The notes beneath the pieces are model-generated. The model saw only the letters and a list, made by a program, of their open reading frames with translations. It ran no database searches and was not told the DNA's origin. The translations under genes were made by a program, and so were the position numbers. Positions 1-64,000 of a stretch of DNA of 64,000 nt are shown here, one piece after another. Source of the DNA: Adhaeribacter aquaticus DSM 16391 (lineage in GTDB: Bacteria; Bacteroidota; Bacteroidia; Cytophagales; Hymenobacteraceae); the NCBI RefSeq assembly GCF_000473365.1, contig NZ_KI421517.1, positions 3,614,634 to 3,678,633 on the forward strand, in the 5' to 3' direction. Numbering within the stretch: position 1 is the stretch's first letter; every line of letters starts with the position of its first letter.

Positions 1-507
<507 letters not shown>

Positions 508-579
508 TTATTTATTAGTTTATTTTAATTTTCTGATTTTAACTATTGCTTCAGCAACAAGCTAGATTTCAATATTAAA

Positions 580-867
580 TTACAATACAGCAAAAATGTC
601 AGACTCCTTCATGATCAGGTAATCTACACCTTCAATCTGAATTTCAGTTCCGGCATATTTACCATACAATACTTGGTCGCCTGCTTTTACAGAAGGTTTT
701 TTGCCGTCGCCATCCTCATCAGAAACAGAGATAACAGTTCCTTTTTGTGGTTTTTCTTTGGCGGTGTCAGGGATATATAATCCTGAAGCAGTTTTTTCTT
801 CTGCACGAGCTGGTTCTACAATCACCCGGTTAGATGTTCCAGCAATTGGTTTAATGTTTAATGCCAT
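580..867 (-). CDS. groES: Co-chaperonin GroES
   Basis: The 95-residue protein is full length for GroES, the heptameric lid of the GroEL chamber. It starts [20 protein letters not shown]. The mobile loop that docks on GroEL is at about residues 23-43 ([18 protein letters not shown]), followed by the conserved KGTVISV strand and the [14 protein letters not shown] segment. It sits first in the groES-groL unit. The 277 bases upstream hold the secG terminator and presumably the groES promoter, but no clear TAnnTTTG or CIRCE element was recognised on this strand. Confidence 0.97.
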
Positions 868-1082
868 AACTTTTAATTATTTGATAGTTTTAAATAAGTT
901 AATATTGAAATAGTAAGGTTGATGTTTTTTAGGGAAGTGCCCTGGTTCCTTTACTATCATTTCTTGTGCCAGTACCGAAAAAAGTTCATTTTAAGCCAAA
1001 ATTTCAGTGTTTGTTAAGATTAATCTGACAACCTGAAGTGAAACTTTGTCACAGAACGAATACTTTGGAAGAATTCAATGCC

Positions 1083-1124
1083 AAAAAAAAATCCGGTGAC
1101 AAGTTTGAATCTTATTCACCGGAT
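1083..1124 (-). terminator. Probable intrinsic terminator of secG
   Basis: ATCCGGTGA (1091-1099) pairs with TCACCGGAT (1116-1124). Read on the minus strand, the stem is followed by a run of eight T (1083-1090). It lies just after the secG stop, which fits rho-independent termination. Confidence 0.7.
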
Positions 1125-1144
1125 CTCATTTATGATCTTAATTA

Positions 1145-1507
1145 TTATTTATTAGTTGTGTCAGTTGCCGTTGGAGCTGTATTTGGTATGGCCTGTGGCG
1201 TAGCCGGAGCGGCAATAGGAGCAGTACTTTGCTGGCTGGCACGTTCCTGATTTACACTTCTGCCTTGTACTGCCCCTGCATTTTTATCAATAATCATATT
1301 AGAACCTAAAGATAAAACTACTAAAGCAATAGCTAAACCCCAGGTTAATTTTTCTAATAAATCACCGGTTCTTTGTACTCCAATTAAGTTGCTGGTACCA
1401 CCACCAAACTGGCTGGATAAACCACCTCCTTTAGAGTTTTGCGAAAGCACTACTAAAATTAGCAGTACACATACAAAAAGAATTATACTGATAAGGGCAA
1501 TGTACAT
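1145..1507 (-). CDS. secG: Preprotein translocase subunit SecG
   Basis: SecG is the small accessory subunit of the SecYEG channel in the inner membrane. The 120-residue protein has two hydrophobic helices (about residues 3-22 and 55-73) separated by the diagnostic glycine-rich loop QNSKGGGLSSQFGGG, followed by RTGDLLEKLTW. The tail after residue 80 is Ala/Pro/Thr-rich and of low complexity, as is common in Bacteroidota SecG. It directly follows the TPR gene upstream (1 base between them) and ends at a terminator, so it is the last gene of the lptE-TPR-secG unit. Confidence 0.93.
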   Translation of the reverse strand: MYIALISIILFVCVLLILVVLSQNSKGGGLSSQFGGGTSNLIGVQRTGDLLEKLTWGLAIALVVLSLGSNMIIDKNAGAVQGRSVNQERASQQSTAPIAAPATPQAIPNTAPTATDTTNK

Positions 1508-1508
1508 G

Positions 1509-2879
1509 TTAAGTCAGTTTTTGTAATTTTTCAATTTGAGATGCAAAGTAAGGCTTTTTTTCCGGAATTCTCAATATAAGTTGCTCATATATTTTTATGG
1601 CTTTCTTATACTTACCCTGTTGTGCCATTATGTTAGCTAGGGTTTCGGATGCCATAGGTTTCTTGATGCGGGTACTCTTAGAAGAAAGGTCCTCCTGAAC
1701 TTCCTGTTTTATCCGCATATTATTCATAGATTTTATTTTAGGGTTCAGTTTCAGGAACTGATCTATGATATCCAGTTGGCTGGTTAAAATACTTTCCGGT
1801 TGTGGCTCATAAATTTCCATTTCATGGTGCTTGCTGTATTCCAACAACAGCTCCGGATGGAAAGAATAAGGTCTTATTGTAGTTAAATCATTTTTTACCG
1901 ATAATGATTCTCCTAATCGGCTTGAGTCCATCCAGTAACCTAAATCATTGGAATCAAAAACTTTATAAATTATTTCTTCTTTATAAGCTTCCTGCTTAGG
2001 CTGTTCCAGGACAAGCGTTTCTTCTGCAACCGGGGTTGGTATTAAACCTTCCGTTGAGCTAGGTAAAGTAACAGGTTCAGTGGGTATTTCTACTTCTGCA
2101 TCTAAAGGAACGGGCAGGGGGGGAAGTACAGTTTCTGGTTGAGTCGGCGCAACTACTGCTATTTCAGAAACCGGTTCAACGGTATCTTCCTCAGCTTTTA
2201 TTAACTCCAGTTCTCCGCCCGAATTTATTGTAAGGGTGCTGATAAAATCTGTAACGGATTCCTGCAACGGAGCAGCTGCGGCTAAATGCTCTACAACGAA
2301 TAAACTATCTTCATCTTCAAAAGCTGAATTATCCGTTAAAATATTAGCCGGAACAGATTCAGGTTCCTGTAATTCCTGAATAGGTTCTTGGACTTCCTGA
2401 TTTAGTTCTTCTGATTCAGTAGATGCAGGTTCTTCGTTTACAAGTAATTTAGGTAATTCTTCATTTACAGGTAATTCAGAAGTAGGCTCTTCATTTAAAA
2501 GTACCACTTCTGTTGGTACCTCAGCAATATCTGAATTTTGGGAAAAAGCCTCCACTAATTCAATAGTAGTTGGCATAGATACTTCTTCCGGTTCCGTTGT
2601 TAATATAGGCTCCGGAGTAGCAATTGGTTCCAGAACCAAATTGGTGTCGGCAGTATTTATGAGCCTTTTTAAAAGTTGCCGATTGGTGGCACAGGCTGCA
2701 GCACGTCGTATCCGCTGATTAGACAACATGCTGCCTTGGTCATAAGCTGCTTTTGCCAATAATAAATGGGCTGTTTGGCAGTAAGGAAAGCTAGAAACCA
2801 ATTTCTCCAGTTCAACTACTTCTTGTTCAGAAATAGACGAAACGTGGTGCAGCACATCTAAAAAAGCAGATTTATTCAT
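1509..2879 (-). CDS. TPR-containing protein of unknown function
   Basis: This 456-residue protein has three parts. The N-terminus (1-80) is helical and contains a repeat-like segment (VSSFPYCQTAHLLLAKAAYDQ) that resembles a TPR helix pair. The long middle (about 85-300) is rich in Glu, Pro, Thr and Val and probably disordered. The C-terminal part ends in a TPR-like unit (LANIMAQQGKYKKAIKIYEQLILRIP). No signal peptide is seen, so it is probably cytoplasmic. Proteins of this build between lptE and secG are common in Bacteroidota, but I know no assigned function. It may serve as an interaction platform; that is inference. Confidence 0.8.
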   Translation of the reverse strand: MNKSAFLDVLHHVSSISEQEVVELEKLVSSFPYCQTAHLLLAKAAYDQGSMLSNQRIRRAAACATNRQLLKRLINTADTNLVLEPIATPEPILTTEPEEVSMPTTIELVEAFSQNSDIAEVPTEVVLLNEEPTSELPVNEELPKLLVNEEPASTESEELNQEVQEPIQELQEPESVPANILTDNSAFEDEDSLFVVEHLAAAAPLQESVTDFISTLTINSGGELELIKAEEDTVEPVSEIAVVAPTQPETVLPPLPVPLDAEVEIPTEPVTLPSSTEGLIPTPVAEETLVLEQPKQEAYKEEIIYKVFDSNDLGYWMDSSRLGESLSVKNDLTTIRPYSFHPELLLEYSKHHEMEIYEPQPESILTSQLDIIDQFLKLNPKIKSMNNMRIKQEVQEDLSSKSTRIKKPMASETLANIMAQQGKYKKAIKIYEQLILRIPEKKPYFASQIEKLQKLT

Positions 2880-2946
2880 CGCTGCAAGTTACAATAATTT
2901 GCGCTTATTTCAGCGCTCAAAAGTTACTTTTGATGTGGTTCGCTGA

Positions 2947-3471
2947 TTACCAGTTTGCTAAAGATTTATTAAAAACATCTTGTACCACCCGCTCCACAAT
3001 TCCTTGTATAGAACGATCATCTAATTGCATTATATTAGACGATTGCGGAAAGTCCTGGAAACTAGAAAAGGTTTGTTCGAAATCTTGTTTAGAATCTTTG
3101 TTATTTATATAGTGTACCTTTACACTTATAGTTAAGCGGTTTTGCCCAGCAATATCCCTGCCATCTACTTTCTGAATGGCCGCCGGACTAACATTATACG
3201 ATAATATCTGGCCCTCTAATTCAACATCACCGCCGGTTGGAAGTAATTTCAAGTTGGTATTGCGCTGAAAATAAGTTCTAAATTGTTCGCTAACCAGGTT
3301 GGTTAAGAAAGCAGGACCTTGACCGGAATTATTTTCAAAGTTCCGGATGGTCATGGTCTTTATGCTTGGATCTATGTTGGTGCCTGTAAAAGAATAAGTA
3401 ATACAGCCGGGAAGAAATAACAGGGTAAATAAACTAATAAGCAGCAGCTGCTTATAATTCTTCAATATCAT
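2947..3471 (-). CDS. lptE: LPS assembly lipoprotein LptE
   Basis: LptE plugs the LptD barrel and helps deliver lipopolysaccharide to the outer leaflet. The 174-residue protein has a lipoprotein signal with lipobox FLPGC (Cys23), followed by CITYSFTGTNI. The conserved motif IKTMTIRNFENNSG and the strand GDVELEGQILSYNVSP match the LptE fold seen in Bacteroidota. Its start overlaps the end of the sigma-54 activator gene by 20 bases, suggesting translational coupling. Assignment rests on family resemblance and gene context, since LptE is weakly conserved. Confidence 0.85.
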   Translation of the reverse strand: MILKNYKQLLLISLFTLLFLPGCITYSFTGTNIDPSIKTMTIRNFENNSGQGPAFLTNLVSEQFRTYFQRNTNLKLLPTGGDVELEGQILSYNVSPAAIQKVDGRDIAGQNRLTISVKVHYINNKDSKQDFEQTFSSFQDFPQSSNIMQLDDRSIQGIVERVVQDVFNKSLANW

Positions 3472-4735
3472 ATTGTTTTAATTTTCTATATAAAGTCCTT
3501 TCGGAAATACCTAAGTCCTGAGCCGCGTATTTACGTTTATTATTATGCTTTTTCAAGGCCTTCAAAATCAGTTCTTTCTCTTTGCTTTCAAGCGAAAGAA
3601 CCTCATCTTCTGTTTCGTGCGGAATATCTTCAACCTTTTGGGCATCATAATCCTGCGAATCTTTTACAGACAGAATAAAATTTTCCTTTGGTTCCGGATG
3701 GGGGGTATGAAAGTTACGGGGTTCGTAATTATTCAGATTTTCAAAAAGGTGCCCATGTTCTTTCAGGAAGTCGTCGTTTTCCTGGTGGTGTTGCGGATTG
3801 ATCAAATCAAAAACCAATTTTTTTAATTCATTCATATCCTGCTTCATGTCAAAGAGCACCTTGTATAATAAATCCCGCTCTGAAAAATTTTTATCCATGC
3901 CCTTGTCGCTTGCCCCCAGTAACATTGGTAAGCGACTAGTTTGTTCTTGGGGCAAATACGTCCGCAGCTTTTCCGCATCTATTTCCCGACTCTCATATTC
4001 TAAAACGGAAATTTGCTCTACAATATTTTTAAGTTGCCGAATATTTCCTGGAAATCGGAAACGCAATAATTCAGAAATTGCTTCGGGAGTTAGCGTAATA
4101 GGTTTTACTTTATATTTTTCTGAAAAATCAGCTGCAAATTTTCTAAACAAAAGATAAATATCGTCGCCCCGTTCCCGTAATGGCGGCACGCTAATAGGCA
4201 CTGTATTTAAGCGGTAATACAAATCTTCCCGAAAAGCTCCTTCCTGAACCGCATTAAGTAAATTTACGTTAGTGGCCGCTACTACCCGTACGTCTGTTTT
4301 TTGTACTTTAGAAGAACCTACTTTTATAAATTCACCGTTTTCTAATACACGTAAAAGTCTGGCTTGGGTCCCCAGCGGCATTTCACCAATTTCATCCAGA
4401 AAAATAGTACCACCGTTGGTTACCTCAAAGTAACCTTTGCGCAAATCAGTAGCGCCGGTAAAGGCCCCTTTTTCATGACCAAATAATTCAGAATCAATGG
4501 TGCCTTCGGGAATGGCGCCACAGTTTATAGCAATAAATTGTCCGTGTTTTCTGGGGCTCAGGTGATGAATAATTTTAGAAAAAGATTCTTTACCACTACC
4601 ACTTTCACCAGTTATTAAAACGGTCATATCAGTAGGGGCCACCTGAACAGCTACCTGAATGGCATAATTCAGCAAAGGAGAATTGCCAATAATGCCAAAT
4701 CGTTGTTTTATGCTTTGTATTTCTGATTGATTCAT
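3452..4735 (-). CDS. Sigma-54 interaction domain transcriptional activator (no receiver domain)
   Basis: This 427-residue protein is an AAA+ activator of RpoN-dependent transcription. It begins almost directly with the ATPase domain: Walker A GESGSGKE (43-50), sigma-54 contact loop GAFTGA (90-95), Walker B TIFLDEIGEM and arginine-finger region FREDLYYRLN. The C-terminus has a Fis-type helix-turn-helix (KRKYAAQDLGISERTLYRKLKQY). There is no N-terminal receiver, PAS or GAF domain, so activity must be set by abundance, a partner, or the 110-residue acidic linker between the AAA+ and HTH parts. The gene overlaps lptE by 20 bases, and its targets are unknown. Confidence 0.9.
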   Translation of the reverse strand: MNQSEIQSIKQRFGIIGNSPLLNYAIQVAVQVAPTDMTVLITGESGSGKESFSKIIHHLSPRKHGQFIAINCGAIPEGTIDSELFGHEKGAFTGATDLRKGYFEVTNGGTIFLDEIGEMPLGTQARLLRVLENGEFIKVGSSKVQKTDVRVVAATNVNLLNAVQEGAFREDLYYRLNTVPISVPPLRERGDDIYLLFRKFAADFSEKYKVKPITLTPEAISELLRFRFPGNIRQLKNIVEQISVLEYESREIDAEKLRTYLPQEQTSRLPMLLGASDKGMDKNFSERDLLYKVLFDMKQDMNELKKLVFDLINPQHHQENDDFLKEHGHLFENLNNYEPRNFHTPHPEPKENFILSVKDSQDYDAQKVEDIPHETEDEVLSLESKEKELILKALKKHNNKRKYAAQDLGISERTLYRKLKQYDIEEL

Positions 4736-4748
4736 TCAGTTATTGTTC

Positions 4749-4776
4749 ATAGTCCATGGTCCACAATCCATAGATT
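4749..4776. repeat. Degenerate 7-base tandem repeat
   Basis: Four consecutive heptamers, ATAGTCC, ATGGTCC, ACAATCC and ATAGATT, lie in the 142-base gap between miaB and the sigma-54 activator gene. They resemble simple heptanucleotide repeats seen between genes in several bacteria. No function is implied. Confidence 0.4.
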
Positions 4777-4877
4777 TTATTTTATTAAATAAAACACTTA
4801 TTAGGAAGCTTTAGCCTTAAGGTTTCCCGATAACCACCTAGAATAATTTCCAAGTGTTTATCGCTGCGGATAGTGGA

Positions 4878-6308
4878 CTAAAGAACAGGCTCTCCAATTA
4901 AGGTACCTACCGAGCAAGAAGTAATCCGGACGTTCGCGTAATCGCCTTTTTTAAAATTGCCTTTCGGAAATACCACAACTTTGTTCTGGTCATTGCGGCC
5001 GCTTAGCTGTTCCTCGGATTTTTTGGAAGGCCCTTCAACTAAAACCTTATGCACCTGGCCAATAGTTAATAAATTTCGTTTATAAGATATTTCCCGTTGT
5101 TTGTCTATAATTTCCTGCAGACGACGTTTTTTAACTTCCAGCGGGATATCATCTTCAAATTTACGAGCGGCTAAGGTACCCGGACGTTCTGAATAGAAGA
5201 ACATATAAGAGTAATCGTATTGCACGTAATCCATCAACGACAAAGTATCCTGATGTTCTTCATCTGTTTCAGTACAGAATCCGGCAATCATATCAGAAGA
5301 AATGCCACAATCTTCTCCTAAAATCCGACGAATGGCATCCACGCGGTTTACATACCAATCACGGTCATAGGTCCGGTTCATTAATTCCAACACCCGGGAG
5401 TTACCGCTTTGTACTGGTAAATGAATGTATTTACAAATGTTTTCGTATTTCTTTATCGTGTATAATACCTCATCGGTAATATCCTTCGGGTGAGAAGTAG
5501 AGAACCGAACCCGTAAATCAGGACTAACCAGGGCAACACGTTCCAGCAACCCGGCAAAGTTCACATATTCCTTACCATCCTCAGACGTCCATTTATAAGA
5601 ATCTACGTTCTGACCCAGTAAGGTTACTTCTTTGTAGCCTTTAGCAACTAAATCCTGGGCTTCGGCTAAAATAGAATGAGGATCGCGGCTTCTTTCTCGT
5701 CCCCGGGTAAATGGTACCACGCAAAAAGAACACATGTTATCGCAACCCCGCATAATAGAAATAAAAGCACTTACGCCATTGGAGTTTAAGCGAATAGGAG
5801 TTATATCGGCATAGGTTTCTTCCCGTGATAACAGCACATTTACTGCCTTATCGCCATCATCTACTTTGCTGATAAGGTTAGGCAAATCCCGGTAAGCATC
5901 AGGACCAACAACTAAATCTACCAGTTTTTCTTCTTCCAGAAACTTAGATTTTAAACGTTCGGCCATACAGCCCAGCACGCCAACAATCAGTTCGGGATTG
6001 GTTTTCTTAAGGGAGTTAATTTGTGATAACCGCATCCGTACTGTCTGTTCGGCCTTTTCCCGGATGGAACAGGTATTCAGGAATACCACATCAGCTTTAT
6101 TTAAGTCAGAAGTGGTGTCAAATCCTTCTTTAAGAAGAATAGAAGAAACTATCTCGCTATCGGAGAAATTCATTTGGCAACCGTAGCTTTCAATATACAG
6201 CTTGCGGGTATTTCCTGTACTAGTTTCAGGGCTTACCTTGGTTTCACAAGCGGCTTGTTCAGCAGAGCGGTTATCTATAAAATCTATATCAGTTAAAAGC
6301 GTATCCAT
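4878..6308 (-). CDS. miaB: tRNA-2-methylthio-N6-dimethylallyladenosine synthase MiaB
   Basis: MiaB is a radical-SAM methylthiotransferase that converts i6A37 to ms2i6A37 in tRNAs reading UNN codons. Numbered from the chosen start, the N-terminal cluster cysteines are C44 ([11 protein letters not shown]), C80 ([11 protein letters not shown]) and C114 (LGCMAERL). The radical-SAM motif CDNMCSFC gives C189, C193 and C196. A C-terminal TRAM-like region ([16 protein letters not shown]) follows. The frame is open 30 bases further upstream (to 6338), but a -7 element lies at 6328-6335 inside that extension, so the ATG at 6308 is preferred. miaE, which acts on the next step, lies 8 kb away. Confidence 0.95.
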
Positions 6309-6327
6309 GGCATTCAAAATCAGGTTG

Positions 6328-6335
6328 CAAATATA
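6328..6335 (-). promoter_or_regulatory. Candidate -7 promoter element of miaB
   Basis: On the minus strand the sequence is TATATTTG, matching the Bacteroidota -7 consensus TAnnTTTG. It lies about 20 bases upstream of the ATG at 6308. No good TTG (-33) element was found at the expected distance. Confidence 0.45.
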
Positions 6336-6417
6336 CAAAGTTTACCTGAAAATGACAGAATGGCAGGGAAATATTCTGAGAAAGAGAAGAGTTGCTTCTA
6401 GTTATAAAAGGTTTAAC

Positions 6418-7716
6418 TTAATTAGTTAAAGCCTGTAACACCTGCATCATGGCTTTCGCTTTTAGTAAGCATTCTTCGTATTCCTGCTCTGGTACCGAGT
6501 CGTAGGTAATTGCGCTGCCCACCATGAATGATAAATATCTGTTTGTGGCATTGTATTGTAAACTTCTTATTACCACATTAAAATCAAAATCGCCATTTCC
6601 CTTTATGTACCCAAAGCTACCTGAAAACATGCCTCTTCTGGAAGCTTCATGTTCTTCTATTAATTGCATGGCTCTGATTTTTGGCGCTCCGGTCATACTT
6701 CCCATGGGAAAAGCATTTTTAATGGCTGCGGCAAAATTTATTTCTGGCTTAAGTTTTCCGGAAACAGTGGTTATCATTTGAAAAACATGTTGAAAGCTAT
6801 AGATGCCAAACATTTCTTCCACTTTAACAGATCCAATCTGACATGATTTACTTAAGTCATTCCGAACCAAGTCCATGATCATCATGTTCTCCCCAATTTC
6901 TTTTTCATTGTTGCGCAGTTGGGATTTTAAAAAAGCATCTTCTTCTTTATTTTGTCCCCGGCGGATGGTGCCTTTTATGGGTTGTGAAATAAGTTTATCT
7001 CCTTCTTTTTTTAAAAACCTTTCGGGTGAGGCGCAAAGCAAATAAGTTTCATTTAACTTAAAATAACCAGCAAAGGGCATGGGGGAGGCTAGGTTAAGTT
7101 TTTGAAAGAGCAGTAAGGGATGAAGCAAAACATTTTCGGCAAAAAACTCGATGCAGTAGTTCATCTCGTAAATCTCGCCTTCTTCAATGTTTTTTCTGAT
7201 GGCTTCTACTGTTTTAAGGTAAGTTGATTTGTCTACTTTATGTTGAACCTGAATACCAAATGGTTTCTGCTCTTCTATTTGTTCTGTATTAATTACCTGC
7301 TTTATTATTTCCTGGTGATTTTCCTGGGTAGAGGTAAGGGTAAACCCACTTTCATGGAAGTTTATATAAATAGTAGGTTTAAAAAAATATGCCAGAGGAA
7401 ACTGAATTTTATCCGAATGGTGACTGGTTAATTTTTCCACCTGGTTCTTAAGATCGTAACTTAGAATACCGCAAAGTAACTCATCAGGTTCTGTATTTAA
7501 ATTACCTAAACTTTCAAAAGCCTGGTCCTGTTGGATTAAGTTGTCGGAGGAAGAACAAACAGCCAGTAATGGTTCAAATCCCTGATAGTTATAAGCAAGA
7601 TTATTATTGTTGTAGTAAGCACATACTGGAAACTGATTAGCCCAGGCCAGTGCCTTCTGCCGAAAGGTAGTTGCAGTTAAAGAAATAGACTGAAAAGAAA
7701 TGTACTGCGCGTACAT
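6418..7716 (-). CDS. pabB: Aminodeoxychorismate synthase component I (PabB-like)
   Basis: This 432-residue chorismate-binding enzyme is predicted to make 4-amino-4-deoxychorismate for folate synthesis. Family motifs are clear: LCASPERFL, PIKGT (246-250), DLVRNDLS, GSMTGAPK and FDFNVVIRS. The lysine in PIKGT (K248) is the residue that distinguishes PabB from anthranilate synthase TrpE, which has Ala there, so PabB is favoured. No glutaminase subunit (pabA) is adjacent; it may be encoded elsewhere. It is 109 bases upstream of miaB on the same strand. Confidence 0.88.
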   Translation of the reverse strand: MYAQYISFQSISLTATTFRQKALAWANQFPVCAYYNNNNLAYNYQGFEPLLAVCSSSDNLIQQDQAFESLGNLNTEPDELLCGILSYDLKNQVEKLTSHHSDKIQFPLAYFFKPTIYINFHESGFTLTSTQENHQEIIKQVINTEQIEEQKPFGIQVQHKVDKSTYLKTVEAIRKNIEEGEIYEMNYCIEFFAENVLLHPLLLFQKLNLASPMPFAGYFKLNETYLLCASPERFLKKEGDKLISQPIKGTIRRGQNKEEDAFLKSQLRNNEKEIGENMMIMDLVRNDLSKSCQIGSVKVEEMFGIYSFQHVFQMITTVSGKLKPEINFAAAIKNAFPMGSMTGAPKIRAMQLIEEHEASRRGMFSGSFGYIKGNGDFDFNVVIRSLQYNATNRYLSFMVGSAITYDSVPEQEYEECLLKAKAMMQVLQALTN

Positions 7717-7738
7717 AAATAATTAATTAGAAAACAGG

Positions 7739-9253
7739 TTATAGAGCAGCTAACGCTACTTTTGCTTTTGAGTCTAAGCTTCGCTTGTAAGGGTGTTCTT
7801 TATAACTCAAAGTCTTTTTAAAATAATATCTTGCTTCATTAATGTTCTTGTTCTCCATAGCCATATAACCTAGTTGTAGTGCTGCATTAGGGGCAAAATA
7901 AAATGGTAAATTACCGGTCAAAGTTATCGTTTTAAGAAAGTTTTCTTTTGCCTCCGGGTATTTTTTTAACCCCTGAAAAGTTCTTCCTAATCGGTAAAAG
8001 TATTCAATTTTATCTTTATTGTTAGTGGCTCTGGAAGCGTCAAAATTTTTAAGTACAGATTCAGCTTCCTTGTAATAACCACCATCAGCGTGTAAACGGG
8101 CTTTGAGTAAGGTGAGATTTATATTATCAGGATTCTTAGCATATTTAAGAGCTATCTGATCTTCTTCTACAAAGTCAGTACCTACCTTTAAAATTGAAGC
8201 AACATAGCGGGAGGCATGGCTGTCGTTTAGTAAGGTAGCGGCCAGATACATTTTATAATGAGAATCTTTGAGATAGTGCTTTCCCTGATAATTTTTAATA
8301 AAATATTGGTTTTCTTGAATGGACTGGAAATAGTTGCCTTTAAATAAGTACATATCGGCCGCCATGTGGTGCATATAATCAATAGCCAAATATTCTTTAC
8401 CGGCAGGGCGTTTCTGGAATAACGTTAATGCCTCATCGCACTTTTTATTTTTCTGGAGAACGCCTAGAGCTACAAATGAAAAAAGAAGATTATCTGGGTG
8501 CTGTGTTGCTAGTTGTTGAAAAAAAATCACCGATTGATCATCGTTTTGATGAAGCATATCATTTATGAAATGATAAAGAAGTTTGGCCTCCTGCTGAAAA
8601 GGCTGGTTGGTTTCGGCAGCTTTGGTAATAAAATTTATTCCTGTTTTTACATTGGCATTCATTCCTAATAAAGATAATAGCCAGTTATAAGATTCAGGAA
8701 TAGAGCCAATAACAAAATGAAGTAAACCTAACGATTTCTGGTTTGGGTAAAAGTTCGGGTATAGCCGCTGGTTTTCCTGGAGCAATAAAAATGCTTGTCT
8801 GATGTTCCAGGCAGCTTTTAATTCATCATCAAAAAAGAACTGGCATAAGGCAATCTGTATTTTAATTTCAGCCTGAGCAAACATTTTGTAGGGTGTTTTT
8901 TCCTCACTTTTCTTTATTTGCTCGAACCGTTTTTCCTGTGCTTTTATACTGGTTATGTATTTGTTGGCATCCTGGGTAATAATTAGTTGCAAAAAATCAG
9001 GGTAATTGGCTACCAGAATGGCGGCTAAGTTAGTAGGATTCTGAGCGAGTTGCTGCTGAATAATCCGGCGGCCGGAATCAATCTTTAACTTAAAAATTTC
9101 GGAATAGGCGGCTGCTACCTGTGGATTGAATTCAGTTTCCGCCTGCAGGGTTGGTACCTGTATAAAGGATAAAAAAAATAAAAACAAAAAAAAAGGATGG
9201 GCTTTTGCCATCCTTTTCCTTAAATATATAAAGCTAATTGCTTTAAAATTCAT
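7739..9253 (-). CDS. Secreted TPR-repeat protein of unknown function
   Basis: This 504-residue protein has a Sec signal peptide and many helical repeats of TPR type, for example RLGRTFQGLKKYPEAKENFLKTI and ALQLGYMAMENKNINEARYYFKKTL near the C-terminus. The ATG at 9253 directly follows the TAA of the upstream gene (TAAATG), which suits coupled translation. A second in-frame ATG at 9211 would give a more compact signal peptide (MAKAHPFFLFLFFLSF, cleavage near TLQA-ET). A terminator-like hairpin overlaps that second ATG. The protein is likely periplasmic or surface exposed, and no function is known to me. Confidence 0.78.
   Translation of the reverse strand: MNFKAISFIYLRKRMAKAHPFFLFLFFLSFIQVPTLQAETEFNPQVAAAYSEIFKLKIDSGRRIIQQQLAQNPTNLAAILVANYPDFLQLIITQDANKYITSIKAQEKRFEQIKKSEEKTPYKMFAQAEIKIQIALCQFFFDDELKAAWNIRQAFLLLQENQRLYPNFYPNQKSLGLLHFVIGSIPESYNWLLSLLGMNANVKTGINFITKAAETNQPFQQEAKLLYHFINDMLHQNDDQSVIFFQQLATQHPDNLLFSFVALGVLQKNKKCDEALTLFQKRPAGKEYLAIDYMHHMAADMYLFKGNYFQSIQENQYFIKNYQGKHYLKDSHYKMYLAATLLNDSHASRYVASILKVGTDFVEEDQIALKYAKNPDNINLTLLKARLHADGGYYKEAESVLKNFDASRATNNKDKIEYFYRLGRTFQGLKKYPEAKENFLKTITLTGNLPFYFAPNAALQLGYMAMENKNINEARYYFKKTLSYKEHPYKRSLDSKAKVALAAL
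9191..9217 (-). terminator. Terminator-like hairpin inside the start of the TPR gene
   Basis: AAAAGGATGG (9191-9200) and CCATCCTTTT (9208-9217) form a perfect 10-bp stem with a 7-base loop. On the minus strand it is followed by TTTTTGTTTT (9181-9190), the layout of an intrinsic terminator. It lies 37 bases after the stop of the zinc-ribbon gene but within codons of the next gene's signal peptide, and the stem contains the alternative ATG at 9211. Confidence 0.5.
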
Positions 9254-9985
9254 TTAGGCTACTTTTTGTTCAACATCAGCGAAAATACGACCACAATGCT
9301 CGCAAACAATAATTTTCTTATGCGAAGCAATGTCTGATTGGCGTTGAGGCGGTACTGTATTAAAGCAACCACCACAAGCATCACGTTTTACGGCTACTAC
9401 GGCTAAACCATTACGTACGTTTTGACGAATCCGGGAATAAGCACTAAGTAAACGATCTTCAATTGCTTTAGAAGCTGCCTCGCGTTCTGCTAATAATTGT
9501 CTTTCTTCTTCTTCGCTTTCTGATACAATAACCTGTAGCTCACCATTTTTAGAGTCTAAATCTTTACGACGCTCTTCCAGCTTTTGCTTGGTGCCGGCAA
9601 TGTCGTTGTTTTTTTGCTCTATCTGATAATAAGCTTCTTTAATCTTTTTCTCAGAGATTTGTATTTCCAGCCGTTGCAGTTCTATTTCTTTAGTAATGGC
9701 ATCGTACTCGCGGTTATTTCTAACGTTCGATTGCTGGTCTTCGTATTTCCGGATCAGGTTTTCAGAATCCTTGATAGCTTGTTTGCGGGCAGCAATCGTG
9801 TCATTTAAGCCCTGAATCTCTTCGTCGAATTTGTTTACCCGTACTTCGTATCCGGCTATTTCATCTTCCAGATCCCGAACTTCTTCAGGTAAATCGCCCC
9901 GAACTCTTCTAATTTCATCAAGCTGAGAATCAATTTGCTGAAGCCGCATTAGGGCTTCCAGTTTGCTAGCAACGGTACTTTCCAT
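9254..9985 (-). CDS. Coiled-coil protein with C4 zinc ribbon (COG1579 type)
   Basis: This 243-residue cytoplasmic protein consists of a long antiparallel coiled coil (about 10-185, rich in Glu, Lys, Arg and Gln) ending in a treble-clef zinc ribbon. The zinc ligands are C204/C207 (CGGC) and C228/C231 (CEHC). This is the COG1579 family, which includes the chlamydial CdsZ; it is widespread in Bacteroidota and often annotated only as a zinc-ribbon domain protein. It lies 8 bases downstream of the Nif3-like gene and 0 bases before the TPR gene, so the three probably form one transcript. Nucleic-acid or chaperone roles have been suggested for relatives; here function is unassigned. Confidence 0.88.
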   Translation of the reverse strand: MESTVASKLEALMRLQQIDSQLDEIRRVRGDLPEEVRDLEDEIAGYEVRVNKFDEEIQGLNDTIAARKQAIKDSENLIRKYEDQQSNVRNNREYDAITKEIELQRLEIQISEKKIKEAYYQIEQKNNDIAGTKQKLEERRKDLDSKNGELQVIVSESEEEERQLLAEREAASKAIEDRLLSAYSRIRQNVRNGLAVVAVKRDACGGCFNTVPPQRQSDIASHKKIIVCEHCGRIFADVEQKVA

Positions 9986-9993
9986 GTAGTGCT

Positions 9994-11091
9994 TTAAGTG
10001 TATCTGACTGGATTGGTATTGACTTTGGATTTTAAGACTGCAAAATTAGAAAAATTTTTCAGAATAGTATCATAAAAAATTTCCTTTGTAAAAACTTCGC
10101 TTTCATAATGGCCAATATCTGCTATTACCAGCTTGCCTTCAGTCAGAAAGAAGTCATGATATTTTAAATCTGCTGTAATAAAAACATCCGCCTGCTGCCT
10201 CAGCGCTTCTTTTATTAAAAAGCTTCCGGCACCTCCGCAAACAGCCACTTTTTGTATAGGTTTATTTAAAAAATCTGTATGCCTGATTACATTCAGCTGC
10301 ATTTTATTTTTTAGATGTGAAATAAAAGCCGCCGCTTCTAAAGGTTCAGGTAATAAGCCAATCATGCCGGCACCAAGTTCCTGGTTTGTATTCTCTAACC
10401 GGTACACATCATAGGCAACTTCTTCGTAAGGGTGCGCTTTTAGAAGAGCCGCCACCACCTTGTCTTTCAGGTGCGCCGGAAAAATTACTTCCAAACGATC
10501 TTCATTTACATATTCCTGCTGATTTATGCCACCAATGTAAGGATTTGCGTTTTCGGAAGGCATGAAACTACCAGTGCCGGTTGCCCTAAAACTGCAGTTT
10601 TTATAATTTCCTATTTGTCCGGCACCGGCTTTATGTAAGGCTTGCAATATATTTTCTGTATCGGCAACCGGTGAAAAGGTAACTAGTTTAAGTAAATTAC
10701 CAGCTTTTTTTTCTAAAATATTCGTTTCTATTAGGCCAAGCTTTTCGGCTATTTTGGCATTAACGCCCGGTAAAACATTATCTAGATTCGTGTGGCAAGC
10801 ATAAATAGCTAAATTGTTTTGTATGGCTTTTATAATAACTTGTTCCACTTCATTGCGCCCGGTTAGTTGTTTTAGTGGACGAAAAATTACCGGATGATGC
10901 GCAACAATGAGGTTACAGTCATTTTCAAGGGCTTCGTTTAAAACAGCTAAGGTGCAATCCAGAGTTGCCAAAACACCGGTTACGTTCCACTCGGGGTCGC
11001 CGGTTTGTAAGCCGGAATTATCGTAACTTTCCTGGTAGGCAAGTGGCGCTAATTGCTGTAAAAAAGAGGTAATTTCTTTTATTTTAATCAT
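9994..11091 (-). CDS. Nif3-like dinuclear metal-centre protein
   Basis: This 365-residue protein belongs to the Nif3/YbgI/YqfO family, which forms toroidal hexamers with a two-metal site. Metal-ligand motifs are visible: AHHP (H65, H66), CHTNLD (H100, D104) and DIGHYESE near the C-terminus. The extra segment at about 125-240 (for example LKAHPYEEVAYDVYRLEN) is the PII/CutA-like insert found in the long YqfO form. Often described as GTP cyclohydrolase I type 2, that activity is not firmly established for the family. It heads the operon with the zinc-ribbon gene, a very common neighbour pair in Bacteroidota. Confidence 0.92.
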   Translation of the reverse strand: MIKIKEITSFLQQLAPLAYQESYDNSGLQTGDPEWNVTGVLATLDCTLAVLNEALENDCNLIVAHHPVIFRPLKQLTGRNEVEQVIIKAIQNNLAIYACHTNLDNVLPGVNAKIAEKLGLIETNILEKKAGNLLKLVTFSPVADTENILQALHKAGAGQIGNYKNCSFRATGTGSFMPSENANPYIGGINQQEYVNEDRLEVIFPAHLKDKVVAALLKAHPYEEVAYDVYRLENTNQELGAGMIGLLPEPLEAAAFISHLKNKMQLNVIRHTDFLNKPIQKVAVCGGAGSFLIKEALRQQADVFITADLKYHDFFLTEGKLVIADIGHYESEVFTKEIFYDTILKNFSNFAVLKSKVNTNPVRYT

Positions 11092-11141
11092 AGAATTAAG
11101 TTTACCTGCAGGTTAAATAATCGGATGCATAAAATTAATGC

Positions 11142-11149
11142 TAATTTTG
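11142..11149 (+). promoter_or_regulatory. Candidate -7 promoter element of lpxK
   Basis: TAATTTTG matches the TAnnTTTG consensus. It lies 18 bases upstream of the preferred lpxK start at 11168, in the 76-base gap between divergent genes. No clear -33 TTG was seen. Confidence 0.45.
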
Positions 11150-11167
11150 CTTTTGAAAGTATGCTGC

Positions 11168-12202
11168 ATGAATTTTCTAAAATACCCGTTGTTGCCTTTC
11201 TCTTTATTATATTCCGGGATAACTTGTACCCGCAATTGGTTATATGATGCGCAGGTGCTGGAATCTTCTTCTTTTCGGGTACCGGTAATTTGTATAGGAA
11301 ATTTAACTGTGGGCGGAACGGGCAAAACGCCTCATGTAGAGTACCTGGTACAGGTGCTGGCGAAAAAGCAAGTAGCTATTTTGAGCCGCGGGTACAAGCG
11401 GCAAACTACCGGCTTTGTTTTGGCCGATGAAACCGCAACTGCTGCCACCATTGGCGATGAGCCTTTTCAATACTATTTAAAATTTTTTGGGGTAACCGTA
11501 GCTGTATGTGAAGATCGGGTAAAAGGAATTAATAAACTTTTGCAAATAAAGCCCCATTTAGAGGTTGTTTTACTGGATGATGCTTACCAGCACCGGCCCG
11601 TTAAAGCTGGTTTAAATATACTAATAACAGATTATTACCGTTTGTTTTACCAGGATTATGTGCTGCCGGCTGGCCGATTACGTGAAAACAGGTTTGGGGC
11701 AAAACGGGCGGATGTCATTTTGGTAAGTAAATGTCCGGAAGGATTACCGGAAAAGGATCAAACAGAAATTACTAACCAGATAAAAAAGTATTGTAAGCCA
11801 GATACCCCCGTTTATTTTACCACTTACAGGTACTTAAAGCCAGTTGCTTTTGGTAAAGAGATAGGATTTACTAAGCAGATTGTGCTCATTACCGGCATCG
11901 CTCAGCCAGGTCCGTTGTTGCAGTACTTAAAAGAAAATGGGTTTGAGGTAGTTAAACATTTTAGTTTTCCTGATCACCATCGCTATAAACCTGAAGATTT
12001 AACAGAAATTATTAATTTTGCGGCCTTAAAAGCCCGGGATGGTTTATGTTTTTTAACAACGCAGAAAGATTGGACCAAATTAAATAGTCTAGAATTCAGA
12101 AACCAAGTTAAAGAACTACCATTCTTTTATTTGCCAATAAAAGTTGCATTTCTGGCAGGTCAGGAAGCTTTCAATGCTTTAATAACAAAAGAGGCTAATT
12201 AA
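11168..12202 (+). CDS. lpxK: Tetraacyldisaccharide 4'-kinase LpxK
   Basis: LpxK phosphorylates the 4' position of the lipid A disaccharide at the inner membrane, the sixth step of the Raetz pathway. The protein begins MNFLKYPLLPFSLLY, the usual membrane-associated N-terminal helix, followed by VPVICIGNLTVGGTGKTPH with the Walker A motif GGTGKT (49-54). VVLLDDAYQHR and the LPAGRLREN motif are also typical. The frame opens 30 bases earlier at 11138, but that start precedes the -7 element, and the family N-terminus fits the ATG at 11168. The gene is divergent from the Nif3 operon. Confidence 0.94.
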   Translation: MNFLKYPLLPFSLLYSGITCTRNWLYDAQVLESSSFRVPVICIGNLTVGGTGKTPHVEYLVQVLAKKQVAILSRGYKRQTTGFVLADETATAATIGDEPFQYYLKFFGVTVAVCEDRVKGINKLLQIKPHLEVVLLDDAYQHRPVKAGLNILITDYYRLFYQDYVLPAGRLRENRFGAKRADVILVSKCPEGLPEKDQTEITNQIKKYCKPDTPVYFTTYRYLKPVAFGKEIGFTKQIVLITGIAQPGPLLQYLKENGFEVVKHFSFPDHHRYKPEDLTEIINFAALKARDGLCFLTTQKDWTKLNSLEFRNQVKELPFFYLPIKVAFLAGQEAFNALITKEAN

Positions 12203-12225
12203 TTAGCCATATAATAATCAAACGC

Positions 12226-14091
12226 GTGAAGTACTTCCGTTTACTACTTTTATCTTTTGCTTTTCTTTTTGCCCAGGCTTCCTGGGCCCAAATTTTAAAT
12301 GATTCTACCCAAAGCATCTATGGTACCAAAACTACCCGGATTTTTCATGAAGGAGATTATCTAAGAGGCAATTATACTACCAGCCCCATCGATACGGCTT
12401 TAAATAACATGAACCGGACCCGGAACTGGTACGCAGATACTACCTTTCATCAGGATTTAGGAAATATAGGTACGGCTTCCCAACCTATTTTATACCGTTA
12501 TCCTCAACGAATAGGAGTCCGGCTGGGAAAAAATATTTTTGATCGGTATGTTCCGGACCCATCGCGGATAGATTATTTTGATACCAAATCGCCTTATTCT
12601 CATTTATTTTATGTGCAGGGTGCTGTTGGCGAAACAATTTTTGAAGCGAAACACGCCCGGAGTTATAAAAACCTGGCCACCTTTGGTTTTACGTATAGCC
12701 GCATTGGGGCCAATAAAAATATCGGATCAATAGGCCGGCGCGACCGCTTAATTGTTAGCCAAAATGTTTCTTTTTTTACCCATATCCAAAGTGCAAATAA
12801 CCGGTATCACTTGTTCTCCAACATTGCTAATTTTAACCACAAAGAAGCAGAAACCGGAGGAATTCTGGTTCCCGACATCCGAACGCCAGCCGATAGTGTT
12901 TTATCAATTGATAATCCGGCAGCCCGCCTAACTACTGCCGCTAACCACGAAAAACGCAGTAGCTTTCACCTGACCCAGTTTTTTAATGTAGCTAAAGAAT
13001 TTTTAAAAGTTTACCATACTTCTGACTACAGGCGGCAATGGAATAAATATTATGATACTAATTTAAGTAACAGTAACGCTATAGGTTTTATATACCCTTC
13101 CTTGGCCCGCGTAGATCCTACTGCTACCAATGATAAAACCATGTATAAGGAGTGGGAGCATACGGTGGGCATAACCGGAAACCATCCCTTATTTTTTTAT
13201 AAATTTTACGCCAAACGGCGGGATGCCAACATCCGGTTTCAGGTTGATTCTGCCCACATTGAGCGCGAAAGCCTTTACCGGAAATTTGGACAGAGCTTTA
13301 TTGGCGGCGAAACTCAGTTTAAATTAAAAGATATATTTAATGTAACGGCAACTGCAGAATACCAATTATTTAAGGATTATCTCGCAAATGTATCGGTAAG
13401 GGTTAAGTTTCTTACTGTTTCACAGAGCCGCAGCTCTTATTCGCCAACACTTATTCAGCAGTTTTACCGATCTAATCATTATAAATGGGATAGCAATTTT
13501 GAGAATATTATTGCGGACAGAACAGCTGCAGCCATTAACGTAAAGTTTTTTCATAATACCCTTAGAGGAGAGGTCGCCAGAATAAATTTACAAAACTATG
13601 TGATTTTTAATGAATCAAAGGTGCCCCAGCAATTAGGCGAACAGCAATCGTTTTATACGGCTCTGATGCATCATCACCTCAACATTAAGAATTTTCATTG
13701 GGATAATATTGTAAGTTATAATAAACGTACAGATGCCGCTTATATTCGTATTCCGACCTGGGTTGCTAATTCTAAGATATATTATCAGGGGTTCTTATTT
13801 AAAAAAGCTTTATTCGGTCAGGTTGGAGTAGAAGGCTATGCGGCTGATAGTTATCGGGCCGATGCTTTTAACCCGGTTACTCAAACATTTTTTCTACAAA
13901 ATAACTTCCTGGTAAAAACTTATCCGGTAATAGATTTATTTGTTACGGCCGATATTAAATCATTTAATATCTTTTTAAAAATGGCCAATGTAAATCAGGG
14001 TTATCCGGCAGAAGGCTATTTTACTACCCCTTATTATACTGCTTTACCCAGAAGTTTCGTATTTGGATTAAAATGGATGTTTTTCGATTAG
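12226..14091 (+). CDS. Putative outer-membrane porin
   Basis: This 621-residue protein starts at a GTG and has a Sec signal peptide (MKYFRLLLLSFAFLFAQASWAQ). The remainder is rich in alternating aromatic/polar strands, ends in the aromatic-rich strand RSFVFGLKWMFFD and has the general build of a Bacteroidota 'putative porin' beta barrel. It lacks a TonB box, plug or carboxypeptidase-like domain. It begins 23 bases after lpxK and is probably co-transcribed, which places two envelope genes together. Substrate is unknown. Confidence 0.75.
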   Translation: MKYFRLLLLSFAFLFAQASWAQILNDSTQSIYGTKTTRIFHEGDYLRGNYTTSPIDTALNNMNRTRNWYADTTFHQDLGNIGTASQPILYRYPQRIGVRLGKNIFDRYVPDPSRIDYFDTKSPYSHLFYVQGAVGETIFEAKHARSYKNLATFGFTYSRIGANKNIGSIGRRDRLIVSQNVSFFTHIQSANNRYHLFSNIANFNHKEAETGGILVPDIRTPADSVLSIDNPAARLTTAANHEKRSSFHLTQFFNVAKEFLKVYHTSDYRRQWNKYYDTNLSNSNAIGFIYPSLARVDPTATNDKTMYKEWEHTVGITGNHPLFFYKFYAKRRDANIRFQVDSAHIERESLYRKFGQSFIGGETQFKLKDIFNVTATAEYQLFKDYLANVSVRVKFLTVSQSRSSYSPTLIQQFYRSNHYKWDSNFENIIADRTAAAINVKFFHNTLRGEVARINLQNYVIFNESKVPQQLGEQQSFYTALMHHHLNIKNFHWDNIVSYNKRTDAAYIRIPTWVANSKIYYQGFLFKKALFGQVGVEGYAADSYRADAFNPVTQTFFLQNNFLVKTYPVIDLFVTADIKSFNIFLKMANVNQGYPAEGYFTTPYYTALPRSFVFGLKWMFFD

Positions 14092-14223
14092 ATACTAACT
14101 CGTAATTTAAATTTTTATAAGAACAAATAGAGAATACAGGTGTATTAATAATTAGTTTTTATGTTAAAAGTGCCCAATCATCCAGACCAAGTCAACTTGT
14201 AAAATTCAATTTTCTACTGAACC

Positions 14224-14832
14224 GTGTCAGAACAGAATTTAAATAAGACCATCCTTAAATTAAAGCTACCAACCGATCCGCGCTGGGTAAATATTGCTGA
14301 AAAAAATATTGAAGATATCTTGGTTGATCATGCTTATTGTGAGCAGAAAGCAGCGACCTCTGGTATTTCGTTAATTGTAAAATATCCGGACAAAGAGAAG
14401 TTAGTTGAGGAAATGACGGCTTTGGTGGCAGAAGAGTGGGGGCACTTTGAGCGGGTATTGGAAGAATTAAAAAAGCGGGGGTTTAGTTTGGGGCGAAACC
14501 GGCCTGATGAGTACGTGGTGCAACTATCCAAACATATTAGGAAGGGCGATAAGCGGGAACGTCAGTTAATGGACCATTTATTGATAAATGCGTTAATTGA
14601 AGCACGTAGTTGCGAGCGTTTTAAATTACTTTGGAAAAATATTCAGGACGAAGGGTTGCAAAAGTTTTACTATGAGCTGATGGTGTCGGAAGCAGGTCAT
14701 TTTGTGAGTTTCGTGAAGTTAGCCAAAGAATATATGCCTGTCGAAGTGGTAGATGCTCGTTTACAGGAACTGTTGAAGATAGAAGCCGATATTATAGCTA
14801 ACTTAGAACACCGTCCGGATAGGATGCACTAA
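14224..14832 (+). CDS. miaE: tRNA-(ms2io6A)-hydroxylase MiaE
   Basis: MiaE is a non-haem diiron monooxygenase that hydroxylates ms2i6A37 in tRNA, the step after MiaB. The 202-residue protein starts at GTG. Its ferritin-like fold is marked by two ExxH motifs: EEWGHFERVL (E71, H74) and SEAGHFVSF (E156, H159), with additional carboxylates in YCEQKAA and EARSCERF. Length and motif spacing fit the family. It converges on the next gene, with a shared bidirectional terminator between them. Its presence with miaB in the same window means this strain can probably make the hydroxylated ms2io6A nucleoside. Confidence 0.9.
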   Translation: MSEQNLNKTILKLKLPTDPRWVNIAEKNIEDILVDHAYCEQKAATSGISLIVKYPDKEKLVEEMTALVAEEWGHFERVLEELKKRGFSLGRNRPDEYVVQLSKHIRKGDKRERQLMDHLLINALIEARSCERFKLLWKNIQDEGLQKFYYELMVSEAGHFVSFVKLAKEYMPVEVVDARLQELLKIEADIIANLEHRPDRMH

Positions 14833-14854
14833 CTTTAAGTTAATAAGTTTTAAC

Positions 14855-14896
14855 AAAAAAGGAAGGATTTACTTAATAGTAAATCCTTCCTTTTTT
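14855..14896. terminator. Bidirectional intrinsic terminator
   Basis: A perfect 19-bp stem (14855-14873 with 14878-14896) and a TAAT loop, with A6 on one side and T6 on the other, lies between the convergent genes miaE and the secreted protein at 14922. It can serve both strands. Confidence 0.9.
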
Positions 14897-14921
14897 GCAC
14901 TTAAATAAAAGCTGCTAGTTA

Positions 14922-16187
14922 TTAGGTCTTTTGTTTCTTTTTCTTGGCTGCCGGGAACAATATATTATTCAGAATTAATCGGTAGCCCGGTGAATTAGGG
15001 TGTAAAGCCAAATCAGTTGGCTCTTCATCTACCATGTGTTGATAATCTTCGGGATCATGGCCTCCGTAAAAGGTCCAGGTGCCTTTACCTAAGGTGCCGT
15101 GCATATACCTTACTTCGTTGGCCGCTTTTGTTTCGCCCATCACAATAACATCCGATTTTATTAGTGGTTTTTTAAAGGCTGTGGTTTGGCCCATAAATCC
15201 TTTAACCGTTTTATTGTGGTTTTGGGTTAACATAGTGGGAATAGGATCCCATTTAGCTGAAAATGTAAAAAGCTGAAAAAAGTCATTTTCCGGCGTTATG
15301 TTACGTTCAAAGGTTTGGTTATCGATACTGGAAAATTCAATTTCGTAGGGGTTGCGACTTAGTTTAAAATCTTTAAAGGCTAAGGTTTTGCTGTAATCCA
15401 GTTTTTGCTGCGCCTGAGGGTCCATGCCATCTCCATCAAAAATGGCATCTACAATATCTACTCCCTGTGCTGCCAAAGCTATATCAAAGGTGTCGGTAGC
15501 ATTGCACATGGCAAACATAAATCCACCTCCGGCACAAAACTCCTTCATTTTTTGTACCACAGTAGCTTTTAGTTGGGTAACCTTGGTAAAGCCAAATTTT
15601 TTAGCCACAGCTTCCGCTTCTTTTACCTGAGCTATGTACCAGGGCGCGTTTCGGTAATGTATGTAAAACTTGCCATATTGGCCGGTAAAATCCTCATGAT
15701 GCAAATGGAGCCAGTCATATTTAGGCAAATCACCATTCATTACTTCTTCATCAAAAATTACGTCATAGGGTATTTCGGCATAAGTGAGCACCAGCGTTAC
15801 GGCATCGTCCCAGGGTTGTTTGGCTTTTGGGGAGTATACAGCTATTTTCGGTAATTTCTCCAGCTTCATTATATCCATATTGGCATCCGGATTACTAATC
15901 TGGGAAAGGATACCTGAATATTGCGCATCTGAAATGACACTATAACTTATACCTCGAACCACCATTTCATTCTCAAGTTTGGCGTTATGCTGAAAAGCAA
16001 AGGTTCCTCCTCTGTAATTCAGAAGCCAGTCTACCTCAACCTGGTTTTTTATGGCCAGATAGGCCACTCCATAAGCTTTTAAATGGTCTTTCTGGGACTC
16101 ATCCATGGGTATAATTATTTCTGATGCCATTAATTTTACTGACAACAGAGAAAATATGATCAGGGTAAGTAAAGTTCGGATATGCAT
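14922..16187 (-). CDS. Secreted protein of unknown function (often named 'asparagine synthetase B')
   Basis: This 421-residue protein has a clear Sec signal (MHIRTLLTLIIFSLLSVKLMAS) and is predicted periplasmic. Homologues in Bacteroidota are frequently labelled asparagine synthetase B, but the N-terminal catalytic Cys2 of class II glutaminases and the PP-loop SGGxDS motif of that enzyme are both absent. What is seen is a Rossmann-like region (KIAVYSPKAKQPWDDAVTLVLTYAEIPYDV), then HLHHEDFTGQYGKF, and a conserved-looking GGGFMFAMCNATDTFD segment resembling a class I amidotransferase-like fold around its nucleophile turn. The gene stands alone, convergent with miaE. Function is unknown. Confidence 0.8.
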   Translation of the reverse strand: MHIRTLLTLIIFSLLSVKLMASEIIIPMDESQKDHLKAYGVAYLAIKNQVEVDWLLNYRGGTFAFQHNAKLENEMVVRGISYSVISDAQYSGILSQISNPDANMDIMKLEKLPKIAVYSPKAKQPWDDAVTLVLTYAEIPYDVIFDEEVMNGDLPKYDWLHLHHEDFTGQYGKFYIHYRNAPWYIAQVKEAEAVAKKFGFTKVTQLKATVVQKMKEFCAGGGFMFAMCNATDTFDIALAAQGVDIVDAIFDGDGMDPQAQQKLDYSKTLAFKDFKLSRNPYEIEFSSIDNQTFERNITPENDFFQLFTFSAKWDPIPTMLTQNHNKTVKGFMGQTTAFKKPLIKSDVIVMGETKAANEVRYMHGTLGKGTWTFYGGHDPEDYQHMVDEEPTDLALHPNSPGYRLILNNILFPAAKKKKQKT

Positions 16188-16290
16188 ACTATCAAGCTGG
16201 GAGGCTAATTAAACAAACTTTTAAAATGATTCAGAATTACAAAATAAGATTCTACCTTTAACCAGCTGAACCTTGGGTTCTTATAACGGA

Positions 16291-16298
16291 TACTTTTG
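16291..16298 (+). promoter_or_regulatory. Candidate -7 element upstream of the FtsX-type permease
   Basis: TACTTTTG matches TAnnTTTG and has TTG at 16273-16275, a 15-base spacer that is slightly short. The permease ATG lies 50 bases further on. Confidence 0.4.
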
Positions 16299-16347
16299 CG
16301 TTAGGTATATAACTTGTTTTAGATAAGTATATAATTTGCTTTAATTT

Positions 16348-17586
16348 ATGATTTTAGTTGAAAATATAAAAGAAGGTCTGCGGTCGATTCAAAGTAATTT
16401 ACTCAGGACAATTCTTACTGCTTTGATTGTTTCCATTGGCATTATGTCGCTGGTAGGTATTCTAACAGCCGTCGAAAGTATAAAATATTCTATAAACCAA
16501 ACTTTTTCCAGTTTTGGCGCTAATTCTTTTGATATAGCAGCCAAGGGCCACGGAAACCGGTACCGCCGTGGCGGAAGAGCAGAAAAAATTCACCCACCCA
16601 TTACGTACCTCCAGGCAAGAAAGTATAAAGACCTGACAGGTGAGCATATGCGGGTAAGTGTAAGTGCGAATATTGGCGGTGCCGCGGTTATTAAATATGC
16701 TAATGTTAAAACTAACCCCAATATTAATATTACTGCCGGAGATGAAAATTATCTGATTAACGCTAATTACAATGTGGTGGTGGGCCGACCTTTTTCTGCT
16801 TTAGAACATAAAACAGGAGCAAGTGTGGCAATTTTGGGACATGAAGTAGCAGAAAAATTGTTCGCTAATCTAAACCCTATATACAAAAATATATATTTTT
16901 TAGGAAAGCGGTATAAAGTGGTAGGTAAGTTAGAAAAAAGCGGTAGCAATATGCGGGGGGGAGGGGCCGACCGAATGGTACTCATTCCGTTGGAAACCGG
17001 TAACCAGTTGCCCCGATACGAAGCTTTGACTTATGACATAAAAACGACCATTCTGAATAATAACAATATAAATTACGCCATGGCAGAAGCTACCGGCACT
17101 ATGCGAAAAGTTCGGCAAGATAAACTTGGGAAGCCGGAGTCCTTTGAGATTAAACGCAGCGATTCCATGCTAAAGTCTTTAAATGATATTTCCGGTTACT
17201 TAAAAATAGGCGGAACTTTAGTTGGGTTTATTACTTTATTGGGTGCTTCTATTGGCTTAATGAATATTATGATGGTATCGGTTACGGAGCGGACCCGGGA
17301 AATAGGAGTAAGAAAGGCTCTGGGAGCAACCAAAAAACAAATTAGGCAACAATTTATTATTGAAGCTATTGTGGTTTGTATCCTTGGTGGGGTGGTAGGT
17401 GTGGTATTAGGAGTAATAATGGGTAATGGAATTGCTAGACTAATAGGTCAGGGAGCCTTTTTTATTCCCTGGTTCTGGATTTTTATAGGGTTAGTAGTAT
17501 GCATTGCCGTAGGCCTTATTTCCGGATTTTACCCGGCTTACAAAGCCTCAAAATTAGACCCTATCGAGTCGTTGCGTTACGAATAA
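16348..17586 (+). CDS. ABC transporter permease (MacB/FtsX family)
   Basis: This 412-residue inner-membrane protein has the MacB/FtsX layout: one N-terminal helix (about 18-42), a large periplasmic domain (about 50-275) and three C-terminal helices in the FtsX domain ([21 protein letters not shown] onward). The signature [19 protein letters not shown] and the ending [18 protein letters not shown] are diagnostic. Relatives move lipoproteins, peptides or drugs by mechanotransmission. No ATPase or membrane-fusion gene is adjacent, so its partner must be encoded elsewhere. It stands alone between divergent and co-directional genes. Confidence 0.92.
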
Positions 17587-17773
17587 ACATTAGCTTCACT
17601 TTAGCATGGACTGGTAAAGTTTTGTAATACCAGTTAACCTTATACCTATTATTAAAAAAAGTATATTAATTAATAATATTATATATAAAACCAAATACAT
17701 ACCTTGCCTCAGGAGTACAGGCAAAATAGGCCTGTTCTATGTATTAGCTACTAATTAACTATTAAATGAAAAT

Positions 17774-18226
17774 ATGTTAGAATTATTTGAAAATCCTGGT
17801 GTGGTTTGGTTTACGGTAGGGTTGATTTTTCTTCTGGCAGAACTGGCCCTTCCGGGCCTGATTATAATCTTCTTTGGGGTAGGTGCCTGGATAACGGCAC
17901 TGGTAACTGTTGTATTTGGCTTATCTTTCAATGTACAATTAGTAGTATTTATAGTAGCCTCTATTATCAGTTTATTTTTTCTGAGAAGATTTATCCTTAA
18001 TAAGAAGCGGAATCAGCCGCAGGCGGGGAAAGAACTAGTAGATGAGTTTATTGGCCACTCCTGCCTGGTAGTGCAAGATATATTGCCTGGTCCGTTTGGC
18101 GGAAAGGTTAGTTTCAGGGGTACCACCTGGAATGCCCAGGCCAACGAGGCCATAGGGAGCGGCATTACAGTTAGAATTGTCTCCAAAGAAAGTATTGTTT
18201 TATTTGTTGAACCTATTAGCGCCTGA
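17774..18226 (+). CDS. NfeD-like membrane protein
   Basis: This short NfeD protein of 150 residues has two or three hydrophobic helices (about 12-70, with VGLIFLLAELALPGLIIIFFGVGAW) and a C-terminal OB-fold domain (about 85-150, with GKVSFRGTTWNAQANEAIGSGITVRIV). NfeD proteins partner with SPFH/stomatin-like proteins in membrane microdomains. The SPFH gene follows after 5 bases, confirming the usual NfeD-SPFH pair. The short form lacks the ClpP-like protease domain. Confidence 0.9.
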   Translation: MLELFENPGVVWFTVGLIFLLAELALPGLIIIFFGVGAWITALVTVVFGLSFNVQLVVFIVASIISLFFLRRFILNKKRNQPQAGKELVDEFIGHSCLVVQDILPGPFGGKVSFRGTTWNAQANEAIGSGITVRIVSKESIVLFVEPISA

Positions 18227-18231
18227 TAATC

Positions 18232-19221
18232 ATGAACAGCACCATTATTTTAGTTGGCCTCGCCATTTTTATAATTATCATTTTTTTATCTACTATAAAA
18301 GTAGTACCACAGCGGACGGTATTTATTGTAGAGCGGTTAGGGAAATACAATGGTAGCCTGGAAGCAGGCTTTCATATTATTATTCCTTTTATTGATAAAA
18401 TTACTTACAAGCATACCCTTAAAGAACAAGCCATTGATGTAGCTTCCCAGACGTGTATAACCAGGGATAATATTTTGGTAGAGGTAGATGGCATTCTTTA
18501 TTTGCAGGTAATAGATCCGCCAAAAGCTTCTTATGGTATTGATAATTACCGATTTGCGGCTATTCAGATTGCCCAAACCACTATGCGGAGTGTAGTAGGA
18601 AAGCTGGAACTGGATCGTACATTTGAAGAACGGGAAACCATAAATGCCTCTATTGTAAATGCCGTGGATGTAGCTAGTGATCCCTGGGGAGTTAAAGTTA
18701 CCCGTTACGAAATAAAAAATATTGTTCCGCCGGCTACCATTCGGGATGCCATGGAAAAACAAATGCGGGCCGAGCGGGAAAAACGGGCCACAATTGCTGA
18801 ATCGGAAGGGGAGAAGCAGGCAAAAATAAATCGGGCAGAAGGCGAACGGGCCCAAATGATTTCTGTATCTGAGGGGGAGAAACAACGGCGCATAAACGAA
18901 GCCGAAGGTCGGGGCGCTGAAATTGAACGGATAGCGTCTGCCACAGCTCAGGGAATCAGGGAAATAGCCATGGCCATAAACGAAGAAGGTGGAATGAAGG
19001 CTGTAAACCTACGGGTGGCAGAACAGTATTTAACCGAGTTCGGCAAATTAGCCAAAGTAAATAACAGCATGATCATTCCAACAGACTTAGCCGATATTTC
19101 CGGAGTAGTGGGTAGTATAACATCGGTGATGGAACGGATGAAGGAAGAACCAGCTTTTAAACCAGAACGAAAAGGATTGGATAAAGGAAATCGTGGAAAT
19201 TCAGGCCTGATAGAATCGTAA
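18232..19221 (+). CDS. SPFH/band 7 domain protein (paraslipin/QmcA-like)
   Basis: This 329-residue protein has one N-terminal membrane helix (about 4-24) and an SPFH domain starting VVPQRTVFIVERLGKYNGSLEAG. A charged coiled coil follows (about 180-240), built of EGEK and AEGER repeats. The segment DRTFEERETINASIVNAVD and VTRYEIKNIVPPATI are typical of paraslipins. Such proteins oligomerise into cage-like membrane assemblies and act in membrane organisation or protein quality control. It is paired with the NfeD gene 5 bases upstream. Confidence 0.93.
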   Translation: MNSTIILVGLAIFIIIIFLSTIKVVPQRTVFIVERLGKYNGSLEAGFHIIIPFIDKITYKHTLKEQAIDVASQTCITRDNILVEVDGILYLQVIDPPKASYGIDNYRFAAIQIAQTTMRSVVGKLELDRTFEERETINASIVNAVDVASDPWGVKVTRYEIKNIVPPATIRDAMEKQMRAEREKRATIAESEGEKQAKINRAEGERAQMISVSEGEKQRRINEAEGRGAEIERIASATAQGIREIAMAINEEGGMKAVNLRVAEQYLTEFGKLAKVNNSMIIPTDLADISGVVGSITSVMERMKEEPAFKPERKGLDKGNRGNSGLIES

Positions 19222-19358
19222 TAGTAATCTAGAGTACAATTAGAAAAGAATTCTGTTAAGTACTACCCTTATGCAGGGCCAATAAACATCCTTTCTGCCA
19301 TAACTTTTTCAAAATTTATGGGTTAGAAGATAATGTTGGTTTCCTGTAGTTTTAATGA

Positions 19359-19949
19359 ATGCGCTTTATTCAGATTCTATTCTTTTTACTGGTTCTACTT
19401 TCTTTCACCAGCCGTGCTCAAAATAATATTAATGTTAAATTTTTTGGCTTGAGTTTGCACCCTAAAGGCGATGTGAATGCCCCACTGATGCCTTTAAATC
19501 CAGACAAAAAAGGTTATTTGGTTTTTAACTTAGGCGGCACGGTGAGTTATGAGCATTTTATTAAACCAGATAAATTTTCAGTTAAATTTATTCAAGCATT
19601 ATATTCTGATTGTGCCGCTCAATTAGGCGGTTTCACCCATTTAGGTGTGCGTTGGGTAATTTTTAATAAAAACAGGCATTCTCTTAACGGTGGTTTTGGT
19701 CCTACCTTTGTTTACCGCCGGAACTGGAGTAGTTTAGAAGGATACCAGGATTCCGGATTTTTCAACGGAGCCCCAACAGATAAATGGCAACATAAGTTTA
19801 TTGGCTATGCCGGGGAGTTTGAATACAACTATAGACTTACAGATAAATACGATTTTTCAACAACATTTATTCCGGGCTATCCCAGTTTAATGAGTTTGTC
19901 GTTTGGCATTAGGTATTGGTTGAACAAAGAGCCTAGAAATAAAAGTTAA
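19359..19949 (+). CDS. Secreted outer-membrane beta-barrel protein, unknown function
   Basis: This 196-residue protein has a Sec signal peptide (MRFIQILFFLLVLLSFTSRAQ). The mature part is dominated by amphipathic strands (VKFFGLSLHP, YLVFNLGGTVSYEHFI, SLNGGFGPTFVYRRNW, SLMSLSFGIRYWL) ending in aromatic residues, as in a small eight-strand-type barrel. The HSLNGGFGP strand is somewhat like that of PagL lipid A deacylases, but catalytic residues were not established, so no enzyme name is given. It is followed by a bidirectional terminator shared with ispG. Confidence 0.65.
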   Translation: MRFIQILFFLLVLLSFTSRAQNNINVKFFGLSLHPKGDVNAPLMPLNPDKKGYLVFNLGGTVSYEHFIKPDKFSVKFIQALYSDCAAQLGGFTHLGVRWVIFNKNRHSLNGGFGPTFVYRRNWSSLEGYQDSGFFNGAPTDKWQHKFIGYAGEFEYNYRLTDKYDFSTTFIPGYPSLMSLSFGIRYWLNKEPRNKS

Positions 19950-19952
19950 AAT

Positions 19953-19985
19953 AAAAAAGCCATTTCTTTTAGTAATGGCTTTTTT
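19953..19985. terminator. Bidirectional intrinsic terminator
   Basis: AAAAAAGCCATT and AATGGCTTTTTT form a 12-bp stem with a 9-base loop between the convergent genes at 19359 (+) and ispG (-). A and T runs on the two sides allow use in both directions. Confidence 0.9.
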
Positions 19986-20004
19986 ATAAATAATAGAGTT
20001 TAAT

Positions 20005-21981
20005 TTATTCTGCAAAGGCAACTTCAGCCGGTTCTACCCATTTGCCATCTTCCCTAATAAGTTCTATCAATTCGTCTACAGCGGCAACTTCTGGTACTGA
20101 TTTTTTAATAACATTCTGGCCGCGGTAGAGAGCTATTTTACCTTTTCCTACCCCAACATACCCATAATCGGCATCTGCCATTTCGCCAGGGCCATTCACA
20201 ATACAACCCATAATCCCAATCTTAACGCCTTTCAGGTGATCGGTTCGCTTCCGAATCATAGCGGTAGTTTCCTGCAAATCGAACAACGTACGGCCACAGC
20301 TTGGGCAGGAAATATACTCGGTTTTGCTCATGCGGGTACGGGCCGCCTGTAAAATGCCAAAGCTCAGTTTATTTAGTCCATCAATTTCGGAAAGCCAGGC
20401 TTCTTTTGTTCTGGAGCTTAATAACGCTGTACTTAAAATTATACCATCGCCAAAGCCATCTAATAATAAGCCACCTACATCGGTAGATGCATATAATTGG
20501 GTTTGCTCGGCATGCATATCTGTGTATTGCCGTTTAATAATTACCGGGTTAGTTATGCCATTGTTCATCAACCGGAAGAATCCTTTCCTAAGCTCTGCCA
20601 TGGCATGTTTATTTTCAGTATATAATAAAATTACAGTGGTAGGGTTAGCCTTTAATTGGGCCAATGCCTTATCTGTTAAATTATCGATGCTAAAGGAAAC
20701 AAAGTTTACCTCCGGGTGAAGTACAGTAGTAGCTGCGTATTCTTCGTGTGTTAAGAGCGGGTAGTGTTCTTCCTGGCTACCGGCTTTTACCCACGCCTTA
20801 TAATCTACTACTTCCTTCAGGCCGTTAGGTAACATAAAAGAAATGGGTTGGTCTCCGGTGTAAATAAAGTCCGCCCCTAAATCATTCATGTTAAATTTAT
20901 CCAGCAGCATGGAGTACAAATGACCTACACATTTTAAATCGGCATATTGCACATCCGTTAACTGGCTAAGGTCTGCCATTACGCGGGGCACATTCTGGCC
21001 GCCAATATTATTGATCTCTTTAGTCTCGCGCCGGTGGTATTGGAACGGATCAATAGGTACATTACAAACTGGTTTAATTGGGGAGTGGTCGGCCCGATCG
21101 GAATACCGATCAATCAGCATCCTGGCGACAGGGGCTTCTAATTCCGGTGCCTCGGTTAAAGAAACCCGAACAGTATCACCTAATCCATCTTCCAGTAAAG
21201 TTCCAATTCCAACTGCTGATTTAATCCTGCCGTCTTCACCTTCGCCGGCTTCTGTTACACCTAAATGGAAAGGGTATGGCTGCAAGCCTTCTTCTTCGAG
21301 TTTCTGGGCTAATAGCCTATAAGCCTGTACCATTACCTGGGTATTACTGGCTTTCATGGAAAGCACAATATCATAATAGTTCAGGTCTTCACAAATCCGT
21401 AAAAACTCCAGGGCACTTTCAACCATTCCCAGTGGCGTGTCGCCATACCTACTCAATATCCGGTCAGATAAAGATCCGTGGTTGGTACCTATCCGCATGG
21501 CTGTGCCATGTTCTTTACAGATTTTAACTAGCGGCACAAAGCGTTCCCGAATCCGATCCAGTTCAGCCTGATAGGTTTCGTCGGTATATTCTATTAATTC
21601 AAATTTCTTTTTATCAGCATAATTGCCCGGATTAATGCGTACCTTTTCTATAATACGGGCTGCTAATTCGGCTGCATTGGGGGTAAAATGAATATCGGCA
21701 ATTAAAGGTACGTTGTAGCCGCGCTTACGCAATTCAGCTTTAATATTACGCAGGTTTTCTGCTTCTTTTACACTGGGAGCTGTAATTCGCACGTATTCGC
21801 AGCCAGCTTCCACCATCCGGATTGTCTGTTCCACCGAGCCCAGGGTGTCCATGGTATCTACCGTGGTCATGGATTGCACCCGAATGGGGTTATTCCCGCC
21901 TACTGGTATTTCACCAATCTTAACTTCCCGGGTTGTCCTGCGAATATATTGGGTTAAGCTAGGGCAATAATTTTTATTCAT
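20005..21981 (-). CDS. ispG: 4-hydroxy-3-methylbut-2-en-1-yl diphosphate synthase, long form (IspG/GcpE)
   Basis: IspG makes HMBPP from methylerythritol cyclodiphosphate, the penultimate step of the non-mevalonate isoprenoid pathway, using a 4Fe-4S cluster. The N-terminal TIM barrel starts around REVKIGEIPVGGNNPIRVQSMT. The cluster-binding C-terminal domain carries CPSC (C559, C562), C593 and E600 in GCIVNGPGE. At 658 residues it is much longer than the roughly 370 of E. coli IspG because of a middle domain (about 300-540), as in plants, Chlamydiae and Bacteroidota. It stands alone on its strand. Confidence 0.96.
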   Translation of the reverse strand: MNKNYCPSLTQYIRRTTREVKIGEIPVGGNNPIRVQSMTTVDTMDTLGSVEQTIRMVEAGCEYVRITAPSVKEAENLRNIKAELRKRGYNVPLIADIHFTPNAAELAARIIEKVRINPGNYADKKKFELIEYTDETYQAELDRIRERFVPLVKICKEHGTAMRIGTNHGSLSDRILSRYGDTPLGMVESALEFLRICEDLNYYDIVLSMKASNTQVMVQAYRLLAQKLEEEGLQPYPFHLGVTEAGEGEDGRIKSAVGIGTLLEDGLGDTVRVSLTEAPELEAPVARMLIDRYSDRADHSPIKPVCNVPIDPFQYHRRETKEINNIGGQNVPRVMADLSQLTDVQYADLKCVGHLYSMLLDKFNMNDLGADFIYTGDQPISFMLPNGLKEVVDYKAWVKAGSQEEHYPLLTHEEYAATTVLHPEVNFVSFSIDNLTDKALAQLKANPTTVILLYTENKHAMAELRKGFFRLMNNGITNPVIIKRQYTDMHAEQTQLYASTDVGGLLLDGFGDGIILSTALLSSRTKEAWLSEIDGLNKLSFGILQAARTRMSKTEYISCPSCGRTLFDLQETTAMIRKRTDHLKGVKIGIMGCIVNGPGEMADADYGYVGVGKGKIALYRGQNVIKKSVPEVAAVDELIELIREDGKWVEPAEVAFAE

Positions 21982-22057
21982 AGCTATTAGAGGCTTACTA
22001 TATTAAACTACCAGCAAGTCCGGATTGTTCAATGTTGACGGGGTAAAATTACGACCA

Positions 22058-22087
22058 TTTTGTTGAATTTCTGCTTCCTTACCTTTG
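22058..22087 (+). promoter_or_regulatory. Candidate Bacteroidota promoter upstream of the 22184 gene
   Basis: TTTTG (22058-22062) is followed by 17 bases and TACCTTTG (22080-22087), a good match to the TTTG / TAnnTTTG promoter of Bacteroidota. It lies in the divergent gap between ispG and the small helical protein gene. Confidence 0.6.
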
Positions 22088-22183
22088 TTAAAATACTAGA
22101 ACAATGCTATATTATTAACGACATACTGTTTCGGTATGATTTTAGCATTAATTGTTAATGTTATGAAGTGGGAAGTAAATAAA

Positions 22184-22648
22184 ATGATAAATAAATTTTT
22201 TAACAGTGATGTCCGGGACAGATTACAGATACAGGCTAAAAGGATAGGTTTAAAAAGCCATCAGGCCATTGACGTGATTACGGTAGCTAAAAATACTGTA
22301 AAGGAAGTATTACAGGCCGAATTGAAGAATGGTAATTATGATCAGGTGGTTGATTTCCTTAAAAGCTCTGCTTTTAAGGTTGGAAAAGACCTGGTCCTGG
22401 ATAAAATTATCCAACGGGTAGTTGCCCGGTTCATAATCCGTTTTGGATTACCTAATACGGTGGCATTAAACCTGGCTGTTTTGCTTGTACCTTTTATTTT
22501 AAAAAGAGTAAGTAAAAAAGCTTTAAGCAGTGGCCGCGTACAGGATTTTCTTAATGCTATTGGTGTAACAGATAAAGTAGAAAAAATGAATATCTTAAAA
22601 TTGCAATTGAAAGATAAATTTACTTTTGATAAAAAGGCGGCTGCCTAA
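22184..22648 (+). CDS. Small protein of unknown function
   Basis: From the chosen start this is a 154-residue, mostly helical protein without signal peptide. It begins MINKFFNSDVRDRLQIQAKRIG, contains a hydrophobic segment (LPNTVALNLAVLLVPFILKRV) and ends in a lysine-rich tail. The frame is also open from 22136, but the extra 16 residues do not look like a signal or conserved domain. A GGAAG sequence 8 bases before the ATG at 22184 supports the later start. I do not recognise the family. The hydrophobic patch may give a peripheral membrane association. Confidence 0.6.
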   Translation: MINKFFNSDVRDRLQIQAKRIGLKSHQAIDVITVAKNTVKEVLQAELKNGNYDQVVDFLKSSAFKVGKDLVLDKIIQRVVARFIIRFGLPNTVALNLAVLLVPFILKRVSKKALSSGRVQDFLNAIGVTDKVEKMNILKLQLKDKFTFDKKAAA

Positions 22649-22667
22649 TAGCTTATAAAATTAAAAG

Positions 22668-22689
22668 AAAGGCTCCAATAGGAGCCTTT
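22668..22689 (+). terminator. Intrinsic terminator
   Basis: AAAGGCTCC and GGAGCCTTT form a perfect 9-bp stem with an AATA loop, followed by more T residues, 19 bases after the stop of the gene ending at 22648. Confidence 0.88.
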
Positions 22690-22796
22690 TTTGTTTGATG
22701 CTTAATAATAGGTGGCTAATTTTGCCATAAAATAATCCTGATCCTTTTGTTATATGTGTAATATTTTGGTAGTGAAGGATTAGTAATTTAACACTC

Positions 22797-25091
22797 ATGA
22801 AACAATATCTATTTTACATTTTATTTAGTTTTATTTTTTATTCAGCTACAGCCCAGCAAAGCATTTCAGGTAAGGTGCAGGATAAGAATTCTGGTAAACC
22901 ATTAGTGGGTGCTTCCATAACCGTTTCGGCTACCCAGCTCGGTACTGTTACAGATGAAAGTGGCCGGTTTTCGCTAGAAGTGCCTACGGGCTCTGATAGT
23001 ATCTACGTTTCTATGGTAGGCTACAAATTTAGCCGGCTGGCATTACCCAAAAAATCAAGAGACCTTACTATTGCCTTAGCAACGGAGAATCAGGCCTTGC
23101 GGGAAGTGGTGGTAACTGGTTACGAAACCAATCGACCTTTAGCCGAAACCGCCGGAGCTATTGGTCTTTTAAATGCCCGGGATATTAATCGCTTTAGTCC
23201 AGCTACGTTGGTACCGGCTTTAAATACTTTGCCAGGCGTTCGGATGGAAGAACGGGCCACCGGTAGCTACCGGATTTCTATTAGGGGAAGTAGTTTGCGT
23301 GCTCCTTTTGGCGTCCGAAACGTTAAAATGTATTTAAATGAAGTACCGCTTATAGAAGCTAATAGCACCATTCCGGTTAATTTATTAGATGCGTCCACCA
23401 TTGGTCGGATAGAAGTGATAAAAGGACCGGCTGGGAGTGTTTATGGGGCAGGAACCGGTGGGACAATCCTTTTAGAAACCGCACGACCTAAGGCAGGTGA
23501 AACCAGCGTAGATGTCGGCTCCTTAACCGGGTCTTTTGGCTTACGCCGTTACTCGGCAGCCGTTAGTTCTGCTACTGAAAAGTCTGGGATTTTGGTACGT
23601 TACGAAAAGCAAAAGCTGGAAGGGTATAGGGCTCAGAGCGCTATGGACCGGGATGTACTATTGTTGTCGGGGCAACTATTCCCATCTAATAAGCAGGTGT
23701 TATCTTTCCACACGTATTATTCTAATTTGTTTTATGAGTTACCAGGCGGACTTACCCGGGCACAGTATGAAGCTAACCCGCGTCAGGCCCGTGATTTGAA
23801 CGTAACTAATAATTCCCATATAAAATTAGATGCCATTAATATTGGAATTGGACACCAATACCAATTTAACGAAAATTGGAGTAATACCACTTCTATTTTT
23901 GGAGTATTTAGTTTCTTTAATAATCCATTTACGGCTGATTATGAGCGTAACACCAATCAGGCCTATGGCGGCAGAACCAAAACAACTTACACTACTAATC
24001 TTGGTAATATAGCTTCCCGGTTTACCTTAGGAGCAGAATTGAGTAGAAGCTTTACGAACTCAAGACGGTACCAGAATAACCAAGGCTTACCAGGCAGGTT
24101 AAATCTGGACGATGAAATTGTAAGACAACAAGGTTTTATTTTTGCACAGGCAGAAGCAGATTTACCCGGTAATTTTATTGCTACTTTAGGAGCTAGTGTT
24201 AATAGTTTGCGCTATGAACTAAATCGCTTAACAGATGCCGTTACTTCTAATATTGCCATTAGAAATTACAACCTGGATCCGCAAATTTCGCCAAGAGTAG
24301 GTTTGGTTAAAGTGTTTTCTCCGCAAGTATCGGCCCATGCCAGTATTAGCACCGGTTATTCTGCTCCCACAGATGCAGAAGTTAGGCCTTCTAATGCAGG
24401 GTTTAATGCAGGTTTGAAACCAGAGAATGGTATAAATTATGAAACCGGCGTACGGGGTAATTTGTTTTCTCAAAAGCTGGTTTATGACTTAGTGGCCTTT
24501 CAGTTTAACCTAAAAGAAACCATCGTTAGTCGTACCATTCCGTTTGGTAATGCTGGTGGTACCACAACCGTTTTCAATAATGCCGGTAATACCAGTCAGA
24601 AAGGTATTGAAACTGCTCTTTCGTATGCATTTATTCAAGCTCCATTACAAACCGTGAGTCTATTGAAACTGTGGAGTGCTTATACCTATAGCCATTTCCG
24701 GTTCCTAAACTATAAGCAAAACGATCAGGATTTTTCAGGTAATCGGTTAACTGGTACGCCAAATCATGTTTTAACGGCAGGTTTAGATGCTGAAAGCAGA
24801 CATGGCCTTTATTTAAACGTAACCAGCAATTATACTTCGGAGGTTCCGCTAAATGATGCCAATACTTTTTATGCTGATCCATTCTTTATAATAGGTGCCC
24901 GGGGCGGAATCCGGAAACAATTATGGCAACAATGGCAGACAGATCTATATGCTGGTATTGATAATGCCTTTGATAAAAGATACAGCTTAGGAAATGATTT
25001 AAATGCTTTTGGTAACCGGTTTTTCCAAGCTGCTCCAGGTCGCAACTTGTTTTTTGGCCTACAACTTAAGTATTTAATCAAGGCAAAATAG
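22797..25091 (+). CDS. TonB-dependent outer-membrane receptor
   Basis: This 764-residue protein has a Sec signal (MKQYLFYILFSFIFYSATAQ). An N-terminal carboxypeptidase-like domain follows (about 22-100, SISGKVQDKNSGKPLVGASITV), then a plug domain (LREVVVTGYETNRPLAETAGAIGLL through AGSVYGAGTGGTILLETARP) and a 22-strand-type barrel ending FFGLQLKYLIKAK. It is shorter than SusC proteins and has no SusD partner, so it resembles siderophore, metal or vitamin receptors. The ligand cannot be read from the sequence. It is a single-gene unit with a large inverted repeat after it. Confidence 0.92.
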   Translation: MKQYLFYILFSFIFYSATAQQSISGKVQDKNSGKPLVGASITVSATQLGTVTDESGRFSLEVPTGSDSIYVSMVGYKFSRLALPKKSRDLTIALATENQALREVVVTGYETNRPLAETAGAIGLLNARDINRFSPATLVPALNTLPGVRMEERATGSYRISIRGSSLRAPFGVRNVKMYLNEVPLIEANSTIPVNLLDASTIGRIEVIKGPAGSVYGAGTGGTILLETARPKAGETSVDVGSLTGSFGLRRYSAAVSSATEKSGILVRYEKQKLEGYRAQSAMDRDVLLLSGQLFPSNKQVLSFHTYYSNLFYELPGGLTRAQYEANPRQARDLNVTNNSHIKLDAINIGIGHQYQFNENWSNTTSIFGVFSFFNNPFTADYERNTNQAYGGRTKTTYTTNLGNIASRFTLGAELSRSFTNSRRYQNNQGLPGRLNLDDEIVRQQGFIFAQAEADLPGNFIATLGASVNSLRYELNRLTDAVTSNIAIRNYNLDPQISPRVGLVKVFSPQVSAHASISTGYSAPTDAEVRPSNAGFNAGLKPENGINYETGVRGNLFSQKLVYDLVAFQFNLKETIVSRTIPFGNAGGTTTVFNNAGNTSQKGIETALSYAFIQAPLQTVSLLKLWSAYTYSHFRFLNYKQNDQDFSGNRLTGTPNHVLTAGLDAESRHGLYLNVTSNYTSEVPLNDANTFYADPFFIIGARGGIRKQLWQQWQTDLYAGIDNAFDKRYSLGNDLNAFGNRFFQAAPGRNLFFGLQLKYLIKAK

Positions 25092-25151
25092 CTTACTGCA
25101 CCTTACAAGTTTGTAAGTGAGTTTATAAGAAAATATTTTTGATTGGGTTGT

Positions 25152-25217
25152 AAAAGGGTTTATAAAGGATTTATTTTAGGTATAACAACCTAAAATAAAT
25201 CCTTTATAAACCCTTTT
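25152..25217. terminator. Very long perfect inverted repeat between convergent genes
   Basis: The arms 25152-25181 and 25188-25217 are perfectly complementary over 30 bp with a 6-base loop. It lies 61 bases after the TonB receptor stop. The arms are AT-rich with GGG/CCC near the base, and there are only short T runs outside, so it may act as a terminator, an mRNA 3' stabiliser or a transposition scar. Confidence 0.7.
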
Positions 25218-25357
25218 CTTGTTGTAGAATAATTACGCATAGGTTAAATCTATAACCACTGAGTCACCTTCCTGTCTTTAATAAAATGTTGAAGGCTTAT
25301 GACATTTATATTAGGTGAAAACCAGAGTATATAAAAGTTAAAAATCTAGTAAAACAA

Positions 25358-25383
25358 AAAGGCTCCTCAATTGAGGAGCCTTT
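25358..25383. terminator. Intrinsic terminator of glnA (loopless palindrome)
   Basis: A 26-bp perfect palindrome (AAAGGCTCCTCAA joined to its complement) lies 19 bases beyond the glnA stop. On the minus strand it is followed by TTGTTTT, so it fits glnA termination, with four bases of the centre forming the loop. Confidence 0.85.
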
Positions 25384-25402
25384 CTTATTCTGATACTTAG
25401 AA

Positions 25403-27592
25403 TTAGCGTGTGAACAATAATTCTCTGTATTTTACTAATGGCCAATCTTCGTCATCAACCATTAACTCTAATTTATCAACGCTGTAGCGAATTACATCAA
25501 AATAAGCTTTTACTTCGTCGCAGTACATGATCGCACGCTCGCGAGTATCTTCCAGTTTGTTAGCTACTTTACGTTTTTCAATCATTTCGTCTACATTCTT
25601 TTGAATGATTGCGATATGCTTCGAAATATCTTTAATTGTTTCTAAAGTAGAAGCAGTATATTCTTCATCTAAGCCTAACTCACGTAAACCTCTGATGTTA
25701 GTGATCAGTTTGTTTTGGTAAGCAACAGCTGTAGGAATAATGTGATTGATAGCTAAATCACCTAATACACGGGCTTCAATCTGAATTTTCTTTAGATATT
25801 CTTCTAATAATATTTCGTGACGAGCGTGTAATTCTACTTTAGTATAAATTCCTAAACGTGAGAATAATTCTTCAGCTGATTTAGTAACATAAAAATCTAA
25901 AGCTTGCGGAGTAGTTTTTACGTTATTTAAACCACGACGAGCTGCTTCCTCTTCCCACTCTTTAGAGTATCCGTTACCTTCGAAACGAATTGGTTTAGAT
26001 TCGATTATATAACGACGGATAACATCAATAATAGCAACCTCTTTTTTCTTACCCTTTTCGATAGCTGCATCAACTTCCTTTTTGAACTCGATTAACTGAT
26101 CAGCAACAATAGCGTTCAGAACAGTCATTGCGTTAGCAGAGTTAGCAGAAGAACCAACAGCGCGTAATTCGAATTTATTACCTGTAAAGGCAAATGGAGA
26201 AGTACGGTTACGGTCAGTGTTGTCTAATAAGATTTCAGGGATTTTATCGATACCTAATTTCAGGTACATGTTATCTCCTTTGTCAATATTTATATTAGAG
26301 TTATTCTCTAATTCTTCGCATACCTGGTTTAATTGGGAACCAATGAAGGCCGAGATAATAGCCGGAGGCGCTTCGTTGGCACCTAAACGGTGGTCGTTGC
26401 TGGCTGAAGCTATGCTGGCGCGTAATAAGTCAGCATTTTTGTAAACGGCTATTAACGTAGTAGCAAAGAAAGCTAAGAATTGTAAGTTTTCTTTCGGACG
26501 TTTTCCAGGGCCTAATAAGTTTACACCTGTGTCAGTAGATAATGCCCAGTTATTGTGCTTACCACTACCATTTACACCAGCATAAGGTTTTTCGTGTAAT
26601 AATACTTTGAAGTGATGACGTTCAGCAACTTTATCCATCAAGTCCATCAACAGTTGGTTGTGGTCTACAGCTAAGTTAGCATCTTCAAAAGTAGGTGCAC
26701 TCTCAAACTGGTTAGGAGCCACCTCGTTGTGACGAGTTCTTAAAGGAATACCTAATTTGTGGGCTTCCTGCTCGAAATCTACCATGAATGCATGCACGCG
26801 GGTAGGAATAGAGCCAAAATAATGGTCTTCTAATTGCTGACCTTTAGCAGGAGCATGACCAAATAAAGTACGACCAGTTAATACTAAGTCCGGACGAGCT
26901 GTATATAAAGCTTTGTCTACTAAGAAATATTCCTGTTCAATACCTAAAGTGGCGGTAACTTTAGTTACATCGCGGTCGAAATATTGACAAACTTCAACGG
27001 CTGCATTTTCAAGTGCTGTTAAAGTTTTTAATAATGGAGCTTTGTAATCTAAGGCCTCACCTGTATAAGCTACAAATATCGTAGGGATACATAAGGTTTT
27101 AGAATTACCTATTTCAATGATGAAAGCAGGCGATGTTGGATCCCATGCAGTATAACCACGGGCCTCAAAGGTATTCCGGATACCACCATTCGGAAAAGAA
27201 GAGGCATCTGGCTCTTGCTGAACTAAGGCAGAACCTTTAAAGTTTTCGATGGCCTGACCATCAGCGTTTAAATCAAAGAAAGAATCATGCTTTTCAGCAG
27301 TAGCACCAGTTAATGGCTGGAACCAATGAGTGTAATGCGTAGCACCTTTGGCAATTGCCCAGGTTTTCATGGCGGCAGCCACAGCATCAGCTACGTTACG
27401 CTCTACTTTTGTACCATGTTTAATTGCAGCGGATAGTTTTTTGAAATACTCGCTAGACATGGTTGTACGCATGGCTTCTAAGCCAAATACGTTTTTTCCA
27501 TAGTATTCAGATATCTTCTGAGAAATAGGAGCAACTTCAACCGGCTGACGATTCTCAGCTATTTCAAGTGCTTTAAAACGAAGAACTGCCAT
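25403..27592 (-). CDS. glnN: Type III glutamine synthetase (GlnN)
   Basis: This enzyme makes glutamine from glutamate, ammonia and ATP and is the main ammonia-assimilating enzyme of many Bacteroidota. At 729 residues it matches the GSIII class rather than the roughly 470-residue GSI. Class features include GGIRNTFEARGYTAWDPTSPAF, LGIEQEYFLVD, HEKPYAGVNGSGKHNNWAL (ATP-binding loop) and NDHRLGANEAPPAI. GSIII forms double-ring dodecamers. It is a monocistronic gene with its own promoter (27624-27656) and terminator. Confidence 0.97.
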   Translation of the reverse strand: MAVLRFKALEIAENRQPVEVAPISQKISEYYGKNVFGLEAMRTTMSSEYFKKLSAAIKHGTKVERNVADAVAAAMKTWAIAKGATHYTHWFQPLTGATAEKHDSFFDLNADGQAIENFKGSALVQQEPDASSFPNGGIRNTFEARGYTAWDPTSPAFIIEIGNSKTLCIPTIFVAYTGEALDYKAPLLKTLTALENAAVEVCQYFDRDVTKVTATLGIEQEYFLVDKALYTARPDLVLTGRTLFGHAPAKGQQLEDHYFGSIPTRVHAFMVDFEQEAHKLGIPLRTRHNEVAPNQFESAPTFEDANLAVDHNQLLMDLMDKVAERHHFKVLLHEKPYAGVNGSGKHNNWALSTDTGVNLLGPGKRPKENLQFLAFFATTLIAVYKNADLLRASIASASNDHRLGANEAPPAIISAFIGSQLNQVCEELENNSNINIDKGDNMYLKLGIDKIPEILLDNTDRNRTSPFAFTGNKFELRAVGSSANSANAMTVLNAIVADQLIEFKKEVDAAIEKGKKKEVAIIDVIRRYIIESKPIRFEGNGYSKEWEEEAARRGLNNVKTTPQALDFYVTKSAEELFSRLGIYTKVELHARHEILLEEYLKKIQIEARVLGDLAINHIIPTAVAYQNKLITNIRGLRELGLDEEYTASTLETIKDISKHIAIIQKNVDEMIEKRKVANKLEDTRERAIMYCDEVKAYFDVIRYSVDKLELMVDDEDWPLVKYRELLFTR

Positions 27593-27623
27593 AATTATAT
27601 TTATGTTTTTTTATTAGGTTTTT

Positions 27624-27656
27624 CAAAAGTAGTAATTATTTGAATATAAAAAGCAA
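27624..27656 (-). promoter_or_regulatory. Candidate promoter of glnN
   Basis: On the minus strand TTG (27656-27654) is followed by 22 bases and TACTTTTG (27631-27624), a match to the Bacteroidota -33/-7 pattern. The start codon lies 32 bases downstream of it. Confidence 0.6.
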
Positions 27657-27830
27657 TGAGGTTTAAAATTTTTATCTTTTTTGAAAAATTACCATAAAAA
27701 TTGTAATTGGGGGTTCTATTTTAAAGGCATTTTTAAAAAAAGTGGTTAAAATATAACATCTCTCCAAAATCAGACAATAAATATGAAACCCTTGGAATAA
27801 ATGGTATTCACTTTTCAAAAGTATGGATAG

Positions 27831-27838
27831 TATCTTTG
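27831..27838 (+). promoter_or_regulatory. Candidate -7 element directly before the LtaS-like gene
   Basis: TATCTTTG fits TAnnTTTG and ends 7 bases before the ATG at 27846. If used, the mRNA would have almost no leader. No convincing -33 element was found. Confidence 0.45.
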
Positions 27839-27845
27839 TGCTAAG

Positions 27846-29678
27846 ATGAACAAATGGCTACTACAATTACGATATTTCTTCTTTTGGATAATTTTTTTCG
27901 TAGGGTGCAAAGCAATTTTTGTGGCTTACCATACTTCTCAGGCTAAATATTTAACTGCTTCGGAGATTTTCAGGATTTTTGGCTATGGCTTACGCTTAGA
28001 TGTTTCCTTTGCTGCTTATATAAGTGTTTTCCCTTTCTTTTTGCTATTGCTTCAAGCGTTCCTGCCCCAGTTAAAAATACATTCTCTTATTAGGGTTTAC
28101 ACGTATTTTTTAATTGCTCTCATAGGTTTATTTACAGTAATAGATCTGGAGCTTTATAATGCCTGGGGCTTCCGGTTAGATGCTACACCGTTGCAATATT
28201 TAGCCACTCCCCACGAAATGATGGCATCTGCCGGAACTGCTCCTGTTTTCCTTTTAGCCACTATTTTGTTTATATTAATCCTTCTATCAACTTTCTTTTT
28301 CCGGAGGTATTGGCGCAATTTGCCTTTACCAAACAAGAGGCAATATATATATATAGGTGTTTCTTTTCTTTATTTGATTATTCTCATTATTCCAATCCGG
28401 GGAGGTATTCAGCAAATTCCGGTTAACCAAAGTGATGTTTATTTTTCGGACAAAGCTTTTGCCAATCATGCGGCTGTTAACCTGCCCTGGAACCTGATGT
28501 ATTCCCTAAGCAAAAAGAATTTTGATTTAAAGAATCCCTACCATTATTTTCCGGATTCAACCGCCCGGCAATATGTAGCAGAAATGTATAAATATCCGGC
28601 CGGAAAAGTGCTGCCAGTATTAAAAGACGAACGACCTAATATTATTTTTATCATACTGGAAAGTTATACAGGCAAATTGGTGGGATGCCTGGGAGGGGAA
28701 CCTGGAGTAACACCTAATTTAGACCAACTAGCTAAAGAGGGGATTGTATTTGATAGTATTTATGCCAGCGGCGACAGAACCGAAAAAGGCTTGGTGGCTT
28801 TATTAAGTGGTTACCCGGTACAAACCACCACCTCCATTGTTAAAACTCCCCGGAAAACTGAAAAGCTACCTCATTTAAATAAAATACTGGAAGAAGCCGG
28901 ATACCAAAGCAGTTTCTTTTACGGCGGCGAGTTAGCCTTTGCTAATATTAAGTCTTATCTGTTAACGGCCGGTTACGACAAATTAAGGAGCAAATACGAC
29001 TTCGATAAAAAAGATTATAACTCTAAGTGGGGCGTGCACGATCATGTTTTATTTAATCAGGTGATAAATGAGTTGCGCCAGGAGAAAACCCCTTTTTTCG
29101 CTACCATCATGACCTTAAGCAGTCATGAGCCTTATGATATTCCTATTTCCGAAAAGTTTAAAGGTACCGATGAGGCTACTCAATTCAAGAATTCGGTTTA
29201 TTATACTGATGTTGCCATAGGGGAATTTATAACTGCGGCCCGAAAAGAACCTTGGTGGGATAATACCTTGCTTATACTGGCTGCTGATCACGGCCATCGT
29301 TTTCCGGGCAATGATTCAAATAATAAACCATCCAAATTCCGAATTCCTTTTATTTTGTCGGGTGGAGCTTTAATGGAAAAAGGAAAAGTAATTTCAAAAA
29401 TTGGTTCTCAGACAGATATTGTACCTACTGTTTTAGCCCAATTGGATTTGCCTTTTCAGTCCTTTGTTTGGGGTAAAAATTTATTAAATCCAGGCGCCAG
29501 TTCTTTTGCCTTTTATGTGTTCAACGACGGGTTTGGTTTTGTTAGCCCCCAAGGTGCCGTTACTTTTGACAATATAGCCAAAAAAATAATTGAAAAAGAT
29601 CCGCAAGTTCCGGTTCATCAGCTGGAACGAGGCAAAGCGTATATGCAATATTCCTTTGAAGATTTTTTGAAGAAGTAA
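27846..29678 (+). CDS. LTA synthase-family membrane phosphatase/transferase
   Basis: This 610-residue inner-membrane protein has five hydrophobic segments in the first 190 residues and a periplasmic alkaline-phosphatase/sulfatase-fold domain (about 262-570). Active-site landmarks are RPNIIFIILESY (metal-ligand E272), SGDRTEKG with probable nucleophile T312, WGVHDHVLF and LAADHGHR. LtaS-family proteins transfer phosphoglycerol or similar groups. Gram-negative relatives such as OpgB or phosphoethanolamine-type enzymes act on periplasmic glycans or lipids, so the acceptor here is unknown. The gene is monocistronic. Confidence 0.9.
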   Translation: MNKWLLQLRYFFFWIIFFVGCKAIFVAYHTSQAKYLTASEIFRIFGYGLRLDVSFAAYISVFPFFLLLLQAFLPQLKIHSLIRVYTYFLIALIGLFTVIDLELYNAWGFRLDATPLQYLATPHEMMASAGTAPVFLLATILFILILLSTFFFRRYWRNLPLPNKRQYIYIGVSFLYLIILIIPIRGGIQQIPVNQSDVYFSDKAFANHAAVNLPWNLMYSLSKKNFDLKNPYHYFPDSTARQYVAEMYKYPAGKVLPVLKDERPNIIFIILESYTGKLVGCLGGEPGVTPNLDQLAKEGIVFDSIYASGDRTEKGLVALLSGYPVQTTTSIVKTPRKTEKLPHLNKILEEAGYQSSFFYGGELAFANIKSYLLTAGYDKLRSKYDFDKKDYNSKWGVHDHVLFNQVINELRQEKTPFFATIMTLSSHEPYDIPISEKFKGTDEATQFKNSVYYTDVAIGEFITAARKEPWWDNTLLILAADHGHRFPGNDSNNKPSKFRIPFILSGGALMEKGKVISKIGSQTDIVPTVLAQLDLPFQSFVWGKNLLNPGASSFAFYVFNDGFGFVSPQGAVTFDNIAKKIIEKDPQVPVHQLERGKAYMQYSFEDFLKK

Positions 29679-29884
29679 CTAAATATAAACCTCACAGCCT
29701 ATCCTTAGGGGTTTGCAGTTTTAATATATGGAAAAGAATTTGTTTAAATATATTGTAGATTTAGATTGTTATAAGCTTTAATCAAAAAACAGTAATTGCC
29801 AGGTTCTTTTACTTATCTGCCATGGGGTATGCGTGTTATACTAAAACGGTAGATGGTGGATTATGAGCTGTAAACTAAAATTCG

Positions 29885-29892
29885 TACCTTTG
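29885..29892 (+). promoter_or_regulatory. Candidate -7 element of mtaB
   Basis: TACCTTTG followed by CA is an excellent match to the Bacteroidota -7 box. It ends only 7 bases before the ATG at 29900, suggesting a very short or absent leader. Confidence 0.5.
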
Positions 29893-29899
29893 CAGCCTG

Positions 29900-31222
29900 A
29901 TGAAAAAAGTGGCATTTTATACGTTAGGTTGTAAGCTCAATTTTTCAGAAACCTCTTCTATATCCCGAATATTTCAGGAGAGAGGATATGAAAAAGTAGC
30001 GTTTGAGGAGAAGGCGGATATTTACGTCATAAATACCTGTTCGGTAACAGATAATGCGGATAAGAAATGCCGCAAAGTGGTTAAAGAAGCTTTAAAGCAT
30101 TCACCAGATGCATTCATCACAATTGTCGGGTGTTATGCTCAATTAAAACCAAAAGAAATTGCTGAAATTCCGGGTGTGCATGCCGTGTTGGGGGCCGCCG
30201 AAAAGTTTCAGCTAGTAGATATTCTGGACGGTTTTGAAAAACCTGAAAAAGCAGCCATACATGCCAGCCCCATTAGTGCGGCCACTACCTTTCATACCGC
30301 TTATTCTTTCGGCGACCGGACCCGTACTTTTTTAAAGGTGCAGGATGGTTGCGATTATTCCTGTACCTTCTGCACCATTCCGTTAGCACGCGGTAAAAGT
30401 CGCAGCAACGCTATTGCTGATGTTATTAAGGCAGCGCACGAAATAGCCCAAACTGAAGTAAAAGAAATTGTATTAACCGGCGTCAATTTAGGGGATTTTG
30501 GTATACAGGCTGGAATTGGACGGAAGGAGACTTTTTATGATTTAGTTCAGGAATTAGATAAAGTAGAAGGCATAAACCGGTTCAGGATATCTTCTATTGA
30601 GCCAAATTTACTGCGGGATGAAATAATTGAATTTGTGGCTACTTCTAAAAAGTTTATGCCTCATTTTCATATTCCTTTACAATCTGGTTCTGATAAAGTT
30701 TTAAAGCTCATGCGCCGGCGTTACCTACGCGAGGTGTACACGAGTCGGGTCCAGAAGATTAAAACGTTAATGCCGCATGCATGTATTGGGGTAGATGTAA
30801 TTGTAGGTTTTCCTGGTGAAACAGAGGAAGATTTTCTGGAGACGTACAATTTTCTGAATGATTTAAATATAAGTTACCTGCACGTATTTCCATACTCGGA
30901 ACGGGCTAATACCATTGCTGTAGATTTACCCGGTACGGTACCCGTAAAAGAACGTAATCGTAGGGCAGATATGCTTCGGATATTATCAGAGAAAAAGAAG
31001 CGGTTGTTCTACGAGCAGAATTTAGGCACCAAAACAACTGTTTTATTTGAAGCCGACATCCATAATGGATTAATGGAAGGTTTTACCGAAAATTATATTA
31101 GAGTAGTAGCTAAATACGATCCGATTCTGGTAAATGAAACTAAATTTGTATGCCTGACTGAAATTAATGCTAGTGGATTAATGGAAGCAGAGGAAGCTTA
31201 TCAGGAAGTTTTACAACATTAA
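29900..31222 (+). CDS. mtaB: tRNA (t6A37) methylthiotransferase MtaB
   Basis: MtaB adds a methylthio group to t6A37 in tRNAs that read ANN codons. The 440-residue protein has the three-domain build of the family. The first cluster is bound by C11 (LGCKLNFSET), C47 (NTCSVTDNAD) and C78 (VGCYAQLKP); the radical-SAM motif CDYSCTFC gives C151, C155 and C158. The LGCKLN start distinguishes MtaB from MiaB (YGCQMN). A C-terminal TRAM domain follows residue 370. It ends at a strong terminator. Confidence 0.94.
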   Translation: MKKVAFYTLGCKLNFSETSSISRIFQERGYEKVAFEEKADIYVINTCSVTDNADKKCRKVVKEALKHSPDAFITIVGCYAQLKPKEIAEIPGVHAVLGAAEKFQLVDILDGFEKPEKAAIHASPISAATTFHTAYSFGDRTRTFLKVQDGCDYSCTFCTIPLARGKSRSNAIADVIKAAHEIAQTEVKEIVLTGVNLGDFGIQAGIGRKETFYDLVQELDKVEGINRFRISSIEPNLLRDEIIEFVATSKKFMPHFHIPLQSGSDKVLKLMRRRYLREVYTSRVQKIKTLMPHACIGVDVIVGFPGETEEDFLETYNFLNDLNISYLHVFPYSERANTIAVDLPGTVPVKERNRRADMLRILSEKKKRLFYEQNLGTKTTVLFEADIHNGLMEGFTENYIRVVAKYDPILVNETKFVCLTEINASGLMEAEEAYQEVLQH

Positions 31223-31240
31223 TTAATTATGATTTACCAT

Positions 31241-31280
31241 AAAAAGAAAAGCCTGGCTGATTAGCCAGGCTTTTCTTTTT
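31241..31280. terminator. Strong intrinsic terminator after mtaB
   Basis: A perfect 18-bp stem (31241-31258 with 31263-31280) with a GATT loop includes an A-rich left flank and T-rich right flank. It lies 18 bases after the mtaB stop. Confidence 0.92.
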
Positions 31281-31408
31281 ATCCTAAAAATTCAGGTAAA
31301 ACCATTTAATTATATTTTTAAAGTAGTATTATTAAAAGCTGATTTTAAATTATAATTAGTAAATATTACCAAATAAGCGTTTTACTTTAAAGCATAGTTT
31401 TTTACCTA

Positions 31409-32665
31409 ATGGTGGTTATATCGTCATTTGGGGCCATAATTGGTTTGGCTCTGGCTATTTTTTTAATTCTTAAAAAATTACACCCGGTTTATGCCTTATT
31501 GGCGGGTGCACTGGTAGGAGGCGTTGTGGGCGGGGCGTCTATGCAGGATACCGTAAATTTTATGTTTGCTGGTTCAAAAGATATCCTGCCAGCGGTATTG
31601 CGGGTTTTGGCTGCCGGCGTTTTAGCCGGAGTGCTTATGGAGTCAGGGGCTTCCATTACCATAGCTGAAACCATTATTAAAACGGTAGGCGAAAAGCGTA
31701 TTTTATGGGCGTTGGCCCTATCTACTTTTATTTTAACTGCTTCAGGAGTATTTATATATGTAGCTGTTATTACAGTAGCTCCTATTGCTTTAACCCTTGG
31801 TTTGCGTACGCATACGTCTAAGGCAGCTATTTTATTAGCTATGATTGGTGGGGGCAAAGCTGGCAATATTATTTCGCCCAACCCCAATACTATTGCCGCG
31901 GCAGATGCTTTTAAATTAGAACTAACTACCGTAATGTTGGCTGGAATAGTTCCGGCATTAGTAGGTATAGTGGCTTCGGCGTTGGTGGCGGGAGTGCTAA
32001 ATAAAAAAGGAGAAATGGTCGGGGAGGAACATATAAATTACCAGCATCAAAATTTGCCATCCTTTTTAGCAGCTATTTCCGGTCCTGTTTTAGCTATTGC
32101 CTTGTTAGCCTTAAATCCGCTAACCGGAATAAAAATTGATCCTATGATAGCCTTGCCAGTAGGAGGTATTGCCGGGGCTTTATTTATGGGTAAGATTAAG
32201 AACATAAGCCAGTATGCTAGCAGTGGTTTAGATAAAACTTTGGGGGTAGCTGTTTTGCTCCTATGTACTGGTTGTATTGCCGGTATTATAGCTAACTCTA
32301 CTTTAAAAGATATTATAACCAATGGGTTACAGTCTTTTGGGTTGCCTGCTTTTTTATTGGCACCTTTATCGGGAATTGCCATGTCGGCGGCTACAGCTTC
32401 TACAACCTCTGGTACGGCAGTAGCCTCTACCGTTTTTGGACCTACAATTTTATCTTTGGGTGTTCCGGCTCTATCGGCGGCAGCTATGGTACATGCCGGG
32501 GCAACCGTATTGGATCATTTACCCCATGGCAGCTTTTTCCATGCCTCCAGTGGCAGTGTTTTTATGGATATTCGTCAGCGTTTGCAGCTAATACCTTATG
32601 AGACTTTAATTGGTTTAGTTTTAACTATTGTATCAACTTTAATCTTTGGCTTTTTTGCCAACTAA
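31409..32665 (+). CDS. GntP-family gluconate/organic-acid permease
   Basis: This 418-residue inner-membrane transporter of the GntP family imports gluconate or related hydroxy acids with protons. It has about 12 hydrophobic helices. Family-like segments are LAAGVLAGVLMESGASITIAETI, GGGKAGNIISPNPNTIAAADAF and ATASTTSGTAVASTVFGP, plus the late MVHAGATVLDHLPHGSFFHA. The downstream gene is glycerate kinase, whose ATG at 32673 lies 7 bases past this stop, so glycerate or a precursor is a likely cargo. This is inference from context. Confidence 0.88.
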   Translation: MVVISSFGAIIGLALAIFLILKKLHPVYALLAGALVGGVVGGASMQDTVNFMFAGSKDILPAVLRVLAAGVLAGVLMESGASITIAETIIKTVGEKRILWALALSTFILTASGVFIYVAVITVAPIALTLGLRTHTSKAAILLAMIGGGKAGNIISPNPNTIAAADAFKLELTTVMLAGIVPALVGIVASALVAGVLNKKGEMVGEEHINYQHQNLPSFLAAISGPVLAIALLALNPLTGIKIDPMIALPVGGIAGALFMGKIKNISQYASSGLDKTLGVAVLLLCTGCIAGIIANSTLKDIITNGLQSFGLPAFLLAPLSGIAMSAATASTTSGTAVASTVFGPTILSLGVPALSAAAMVHAGATVLDHLPHGSFFHASSGSVFMDIRQRLQLIPYETLIGLVLTIVSTLIFGFFAN

Positions 32666-32672
32666 AGCTACT

Positions 32673-33794
32673 ATGAAGTTTATTCTTGCTCCCGATTCTT
32701 TCAAAGAAAGTATGACCGCCAAAGAGGCTTGCGAGGCCATGGCAAGAGGCATTAAACAGGTAATACCTGATGCAGTTTGTATCCAAGTACCCTTAGCCGA
32801 CGGGGGGGAAGGTACAATGCAGGCTTTGGCTGATGCTACAGGCGGTACGGTATTTTACCAGGAGGTAACTGATCCATTGAGTAATTTAATTAGAGGTGAA
32901 TATGCCATTCTTGGTGATGGGGAAACCGGGGTAGTAGAATTGGCTAGTGCCAGTGGTTTACATTTGGTGCCAAAAGAAAAACGAAATCCTTTAGTTACTA
33001 CAACTTACGGTACTGGTCAACTAATTAAAGCATTGCTGGCAAAAGGTATAAAAAAACTCATTATAGCCATTGGTGGCAGTGCTACTAATGATGGAGGAGT
33101 TGGTCTTTTGCAGGCTTTAGGAATACGATTCCTGGATGAGAACGAGGAGGAAATAGGCTTTGGCGGGCGGGAATTGGGTAAAATAACAACTATTGAAACG
33201 GCAGGGTTAATTACTAACAATGTGCCGCTGGAGGTGGAGGTAGCTTGCGATGTAACAAATCCTTTAACTGGCCCTACCGGAGCTTCTCGTATTTACGGAC
33301 CTCAGAAAGGCGCTACGGAAGAAATGATCAGTGAACTCGATAGAAACTTAGAACATTATGCTGAAAAAATTAAAGAGTATTTGAATGTCGATATAAATCA
33401 AGTGCCAGGAGCCGGTGCCGCCGGAGGTACCGGTGCTGGTTTAATGGCTTTCTTACAAGCTACTTTAGTTCCAGGAATAAATTTGGTAATAAAGCATTCG
33501 GGCATCGAAAATAAAATAAAGGATGCTGATTTTATTTTTACCGGTGAGGGAAGTATTGATCATCAAACGGTAAATGGAAAAACTATTTCGGGGGTAGTAA
33601 AGTTAGCGCAGAAATATCAAAAGCCGGTTATTGCTTTTGCCGGACGTGTTTGCGACCACGAAATGTTGTACCAGTTAGGGTTGAAATCTGTTTTTGGTAT
33701 TCTTCCGGAAGTTTGTTCCTTAGAAGAGGCTTTAAGGAAGGGCAAATTAAATCTGGAACAAACGACAACTGCAGTTACACGCGTACTTTTTTAA
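32673..33794 (+). CDS. Glycerate kinase (GarK/GlxK family)
   Basis: This enzyme phosphorylates D-glycerate (to 2-phosphoglycerate in the GarK/GlxK class). The start MKFILAPDSFKESMTAKEACEAM is the classic family N-terminus. It also has PLADGGEGTMQAL, IAIGGSATNDGGVG, PGAGAAGGTGAGLMAF and DFIFTGEGSIDHQT. The frame is open 27 bases earlier, overlapping the permease gene, but the family start is the ATG at 32673. It forms a two-gene unit with the GntP permease, giving uptake and entry of glycerate into lower glycolysis. Confidence 0.94.
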   Translation: MKFILAPDSFKESMTAKEACEAMARGIKQVIPDAVCIQVPLADGGEGTMQALADATGGTVFYQEVTDPLSNLIRGEYAILGDGETGVVELASASGLHLVPKEKRNPLVTTTYGTGQLIKALLAKGIKKLIIAIGGSATNDGGVGLLQALGIRFLDENEEEIGFGGRELGKITTIETAGLITNNVPLEVEVACDVTNPLTGPTGASRIYGPQKGATEEMISELDRNLEHYAEKIKEYLNVDINQVPGAGAAGGTGAGLMAFLQATLVPGINLVIKHSGIENKIKDADFIFTGEGSIDHQTVNGKTISGVVKLAQKYQKPVIAFAGRVCDHEMLYQLGLKSVFGILPEVCSLEEALRKGKLNLEQTTTAVTRVLF

Positions 33795-34202
33795 TCATAT
33801 TTAAATATTCCTCCTCCTTAATTTTAAAATAGTAAAATTTTTTGAATTTTATTTTGCATATATTCAAGGGTTTAGCAAATAATAAATATAACAAACCCAT
33901 AGTTAGTACATGCTGTTGTTTTAAAAATAAATAGTAATTTGGAAAATAATTTGTCTAATAATGCTATAATATATTTGAATTTGGTATTAAAAAATGATAA
34001 ATTAGAACATTCTTACCAGAAATAGGAGGTTATCTATAAGAGTGACATATTTGAATTAGCATCCTAAGCAAATGGATACTATTCTAACTACATAGGAAAT
34101 TTAATTAAGATTTTTTTTACCTACTCCCGGTTCGAATAAATAATAAAAACGAAAAATTGTATAATTATTCCTATTCTGCTAACCTAGAGTAACTTAACAA
34201 AG
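33795..34202. other. AT-rich intergenic region, 408 bases
   Basis: No gene is seen on either strand. There is a GGTTCGAAT sequence at 34129-34137 that resembles part of a tRNA T arm, but no acceptor or anticodon arms accompany it. No strong hairpin follows glycerate kinase, and no clear promoter element was found for the receiver gene downstream. Confidence 0.5.
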
Positions 34203-34658
34203 ATGATTGACAGGGTTTTAATAATTGACGACGACGAGGTAACATCTATTCTTTGTGAATTTATAATGGAGCGTTATGAATTCGTAAGAGAAGTGATAAT
34301 GCTAAAAAATGGACTGGAAGGAATTGAATACTTTGAAGGTTTTCTGGAGGAGGCAGGGCAATACGGGTTAGAACCAGCTCCGGCCTTAATTTTTCTGGAT
34401 TTGAACATGCCTGTCATGAATGGGTGGGATTTTTTAGATGAATATTGTGAAAAATACCAACCTATTTTACCAAATACTAAAATTGTTATTTTATCGTCTA
34501 CCATAGATCTGGAAGATTTAGAACGAGCTATGGAATATGAGGTGGTAGTGGATTTTCTAAACAAACCATTAAATGATGCTTCTATTTCTAAGTTAAGAGC
34601 AAACGAAAAGCTTCAACACCTTTTTAACCTGGAACAAAAAGTTTTTGTAGTAAAATAA
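34203..34658 (+). CDS. Stand-alone response-regulator receiver protein (CheY-like)
   Basis: This 151-residue protein is a single receiver domain with no output domain. The acidic pocket is DDDE (9-12), the phosphoacceptor is D66 in FLDLNMP, the switch residue is S98/S99 in ILSST, and the conserved lysine is K121 in LNKP. Such proteins signal by protein contact, often with a hybrid kinase encoded elsewhere. A slightly longer alpha2-beta3 region (about 45-62) is typical of a Bacteroidota subgroup. No kinase gene is adjacent. Confidence 0.92.
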   Translation: MIDRVLIIDDDEVTSILCEFIMERYEFVREVIMLKNGLEGIEYFEGFLEEAGQYGLEPAPALIFLDLNMPVMNGWDFLDEYCEKYQPILPNTKIVILSSTIDLEDLERAMEYEVVVDFLNKPLNDASISKLRANEKLQHLFNLEQKVFVVK

Positions 34659-34769
34659 ATTTTACCCTCAGACAAGAAATACATTATTTTTTAAATAGTT
34701 TTATCACTACTTACTTATGGTAAGCAGATTTAAATTAACAAATTATTTATCCAACCTATAAATCTTGCG

Positions 34770-34777
34770 TAAGTTTG
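34770..34777 (+). promoter_or_regulatory. Candidate -7 element of the DUF4268 gene
   Basis: TAAGTTTG fits TAnnTTTG and ends 4 bases before the ATG at 34782. A leaderless transcript would result if it is used. A matching -33 was not found. Confidence 0.4.
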
Positions 34778-34781
34778 CTTC

Positions 34782-35243
34782 ATGTATACGCGTGAACAAG
34801 CCTCTCTACTCCGCCAAGCTTTCTGGACTGCATTTGGCCAGTATATGACTCCTATTCTATCAGCAGAAGGCCTGAAGGTAAATTGGTTAAATTATAAAAC
34901 CGGTGTAAAAAGCGTTTTCTTCCGGATGCGGGCCGATAAACGAACAGCGTCCATTGGGATTGATATTACCCATGCTGATATTGAACTTCAGGAATTATTT
35001 TTCGACCAGTTTCTGGCGTTAAAAGGTTTGTTGCACGAAACTGTTGGAGAAGAATGGGACTGGGTGCTGCATACGCAAGACGAAAATTACCAAACCATTA
35101 CCCGGATATACAAAGAAATTGAGGGAGTTAATGTATTCAACAGAGAAGATTGGCCAGCTATAATATCTTTTCTAAAGCCTCGCATTATAGCCCTGGACGC
35201 CTTTTGGAGCGATGCGCAGTATAGCTTTGAAGACCTGAAATAA
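34782..35243 (+). CDS. DUF4268 domain protein
   Basis: This 153-residue cytoplasmic protein fits the DUF4268 family: it starts with REQASLLRQAFWTAFGQYM, then KVNWLNYKTGVKSVFFRM, then GIDITHADIELQELFFDQF, and ends DAFWSDAQYSFEDL. No signal peptide or membrane segment is present. Function of the family is not established; some related domains occur in proteins with nuclease-like folds, but no catalytic motif can be asserted here. It is a single gene ending in a strong terminator. Confidence 0.82.
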   Translation: MYTREQASLLRQAFWTAFGQYMTPILSAEGLKVNWLNYKTGVKSVFFRMRADKRTASIGIDITHADIELQELFFDQFLALKGLLHETVGEEWDWVLHTQDENYQTITRIYKEIEGVNVFNREDWPAIISFLKPRIIALDAFWSDAQYSFEDLK

Positions 35244-35259
35244 AGACCGGTAAAACAAC

Positions 35260-35302
35260 AAAATAAAAAAGCTGCAATAAATTACTGCAGCTTTTTTATT
35301 TT
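35260..35302. terminator. Bidirectional intrinsic terminator
   Basis: A perfect 17-bp stem (35260-35276 with 35286-35302) with a 9-base loop lies between the convergent DUF4268 gene and the alpha-galactosidase gene. A-rich and T-rich flanks suit both directions. Confidence 0.92.
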
Positions 35303-35318
35303 ATGGTTTTAACAGAAA

Positions 35319-37547
35319 TTACTTTTGTTCATTTATTTCTAAAATAACACTGGTTCTTTTGGTATTTAAATTCGGGTTAAAACCTATAGTCATTAAATAA
35401 TTACCAGAATAGGCTGTTGTTCCAGTAATGGTTGATTTTGTATCCGGATATAGATTTATTTCTTTAACCGTGTACTTTTTATCGGGGTGTAAACCTTTTA
35501 GTTTAATAGGTGATAAAGTTCCCGAACCGTAACGGCTGCTGGTTTGGTAGTTAAACATAACTGCCCGGTTCTGCGCTTCATTTACATACATCAGGGAGGC
35601 GTAATCATTTTCTTGCGGGTTAGCCAGCCTGAATAAGTCTCCGTGCCAAACCAGATCGCTGATACCTTTATATGTTATAACCGCATCCTGGCAGAACTTC
35701 AGGTCTTTCGGCTCCAACTGGCTTACTACAATATCAAAGCCTAGCTTACCCATCATGGCTACATCGGTCCGGAATTTAATTGGCTGTTTTCCCCAATCCG
35801 TTACGTGGTTGTCGTGCGAAATTGCCGGGAAGAAATAAGAATATTCCCACTGAATAAATATTCTTTCCAGTGGATCGGTGTTATCGCTTAACCAAAATTC
35901 TGTAAAATATTTAAGTGCTGCATAATCCACCCGGCCACCGCCACCCGAGCACAACATCATAGGCAGGTTAGGATATTTGGCTCTGAATCTTTCCAGTACC
36001 TTATATAAACCCCGTACATATTCCACATACAGGTGCGATTGCTTTTTCAGATAAGCAGAGTGAGCATTGTAAATAACGGCGTTACAATCCCATTTGAAGA
36101 AAGCTACATTTGGGTTTTTGGTCATGATGTTGTCCAGGACGCCATAAACAAAATCCTGTACTTTGGGGTTGCTCAGGTCCAGTACCAGTTGGTTCCGATA
36201 CAGATGTTCTTCCCGGCCGGGTTGCCGTATAACCCAGTCCGGATGTTTTTCATATAATTCGCTCTTGGGGTTTACCATTTCGGGCTCTACCCAAATACCA
36301 AATTTTACATCATTATTCTGTGCTTCTTTTACTAAATATCCAATGCCATGAGGTAACTTCTGGACGTTTTCCTGCCAGTCACCTAATCCGGCTTTGTCGC
36401 TGTTGCGAGGGTATTTATTAGCGAACCAGCCATCATCCAACAAGAACATATCTACACCCAGCTTCTTAGTATCGCGGATTAGTTCAGCTAGTTTGTTCTC
36501 ATTAAAATCAAAAAAAGTAGCCTCCCAATTGTTTAATAACGTTAATCGGGAACCATTGCCCTGCATGATGCGATAGTTCCGGGCCCAGCGGTGTAATTTC
36601 CGGCTGGCATCGCCTTTGCCTTTTTCGGAATATGTATATAAAAAAGCAGGGGTGGTGAATTCCTGTTTAGGCGCCAAAGAATAATCAGAGGCAAAAGGAT
36701 TGATACCAGCAATTACCCGTAAATTATTTAAAGGATCTACTTCTAAATCTACCCGGAAATTTCCGGTCCACTCCACCGAACCATATAATATGCGGCCTTC
36801 ATCTTCGGTAGCCGGTTTGTCTAAAGATACCATAAAGGTTGGCGGCTGATATAAATTGGCACGGGTGCCTAATTTAGTGTCCAGTACTTTTATCCCTGAA
36901 GTTAACCGCACTTCTTCGGTTTGCATTTCCTTTGCCCAATCGCCGTGATAATGCTTTAACCAGTAAGAATCGGCCGAAAGATACAAATTGGCAGAAGCGT
37001 ATTTGTGCAGCGTGATATTTCCTTTTTCATTGTTTTTAATCACCGACCATTGCTCAATGACATCTTCGTTGCGGTACACCTTATAATATAAAGTAACCTC
37101 AAGGGCGTATTTAGGATCTTTTAACTTAATGCTGGTAGTAGAAACATTGTTTTCAGTGGTTTGGACCTGATGGCTTACATATTGTAGATCCAAAGAAGTA
37201 TTGCCATTGGCGTGGGTTACCTGAATAGCCGGTTCTACTAAATTCCGGGAACCAGCCGGAGTATAAGCTGAGTTTAAGATACCAGAATAATCATCGCCCC
37301 GGTGGTACATACCAGGAGCATGCTGGTATTCGCTGGCATTGTTTAGTTTGGTGCCAAAATAGATAATGCCCACCCGTTGATCTTTACCAACTTGTAAAGC
37401 CAACGCATTGTTTTGAGATTCTATTGGAATAACAGTTGTCATTTGCGCCCTTGAATAAGTACTTGCTAATAAAAGTATAGGCAGGAACAGCAAAAATGGT
37501 TTTCTCAAAAAATATTTTAATTGAGAATAATTAGCAGAAATCTTCAT
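35319..37547 (-). CDS. Secreted GH36 alpha-galactosidase
   Basis: This 742-residue enzyme should remove terminal alpha-1,6-linked galactose from oligosaccharides. After a Sec signal (1-34, ending STYSRAQ) come the GH36 N-terminal beta-sandwich and a (beta/alpha)8 barrel. Key motifs are MFLLDDGWFANK (368-378), VEPEMVNP (420-427), the nucleophile D487 in FFKWDCN and the acid/base segment SDNTDP (554-559). The export signal places it in the periplasm or outer membrane. It is monocistronic and lies 11-13 kb from the galactonate-type genes, so a link is possible but not shown. Confidence 0.93.
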   Translation of the reverse strand: MKISANYSQLKYFLRKPFLLFLPILLLASTYSRAQMTTVIPIESQNNALALQVGKDQRVGIIYFGTKLNNASEYQHAPGMYHRGDDYSGILNSAYTPAGSRNLVEPAIQVTHANGNTSLDLQYVSHQVQTTENNVSTTSIKLKDPKYALEVTLYYKVYRNEDVIEQWSVIKNNEKGNITLHKYASANLYLSADSYWLKHYHGDWAKEMQTEEVRLTSGIKVLDTKLGTRANLYQPPTFMVSLDKPATEDEGRILYGSVEWTGNFRVDLEVDPLNNLRVIAGINPFASDYSLAPKQEFTTPAFLYTYSEKGKGDASRKLHRWARNYRIMQGNGSRLTLLNNWEATFFDFNENKLAELIRDTKKLGVDMFLLDDGWFANKYPRNSDKAGLGDWQENVQKLPHGIGYLVKEAQNNDVKFGIWVEPEMVNPKSELYEKHPDWVIRQPGREEHLYRNQLVLDLSNPKVQDFVYGVLDNIMTKNPNVAFFKWDCNAVIYNAHSAYLKKQSHLYVEYVRGLYKVLERFRAKYPNLPMMLCSGGGGRVDYAALKYFTEFWLSDNTDPLERIFIQWEYSYFFPAISHDNHVTDWGKQPIKFRTDVAMMGKLGFDIVVSQLEPKDLKFCQDAVITYKGISDLVWHGDLFRLANPQENDYASLMYVNEAQNRAVMFNYQTSSRYGSGTLSPIKLKGLHPDKKYTVKEINLYPDTKSTITGTTAYSGNYLMTIGFNPNLNTKRTSVILEINEQK

Positions 37548-37932
37548 TAATCAGAACTAAATAAATAGGTTATAGAAGTTTTAAAGGAACCAGATAAAAG
37601 AGTTCGCAAGTTATTAGATTGATTTAACTATTGTGATAAACAAAATTAGAAATGTGCTTTTTGTATTATAATTAGTTAAATAAATGAAAACTACCATCTT
37701 TCTTTTTACAATCTAATTCTAAAATATTAGGATTTAAGAGACGTTATTACCCAAAATTAACTTTCGGCTAGAAATAAGGCACGCTTTTAAAGTAGATTTT
37801 GTTTTGGAGCGACAGTTTTATTCGCAAAAGCTTGAACCAGAAAGAAATTTGAGAAATAAAATAAATCTTCATTTTCTCTTCATCTTGACTTAATAGTTTT
37901 GGCTTATTAATTAATAAAACTTAAACAAAGCC
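37548..37932. other. AT-rich intergenic region, 385 bases
   Basis: No coding region is supported. The alpha-galactosidase (minus) and the repeat protein gene (plus) diverge from it, so it must hold both promoters. The only recognisable element is TAGTTTTG at 37894-37901. Confidence 0.5.
37894..37901 (+). promoter_or_regulatory. Candidate -7 element of the NHGQ-repeat gene
   Basis: TAGTTTTG fits TAnnTTTG, 31 bases before the ATG at 37933. There is no good -33 TTG at the usual spacing. Confidence 0.4.
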
Positions 37933-39270
37933 ATGAAAAAAATAACTCTTTTAGTAGCTGTTCTGATGACCACTGCTACCGCTTTTGCGCAAAACTCTAA
38001 AACTGAAGTTAATGCTAATGCCACTCATAAAACAGAGGTTTCGGCCACCGGTAAACACAAAAAAGTAAACGCTGGCGCAGAGTCGGCAACTACTGTTAGT
38101 GCAACTTCTGAGACCTCAATAAATAATCATAATCAGGGTTTAGCAAAAGAAGAAAGTCTTTCTAAAGCGAAAGTTGCTAAAGCTGAGATGAAGGAAGAAA
38201 CTGCCAGTTTGAAGGAAAGCGCCAAAAACAAAAAAGAAAGCTTAAAAAATAAAACTACGAATGAGAATAATACCCAGGCAACGATAGAAGTGGTCCAAAG
38301 CACAGAGACCTCTGCTTCGGCAAATGGTAAAGCTTCCGCAGAAAATCACGGCCAGGCGGTTTCGGAGGTAGCACATAAAACAAAAGGATCGGCAGAAACG
38401 AAAGGCCAGGCGCTAGAAAACAAAGGCCGGGTAGCGGCTGAGAAAACAGAAAGAGCCGGGCAAAAAGTGGCAACTGAAACGCAGGCTACTTTAGCAGGAA
38501 CAGTCGAAAATACCAATAACCTGGCTAACAGCACCCAGGTGGCAGCTGAAGCACAGGGGAATGCCGCTTTATCCACTGGTCAAACTACTGCTGATGTAGC
38601 TCACCAAACTACTATTAATGCGGCTGTGCAAGGCAAAGCATCAGTAGAAAATCATGGCCAGGCCGTAGCTGAAAGTGCTCAGAATACAGGTATGTTTTTC
38701 TTTAGCAAAGGCAAACAAGCGAAAGCAAAAGCAGAAAATGCGGCGACTGATATTTACCAATCAAGCGAAGCAACAGTTGCTGGCCAGGTAGGAGCAACTC
38801 AAAATACGGGATCCGAAACAGTAAATCAGTTTTCTGACCTGAATGCTTCTTTTACTAATGAAGTAGCTATGGAAGGTAATGCTTTCGTGCAGGCTGGAAG
38901 ACCTCAGCAAAATGGTGGAGAAAAAAGAAAAAATAAAAAAGACAAAATAGAAGCTGAAAAAGAAAACCACGGCCAAAAGGTTTCGGGCGTTGCGCATGAT
39001 GCAGAAGCTGAAGGATCAGCAAATGGCCATTTGGTAAAAGAAGTGGCTACCGCTAAACGCCAGGACAAACCGGTTAAAGTAGAAGCTGGTGCCGTAACTG
39101 GATCAGCTGCCAGAGTAACCGGTGCTGGTCGGGTATTATCGGCTGGTCGGCCACAAGGTGCTGGTCGTCCGGTAAATGTTGGTCAGACGGTGAATTCAGC
39201 TAGTGGTGCAGTAAAAGTAAATAATGGAGCTAATGTAAAAGTAGGCAACATTATTAAAGTTGGAAAATAA
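37933..39270 (+). CDS. Secreted Ala/Lys/Glu-rich protein with NHGQ repeats
   Basis: This 445-residue protein has a Sec signal (MKKITLLVAVLMTTATAFAQ) and a very biased composition rich in Ala, Lys, Glu, Gly, Asn and Thr, with no cysteine. A repeated module carries the core NHGQ: NNHNQGLAKE (64-73, degenerate), ENHGQAVSEVAHKT (137-150), ENHGQAVAESAQNT (239-252) and ENHGQKVSGVAHDA (344-357), about 72-105 residues apart. Between them are helix-prone stretches resembling LEA-type or apolipoprotein-like repeats. The C-terminus (395-415) has AGR repeats. I do not recognise a family. It precedes an outer-membrane-type protein and a two-component system. Confidence 0.75.
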   Translation: MKKITLLVAVLMTTATAFAQNSKTEVNANATHKTEVSATGKHKKVNAGAESATTVSATSETSINNHNQGLAKEESLSKAKVAKAEMKEETASLKESAKNKKESLKNKTTNENNTQATIEVVQSTETSASANGKASAENHGQAVSEVAHKTKGSAETKGQALENKGRVAAEKTERAGQKVATETQATLAGTVENTNNLANSTQVAAEAQGNAALSTGQTTADVAHQTTINAAVQGKASVENHGQAVAESAQNTGMFFFSKGKQAKAKAENAATDIYQSSEATVAGQVGATQNTGSETVNQFSDLNASFTNEVAMEGNAFVQAGRPQQNGGEKRKNKKDKIEAEKENHGQKVSGVAHDAEAEGSANGHLVKEVATAKRQDKPVKVEAGAVTGSAARVTGAGRVLSAGRPQGAGRPVNVGQTVNSASGAVKVNNGANVKVGNIIKVGK

Positions 39271-39281
39271 TTAAATAATCT

Positions 39282-39321
39282 ATGTTAAGCAGCTGTCAAA
39301 TAGTAAACAGCTGCTTAACAT
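39282..39321. terminator. 15-bp perfect inverted repeat between genes, without U run
   Basis: The arms 39282-39296 and 39307-39321 are perfectly complementary with a 10-base loop. It lies 11 bases after the stop of the NHGQ-repeat gene. No T run follows, so it may be a weak terminator, an mRNA processing site or a 3' stabiliser. An ATG at 39320 overlaps the right arm. Confidence 0.6.
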
Positions 39322-39349
39322 GGTTTCGCAAAAGAGAAACCTAATGGTA

Positions 39350-40336
39350 ATGAAAAAGCATTTAATACTCCTGATTTTATTGGTTTGGGTATGGGTAATG
39401 CCAAAAGCAGTGAAAGCTAATGCGACCTTGGAAAAAGGTAAACCGGGTGTACAAAGTATCCAGGCCGATACCATTTATAAAAAGGGTACCTGGAGCGTAG
39501 GATTGGAAACTGCCAATAATTCTTCATTTTACGGGCGGTATACTTTAACCAAATATCCTTACGTAGCTGGTACTTTAACCTATGTACATCAATCCGGGTT
39601 ATGGGCTTCTGCCACCTCTTACCAATTGTTTAACACGGATAAGGCCATTGATGAAACGGATTTATCTTTAGGCTATACCTTTAAAATGGGTAAGCGGGCT
39701 AACGGGAATTTAAGTTATTCCCGGTTTATTTTCAGTAAAAATAACCCCTTAATTAAATCCGTGGTGGCAAATATTGCTACGGCCAACGCTACCTTGGATT
39801 GGAATATTTTATTTACCAGCCTGACTACGAGTTATATTTTTGGCGGCACACATGATGTATTTGTGGTATTGGATAACTCCCGGTACCTAGGTTTAAATAA
39901 GTTGTGGGGAGGAAAAACCCCAATTGGTATTGATCCCAAAATTAGTATTATAAGCGGTACTCAACGGTTTTCCGAAACCTATACCACCACTGTGGTGGAA
40001 GAAAGAAAAAATCAGGGAAATGGTAATGGGAATAATAACAATAACAATCCTATAGGCGGCGTATTGGATCCGCTGCTGCCCGGTAATGGTAACGGCAATA
40101 ATGGAAATAATAATGGTAACAATGGAACTACCACTACCACCACCACGACGACTACCACCACTACTCAAAGTAAATTTAATTTACTAAATTATGACTTAAA
40201 GCTTCCAGTTGTTATAACCTTGGGTAGCTTCGAAATAGAACCCGCCTATCGCTATTTAATCCCTGTTAATAAGCTTTCCGGAGACGAATCCAGGGCCCAA
40301 TCTTTTTATCAGCTTAACTTAACTTATAGTTTTTAA
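39350..40336 (+). CDS. Secreted outer-membrane-type protein with Asn/Gly and Thr tracts
   Basis: From the ATG at 39350 this 328-residue protein has a Sec signal (MKKHLILLILLVWVWVMPKAVKA). Strand-rich segments such as GTWSVGLETANNSSFYGRYTL and LSLGYTFKMGKRANGNLSYSRF look like a beta barrel. A low-complexity insert of Asn/Gly repeats followed by about 13 Thr separates the last strands, which end SFYQLNLTYSF. The reading frame is open from 39320, but that ATG sits in a hairpin and the later start gives a proper signal peptide. It is 13 bases upstream of a two-component operon, with which it may be co-transcribed. Function unknown. Confidence 0.72.
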   Translation: MKKHLILLILLVWVWVMPKAVKANATLEKGKPGVQSIQADTIYKKGTWSVGLETANNSSFYGRYTLTKYPYVAGTLTYVHQSGLWASATSYQLFNTDKAIDETDLSLGYTFKMGKRANGNLSYSRFIFSKNNPLIKSVVANIATANATLDWNILFTSLTTSYIFGGTHDVFVVLDNSRYLGLNKLWGGKTPIGIDPKISIISGTQRFSETYTTTVVEERKNQGNGNGNNNNNNPIGGVLDPLLPGNGNGNNGNNNGNNGTTTTTTTTTTTTTQSKFNLLNYDLKLPVVITLGSFEIEPAYRYLIPVNKLSGDESRAQSFYQLNLTYSF

Positions 40337-40349
40337 TTTTATAAAATTT

Positions 40350-41024
40350 ATGCATGTACTAATTGTAGAAGACGAAGTAAGCTTAGCAAACGAATTGGTA
40401 CATTTTCTGTCAACGGAGCACTATAAATGCGATTGGGCCGATACCGGCCGGGATGCTTCGGAGAAAATAGCCGTAAATTTGTATGATTTTATTTTGTTGG
40501 ACCTGGGTTTGCCAGATTATAACGGTTTAGATTTATTGGCAGAAGCTAAAAAACTGGAACACGATCCTGGTATTATAATTTTAACCGCACGAGGTTCTTT
40601 AGAAGACAGAATACATGGTCTTGGTTTGGGTGCTGATGATTATTTGCCTAAACCTTTTTCCTTACTGGAATTGCAGGCCCGTATGCAGGCAGTGGTCCGG
40701 CGTAAATTCAAGGTGAAAACCTCTGTTATTCCTTTTCATAATTTTGAATTGGACACCGAAACTCGTAAAGTGGGGCATAATGGGAAAGAAATAGCCTTAA
40801 CCAAAAAAGAGTTTGATTTGTTGCATTACCTGGTGTTGCACAAAAACCGGATTCTGACCCGATTACAGCTTACTGAACATATTTGGGGCAATATTTTGGA
40901 AGATGATTATGATTCTAATTACATTGATGTGCACATTAAAAACCTGCGCAAAAAACTTTCGGCCTTTGCTTCTACAGATTGGCTTGAAACCGTGCGCGGC
41001 GTAGGGTACCGGTTAACTATCTAA
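40350..41024 (+). CDS. OmpR-family response regulator
   Basis: This 224-residue regulator has a receiver domain (acidic E7/D8, phosphoacceptor D51 in LLDLGLPD, switch T79, K101 in YLPKPF) and a winged-helix DNA-binding domain (about 128-222) with ALTKKEFDLLHYLVLHKNRILTR and VHIKNLRKKL. The sensor kinase gene follows after 1 base, so this is a cognate pair. The upstream outer-membrane-type gene is close (13 bases) and may be a target or sensor partner; that is inference. Confidence 0.95.
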   Translation: MHVLIVEDEVSLANELVHFLSTEHYKCDWADTGRDASEKIAVNLYDFILLDLGLPDYNGLDLLAEAKKLEHDPGIIILTARGSLEDRIHGLGLGADDYLPKPFSLLELQARMQAVVRRKFKVKTSVIPFHNFELDTETRKVGHNGKEIALTKKEFDLLHYLVLHKNRILTRLQLTEHIWGNILEDDYDSNYIDVHIKNLRKKLSAFASTDWLETVRGVGYRLTI

Positions 41025-41025
41025 C

Positions 41026-42345
41026 ATGCGGCTTCAATCTAAACTTACTTTATTTAGCGCTGCCTCCAAAATTACAATTCTGCTATTATTGGTGTTGCTT
41101 TTACCGCCTCTTATACACAAAGTGGCTTTGCGTAATACTGATAACCGCTTAAAAGAAAAAAAAGACCGGGTACTCCAAATAATAGAGGAGCAGGGCATTG
41201 AACAATTTATTTCGGAAGGAGATAACGGGGCATATGGTAGTTACAACCTGCTAAAAGAAGAATTTATTTCTATTGAAGAAGTTAATCCTGGTACAGCAGC
41301 GGATACTATAGAAAATAGCTTGCGCAAGGTCGAAAACGAAGTTGTGGAGTATCGGGTACTAAGCCTGACCTTTGAAATGGTGGGCGGCGAGACGTACCTC
41401 TTGGAAATTGGCCGTAGTTTGGCAACAATACGAGAAGGAGGTGATACGTTGCAGAAATATGCGCTTTACTTTTTAGTAGCGGTTGTTTTACTTACTGTAT
41501 TTATAGATCTGGCTTTTAGTAAAATTATTCTCCAACCATTTACTTTAATTGTAAAACGGTTGCAGCGGATAGGCCACCCCGGTACCTTTAAGCCCCAGCA
41601 GCTACGTACCTCTACTGATGATTTTATTTACCTGAACAATACCATAAACAGCATGATGGGCCAAATTCAGCATGCTTTCTTAAAAGAAAAAGAATTTATT
41701 GGTAACGTTTCCCATGAATTATTAACGCCCATTTCTATCTTACAAACCCGGTTAGAAAATTTATTATCCGATCCTACCATGCCTGAGCATTTGCTCGAAA
41801 AGCTGGTTGATAATCAAAAAACCCTGCACCGGTTGAAAAGTATTATCCAGGCTTTATTGCTTATTTCCCGGATTGAAAACGAGCAGTATCTTAAAAATGA
41901 ACCGGTAAATATAAAACAGCTGGCAGAAGACGTGGTGGAGGAGATTGCTGAAAGAGCGGAAGTAAGAGATATTAGCCTGGAAATGGATTTAAAAGATACT
42001 TGGGTATTAAAAGAAGCTAATTATTCTTTATTATTTACTATGTTATTTAATGTGGTAAATAATGCTATTAAGTATAACCGAAATCAAGGCAAAATTTTGG
42101 TTTCGGGTCAACAGGTAAAAGATACATATGAATTATGTATCACGGATACCGGCGTTGGGATTCCGGAAGAACAAGTGCCTCATATTTTTAGCCGGTTTAA
42201 ACGCTTACATGCCCCGGATGGTGAAAGTCACGGTTTAGGGTTACCTATTGTGCAAACGGTAGCTCAATTCCATAAATTAAAGTTAACCGTCAATTCTGTT
42301 CTGAATCAGGGTACCACCTTTTGTTTCAGTTTCCCGAAAGCCTGA
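41026..42345 (+). CDS. Two-component sensor histidine kinase
   Basis: This 439-residue membrane kinase has a first helix (about 17-32), a periplasmic domain of about 110 residues and a second helix (about 145-162). It then has the H box FIGNVSHELLTP (phosphorylated H230), the N box NVVNNAIKYNRN, and G boxes DTGVGIPEEQ and HGLGLPIV. A linker in HAMP position (170-215) is present but weak. It is the partner of the OmpR-type regulator 1 base upstream. The signal sensed is unknown. Confidence 0.95.
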   Translation: MRLQSKLTLFSAASKITILLLLVLLLPPLIHKVALRNTDNRLKEKKDRVLQIIEEQGIEQFISEGDNGAYGSYNLLKEEFISIEEVNPGTAADTIENSLRKVENEVVEYRVLSLTFEMVGGETYLLEIGRSLATIREGGDTLQKYALYFLVAVVLLTVFIDLAFSKIILQPFTLIVKRLQRIGHPGTFKPQQLRTSTDDFIYLNNTINSMMGQIQHAFLKEKEFIGNVSHELLTPISILQTRLENLLSDPTMPEHLLEKLVDNQKTLHRLKSIIQALLLISRIENEQYLKNEPVNIKQLAEDVVEEIAERAEVRDISLEMDLKDTWVLKEANYSLLFTMLFNVVNNAIKYNRNQGKILVSGQQVKDTYELCITDTGVGIPEEQVPHIFSRFKRLHAPDGESHGLGLPIVQTVAQFHKLKLTVNSVLNQGTTFCFSFPKA

Positions 42346-42427
42346 TTTACTTATTTTATTTCTTTTTTATTTCCGTAAAAAACATTTTCTATTTTACAGG
42401 TAGCTTAATAAACCCAAAATAACGGAA

Positions 42428-43303
42428 ATGAAAATAGGATTTATAGGTTTAGGAATAATGGGTAGCCGAATGGCTGCCAATTTACAAAAAGCAGGTCATG
42501 AATTAGTAATTTATAACCGAACAGCAGCTAAAGCCGATTTATTGGTTTCGGGGGGAGCAACTTGGGCCGATTCTCCGGAAAGAGTAGGGCAGGCATGCCG
42601 CCTGGTTATTACTATGTTATCTACCCCGGAAGCAGTGGAGGAAGTGGCTCTAGGGTACGATGGGTTTTTAAAAGCCTTACCTGGTAATTCTTTATGGATA
42701 GATTGCAGCACAGTTAATCCTTCTTTTACTAAAAAAATGGCTCTGCATGCAAACAAGATGGGGCACCGCTTTCTGGATGCACCTGTAGCTGGTTCCTTAA
42801 TTCCGGCGGAAAAAGGGGAGTTGTTGTTTTATGTGGGTGGTGCTGAAAATGATTTGAATCAGGTTCGGGAATTACTGGAGGTAATGGGAAAAGCTACGAT
42901 TCATGTAGGAGAGGAAAATGGAGCCGGCACCAGTATGAAGATGGTCAATAATATGCTGTTGGCGCAGGCCATGGTTGCCTTTGCCGAGGCATTTAGTTTA
43001 GGTACTTCTCTGGGTATTTCAGAAGAAATGCTGTATCAGACTTTATTAAACGGACCAACTGCAGCCCCTTTTTTAAAACTCAAACAACCTAAAATTACTA
43101 AGCGGGATTTTTCTGCCGAATTTCCATTGGCATGGATGCAAAAAGACCTGCATTTGGCCAGTCTTACCGCTTATGAACAAAAGGTGGCGGTACCCTCGCT
43201 GCAAATTACCAAAGAATTATATGCTTTAGCCCAGCAGTCGGGTTTGGGAGAAGAAGATTTTTCAGCAATTGTAAAGCTGTTAAAGCCAGATCTTATTAAG
43301 TAG
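42428..43303 (+). CDS. NAD(P)-dependent beta-hydroxyacid dehydrogenase
   Basis: This 291-residue protein belongs to the 3-hydroxyisobutyrate/tartronate-semialdehyde/GLYR1 reductase family. The Rossmann motif is GLGIMG (7-12). NRTAAK (30-35), with Arg after the second strand, suggests NADPH use. The substrate-binding motif reads DAPVAGSL (117-124) instead of the usual DAPVSGG, and the catalytic lysine is K171 in GAGTSMKMVNNML. Substrate could be a succinic, glyoxylic or tartronic semialdehyde. It lies 82 bases after the sensor kinase and is followed by a shared terminator. Confidence 0.9.
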   Translation: MKIGFIGLGIMGSRMAANLQKAGHELVIYNRTAAKADLLVSGGATWADSPERVGQACRLVITMLSTPEAVEEVALGYDGFLKALPGNSLWIDCSTVNPSFTKKMALHANKMGHRFLDAPVAGSLIPAEKGELLFYVGGAENDLNQVRELLEVMGKATIHVGEENGAGTSMKMVNNMLLAQAMVAFAEAFSLGTSLGISEEMLYQTLLNGPTAAPFLKLKQPKITKRDFSAEFPLAWMQKDLHLASLTAYEQKVAVPSLQITKELYALAQQSGLGEEDFSAIVKLLKPDLIK

Positions 43304-43321
43304 TTTGGTTTTAAGCGGAGG

Positions 43322-43354
43322 ATTAACAGACTAAGAAAACCTTAGTCTGTTAAT
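43322..43354. terminator. Bidirectional hairpin overlapping the end of the MHS transporter gene
   Basis: A perfect 14-bp stem (43322-43335 with 43341-43354) with a 5-base loop lies between convergent genes. Its right arm covers the last codons and stop of the transporter gene on the minus strand. Confidence 0.75.
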
Positions 43355-44727
43355 TGGTTTTTATAGGTTTCAGGAACAAATAAAATATTAACCACAATGC
43401 CTAAAACCACTAAGGCAATTGGGTAAACCAAACCAACATAAGGCGCAAAGGCAGCACCTACCACAAAGCTTGCTTTTATAAGTTCTGTAATAAATGGGGT
43501 TGAGCCACCAATAGCACCATTACCAATATTATAGGTAAAGCCCATGCTGGTGTATCGTATTCTGGTAGGGAACAGCTCTAGTAAAAAAGCTGCCATAGGA
43601 CCATAAACCAAAGCACTGGCCATGGTAATCAGGAACACCATTAAAATAAATAATAGGGTCGTTTGGGTGCTAATTTCCTGCACAGTATCTAGCCGTTGTG
43701 GGTTACCTAGTTCCAGAAAAGTGTAAAAAGATAAAGGTATAATAACTAAACCCAGGAATAAGCCGGAAAGAATAACTTTTTTGCGCCCAATTTTATCGCT
43801 TAGGTTACCAAATATCTGGAAGAATGGTCCGGCTAATAAAATACCGGCGGCAATGATCAATAAGGCAGTTGTATCCGGAAGCTTAACAGTGCGCTGTAAA
43901 AAGAACAACGCCACAAACTGGTTGGTTTGCATAATAGAACTTTGCGCAGCGTTGCCCCCAAATATAGCTGCCAGTATAAGGCCGACATTTTTCTTGGACT
44001 TGAAAGTATCTTTAACGGGAGTGTTACTGGTTTTTCCTTCTTTCTTTAACTGGCTGAATACCGGGCTTTCGTGTAATTTCCGCCTAATTACATAACTCAT
44101 TATCACCAGTACTGAACTAAATAAAAAAGGAATCCGCCATCCAAAGTCATTAAAACTAGCTTCGCTCATGCTGCTGCGGGTAGTAAATACTACCGCGAGG
44201 CAAAGAATAAGCGCAATAGAAGAAGTAGTTTGAATAAAGCCGGTATAAAAGCCTCTTTTATTAGCAGGGGAATGCTCTGCTACATAAATGGTGGCCCCGG
44301 CATATTCGCCACTTATTGCTAATCCCTGAAATAAACGACAAATTAATAATAGAAAAGGGGCCAGCCAGCCAATTTGGTTATAGGTAGGAATGCAGCCAAT
44401 TAAGAAAGTAGCAGCTCCCATGAGGAGCAACGAAACCAGGAAAGAATATTTGCGCCCTACTTTATCGCCGATGTTACCAAACAATAAAGACCCGATGGGC
44501 CGGATTAAATAGGAAGATGCTACAATGGCTAATGTCTCCAGAAATTTTGAATCTCCAGCCGGGAATAATTGCATGGATAAGGTATTGGCCAAGGTAACTG
44601 CCAAAAACAAATCGTACCACTCTATTAGTGTGCCCGCTGCGGAAGCTAGGATTACTAACTTTAAACTGTTTTGTGGGGCTGGAGTTAGTGGTTCTGCAGG
44701 TGTGGCGTTTTTTAGTGTTTCGTTCAT
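43342..44727 (-). CDS. MFS transporter, metabolite:H+ symporter (MHS) type
   Basis: This 461-residue protein (from the chosen start) has 12 predicted helices. It has the MHS hallmark ASAAGTLIEWYDLFLAVTLA, the loop LFGNIGDKVGRKYSF, and YAGATIYVAEHSPANKRGFYTG. Relatives carry organic acids or osmolytes (KgtP, ShiA, ProP, CitA). The frame extends to 44763, but the ATG at 44727 (MNETLKNATP) gives a normal N-terminus without an odd hydrophobic extension. Cargo is unknown, and no catabolic gene is adjacent. Confidence 0.88.
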   Translation of the reverse strand: MNETLKNATPAEPLTPAPQNSLKLVILASAAGTLIEWYDLFLAVTLANTLSMQLFPAGDSKFLETLAIVASSYLIRPIGSLLFGNIGDKVGRKYSFLVSLLLMGAATFLIGCIPTYNQIGWLAPFLLLICRLFQGLAISGEYAGATIYVAEHSPANKRGFYTGFIQTTSSIALILCLAVVFTTRSSMSEASFNDFGWRIPFLFSSVLVIMSYVIRRKLHESPVFSQLKKEGKTSNTPVKDTFKSKKNVGLILAAIFGGNAAQSSIMQTNQFVALFFLQRTVKLPDTTALLIIAAGILLAGPFFQIFGNLSDKIGRKKVILSGLFLGLVIIPLSFYTFLELGNPQRLDTVQEISTQTTLLFILMVFLITMASALVYGPMAAFLLELFPTRIRYTSMGFTYNIGNGAIGGSTPFITELIKASFVVGAAFAPYVGLVYPIALVVLGIVVNILFVPETYKNQLTD

Positions 44728-44815
44728 AGGAAGTTGGCAATAAAAATTCAAATATAGGAGCAAATGGCAATAGGTAAAGGATTAATTTATTTATAACCCT
44801 TTAATAGAAATCTTT

Positions 44816-45440
44816 CTAACTTAATTTAACTGCTTTTCCCAGCTTCCTCCCAAAGCCTTCTATAAATTTAATCACATTAAGAAAGGTTTTGCGGGTATTG
44901 GTAGGTCTTCATTCTGCCTCCAGCACCCTTCTATGAGCAGTAATGGCTTTCGGGTAGAAGAATAGGTGGCTCCTTAAAGAAGATAAAATGTATTCACAAC
45001 ATTTAAAAGCATTTCAGTTTATTCTTTTCTTAACTCTTAAGCCTGAGTGTAATTTTCGACCTGCTTTAAGTTATCTACCACTTCTTTGTCCTTGGATAGA
45101 ATTGTTTCCTGGTAATTATAATAAGCTTCGAGATTTTGAGCTAAAGCCCGGTTATAATCAAATCGATTCTGATTGAAAACAGGTGCTGTAATGCCACTAA
45201 AAAACCGAATACTAACGACTCTGGTGTTGAAATAAATTAGGAAGGCTGCGTTAATAAAATCCCGTGTAAGGTGTGATGACAAAGGAAGGTAAGAACTCTT
45301 GGGTAGCTGCTACTACGTCTGCTTTGGTCACTATTAAGCCAAATGATTTCTACCTTATATTAAGGCACCGGAGCAACATACCGGATCAGATGGAACTCTT
45401 GCTTTTATATTTGAGGCAATTCCTAATCTACGAGTTGCTC
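44816..45440 (-). pseudogene. Decayed TolC-family outer-membrane efflux protein
   Basis: The longest intact piece (45037-45282, 81 codons on the minus strand) contains GITAPVFNQNRFDYNRALAQ and YYNYQETILSKDKEVV, the characteristic coiled hairpin region of OprM/NodT-type efflux proteins. Upstream in another frame is KADVVAATQEFLPSFVITPYTG, the usual segment just before it. Downstream, with frame changes and stops, comes AITAHRRVLEAE then FLNVIKFIEGFG, matching the usual end of the family. At least three frame breaks or stops are needed, so the gene is dead. No pump genes (RND or MFP) remain nearby. Confidence 0.72.
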
Positions 45441-45450
45441 CTCTGGGGCT

Positions 45451-46077
45451 TTAACAATGTTCATGGAGTGCCATAAAATTGACAAGTATAGCAATCAAGT
45501 TTACTTTTGCCTTACTTCCAATTAATTCCCGCAGTTCGGCTAAGCCTCGGTATACTAGGGTGCGGGCATATTTAACCTCACTTAATGCCATAATTGCTGC
45601 TATTTCATCATATTCCAATTTTTCATAGAACCTCAGGAAAATAGCTTCTTTAGTGCGTTTGGGTAAATTGTTAAAGGCAGCTAATAGTTTTTCCTGAATT
45701 TCGGTAGACGTGACCGATTCAATTAAATCCTTCTCAAAATCCAGGGTAGCTTCAAAATTATAATCTTCAGGTATTTCGTTTTTAAAGAAGCTATTTCGTT
45801 TACTGGAGAGTTCCTTTACAATACGGTGCCGTAAAGAAGTAAATAAATAAGCTTTGGGAGCTTGTACCTCATTTAATTTTTCTCTTTTGTCCCATAACTG
45901 AACAAAAAGATCGTGGATACAATCTTTAATAAAAGAAGTGTCTTTGGAAAATTGGGTTCCGTAACTATACAAGCTTTTAAAATAAGAATCGTAGAAATAA
46001 AAAAAAGCCTGTTCACTTCCATTCCGGAAAGCGCCCCAAATGATTTGCTCCTCTTCTTCGTTACGAATAACTTTCAT
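45451..46077 (-). CDS. ECF-type RNA polymerase sigma factor
   Basis: This 208-residue protein has sigma-70 region 2 (YFKSLYSYGTQFSKDTSFIKDCIHDLFVQLWDKREKL) and region 4 (LPKRTKEAIFLRFYEKLEYDEIAAIMALSEVKYARTLVYRGL), without regions 1 and 3, as in Bacteroidota ECF sigmas. Such factors normally sit next to a FecR-type anti-sigma gene. None is adjacent; the only FecR gene in view is at 57468. Downstream is the TolC pseudogene. Confidence 0.92.
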   Translation of the reverse strand: MKVIRNEEEEQIIWGAFRNGSEQAFFYFYDSYFKSLYSYGTQFSKDTSFIKDCIHDLFVQLWDKREKLNEVQAPKAYLFTSLRHRIVKELSSKRNSFFKNEIPEDYNFEATLDFEKDLIESVTSTEIQEKLLAAFNNLPKRTKEAIFLRFYEKLEYDEIAAIMALSEVKYARTLVYRGLAELRELIGSKAKVNLIAILVNFMALHEHC

Positions 46078-46511
46078 TTAAAATATTTGTCTTTTCAGGC
46101 TTGGCCATTCCTGGAAAGAAGAGCCAATATTTTAGATTTAATTAGAAAAAATTAAAAATTGCCCCACTTTAAGGCTAATAATTAAATAAAGGTATCAATA
46201 TTTCTTAACTTGTTAAATGAAAGGCAAAAAAATATTATTTGTTATAAAAGCAACAATAAAGGAGTAGGAATAAGCAGTAAGGTGAGAGTAAAGTGATAAA
46301 ATTAGGCGTTTATTGAAAAATATTATATTTTAAGCTAATAATTAAATAAAATTCTGAGAAATAAACTTAGAGGTTTAATACTGAAAATAATAATTATTTT
46401 TAGCAAAGGGACGCACATAACAAATTTGCTAAAGATTTTTTAATGGATATCCTATATCCCTAAAGGAAAACACCCCTTTTCTATTGCTGTTGCTAAGAAT
46501 AAAAACATAAA
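46078..46511. other. AT-rich intergenic region, 434 bases
   Basis: No gene is seen. It separates the ECF sigma gene (minus) from the gene at 46512 (plus), so it must contain two divergent promoters, but no good TAnnTTTG match or strong hairpin was found on either strand. Confidence 0.5.
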
Positions 46512-47129
46512 ATGAGTACTTCAACAAGATCTACAAAAGCAAAAGGTCATAAAAAATCTAGAATGCTAAGGGGGGTGCTTTTAGGTTTATTTTTTTTACT
46601 TTGCTGCCTGCTCCTTTTTAATAAACTGACGGAGCCGAATAGTACGGAGGAGATTGCTCAGCGCCAATGGAAGAAAGTGCAAATAGGTAATGCGCCTACC
46701 TTACTATTTCTTTCTCCGGTTGATCTGGAAAAAGCCAATAAGCCTTTAGAGGAAGATATTGGGCAAATGCTGAATAGCTTTGAATCATACACTTTCCAGG
46801 AAGGCAATAATTTGACTATCAAAGTTAATTTGGTTGATTATAAAAATAGCTCAAAATTGGATTTGGAAGGAGCTGCTTCGGGCTGGACGAACGAACTGAG
46901 CAATGAGTACGAAGATTTTAAATTTTCCCACCAGCCATTTTTTATTTCCGGAAGAAAAGGAGTGAAAGAACTGGGAGCTTTCAGGAAAGACAATGAGGCT
47001 TTTGCTTTTGCGAATATATTTGTAATGGAGGCTAATAAGATTTGGCAAGTAACCATAATTCATAAACAGCAAGACAGTAATGGCGCCTTTATAAAAAATA
47101 AAGTTTTAGGATCCCTTTCTTTTCTTTAA
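46512..47129 (+). CDS. Single-pass membrane protein of unknown function
   Basis: This 205-residue protein has a basic N-terminus (RSTKAKGHKKSRMLRG), one hydrophobic helix (about 22-40, VLLGLFFLLCCLLLF) and a C-terminal domain of about 160 residues that should face the periplasm. The domain has the strands NLTIKVNLVDYKNS and FANIFVMEANKIWQVTIIHKQ. No family was recognised. It is divergent from the ECF sigma gene and could be a membrane partner of it, but no anti-sigma fold can be claimed. Confidence 0.65.
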   Translation: MSTSTRSTKAKGHKKSRMLRGVLLGLFFLLCCLLLFNKLTEPNSTEEIAQRQWKKVQIGNAPTLLFLSPVDLEKANKPLEEDIGQMLNSFESYTFQEGNNLTIKVNLVDYKNSSKLDLEGAASGWTNELSNEYEDFKFSHQPFFISGRKGVKELGAFRKDNEAFAFANIFVMEANKIWQVTIIHKQQDSNGAFIKNKVLGSLSFL

Positions 47130-47226
47130 CCTGTTAAGGTAGATATATTTATTTTTTTAAATATTTTGTCACCAATCCATTCTTATCCTTTCCCTTTTCT
47201 GATTCCATAGGTTTTCAATTTTACGT

Positions 47227-48729
47227 ATGCTTTCTGTTTATTTTAGAAAATTAGCTTTTGCCCTATTCTTTATATTTGCTTTTTCCGCTTGTGATGTTTT
47301 TAGTAAAAAAGAGGAAGCGGGTGTAATCTGGAGTTCCTATATCCCGGACATTGGTACTTTTTCTTCGCCCAGAACAGTAGATTTAAATAAGGATGGGGTA
47401 TTAGATATTGTATTGGGAGCCGGAGCGCGCGAAAATAGGGCAAGTGATAAGGCTGTAGTCGCTTTTGATGGAGCAACCGGCGAAACATTATGGAGTGTAA
47501 AGGGCAGAAACCAATTTGTTGGATCAGCCATTTTTCAGGACATAAACAGCGATGCAATTCCGGATGTATTTATTGGAGGACGCTGGGCTGAATTAATGGC
47601 TATTAATGGTGCGGATGGAAAAGTGCTATGGAGTTTTTATCCAGAGCGGCCAACACCTAATCCGGCAGATGCAGGTTGGTTTAACTTTACCACGCCTCAG
47701 TTTGTTCCTGATCAGGATAATGATGGCTTAAAAGAATTAATTATTGCAAATGGTGGTAATCCTGCCGTACCACCAAATGATCCGAATCGTCCTACAGGCA
47801 GATTATTGGTTATAAGCAGCAAAACCGGTAAAATTTTAGCTAATGTGCAGGTACCCGATGGTAAAGAAACCTATATGTCGGTGGTATGCCTCCACGATTC
47901 CCAAACCAATAACCTAAACGTGCTGTTTGGTACCGGCGGGGAAACCATGGGTGGACATCTTTACCGCACCACCCTGAAAGATATCATGAAAGGAGATATT
48001 TCCAGCGCAAAGGTTTTGGCTTCCAGTGAAAAAAAAGGGTTTATTGCGCCTCCGGTTTTGGTAGATCTTACATTGGATGGAACTCTGGATGTGGTAGTAA
48101 GTGGGGTAGAGGGGCGTATTTTTGCCTTAGATGGGAAAAATGATGCGACCCTTTGGCAGGTTGAACTTCCGGGTACGGAAGGCTATGCCACACCGGGTAT
48201 TGGTTATTTTAATGAAGATTCCGTACCTGATGTTTTTTCCCACAACGGAATAGGTGTTTACCCCAATATTGAAAATTCTGTTCTGTATATGCTGAATGGT
48301 AAAACCGGAAAAATTGAATTTCAGGAGAAGGTACCCGGCTTTCAATATTCAAGCCCTTTGGTGGCAGATTTTAATGCAGATGGTCAGGAAGATGGTCTGC
48401 TTAATTTTAATGAAATACAATATGTAGATAACAAAGACACTTACAGTAACTATTTACAAGTCTATGATTTTTTTAACCATAAAAAATTTACCATTGCAGA
48501 TAGGCTGGAGGGAACTGTTTTAGCGGCTACTCCCTGGATTGGTAATCTGGATCAGGATAAATCTCTAGATATAATTCATTTAGGTGTTAATTTCAAAAAA
48601 ATAAAATATGACCCAACTGTTCCAAGAGGGCTGTTTATTTCCCGTTACGCTACAAATTTGGAAGTGAGAAAGCCCATGCTATGGGGTGCCTATATGGGCA
48701 GTGATTATTCCGGAGTATTCCGGAAATAA
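47227..48729 (+). CDS. Lipoprotein with FG-GAP/PQQ-like beta-propeller repeats
   Basis: This 500-residue protein has a lipoprotein signal with lipobox FSAC (Cys22). Its mature part consists of repeats that combine FG-GAP-type Asp-rich turns (DLNKDGVLDIVLG, DINSDAIPDVFIG, DQDNDGLKELII, DLTLDGTLDVVVSG) with PQQ-type strands (VVAFDGATGETLWSVKG, MAINGADGKVLWSFYP, LNGKTGKIEFQ). The Asp-rich turns probably bind Ca2+. It is likely an outer-membrane-anchored propeller for protein or glycan binding. It is followed by a shared terminator. Confidence 0.85.
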   Translation: MLSVYFRKLAFALFFIFAFSACDVFSKKEEAGVIWSSYIPDIGTFSSPRTVDLNKDGVLDIVLGAGARENRASDKAVVAFDGATGETLWSVKGRNQFVGSAIFQDINSDAIPDVFIGGRWAELMAINGADGKVLWSFYPERPTPNPADAGWFNFTTPQFVPDQDNDGLKELIIANGGNPAVPPNDPNRPTGRLLVISSKTGKILANVQVPDGKETYMSVVCLHDSQTNNLNVLFGTGGETMGGHLYRTTLKDIMKGDISSAKVLASSEKKGFIAPPVLVDLTLDGTLDVVVSGVEGRIFALDGKNDATLWQVELPGTEGYATPGIGYFNEDSVPDVFSHNGIGVYPNIENSVLYMLNGKTGKIEFQEKVPGFQYSSPLVADFNADGQEDGLLNFNEIQYVDNKDTYSNYLQVYDFFNHKKFTIADRLEGTVLAATPWIGNLDQDKSLDIIHLGVNFKKIKYDPTVPRGLFISRYATNLEVRKPMLWGAYMGSDYSGVFRK

Positions 48730-48749
48730 ATTCTTTTCTTGTTGATTTA

Positions 48750-48796
48750 ATTATATGCTGCCGGTAAAACCTCATATTTTACTGGCAGCATATAAT
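48750..48796. terminator. Bidirectional terminator
   Basis: A 20-bp stem with a single G-T mismatch (48750-48769 with 48777-48796) and a 7-base loop lies between the convergent FG-GAP gene and the dgoT-like transporter gene. It is AT-rich at the base and GC-rich inside. Confidence 0.8.
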
Positions 48797-48807
48797 TTAA
48801 TTAGAAG

Positions 48808-50133
48808 TTACGCTAACTGATTTATGTCAACTGTTTTAGATTTGCGGGTTAGAAAATGAATGATCAGCCAGGTAGTAAGGTAAGTAAAGCCACAAATGGT
48901 AAACAAAATATTATAACCTCCTGCTAAATTTCCGGCGGCCTTATAGCTGTCTAATAAACTGCCTACCAGGATTGGGAAAAGAATACCGCCTACAGCCCCG
49001 GCCATACCTGCAATTCCAACTACCGAACTAACCGCTTCTTTCGGAAACATATCAGAAGCACTGGTAAAAATATTGGTCGCCCACGCCTGGTGTACTGCTA
49101 CTGCTAAACTTATTAACCAAACAGCTGCCCAGATATCAGTAACAAATTGAACCAGAATAATGGATATTTCCATAAAAGCAAAAATAAGGAGAACTGTTTT
49201 TCTAGCTTTTAAGGTAGGCATACCTCTTTTTATTAACCAGGATGAAAAATAGCCGCCTAAGATGCTGCCAATAGTGGTGGCTGCATAAATTATCATTAAT
49301 TGCAAGCTTGGCTTCTTTAAATCCAGGTTAAAAGTAGAAGCAAAATAGGAAGGTAACCAAAACAGAAAAAACCAATAAATGGGATCAATTAACCCTTTTC
49401 CTGCAATCAGGGCCCAGGTTTGGGGCACGGTAAAAAGTTTGACCCATTTAATAGATGCTTTTTCAGTGGCTGGTACTTCGGCGTCTTGTCCGGAAGTAAT
49501 ATAGGCATACTCTTCAGCAGACAAGCGTTTTTGTTTGGCAGGTACGTCGTAAAAAATCAGCCAGAAAACTAACCACACAAATCCTAATGCCCCGGTTATC
49601 CAGAAAACTTCCTGCCAGCCATAGTTACTTAATATCCAGGGTACAAGTATCAAGGCCATTACTACGCCAATACTGGTTCCGGCATTAAAAATTCCCGTTG
49701 CCAGGGCTTTTTCTTTTTTAGGGAACCATTCCGAAACAGCTTTCATAGCAGCCGGGAAATTACCTGCTTCGCCTAAACCTAAACCAATCCGGGCTAAGCC
49801 AAATCCAAAGGCACTGCGGGCTACTGCATGTAACATGCCTGCTACACTCCAAAACACAATGGTGACGGCATAGCCTAGTTTGGTTCCGGTCTTGTCTATA
49901 ATTCGACCAAATAAAACCAATCCTAAGGCATAAGCGGCAGTAAAGGCCATTACTATCTGGGCAAAATCTGTTTCAGTCCAGTTAAATTCTCTTTCCAGCG
50001 TCGGCTTTAATAAACCAATAATTTGCCGGTCCAGGTAATTTATGGTAGTAGCGGTAAACAACAGAACTACAACCAGCCAGCGGTAATTCTTAATTTTAGC
50101 AGAAGTGGCTAAGATTTTAGTAGTAGAAGGCAT
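48808..50133 (-). CDS. MFS sugar-acid transporter (ACS family, DgoT/ExuT-like)
   Basis: This 441-residue inner-membrane protein has 12 helices and belongs to the anion:cation symporter family, which includes the galactonate carrier DgoT and hexuronate carrier ExuT. Typical segments are ATTINYLDRQIIGLLKPTLEREFNWTETDFA, RIGLGLGEAGNFPAAMKAVSEWFPKKEKA, ATGIFNAGTSIGVVMALILVPW and the ending LTRKSKTV. It is the last gene of the operon with the KDPGal aldolase and galactonokinase genes. It may import galactonate or, if dehydration is periplasmic, the 2-keto-3-deoxy acid. Confidence 0.9.
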   Translation of the reverse strand: MPSTTKILATSAKIKNYRWLVVVLLFTATTINYLDRQIIGLLKPTLEREFNWTETDFAQIVMAFTAAYALGLVLFGRIIDKTGTKLGYAVTIVFWSVAGMLHAVARSAFGFGLARIGLGLGEAGNFPAAMKAVSEWFPKKEKALATGIFNAGTSIGVVMALILVPWILSNYGWQEVFWITGALGFVWLVFWLIFYDVPAKQKRLSAEEYAYITSGQDAEVPATEKASIKWVKLFTVPQTWALIAGKGLIDPIYWFFLFWLPSYFASTFNLDLKKPSLQLMIIYAATTIGSILGGYFSSWLIKRGMPTLKARKTVLLIFAFMEISIILVQFVTDIWAAVWLISLAVAVHQAWATNIFTSASDMFPKEAVSSVVGIAGMAGAVGGILFPILVGSLLDSYKAAGNLAGGYNILFTICGFTYLTTWLIIHFLTRKSKTVDINQLA

Positions 50134-50179
50134 AGATAATTTATTTGGTGGTGGATACTGTTTGTGCGTGCTAGTTTAA

Positions 50180-50836
50180 CTAAGTCTGGTGAGGCTTAGC
50201 GGTCAGGTAGGCATTTACATAAGCTTTAAAATGAGCTTGTAACTCCATCCAGTCGTTTTCTTTTATTAATTTTTTATCAAATAACTGACTACCAATGCCA
50301 AAACCATCCGATCCGGCTAGTAAAAATTCTTTTAGGTTGCCTAAGCTTATGCCCCCGGTAGGCATTACTTTTAACCTATTCAAGGGTGCTTTCAAATCTT
50401 TAATATATTCCGGACCCAAAGACGTCGCCGGATAAATCTTTACCATAGAAGCTCCTAAGGTCCAGGCCTTATATATTTCGGTAGGGGTATAAGCACCCGG
50501 AAAAATTGGAATACCTTTTTTTACCGAAGCTTTGATTACTTTTTTATTAATGATGGGAGTAACAATAAACTGCGCACCGGCAGCTAGTGCTATTTCTAAG
50601 TCCTCTTCACTGCATACTGTACCTGCGCCAATATTTAAGTTCTGGCCATAGTTTTCAAAAGCAAAATGAATGATATCTGCTGCCTGGGGAGTATTCATGG
50701 TAATTTCCAGGGTGGTTAAGCCGGCCTCTTTGTAAAGTGGAATTATGTGCTGAATTTCCTCTAATGTAAGATTTCGGATTATTCCAACCAAAGGCATTTG
50801 GTTGAATTTATCCCAAGAAAATGGAGATGGATTCAT
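50180..50836 (-). CDS. 2-dehydro-3-deoxy-6-phosphogluconate/galactonate aldolase
   Basis: This 218-residue class I aldolase of the KDPG family cleaves a 2-keto-3-deoxy-6-phospho sugar acid into pyruvate and glyceraldehyde 3-phosphate. The general base E44 is in TTLEITMNTP, and the Schiff-base lysine is K133 in MVKIYPAT. GAGTVCSEEDLEIALAAGAQFIVTP and FPGAYTPTEI are family segments. The kinase gene 6 bases upstream makes the substrate 2-dehydro-3-deoxy-6-phosphogalactonate most likely (DgoA role). Sequence alone cannot separate it from KDPG or KHG aldolase. Confidence 0.92.
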   Translation of the reverse strand: MNPSPFSWDKFNQMPLVGIIRNLTLEEIQHIIPLYKEAGLTTLEITMNTPQAADIIHFAFENYGQNLNIGAGTVCSEEDLEIALAAGAQFIVTPIINKKVIKASVKKGIPIFPGAYTPTEIYKAWTLGASMVKIYPATSLGPEYIKDLKAPLNRLKVMPTGGISLGNLKEFLLAGSDGFGIGSQLFDKKLIKENDWMELQAHFKAYVNAYLTAKPHQT

Positions 50837-50842
50837 TGCTTC

Positions 50843-51847
50843 TTAATTTATTTTAATAGCTGGACTATGTTGCTGAAAAATATCTATTTGTCCGGCAATA
50901 GTAGCTTTTTCAATTATATCCGGAGGAACAGTTTGGGTGCGGGCTCTTAACCCTAACTCTTCCATGGCGAGCTTATACAATTCAAATAAATTATTGCCGC
51001 TACATAAAAATAACTGGCCTTCCTTATCCTGCAGAGTTTTTAATTCGGTTCCTATCAATAATCCGCTTAAGTAATAATAATTTTGTGGTTTGTCCAGGGT
51101 ATCAAATAAGTGATTGGTTCGTACTTTGAACAGGCTATTCAATAAATTAAAGTTTTCTGATTCCTGAATGCCAGCTTTAAATGCCTCTATATCCACTTGG
51201 TTTAAAGCGTCACTTTTCGGCGTTATGGAATCTTTTAAGATACTTTGGTTAGCCAAAATACTAAAAACCTCACCCGTCATGAAGGTTTGAAAAGCAACTA
51301 ATCGCTTTTTCTGTACCTGAATATGCTTGGAATGGGTTCCCGGAAAAATATAAATAGCCGTAGCTGTGTTAACTCCCGATAAACCTAATAAATGAATCAA
51401 ACCAACTAATTGAGTTTCTTCCCCGCGCATGACATCCTGGTCGCTTTTTACTCCTGAAATCAGAATAATTTCGTGCGGGAAATCAGCCTGGGGCTCAAAA
51501 TAGGCCACACTTGCCTGGCTACCATCCATGGCAAAAGGAATGGTGGCGTAAGGTAATTCCTTCATACCCAGCGAAGAAGAGGCCATACCCGATATCACCA
51601 CTGGAATATGATCTAAAGAAAAATTTACGCCGGCACTTAAGGCTTTAATATGCGTGTTTAACTGTTGCCGGAAATAATCTTCCCGGTTTAACCTATCCTT
51701 ATTAGCTATTTCTTCCCAGCAGTTATAGGTATGGGCAATACCATCATCAGAAACCACTTCTGCCTGAATCTGAATGGTTTTGACATCCACTAATCTTAAC
51801 CGGAATGAGGAAGTTCCCCAATCACAGCATAAAATAAAATCTTTCAT
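50843..51847 (-). CDS. dgoK: 2-dehydro-3-deoxygalactonokinase (DgoK-like)
   Basis: This 334-residue kinase belongs to the DgoK family and should phosphorylate 2-keto-3-deoxygalactonate at C6. The N-terminus FILCCDWGTSSFRLRLVD is the phosphate-binding turn of the actin-like ATPase fold. GMASSSLGMKELPYATIPF, IILISGVKSDQDVMRGEETQLVGLIHL and IYIFPGTHSKHIQV are family motifs. It lies 12 bases after the Asp-box hydrolase gene and 6 bases before the aldolase gene, so the three are one operon. Confidence 0.92.
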   Translation of the reverse strand: MKDFILCCDWGTSSFRLRLVDVKTIQIQAEVVSDDGIAHTYNCWEEIANKDRLNREDYFRQQLNTHIKALSAGVNFSLDHIPVVISGMASSSLGMKELPYATIPFAMDGSQASVAYFEPQADFPHEIILISGVKSDQDVMRGEETQLVGLIHLLGLSGVNTATAIYIFPGTHSKHIQVQKKRLVAFQTFMTGEVFSILANQSILKDSITPKSDALNQVDIEAFKAGIQESENFNLLNSLFKVRTNHLFDTLDKPQNYYYLSGLLIGTELKTLQDKEGQLFLCSGNNLFELYKLAMEELGLRARTQTVPPDIIEKATIAGQIDIFQQHSPAIKIN

Positions 51848-51859
51848 CCAGCTCTGTTT

Positions 51860-53170
51860 TTATTTTCCGACAGAATTAATTCGGGTTTTGAAAACTTTTT
51901 TGGTACTTCCAGCTAGAACGTCCTCTTCTTTAAAACGGCAGTATAGAATATCCTTTGCTCCGGTACGGTCCCGGTCAAAAACTACATGAATAGTCCCGTC
52001 GCTGGATTGATCTAAATCTGGATAAGAAACATTCTCCCGGGCATCCAGCAATAATTTGCCCGGCCAGGTTTTGCCACCGTCTTTCGATAAAAAAGCCGTC
52101 ATATTATTGCGGGTAGTACTGCTATTAGCTATTAATACCATATTGCCGGACTTTAGTTTTCCTATGTAAAACCTGCTGGATGTGGTGGGGCCGGCCGCAG
52201 TAAAGGGCGCTACATTGCTCCATGTTTTTCCGTTATCGGTACTTCTGGTGGCATATATACCTTTCGTTGTCCTGACTAAGCCTAAAAACGCTGTTTCACC
52301 AGTTTGAACCAGTTGCGGTTCATCATGAATTCTGATAGCCTCCGGAACAACTATGGTAGAATAAGGTAATAAAGTATCAATGTCCAGTCCTTGTTTCTTG
52401 TAATCGTGCGCCAAAATTATGGCACCATCTTTAGGTAAGGGTTCGCCTTTGGCTACATCCTCTGGTAAAGCCTTGTCTATATAAACAGCAAAAAAGGTTT
52501 TGTCCTGCTTTGGAATATAAGTTGGTTTGTTGCTGATAACACCATAGGTTAATAGTTTCGGATCCTTATAGGTGATTTTACTACCGTCCCAATTAAGTTT
52601 TAACGAATTCACTCCTCCTTTAGAATCCCAGATTTTGTTGTTGCCGGCACTTCCATAAAACAACCAGATTTGACCGCTTTTATCGCGCCAAAGTCCCGGA
52701 TCAAAGATTCTAATGGAAGGCTGACTTGGGTAAACAACAAATTGGTCGTTAAGCCAGGTTTTACCATTATCTAAACTAACGGCTATTGTTACAAAATTTC
52801 CCGGGCCCGGTGCTTCTCCTCCTGAATACCAGGCCGCATATAGTTGCTTGCCATCGGCGCTGGCAACAACTGATGGTACCTGTTCAAATTTCCGGTTTGT
52901 AATCCTGGAATCGTTTCCCGGATTAGGTAAAAAAATGGCTGTTTTACCATTAGATTGGAAGTTTATTCCTGATGTGGATGAATTGGTTTTACTGGTATTT
53001 TTAGAAGAACCTAATGGGTTATTAATTTTAGAAGAATGGTCTTTTTTGGTACTGGAATCAATAGTTCCTAATACCGGGCCTCTTCTAGTACTTTCATGGC
53101 CAGGCAAATGTTGACTGGAGACGAGCAAAGGCAAAAGGGTTAAACAAATGGAGCCAGCTAATTTTATCAT
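51860..53170 (-). CDS. Secreted BNR/Asp-box (sialidase-like) hydrolase
   Basis: From the chosen start this 436-residue protein has a Sec signal (MIKLAGSICLTLLPLLVSSQ), a Ser/Thr/Lys-rich linker (about 24-75) and a beta-propeller with three Asp boxes: SLDNGKTW (132-139), STDNGKTW (310-317) and SKDGGKTW (362-369). Its end (YPDLDQSSDGTIHVVFDRDRTGAKDILY) is typical of Bacteroidota sialidase-like exoenzymes. True sialidase catalytic residues (Arg triad, Tyr/Glu pair) were not all located, so the substrate is open. It is the first gene of the operon with dgoK. The frame also opens at 53203, but the signal peptide favours 53170. Confidence 0.82.
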   Translation of the reverse strand: MIKLAGSICLTLLPLLVSSQHLPGHESTRRGPVLGTIDSSTKKDHSSKINNPLGSSKNTSKTNSSTSGINFQSNGKTAIFLPNPGNDSRITNRKFEQVPSVVASADGKQLYAAWYSGGEAPGPGNFVTIAVSLDNGKTWLNDQFVVYPSQPSIRIFDPGLWRDKSGQIWLFYGSAGNNKIWDSKGGVNSLKLNWDGSKITYKDPKLLTYGVISNKPTYIPKQDKTFFAVYIDKALPEDVAKGEPLPKDGAIILAHDYKKQGLDIDTLLPYSTIVVPEAIRIHDEPQLVQTGETAFLGLVRTTKGIYATRSTDNGKTWSNVAPFTAAGPTTSSRFYIGKLKSGNMVLIANSSTTRNNMTAFLSKDGGKTWPGKLLLDARENVSYPDLDQSSDGTIHVVFDRDRTGAKDILYCRFKEEDVLAGSTKKVFKTRINSVGK

Positions 53171-53230
53171 ATTATATACTAGTTGGGTGGTGGACCTACT
53201 CAAATGGTTAGCATTGGCAATATAAAATGC

Positions 53231-53241
53231 TTAATCGTTAA
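53231..53241. promoter_or_regulatory. Candidate LacI-family operator (hydrolase/dgoK side)
   Basis: TTAATCGTTAA has symmetric TTAA arms around a CG-containing centre. It lies 61 bases upstream of the hydrolase start and resembles the perfect palindrome at 54570-54581. Confidence 0.45.
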
Positions 53242-53462
53242 AACAAATAATTTTTAAAGAATTAATATCGAAATATTTTGGATTACTTTTTTAAATAATA
53301 TAGACCCAAAGTAAAAATTTATTTTAAAGTTCGCCGCAATGCGTATTTTTCTATTTAATAAATTGAAATTTAGGGTAATAAGCGTTTTTGAAAATTTTTA
53401 CTGAAATTTGGAGAAGAAAAAGGTGGTAAAGGCGTTGGAAAAATAAAAAATTATTTTGATGT

Positions 53463-53474
53463 TTAAACGATTAA
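53463..53474. promoter_or_regulatory. Candidate LacI-family operator (lacI side)
   Basis: TTAAACGATTAA differs from the palindrome TTAATCGATTAA at one base and is flanked by GTTTAA/TTAAAC arms. It lies 39 bases before the lacI start, consistent with autoregulation. Confidence 0.45.
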
Positions 53475-53513
53475 ACTTATGTTTGATTAGAAGTATAGGG
53501 GAAGTTAAAAGTA

Positions 53514-54548
53514 ATGAAAGATAAAAAAATTTCTTTAAAAGATATAGCGCAACAAGCCGGAGTTTCTACGGCATTGGTTTCTTACGTCCTAAATGGCAAA
53601 GAGAAAGAAAGTAGAGTAGGAAAAGAAATTGCAGCTAAAATTAAAGAAATTGCTAAAGAACTGAATTATCAGCCAAATCATTTAGCCAAAAGTTTACGCA
53701 GTGGTAAAACTCATACCATTGGGCTTATTATAGCAGATATTTCTAACCCGTTTTTTGCCAATATAGCCCGAATTGTAGAAGACGAAGCAAAAAAACATAA
53801 TTATACCGTAATTATAGGTAGCTCTGATGAAAAGGCCGCTAATTCCTGGGATTTAATTAATGTTATGATCAACCGCCAAGTAGATGGGTTTATTATAGTA
53901 TCGGCCGAGAATTCGGAAGAGCAGGTTCAGTATTTAAAGGAAAGAAATTTGCCGTTTGTTTTGCTGGATAGGCATTTCCCGGAGCTTCATACCGATTATG
54001 TTTCTATAAATAATAATAAAGCAGCCTACGATGCGGGCACTCATTTAATCAAAAATGGGTACAAAAGTATAGGATTATTAGCTTATAAATCTAATCTTTT
54101 TCACATGCAGGAGCGGATTAGAGGATATCAGCAAGCCTTAAAAGAAAACGACATTAAGCCTCAAAAGAGCTGGTTGAAAGAAGTAAATTTTATAAATATT
54201 GAGAAGGAGGTAAGAGCTTCTATTGATCAAATGATTGCTGGTAAAAACCCGGTAGATGCCATGATATTTGCTACCTATAGTTTGGCCGTAAATGGATTGA
54301 AATATCTGAATGAATTAAATTTAAAAGTGCCAACTGATATCGGAATTGTAAGTTTTGGACAAGGAGATACCTTTGACCTTTATTATTGTCCGATTACTTA
54401 CCTGCACCAGCCCATGAACGATTTGGGGAGAACAGCGGTAGAGTTTTTAGTCAAGAAGCTGCAGAACCCGGAGGAAGGCATTAAACAGGTTTTAATGGAA
54501 GCCAAATTAATGACCAGAGAATCTTCTCAGGTAAAAGAAAGCAGCTAA
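53514..54548 (+). CDS. LacI-family transcriptional regulator
   Basis: This 344-residue repressor has an N-terminal helix-turn-helix (residues 5-26, ISLKDIAQQAGVSTALVSYVLNGK), a hinge helix (PNHLAKSLRSGKTHTIGLI) and a periplasmic-binding-protein-like sugar domain (about 62-335) with IADISNPFFANIARIVEDEA. It lies between the divergent dgoK operon and the dehydratase genes, with candidate operators on both sides and before its own start. It is the obvious local regulator of the sugar-acid genes; the inducer is probably an intermediate of the pathway, which is inference. Confidence 0.94.
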   Translation: MKDKKISLKDIAQQAGVSTALVSYVLNGKEKESRVGKEIAAKIKEIAKELNYQPNHLAKSLRSGKTHTIGLIIADISNPFFANIARIVEDEAKKHNYTVIIGSSDEKAANSWDLINVMINRQVDGFIIVSAENSEEQVQYLKERNLPFVLLDRHFPELHTDYVSINNNKAAYDAGTHLIKNGYKSIGLLAYKSNLFHMQERIRGYQQALKENDIKPQKSWLKEVNFINIEKEVRASIDQMIAGKNPVDAMIFATYSLAVNGLKYLNELNLKVPTDIGIVSFGQGDTFDLYYCPITYLHQPMNDLGRTAVEFLVKKLQNPEEGIKQVLMEAKLMTRESSQVKESS

Positions 54549-54569
54549 TGCTTTTTTATAATATTTTGC

Positions 54570-54581
54570 TTAATCGATTAA
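54570..54581. promoter_or_regulatory. Candidate LacI-family operator (dehydratase side)
   Basis: TTAATCGATTAA is a perfect 12-bp palindrome with a central CG, the usual symmetry of LacI-family operators. It lies 36 bases before the first dehydratase gene and 21 bases after lacI. Confidence 0.55.
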
Positions 54582-54616
54582 TAAAATTTAACATCCACTC
54601 TATTTTTGATTAAACT

Positions 54617-55858
54617 ATGCAACGAAGAAGTTTTCTGAAATCAGCCATGTTAGGTTCGGCCGCTGTTTTAGCGGGTTTCCCTATAATGAAAGCAGAGGCG
54701 GTTTCTAAAATGAAAATTACTAAAATCCGCTATTATGCTGCTCCCGGCTATAATAAACCACTGTTTAACCAGGCCCGGGGCATAGTGGAAATAGAAACAG
54801 ATGGCGGAATTATTGGTATTGGGGAAGGCGGCTCTAAAGACTTGATAGAACAATGTGCCCAGATGATGATCGGGGAAGATCCTTTCCGGATAGAGCATAT
54901 ATGGCAAAATGTGTACCGTGGTATGTTTTATCCGCCGGGACGGGAAAAGTTACACGCCTTGGGTGCTTTGGAGATGGCCCTTTGGGACATTAAAGGTAAA
55001 GCACTGGGTGTGCCGGTTTATGATTTATTAGGTGGAGCCACCCGCGATTATGTAGAATGTTATGCTACTGGTTTCCGGGCATCAAAAGCTAAAAACGAGG
55101 AAGATCGGGCCCGGGACTGTATTGCAGCCGGTTTGCGTACTTACCGGATTGGTCCGACCGGGGGCAACGGGGAAACTAAGTTTGATTTTTACGAAAACGC
55201 TAAAAAAACCATAGAGCTTTGCAAACGAATGGATGCGGCAGTAGGAGGTGGTGGCAAATGGGCAATAGATTTACATACCCGGTTTGACACGCAGGAAGCC
55301 ATAAAAATTTGTACCGCCATCGAAGATTTAGAACCTTACTTTGTAGAAGATCCTATTCGTTCCGAAAATCCGGGAGTTTACCGTACCCTAAGACCGATGC
55401 TAAAAGTGCCATTAACCGTGGGTGAACAGTTCGGTGACCGGTGGGAGGTAAATGAATTAATTGAAAACCATTTAATTGATTATATCCGCATGACGGTGCC
55501 CAATACGGGTGGTATAACGGAGTTTAAGAAAATAGCTGCCATGTGTGAAACGCACTATGTAGGTATTATACCTCACTTTACGGGGCCATTAGCCACCGCC
55601 AGTTTAGTGCATGCTTTAGGATCGAGCAGCCCAGTGCGTTGCATGATTGAACTTGCCGGTGGTGAGCCGGAAAGGCCAGCTTATTTTAATGAAGATTTTG
55701 TAAATTTCAAAAACGGTAAACTCTACTTAAATCCGAGCCCGGGTTTAGGAGTAAAGTTTGATCCGAAGAAGGCCACATTTGTTATGGAGGTTACCTCTAA
55801 AACAAAATTCCCGCACCCAATTCTACAAAGCCCGGATGGAGCAATCCACAACTGGTAA
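54617..55858 (+). CDS. Tat-exported enolase-superfamily sugar-acid dehydratase
   Basis: This 413-residue enzyme starts with a twin-arginine signal (QRRSFLKSAMLGSAAVLAGF, cleavage near AEA). The capping domain (about 32-140) is followed by a TIM barrel with metal ligands D218 (AIDLHTR), E244 (FVEDP) and E270 (TVGEQF). The other active-site residues are H220, H320 (IIPHFTGP) and E345. The intervals D-x-H, +26 E, +26 E, +50 H and +25 E are those I recall for E. coli galactonate dehydratase, so an acid-sugar dehydration is likely. It is directly after lacI, with a candidate operator before it. Exact substrate is unknown. Confidence 0.88.
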   Translation: MQRRSFLKSAMLGSAAVLAGFPIMKAEAVSKMKITKIRYYAAPGYNKPLFNQARGIVEIETDGGIIGIGEGGSKDLIEQCAQMMIGEDPFRIEHIWQNVYRGMFYPPGREKLHALGALEMALWDIKGKALGVPVYDLLGGATRDYVECYATGFRASKAKNEEDRARDCIAAGLRTYRIGPTGGNGETKFDFYENAKKTIELCKRMDAAVGGGGKWAIDLHTRFDTQEAIKICTAIEDLEPYFVEDPIRSENPGVYRTLRPMLKVPLTVGEQFGDRWEVNELIENHLIDYIRMTVPNTGGITEFKKIAAMCETHYVGIIPHFTGPLATASLVHALGSSSPVRCMIELAGGEPERPAYFNEDFVNFKNGKLYLNPSPGLGVKFDPKKATFVMEVTSKTKFPHPILQSPDGAIHNW

Positions 55859-55861
55859 ATA

Positions 55862-55890
55862 AAAGGCTAAGGAGATAGCCCTTAGCCTTT
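55862..55890. terminator. Intrinsic terminator-like hairpin
   Basis: An 11-bp perfect stem (55862-55872 with 55880-55890) with a 7-base loop lies 3 bases after the dehydratase stop. A T-rich stretch is short, so partial readthrough into the next gene is possible. Confidence 0.65.
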
Positions 55891-56013
55891 GAAAATAGAT
55901 TCAGTTTTTGCCTGATTCTGATAGTACTTTCTTTTCATTTAGCTTACCTTTTGTGTAATTCCTGCATAAGAGGCTTTCTTTAAAATTTACCTCCACATTA
56001 ATTTAAAGATTAA

Positions 56014-57258
56014 ATGAAAGCATCAAATAAAAAACATACCGTATCCCGGCGCAATGTTATCCAATCGGTTTTGGGAGCTACTGGCATGGCCTTAATGTTG
56101 CCATCTTCTGTATATGCTTCATCTGTAAATCAGGTGCAATTCAGGGAAAAAGTAAAAATTACCCGCCTCGAAACTTTTCTGGTAAAACCCCGCTGGATTT
56201 TCCTGAAGATACATACTGACGCTGGCGTGGTTGGTTTAGGAGAACCCTTGCTGGAAGGCCGGGCACTTACGATACAAACGGCCATAAAAGAGGTAGAGCC
56301 CTATTTAATAGGTAAAGATCCCCGGCAGGTAGTCCATCACTGGCAGGCTATCTACCGCCATGCTTTTTACCGCGGTGGCCCAATTCTAACCAGTGCCTTA
56401 AGTGGTATAGACCATGCTTTATGGGATATCAAGGGCAAGTTGTTGGGCATACCTGTGCATGAACTTTTGGGAGGGCCTACCCGGGATCGGGTTCGGATTT
56501 ATGGTCGGGCCAGTACCCCAGCCGATATGAAGAACAGAATGAGTGAAGGCTATTCGGTTATAAAAACAGGTGTAGCGCATGAACTGCCCGGTAGGATAGT
56601 AGAGAACCCGAAATTTATTAAATATGCCGCCGATAATTTTGCTGCCTTAAGAGAAACAGCCGGAAAAGATATGGATATAGCCATTGACTTTCATGGCAAT
56701 ATCTCGCCCCAAACAGCCAAAGTCCTTATCAGGGAGTTAGAGCCTTTTCAGCCTATGTTTATTGAGGAACCTTGCCAGGCGCAGAATGTAGATGTGTTAG
56801 CCGATATTGCCCGGGGAACGCATTTACCCATTGCTGCCGGGGAACGCATATTTACGAAATGGGGCTTTCGCGAATTGTTAGAGAAAAGAGCCGTTAGTAT
56901 AGTACAACCTGATTTATGCCATGCGGGCGGTATTACCGAAGGCCGGTTAATTGCCGGTATGGCAGAGGCTTATTATGTGCCAGTAGCCCCGCACAACCCA
57001 ATGGGGCCTATTTCATTAGCCGTTGGACTGCATTTAGCTGCCAGTATTCCTAATTTTCTGGTGCAGGAACAAGTATCGTTAGGGGAGGGCTACCTAAAGA
57101 AACCCTTTAAACTAGAAAAGGATGGAACGGTACTGGTGCCAACGGGTCCTGGTTTAGGGATTGTGCTGGATGATGATAAAATGAAAGATAAAATTGGGCA
57201 CGACTGGAAAAACCCGGAAAGTTATGATCCTCGTGATGGCTCCGTAGTGGATTGGTAG
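56014..57258 (+). CDS. Tat-exported D-galactonate dehydratase-like enzyme (DgoD homologue)
   Basis: This 414-residue enolase-superfamily enzyme matches E. coli DgoD closely throughout the barrel (for example FYRGGPILTSALSGIDHALWDIKGK, FHGNISPQTAKVLIRELEPFQPMFIEEP, VQPDLCHAGGITEG, GMAEAYYVPVAPHNPMGPI). Metal ligands are D225, E251 and E277; catalytic histidines H227 and H327; and E352. All six lie exactly 42 positions beyond the numbers I recall for DgoD. The extra N-terminal segment includes a twin-arginine signal (SRRNVIQSVLGATGM). It should convert D-galactonate to 2-keto-3-deoxygalactonate, apparently outside the cytoplasm, which is unusual. Confidence 0.9.
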   Translation: MKASNKKHTVSRRNVIQSVLGATGMALMLPSSVYASSVNQVQFREKVKITRLETFLVKPRWIFLKIHTDAGVVGLGEPLLEGRALTIQTAIKEVEPYLIGKDPRQVVHHWQAIYRHAFYRGGPILTSALSGIDHALWDIKGKLLGIPVHELLGGPTRDRVRIYGRASTPADMKNRMSEGYSVIKTGVAHELPGRIVENPKFIKYAADNFAALRETAGKDMDIAIDFHGNISPQTAKVLIRELEPFQPMFIEEPCQAQNVDVLADIARGTHLPIAAGERIFTKWGFRELLEKRAVSIVQPDLCHAGGITEGRLIAGMAEAYYVPVAPHNPMGPISLAVGLHLAASIPNFLVQEQVSLGEGYLKKPFKLEKDGTVLVPTGPGLGIVLDDDKMKDKIGHDWKNPESYDPRDGSVVDW

Positions 57259-57467
57259 TAATTAAGATTAATAATTACCTATTAAGAAATTATCATTAAT
57301 TAAAGGGTAAAATTAAATAATTTAAAATAAAACTTTTTAAAACCCTTAAATAATATAATTATTAAAAAAATATTGAAATTTTATGTAGGCATTCTGCTGA
57401 TTTTCAGCTCTTACTTATAAAGATCGATTTTATTAGGCCAATAAAGAAAAGATACTTTTTGAATTAA

Positions 57468-58478
57468 ATGGATTTTCTGGAAAACAATACCGAAGAATTA
57501 ATAAGCAACCTCAAATTTATCGAGTGGGTGAAAAACCCTACGCTGGATTTAGAGGCTTACTGGAGCAAATGGTTAGCTGAAAATCCGCATCGGACAAAAG
57601 AGTTTGAATCGGCTAAAACTTTCGTTACCCTGTTAACCTTTAAAGTGCAAAAACCATCTTTTGCAACTTATCAGGAGGTGAAAACTCAGTTAAAAGAAAG
57701 CATTGAAACCAGAATATCAGAGCAATATAGACCAGCAAAAGCCTTTAATAAAATAGCGTGGCTTCAAGTCGCAGCAGTACTCATTTTAGCATTAGGGATT
57801 GGAGGGTTTTTTATTACCCGCCAGGTTAGTAGTTCAGAAGTAGTATACAAAACCGGGTATGGCGAAATAAAAAATATTGTACTTCCGGATGGATCAAATA
57901 TTGTATTAAACGCTAATTCGGAAATCAGATATGATGCTGATATGGCCAATAAACCAAAACGGGAAGTTTGGTTAGGGGGCGAGGCTTACTTCTCCGTTAC
58001 GCATACCAAAAATAACCAAAAGTTTATTGTTACTACCCCTGATAAGTACTGTGTAGAAGTGTTAGGAACTGAATTTAATATATCTAACCGCAAAACAGGT
58101 AACCGGGTGGTTCTAAATTCAGGAAGTATAAAACTCCATCTACAGGGTAAAAAAGAATCCATTACCATGAAGCCGGGAGATTTGGTAGAATTTGATCAGG
58201 ACCCAGTGAAGTATGTTAAAAAGAAATCTGCCCCGGAATTATATTCTTCCTGGAAAAGCCATCGGCTAGTATTTAATGATCAGCGATTGGATGAGATTCT
58301 TTTGCAGATTGAAAACACGTATGGCGTACAGGTAGTTGTGGGAGATACATCTATCTTAAAAGAGACGTTTTCTGGCTCCATACCTAATACTAATCTGGAT
58401 GTTGTATTATCCGGACTGACGCAATCTTTTGATTTGAAAATGCAGCGACAGGGGGATAAAGTGGTGATAACAAAATAA
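57468..58478 (+). CDS. FecR-family anti-sigma/transmembrane regulator
   Basis: This 336-residue protein has a cytoplasmic N-terminal domain (LKFIEWVKNPTLDLEAYWSKWL), one membrane helix (about 97-117) and a periplasmic FecR domain (GEIKNIVLPDGSNIVLNANSEIRYD, VWLGGEAYFSVTH). The C-terminal part (VFNDQRLDEILLQIENTYGVQVVV) resembles the STN domain that contacts the receptor. It sits just before a SusC-type transducer with STN domain, the normal order, but no ECF sigma gene lies upstream. Confidence 0.93.
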   Translation: MDFLENNTEELISNLKFIEWVKNPTLDLEAYWSKWLAENPHRTKEFESAKTFVTLLTFKVQKPSFATYQEVKTQLKESIETRISEQYRPAKAFNKIAWLQVAAVLILALGIGGFFITRQVSSSEVVYKTGYGEIKNIVLPDGSNIVLNANSEIRYDADMANKPKREVWLGGEAYFSVTHTKNNQKFIVTTPDKYCVEVLGTEFNISNRKTGNRVVLNSGSIKLHLQGKKESITMKPGDLVEFDQDPVKYVKKKSAPELYSSWKSHRLVFNDQRLDEILLQIENTYGVQVVVGDTSILKETFSGSIPNTNLDVVLSGLTQSFDLKMQRQGDKVVITK

Positions 58479-58604
58479 TAACTTAAATATAAATAAATGA
58501 AGATGATTTTTGGCTATAAATTATAGCCCTGGAAAAGTATTGCTTAAATTTTAATAAAAAAGACCCCAAACCCAATAGTATTATCCACCATTTAATTTAA
58601 ATGT

Positions 58605-61600
58605 ATGAAAAAAGTAGTACGTAACGTGAGTTCCTGCTTGTTGTTATACAGTTGTATATTCCAGCCAAGCTACGGACAGGTTTTAGCCTCCAACGTGCCC
58701 CTGAAAAAAGATAGAACTTCTACCCAACAAACCAGAAGTATAAGTCTAAAAGAATCTTTATTAGAAGTAGGGAGCAAATACAATGTGCACATTTTCTTTA
58801 AAACCGAGTTTGTTCAGAATAAAATAGTGGTTCTGGAGGCAAAAGCAGGCCAGAAAACTTCTGTAGAAAATGAACTGAAATCTTTACTGGTACCGCATAA
58901 CCTGGTGTACAAAAAGGTTAGCGAAAACTTTTATGTTATTTCGCCAAAAGAAGAAGCATCATTACTCTTACCCGATGCGGCGCTGGTAAACGAAAGATAT
59001 GAAAGCCTGGTAAACGAACAACAGCAGGAATTGGATGCTGACAATTTAGCTATTCAGATAACAGGTAAAATCACCGATGAACGCGGCGAGGGAATCCCGG
59101 GTGTAACCGTTGTTTTAAAAGGAACTTCTAATGGTACCACGTCTAACCCAAACGGAACTTATAGCTTAAATGTACCAACCGGTTCCGAAAATGGTGTGTT
59201 AGTTTTCTCTTATATTGGATATACGGCTCAGGAAGTTAGTATCAATAATCGTTCTGTTATCAATGTGCAATTGGCGCCGGATACCAAAGCTTTGGAAGAG
59301 GTAGTAGTGGTTGGTTATGGTACCCAGCGCAAAACAGATGTAACGGGAGCCTTGTCTTCTATTTCTACTAAAGAATTTGCCCAACAGCCCGTAACGCGGG
59401 TAGACCAGGTGTTGCAAGGCCGGGCTGCTGGGGTGCAGGTAACCCAGGCGGGTGGGGCACCAGGTGGCGAAGCCCGGGTACGTATCAGAGGTGCTAACTC
59501 GGTACTCGGCAATAACGATCCGCTTTATGTAGTGGACGGTTTTGTAGGCGCAGATTTTACCACCGTCAACCCGAATGATATTGAATCTATTCAGGTGCTG
59601 AAAGATGCATCTTCTACGGCTATTTATGGTAGCCGGGGCGCCAATGGGGTAGTTATTATTACCACCAAGAAAGGTAAAAAAGGCGGGGTGCAGGTAAATT
59701 ACGAAGGGCAGGCCATTACCTCGGAGGTGATAAAAAGATGGGATGTATTAAATGCCCAGGAATTTGCTGAAACAGCGAATGCCCGATCTGCTGCCTTGGG
59801 TTCCAGTCCAATTTTCACACCAGCTCAAATGGAAAATATCCGGCAAAACCCCAGAGGTACCGATTGGCAGGACCTGGTTTTCAGAAGAGCTAATGGCCAA
59901 CAGCACCAGTTAGGCGTTTCCGGTGGGAACGACAAAACTACTTTTCTTATTTCGGGTAACTACCTGAACCAGGATGGTATTATTGAAAATACCAGCTACA
60001 AGCGTTATACCCTGCGTTCTAATATTGCTACTCAGGTGAATGATAAAATGTCCCTGCGTTTAAATATATCAGGTTCTAGGCTAATGAACCATAATACTGG
60101 TTTGCAAAGCGGAACTGCCAACCCGGTAGTACAAGCCTTAGCGTGGTCACCAACTACTCCGGCGCGCGATGCTAATGGAAGCATTACTGCCACTGACCCT
60201 GTTGGTTCGGTAGCCGTTAATCCGCTGGCCTTATTATACGACCGGAACACGGATGTAGAAAGGAATATAATAAATGCTATAGGTGGTATAAATTATAAGT
60301 TGCCCATTAAAGGGTTAGCTTTAGATTTACAATATGCGGTAAATTACCTGAACGGCGAAAACAAAACATTTAATGGTTTAGTTGTTACCCGGAATAATGC
60401 TAACGCTTCCCGTTTCTCATCCGAGCAAATTACCTTGCAAAGTACTAACTCATTAACCTACAACCGGACGTTTAATGAGGTACACAGTATAAACGCAGTA
60501 GCCGTATTTGAAGCACAAAAATTTACTGATAACAACTTTACTGCTACTTCAAACTCTTTACTATACCCAGAGCTAGGGTATTACAATTTATCTTTAGCCG
60601 GTTCTTATACCCCAACTTCTGGCTATAATGAATGGGGCTTGCTTTCTACTTTAGGGCGGATTAACTATGGTTTTAAAGATAAATACTTGTTAACCGTAGC
60701 CGTTAGAAGAGATGCTTCTTCTAAGTTTGCCAAAGGCAACCAGGCCAGTGTGTTCCCATCAATAGGGGTTGGTTATAACCTAGCAGAGGAAGATCTCATT
60801 AAAAACCTAAACCTATTCAGTACCCTGAAATTAAGAGGCAGCTGGGGAATGACCGGTAGCCAGGCTATCAATCCGTATGCTACCATGTCACGCTACAATA
60901 CCAATGCGCCGGTTGCTTTTAGCATTGCAGGGGTAAGCAGCGGGATTCAGTTAGGCAATCCGGGTAATCGAAACCTAAGATGGGAAACGACCAAACAAAA
61001 AGATATAGGAATAGAATTAGGTTTCTTTAACGGACGGTTAACATTTGAAGGAGATTATTTTGTTAAAAACACGGTTGATTTACTGTTAAACCGTTCTTTA
61101 CCAGCCTACGTGGGTGGTGGTACCCAAACCATAAACGTGGGTGAAATTCAGAACAAAGGCTTTGAATTTGCCATTGGCGCCACTATTCTGGAAAAAGAAG
61201 GCCTTTCCTGGACCAGTAATTTAAACATGTCTACAGTTAAAAACCAGGTAGTTAGTTTAGGTGGTATTGCACCCAGAATAGGGCAGGGTACAAACGTGGG
61301 TGCCGGTATGTCTACAACCAATGAGTTTATGTTAATTCCTGGCCAGTCGTTAGGCTCTTATTGGGGTATTAAGTACTTGGGTACCTGGAAACCAAATGAA
61401 GCTGATTTAGCAGCAAAATATGATGCCAAACCAGGTGACTCCCGTTACGAAGATTTAAATAACGATGGCCGGATCACTACTGATGACTTTCAGGTTATAG
61501 GTAAAGGTATTCCAACTACTACAGCCGGCTGGAACAACATCTTCAACTACAAAGCCTTTACTTTGAACGTGTTTTTTACCGGTGTTTTTGGTATTGATAA

Positions 61601-62012
61601 GCTGAATTACACCAGAGCAGCTGCTATGTCGGGTAGTGGTGATGCCCGCCAGTATATTTTATCTGAAATTAAAAACCGGTACATACCTGGAACAAATGAA
61701 ACTTCTGACATTCCGGCATTTAGTGCTACCAATCGGGTATTTACCCAATCCAGCCGTTTTGTTGAAAAAGGTGATTTCATCCGCTTAAAGAATGTTAGCT
61801 TATCATACCAGGTGCCTGCAGCCTTGCTGCGGAATAAAGGTAATATCCGGGTTTTTGGTAGTGCTACTAACTTATGGACCATCACCGAATACAAAGGTAT
61901 AGACCCAGAATCGAGCAATATTGGTGCCGGAACAGATACTGCCCAAGGTATTGATTACGGTGCTTATCCAAACTCCAAAACTTACACGGTAGGTTTAAAC
62001 TTAACCTTTTAA
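58605..62012 (+). CDS. SusC/RagA-type TonB-linked outer-membrane transporter with STN domain
   Basis: This 1135-residue protein imports a glycan or sugar derivative with its SusD partner. After a signal peptide (about 1-25) come an STN domain (about 45-115, SLKESLLEVGSKYNVHIFFKTEF), a carboxypeptidase-like domain (about 150-235, ITGKITDERGEGIPGVTVVLKGT), a plug (EVVVVGYGTQRKTDVTGALSSI, then DASSTAIYGSRGANGVVIITTKKGKKG) and a long barrel ending TVGLNLTF. The STN domain links it to the FecR protein encoded upstream. It is followed after 21 bases by susD. Confidence 0.95.
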   Translation: MKKVVRNVSSCLLLYSCIFQPSYGQVLASNVPLKKDRTSTQQTRSISLKESLLEVGSKYNVHIFFKTEFVQNKIVVLEAKAGQKTSVENELKSLLVPHNLVYKKVSENFYVISPKEEASLLLPDAALVNERYESLVNEQQQELDADNLAIQITGKITDERGEGIPGVTVVLKGTSNGTTSNPNGTYSLNVPTGSENGVLVFSYIGYTAQEVSINNRSVINVQLAPDTKALEEVVVVGYGTQRKTDVTGALSSISTKEFAQQPVTRVDQVLQGRAAGVQVTQAGGAPGGEARVRIRGANSVLGNNDPLYVVDGFVGADFTTVNPNDIESIQVLKDASSTAIYGSRGANGVVIITTKKGKKGGVQVNYEGQAITSEVIKRWDVLNAQEFAETANARSAALGSSPIFTPAQMENIRQNPRGTDWQDLVFRRANGQQHQLGVSGGNDKTTFLISGNYLNQDGIIENTSYKRYTLRSNIATQVNDKMSLRLNISGSRLMNHNTGLQSGTANPVVQALAWSPTTPARDANGSITATDPVGSVAVNPLALLYDRNTDVERNIINAIGGINYKLPIKGLALDLQYAVNYLNGENKTFNGLVVTRNNANASRFSSEQITLQSTNSLTYNRTFNEVHSINAVAVFEAQKFTDNNFTATSNSLLYPELGYYNLSLAGSYTPTSGYNEWGLLSTLGRINYGFKDKYLLTVAVRRDASSKFAKGNQASVFPSIGVGYNLAEEDLIKNLNLFSTLKLRGSWGMTGSQAINPYATMSRYNTNAPVAFSIAGVSSGIQLGNPGNRNLRWETTKQKDIGIELGFFNGRLTFEGDYFVKNTVDLLLNRSLPAYVGGGTQTINVGEIQNKGFEFAIGATILEKEGLSWTSNLNMSTVKNQVVSLGGIAPRIGQGTNVGAGMSTTNEFMLIPGQSLGSYWGIKYLGTWKPNEADLAAKYDAKPGDSRYEDLNNDGRITTDDFQVIGKGIPTTTAGWNNIFNYKAFTLNVFFTGVFGIDKLNYTRAAAMSGSGDARQYILSEIKNRYIPGTNETSDIPAFSATNRVFTQSSRFVEKGDFIRLKNVSLSYQVPAALLRNKGNIRVFGSATNLWTITEYKGIDPESSNIGAGTDTAQGIDYGAYPNSKTYTVGLNLTF

Positions 62013-62033
62013 CCATTTGAAATAGCTATTAAA

Positions 62034-63521
62034 ATGAAAAAGATAAATATACTTTTACTCGCTGCCCTATTATTAGCTGGCACAGGTTGTAAAGATTATT
62101 TGGAAGAAGAGGCCAACGGAGCCTTATTGGGGGCTGGTGCCTTAAAATCGGTCCAAGGTTTAGAAGCTGCATTAACCGGTACTTACAAAGGTTTGCAGAA
62201 TACCTGGGGAACCGGCTTTGTGCATGCTACTGCTATTGCGGCTACTATGGGCGGAGATGATGTAACTACGCATAAAGCCAGTAACAAAGCAGATTTTCGG
62301 GAGTTTGATCAGTTTGCAGTTCCGGCAACAAACCAAAGAACCCAGGCTTTATACAGCGGTTGTTACAAAGCTATTCAGGGCGCTAATAATGTAATTGCAA
62401 ATTATAAAAATACGGTAGCCATTTCTGATGCTGATAAAGCCAGGGTAGAGGCTATTGCCGGGGAAGCTTATTTCTTAAGAGCCTTCTCTTATTTCTGGTT
62501 AGTTCGGCTTTACGGTAGTATTCCGCTTATTACGCAAGCTGAGTTTTCAGATGAAATGCTAACCATGACCAAGTCAGGACCAGCTGATGTTTATAAACTA
62601 ATTGAGGCTGATTTGCTGGAAGCTGAAAAAATGATGCCTAATGCTAAAAGAAACCCAGGCCGGCCAAATAAAGGAACAGTAAAAGCGTATATGGCAGAGG
62701 TATATTTAACTCAAGCCGGATGGCCTTTAAAGCAAACTGATAAATATGCGCTGGCGGCTGCCAAAGCAAAGGAAGTAATAGACAACCGTGCTACGTATGG
62801 ATTTAGTTTATTACCTACCTACGCTGAGGTATTTGAGAATGATCCTGGTAAAAATGGAACTGCCGAAGCTGTATTTCAATTATCAACTTTCATGGGGGTA
62901 GGCTCTACAACCAATGCCAATTATGGCTGGTCGGCTATGCCGGGTGAGGAATCAGGTTGGGATGACTTCTTTGCCGAAATAAACTTCTTTAATAATTTCC
63001 CGGCTGGGCCAAGAAAAGATGTAACGTTTAGAACTAATTTTAAAAAAGCAGATGGTTCTACCGTTTCGTGGCAACAAAGCCAGACGCAACATCCATACTA
63101 TCAGAAGTTTTATATAAAAGGAGAAGTTAAAAACTGGGCTTCTTCTGTGCCGGAAACACTGATGCGGTATGCGCATGTGTTAACCATGTACGCCGAAGCT
63201 AAGGCCAGAACACCACAAGGACCTGATCAGTTAGCTTATAATGCTTTAAATATGATAAGAGAAAGAGCTGGCTTAGCGCCAATTGCTTTTGGCTCTTTAT
63301 CGCCGCAGGAATTTGCCAATGCCGTGGTGCAGGAGCGTGCCTGGGAATTTGCAGCCGAAAGAACCCGGTGGTTTGATTTGGTTCGGTTGGAAATGGTAGA
63401 AGCTGCTAATGCCAATAAGCATCCCAATGATTTAGCTGTAATTGGGTCTATCAGCAAAGAGGATTATACCTTTCCGCTTCCATTCTCAGAAACTTCTGTT
63501 AATCCAAATTTAGGTAAATAG
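62034..63521 (+). CDS. SusD/RagB-type substrate-binding lipoprotein
   Basis: This 495-residue outer-membrane lipoprotein has a lipobox TGC (Cys19) and the SusD fold of helical TPR pairs. Typical segments are GEAYFLRAFSYFWLVRLYGSIPLITQ, GTVKAYMAEVYLTQAGWPL, YAHVLTMYAEAKAR and QERAWEFAAERTRWFDLVRLEMV. With the SusC protein it forms the lidded import complex. The substrate is not known but, from context, may be a galactonate-containing or sugar-acid compound. A terminator-like hairpin separates it from the next gene. Confidence 0.94.
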   Translation: MKKINILLLAALLLAGTGCKDYLEEEANGALLGAGALKSVQGLEAALTGTYKGLQNTWGTGFVHATAIAATMGGDDVTTHKASNKADFREFDQFAVPATNQRTQALYSGCYKAIQGANNVIANYKNTVAISDADKARVEAIAGEAYFLRAFSYFWLVRLYGSIPLITQAEFSDEMLTMTKSGPADVYKLIEADLLEAEKMMPNAKRNPGRPNKGTVKAYMAEVYLTQAGWPLKQTDKYALAAAKAKEVIDNRATYGFSLLPTYAEVFENDPGKNGTAEAVFQLSTFMGVGSTTNANYGWSAMPGEESGWDDFFAEINFFNNFPAGPRKDVTFRTNFKKADGSTVSWQQSQTQHPYYQKFYIKGEVKNWASSVPETLMRYAHVLTMYAEAKARTPQGPDQLAYNALNMIRERAGLAPIAFGSLSPQEFANAVVQERAWEFAAERTRWFDLVRLEMVEAANANKHPNDLAVIGSISKEDYTFPLPFSETSVNPNLGK

Positions 63522-63541
63522 TTTTTTGATTGTTGAATTGC

Positions 63542-63575
63542 TCTCTCCTGGTTTTAGTGATAAAACCAGGAGAGA
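63542..63575. terminator. 15-bp perfect inverted repeat between susD and the third dehydratase
   Basis: TCTCTCCTGGTTTTA (63542-63556) and its complement (63561-63575) enclose a GTGA loop, 20 bases after susD. It is not followed by a T run, so it may allow readthrough or protect the susD 3' end. Confidence 0.6.
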
Positions 63576-63666
63576 ATAAAACTAATAATTATAATATCCA
63601 CCCCATCACAATAAAGGGTTAGCGCTTATCCTGCGTGAAAACCTTTGCTAAAGAAATAAAATGCTT

Positions 63667-64000
63667 ATGAATCAAAATGACTTCCCTCAGGATGTTAGTC
63701 GCCGGGATAGTATTAAAAAATTAGGATTAGGGTCGGCCGCTGGCTTATTAGGTTTATTTGGCGGCATATCAGGTGCCGAAGCCAAAGAACGGGACCAAGA
63801 TAAATTTACCTATGCTAAAGGTGTAGCGCCAATTAAAATTAAAAGTGTTAGAGCCATTGGTACAGCTCCTCAGGGGCCAAACCTGGTGGTAGTGCGGGTA
63901 GATACAACAGAACCAGGCTTATACGGCTTAGGGTGTGCAACCTTTACCCAACGGGCTGAGGTAGTGGTAACAGCAATAGACCGGTATTTAAATGATCTTT
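63667..64000 (+). CDS. Third Tat-exported enolase-superfamily enzyme (cut by window edge)
   Basis: Only the first 111 codons are in the window. The protein starts with a twin-arginine signal (SRRDSIKKLGLGSAAGLLGLF, Ala-rich cleavage region) and enters the capping domain of the mandelate racemase/ManD-RspA-like subgroup (GPNLVVVRVDTTEPGLYGLGCATFTQR). The metal ligands lie beyond the window, so the substrate class is only suggested by context. An in-frame ATG at 63661 gives two extra residues (ML). It follows the SusD hairpin. Confidence 0.8.
   Translation, partial: MNQNDFPQDVSRRDSIKKLGLGSAAGLLGLFGGISGAEAKERDQDKFTYAKGVAPIKIKSVRAIGTAPQGPNLVVVRVDTTEPGLYGLGCATFTQRAEVVVTAIDRYLNDL

Follow-up and report, generated by a model that had tools for sequence, protein, structure and literature searches.

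Conserved Tat-type signals on DgoD-like dehydratases of Adhaeribacter aquaticus suggest a membrane-split De Ley-Doudoroff-type route

The window, i.e., the whole 64,000-nucleotide stretch of Adhaeribacter aquaticus DSM 16391 DNA analyzed here, carries a LacI-type regulator gene and two enolase-superfamily genes (E1 and E2) on the plus strand, divergent from a minus-strand row that encodes a BNR propeller protein, DgoK, an aldolase, and an MFS carrier with intergenic gaps of 12, 6, and 46 bases. The dehydratase, kinase, and aldolase of the De Ley-Doudoroff set are all present at this locus, and its DgoK is the sole DgoK match of the genome. SusC- and SusD-like genes lie 3' of E2 and are followed by a third enolase-superfamily gene, E3, from position 63661; a further SusC/D pair and the second E3 lie past the window end. 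Related SusC genes were found at 24 of the clustered loci, the window included. The features, in order of position, are as follows.

48808..50133, minus strand: DgoT-like MFS carrier (best match TIGR00893, score under cut-off)
50180..50836, minus strand: KDPG/KDPGal-type aldolase by profile matches, no signal
50843..51847, minus strand: DgoK, 2-keto-3-deoxygalactonokinase (Pfam DGOK, 204.9 bits), no signal
51860..53203, minus strand: BNR propeller protein, first of the BNR-kinase-aldolase-MFS gene row
53231..53242, no strand: palindrome copy with one mismatch, ahead of the divergent kinase row
53463..53474, no strand: operator-like palindrome TTAAACGATTAA, before the LacI gene
53514..54548, plus strand: LacI-family regulator by profile matches
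54570..54581, no strand: operator-like palindrome TTAATCGATTAA, before E1
54617..55858, plus strand: E1, dehydratase-like enolase-superfamily protein related to DgoD and ManD, putatively exported
54617..54700, plus strand: Tat-type signal of E1, QRRSFLKS ... AEA (28 residues, by reading)
56014..57258, plus strand: E2, DgoD-type galactonate dehydratase by NCBIfam score, with an N-terminal extension
56014..56118, plus strand: Tat-type signal of E2, SRRNVIQS ... VYA (35 residues, by reading)
57468..58478, plus strand: FecR-like anti-sigma protein, by reading
58605..62012, plus strand: SusC-like outer-membrane transporter, by reading
62034..63521, plus strand: SusD-like lipoprotein, by reading
63661..64000, plus strand: start of E3, ManD-like enolase-superfamily protein and third Tat-tagged one (runs on as L115:161-1537)

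E2 scored 437.9 bits against the NCBIfam galactonate dehydratase model NF010624 (cut-off, 311), with the match beginning at residue 48, and E1 scored 198.3 bits against the same model, under the cut-off. When E2 was aligned with Escherichia coli DgoD, residues D183, H185, E209, E235, D258, H285, and E310 of DgoD, which we take to be its metal ligands and catalytic residues, corresponded to D225, H227, E251, E277, D300, H327, and E352 of E2. The constant offset of 42 claimed in the first-pass annotation was thus recovered for all seven residues tested. The same seven residues were invariant in 78 aligned E2 rows, i.e., the best 80 open reading frames (ORFs) minus one that was short and one that lacked a signal. 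Proteins of the E2 kind are rare, being found in 3 of 395 genomes of the phylum at E < 1e-200.

E1 retains the metal ligands and both histidines of DgoD and is without two of the seven active-site residues: the position of D258 is Thr in 51/51 sequences, and that of E310 is Met, Ile, or Tyr. E3 has a His at the D258 position. The predicted structure of E1 (mean pLDDT, 75.9) gave DgoD and ManD structures as its best matches in a structure search, which named no substrate. Against the ManD model NF043051, the second E3 of the genome (390.4 bits) and the E3 of locus L002 (383.8 bits) both missed the cut-off of 550.

The N-terminus of E1 reads MQRRSFLKSAMLGSAAVLAGFPIMKAEA, with VS after the predicted cleavage point, and that of E2 reads MKASNKKHTVSRRNVIQSVLGATGMALMLPSSVYA, with SS after it; both points were read by the A-x-A rule. 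The proposal that the segment added to E2 contains a Tat-type signal, SRRNVIQSV, held up among relatives, since the twin arginine was present in 78/78 readable E2-orthologue N-termini of the best 80 loci, with all six Arg codons in use at each of the two positions. The two unreadable loci end at a contig end (L068) or are frame-shifted after a visible RR (L049). Dyadobacter fermentans (L038) is one of the relatives that carry the cluster. In E1, R3 and R4 were invariant across 27 aligned rows.

We screened the ORFs of the best 80 loci for RR together with a hydrophobic 12-mer free of charged residues; 72/80 E2, 51/51 E1, and 45/49 E3 ORFs passed this filter. It was passed by 0/36 DgoK, 0/35 aldolase, 0/28 MFS, 0/29 PQQ dehydrogenase, 2/37 LacI, and 40/599 other ORFs. 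Chance occurrence of the twin arginine was rejected on the basis of these counts, dehydratases versus other ORFs. Truncation or a wrongly placed start accounts for all four E3 misses and some of the eight E2 misses; the rest of the E2 misses are one DgoD without a signal (L027) and a few ORFs in which the hydrophobic stretch is weaker. An earlier, stricter filter had passed 14/49 E3 and 69/80 E2 ORFs; the looser one was then used alike for all groups. The E1 count confirms a second dehydratase-like protein with a Tat-type signal (QRRSFLKS), as had been noted from the sequence of the window. The absence of a signal from the kinase and aldolase was likewise confirmed, but their placement "downstream" was incorrect, as both lie upstream, on the minus strand, and divergently oriented.

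Over the RR and the next 12 codons of E2, pairwise differences averaged 0.340, 0.221, and 0.697 at the first, second, and third codon positions, relative to 0.136, 0.035, and 0.574 over 90 codons of the mature part. Since third positions are the most variable, the signal segment is conserved as protein; it is a coding segment under looser constraint than the mature part. A start-site artefact was rejected because the N-terminal coding sequence is kept as protein while its codons vary. Taken together, these results establish conserved Tat-type signals on the dehydratases.

These N-termini might nonetheless be merely Tat-like, with the enzymes cytoplasmic or translation starting further in, and the curated Pfam model TAT_signal leans this way: E1 reached 15.7 bits, under the cut-off of 22.7, and E2 was unlisted in the profile search. 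Given the twin arginine that persists through six codons, the retained hydrophobic stretch, the variable third positions, and the signal-less DgoDs found elsewhere in the family, whose start coincides with that of the enzyme core, we regard this explanation as very improbable. We infer that E1 and E2 are exported. Although tatC was found in the genome, it is also present in 391/395 genomes of the phylum and is therefore too common to serve as a test.

The second DgoD of the genome, L109, failed as a cytoplasmic control because it also has an RR start, so signal-less DgoDs of the same family were used instead. DgoD-like proteins (E up to 1e-80) were encoded by 27 of 150 sampled genomes of this family: 4 were of the Tat kind, in the window's genus, and the 23 others, at 47-49% identity, have N-termini located at the enzyme core or close to it, with none passing the Tat filter (0/23). 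The 16 of these 23 loci that were fetched with flanks contained DgoK (16), an aldolase (16), an SMP-30 lactonase (11), and an SDR (8), and neither a PQQ dehydrogenase nor an MFS carrier of the Tat kind was found in them. In contrast, the best 80 Tat loci contained PQQ dehydrogenase 31 times, SDR twice, and SMP-30 never, together with 35 DgoK, 35 aldolase, and 33 MFS genes; these counts are lower bounds, since 27 of the 80 loci are < 21 kb. The gene set around the signal-less DgoDs of the family is of a cytoplasmic type, and the contrast between gene sets indicates that the kind of oxidizing enzyme tracks the kind of dehydratase. In Segetibacter (L027), a Tat-type and a signal-less DgoD occur in one locus.

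In a tree of 55 DgoD cores, a single branch parted 32 signal-bearing from 23 signal-less sequences (quick method, with SH-aLRT 100 on the splitting branch and no bootstrap), and L109 sat on a long end branch. The branch between the Tat clade and the rows of E. coli DgoD and the signal-less proteins has a length of 1.48, a distance at which the substrate may differ. Export could accordingly be real while E2 is not a galactonate dehydratase but acts on another substrate in a different, unnamed route, a reading that also draws on the 45-50% identity to signal-less DgoDs. We consider it doubtful, albeit worth serious weight, because E2 scores over the galactonate dehydratase cut-off, keeps all seven residues, and is adjoined by a galactonate-type kinase and aldolase. 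D-Galactonate is the presumed substrate of E2, as judged from profile score, active site, and gene neighborhood.

The Tat-type start extends beyond this locus. With 20 MR_MLE_N genes, the A. aquaticus genome ranks first among 118 genomes of the phylum searched (the next has 8), and 13 of the 20 lie within one 71-kb region. RR precedes a hydrophobic stretch in 20/20 of them (19 by the filter and L156 by eye); two more genes that match MR_MLE_C only have no such start. In other genomes, of which 67 had a match, the filter was passed by 0/29 of the best loci. It does not see variants such as the SRKKFLQ of L223, and because it covers residues 1 to 75, the true start of a long frame (L208 and L225, for example) may escape it. 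The MR_MLE_N search yielded no cytoplasmic dehydratase of that family in the A. aquaticus genome. These findings lead us to a tentative proposal, which we hold at a little short of even confidence, that the whole MR_MLE_N branch has moved to the periplasm, where oxidation and dehydration would act as a pre-digestion and the imported 2-keto-3-deoxy acids would be a common currency.

The MFS carrier shares 27% identity (114 of 423 residues) with E. coli DgoT, and its best match is TIGR00893, the D-galactonate transporter subfamily, with a score under the cut-off. We compared 16 full-length orthologues, after dropping 12 partial ones, with E. coli DgoT as the sole DgoT-family reference. All 16 retain Y44, D46, R47, Y79, and E133 of DgoT. 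In the DgoT structure, Q164, Q264, S370, and N393 are described as forming hydrogen bonds with the galactonate hydroxyls (PMC6532931). The position of Q164 is Thr in 15/16 orthologues and Ala in one, and Q264 is replaced by Lys, N393 by Gly, S370 by Thr (a conservative change), and W373 by Phe in 16/16. The carrier keeps the proton and carboxylate residues of DgoT and not its contacts to the galactonate hydroxyls, a pattern that would be compatible with an organic anion other than galactonate, without specifying which one.

An alternative is that the dehydratases are exported but that the MFS protein carries the aldonic acid, or that the enzymes use another acid, such that the keto-deoxy acid is not the main imported compound. 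The best match of the carrier to the D-galactonate transporter subfamily and its DgoT-like anion and proton residues are in keeping with this idea. However, the substitutions at Q264, N393, and Q164, along with the conservative one at S370, speak against a DgoT-type galactonate pocket, and with 20/20 MR_MLE_N proteins Tat-like, any galactonate brought in would have to be dehydrated by a different family, such as IlvD or Edd. We therefore find this alternative unlikely and favor a keto-deoxy acid as the carrier's probable cargo. The three alternatives considered here overlap, and the likelihoods we assign to them and to the best explanation do not sum to one.

The proposed source of the aldonate rests on relatives, in which a PQQ dehydrogenase gene lies <=118 bases from the kinase gene in 19/27 cases and the kinase and aldolase genes overlap by 4 bases in 20/32 same-strand pairs. 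The genome's own PQQ dehydrogenase, 71% identical to the copy of relatives, is encoded some 82 kb away from E2. The fetched loci of three genus relatives showed no such gene, nor did 49 of the best 80 Tat loci (a set in which 27 are < 21 kb). A search for pqqC gave no match in the genome and none in the control genomes either. Classification of the PQQ dehydrogenases as lipoproteins was dropped, as a lipobox expression matched 5/29; by reading, their N-terminal hydrophobic stretches and family point to export. On this basis a PQQ dehydrogenase may supply the aldonate. In relatives, the PQQ dehydrogenase is adjoined by a secreted-looking protein (13 ORFs, 12 aligned) that is absent from the window. 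Its model (pLDDT, 80) has aldose 1-epimerase and galactose mutarotase as its best folds, with an E of 4.9e-12 and a TM of about 0.6 against 3nre.

The palindrome TTAANCGNTTAA has two exact copies in the window, one ahead of LacI and one ahead of E1. All three palindrome sites, including the one-mismatch copy before DgoK, recur in three genus relatives. Genome-wide, TTAANCGNTTAA has 20 exact places, 4 of them within 12 kb at this locus, where the other two precede the next susC; since a reversed-pattern control had 27 places, the genome total is not enriched. One-mismatch matches in the window number 11, a count reached by 12 of 100 shuffles and so not above chance, which leaves only the position of the sites as informative. 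Exact intergenic sites in relatives lie before susC (33), E1 (29), and LacI (15), whereas sites <=350 bases before DgoK (2/35), MFS (0/27), and PQQ dehydrogenase (0/29) genes are rare; no exact sites were found in the 16 signal-less DgoD loci. These candidate sites are probably bound by the LacI regulator, which would thereby control the set.

We consider it likely that these genes encode a membrane-split De Ley-Doudoroff-type route in which oxidation and dehydration take place in the periplasm, the keto-deoxy acid is imported, and the kinase and aldolase act in the cytoplasm. Sugars would enter the periplasm via SusC/D, where the PQQ dehydrogenase would convert aldoses to aldonic acids, perhaps assisted in some relatives by the secreted mutarotase-fold protein. 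Tat-exported E2 would then dehydrate galactonate to the 2-keto-3-deoxy acid, and E1 and the ManD-like E3 would probably produce 2-keto-3-deoxy acids from other aldonates in the same compartment. The DgoT-like carrier would act as a proton symporter for the keto-deoxy acid, the remaining cytoplasmic steps would fall to DgoK and the aldolase, and the LacI regulator would govern the set through TTAANCGNTTAA. Dehydration outside the cytoplasm with import of the keto-deoxy acid had already been suggested in the first-pass annotation, and most of our computational tests favor it, with export, substrate, and cargo as its predicted elements.

If this scheme is correct, a classical sugar-acid pathway has its first committed dehydration outside the cytoplasm, and both the recognition required of the inner-membrane carrier and the coupling of the pathway to respiration change. 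It would also assign a location and a function to the Tat-tagged members of the "mandelate racemase family" in Bacteroidota, and pathway maps blind to signal peptides would misplace enzymes by compartment.

We regard the system as a probable variant of the De Ley-Doudoroff pathway. Among the matches listed from open-licence literature, none mentioned in its title or the opening of its abstract a periplasmic or Tat-exported galactonate dehydratase, an absence that is weak evidence. The Qui dehydratases of Acinetobacter are not known to belong to the enolase superfamily. The Acinetobacter quinate pathway (QuiA, QuiB, and QuiC) is described as a periplasmic dehydrogenase followed by dehydratases, with the product moved inside (PMC4213383); on that description it is the nearest logic to the proposed scheme, although substrates and products differ and we do not claim membership. 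A D-gluconate/D-galactonate dehydratase is listed for the culture filtrate of an archaeon, in which, according to the excerpt available, no predicted Tat substrate is reported (PMC8345856).

The carrageenan route of Zobellia galactanivorans (dauABCD) is also from Bacteroidota and delivers 2-keto-3-deoxy-D-galactonate, made by DauB, to a kinase and aldolase, and E2 matches the DauB structure 5olc at the 1e-41 level. It differs in that uptake of the monosaccharide precedes its oxidation, which uses NAD; the accessible portion of that paper contains no mention of a Tat signal on this route (PMC5698469). The signal-less DgoD clusters of the window's own family share the kinase and aldolase (16/16 fetched loci) but have no signal on DgoD (0/23), and SDR and SMP-30 genes replace those for the PQQ dehydrogenase and MFS carrier. 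Finally, the window shares with E. coli dgoRKADT, the De Ley-Doudoroff operon, a dehydratase, kinase, aldolase, and DgoT-related carrier. In E. coli, DgoD begins directly with the enzyme core, whereas the dehydratase of the window carries a Tat-type signal; its carrier has a different hydroxyl pocket, its regulator is of the LacI type, and the locus adds SusC/D and two more putatively exported enolase-superfamily proteins.

The genes encoding the N-terminal enolase-superfamily domain (MR_MLE_N) are concentrated in the A. aquaticus genome, with 13 of the 20 lying in a 71-kb region of its contig C1 (C1:2049398-2120387, L175 to L178), near SusC/D and two aldehyde-dehydrogenase genes. Within this region, 10 MR_MLE_N genes are packed into 20 kb, and their products carry ~35 additional residues N-terminal to the twin arginine, in the pattern MKSILxQIIxANK ... 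AEINNPxT ... RRxFLKKTALGG. Two genes of the ManD-like E3 type, located far apart at C1:1013109-1013423 and C1:3685225-3685539, probably represent a recent duplicate, since their N-terminal sequences are identical and their family scores are equal.

Further genes inside the window have putative assignments, read from the sequence:
31409-33794, GntP-type permease with a glycerate-kinase-like gene
35319-37547, GH36-type alpha-galactosidase with a secretion signal
42428-43303, 3-hydroxyisobutyrate-dehydrogenase-like gene

Just past the window end, L115:11006-19414 holds genes for a FucP-type permease and SDR proteins, together with genes resembling those of 2,4-didehydro-3-deoxy-rhamnonate hydrolase and galactarate dehydratase. 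We read this set as a cytoplasmic L-fucose-type oxidative route alongside the exported one. The genome also has six PQQ-dehydrogenase-like genes at six places, one of them at C1:3586489-3588717 (L117). A search of the genome for pqqC gave no match, nor did the control, and scavenging of the PQQ cofactor is possible.

Among the matches listed, the Tat-bearing relatives of E2, the DgoD-type galactonate dehydratase, at L073, L074, and L077 to L081 showed 66 to 68% identity. Their contigs are labeled Acidobacteriota, Planctomycetota, and Omnitrophota, which may reflect either interphylum transfer or misbinned contigs.

At L116:11389-14226 (near C1:3752400-3755200), A. aquaticus itself carries a second DgoD-type gene, whose product likewise begins with a twin-arginine motif and whose neighbor encodes FAD-binding and D-arabinono-lactone oxidase domains. 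This second protein scored 330.6 bits against the galactonate dehydratase cutoff of 311, and it has Glu at the position equivalent to D183 of E. coli DgoD.
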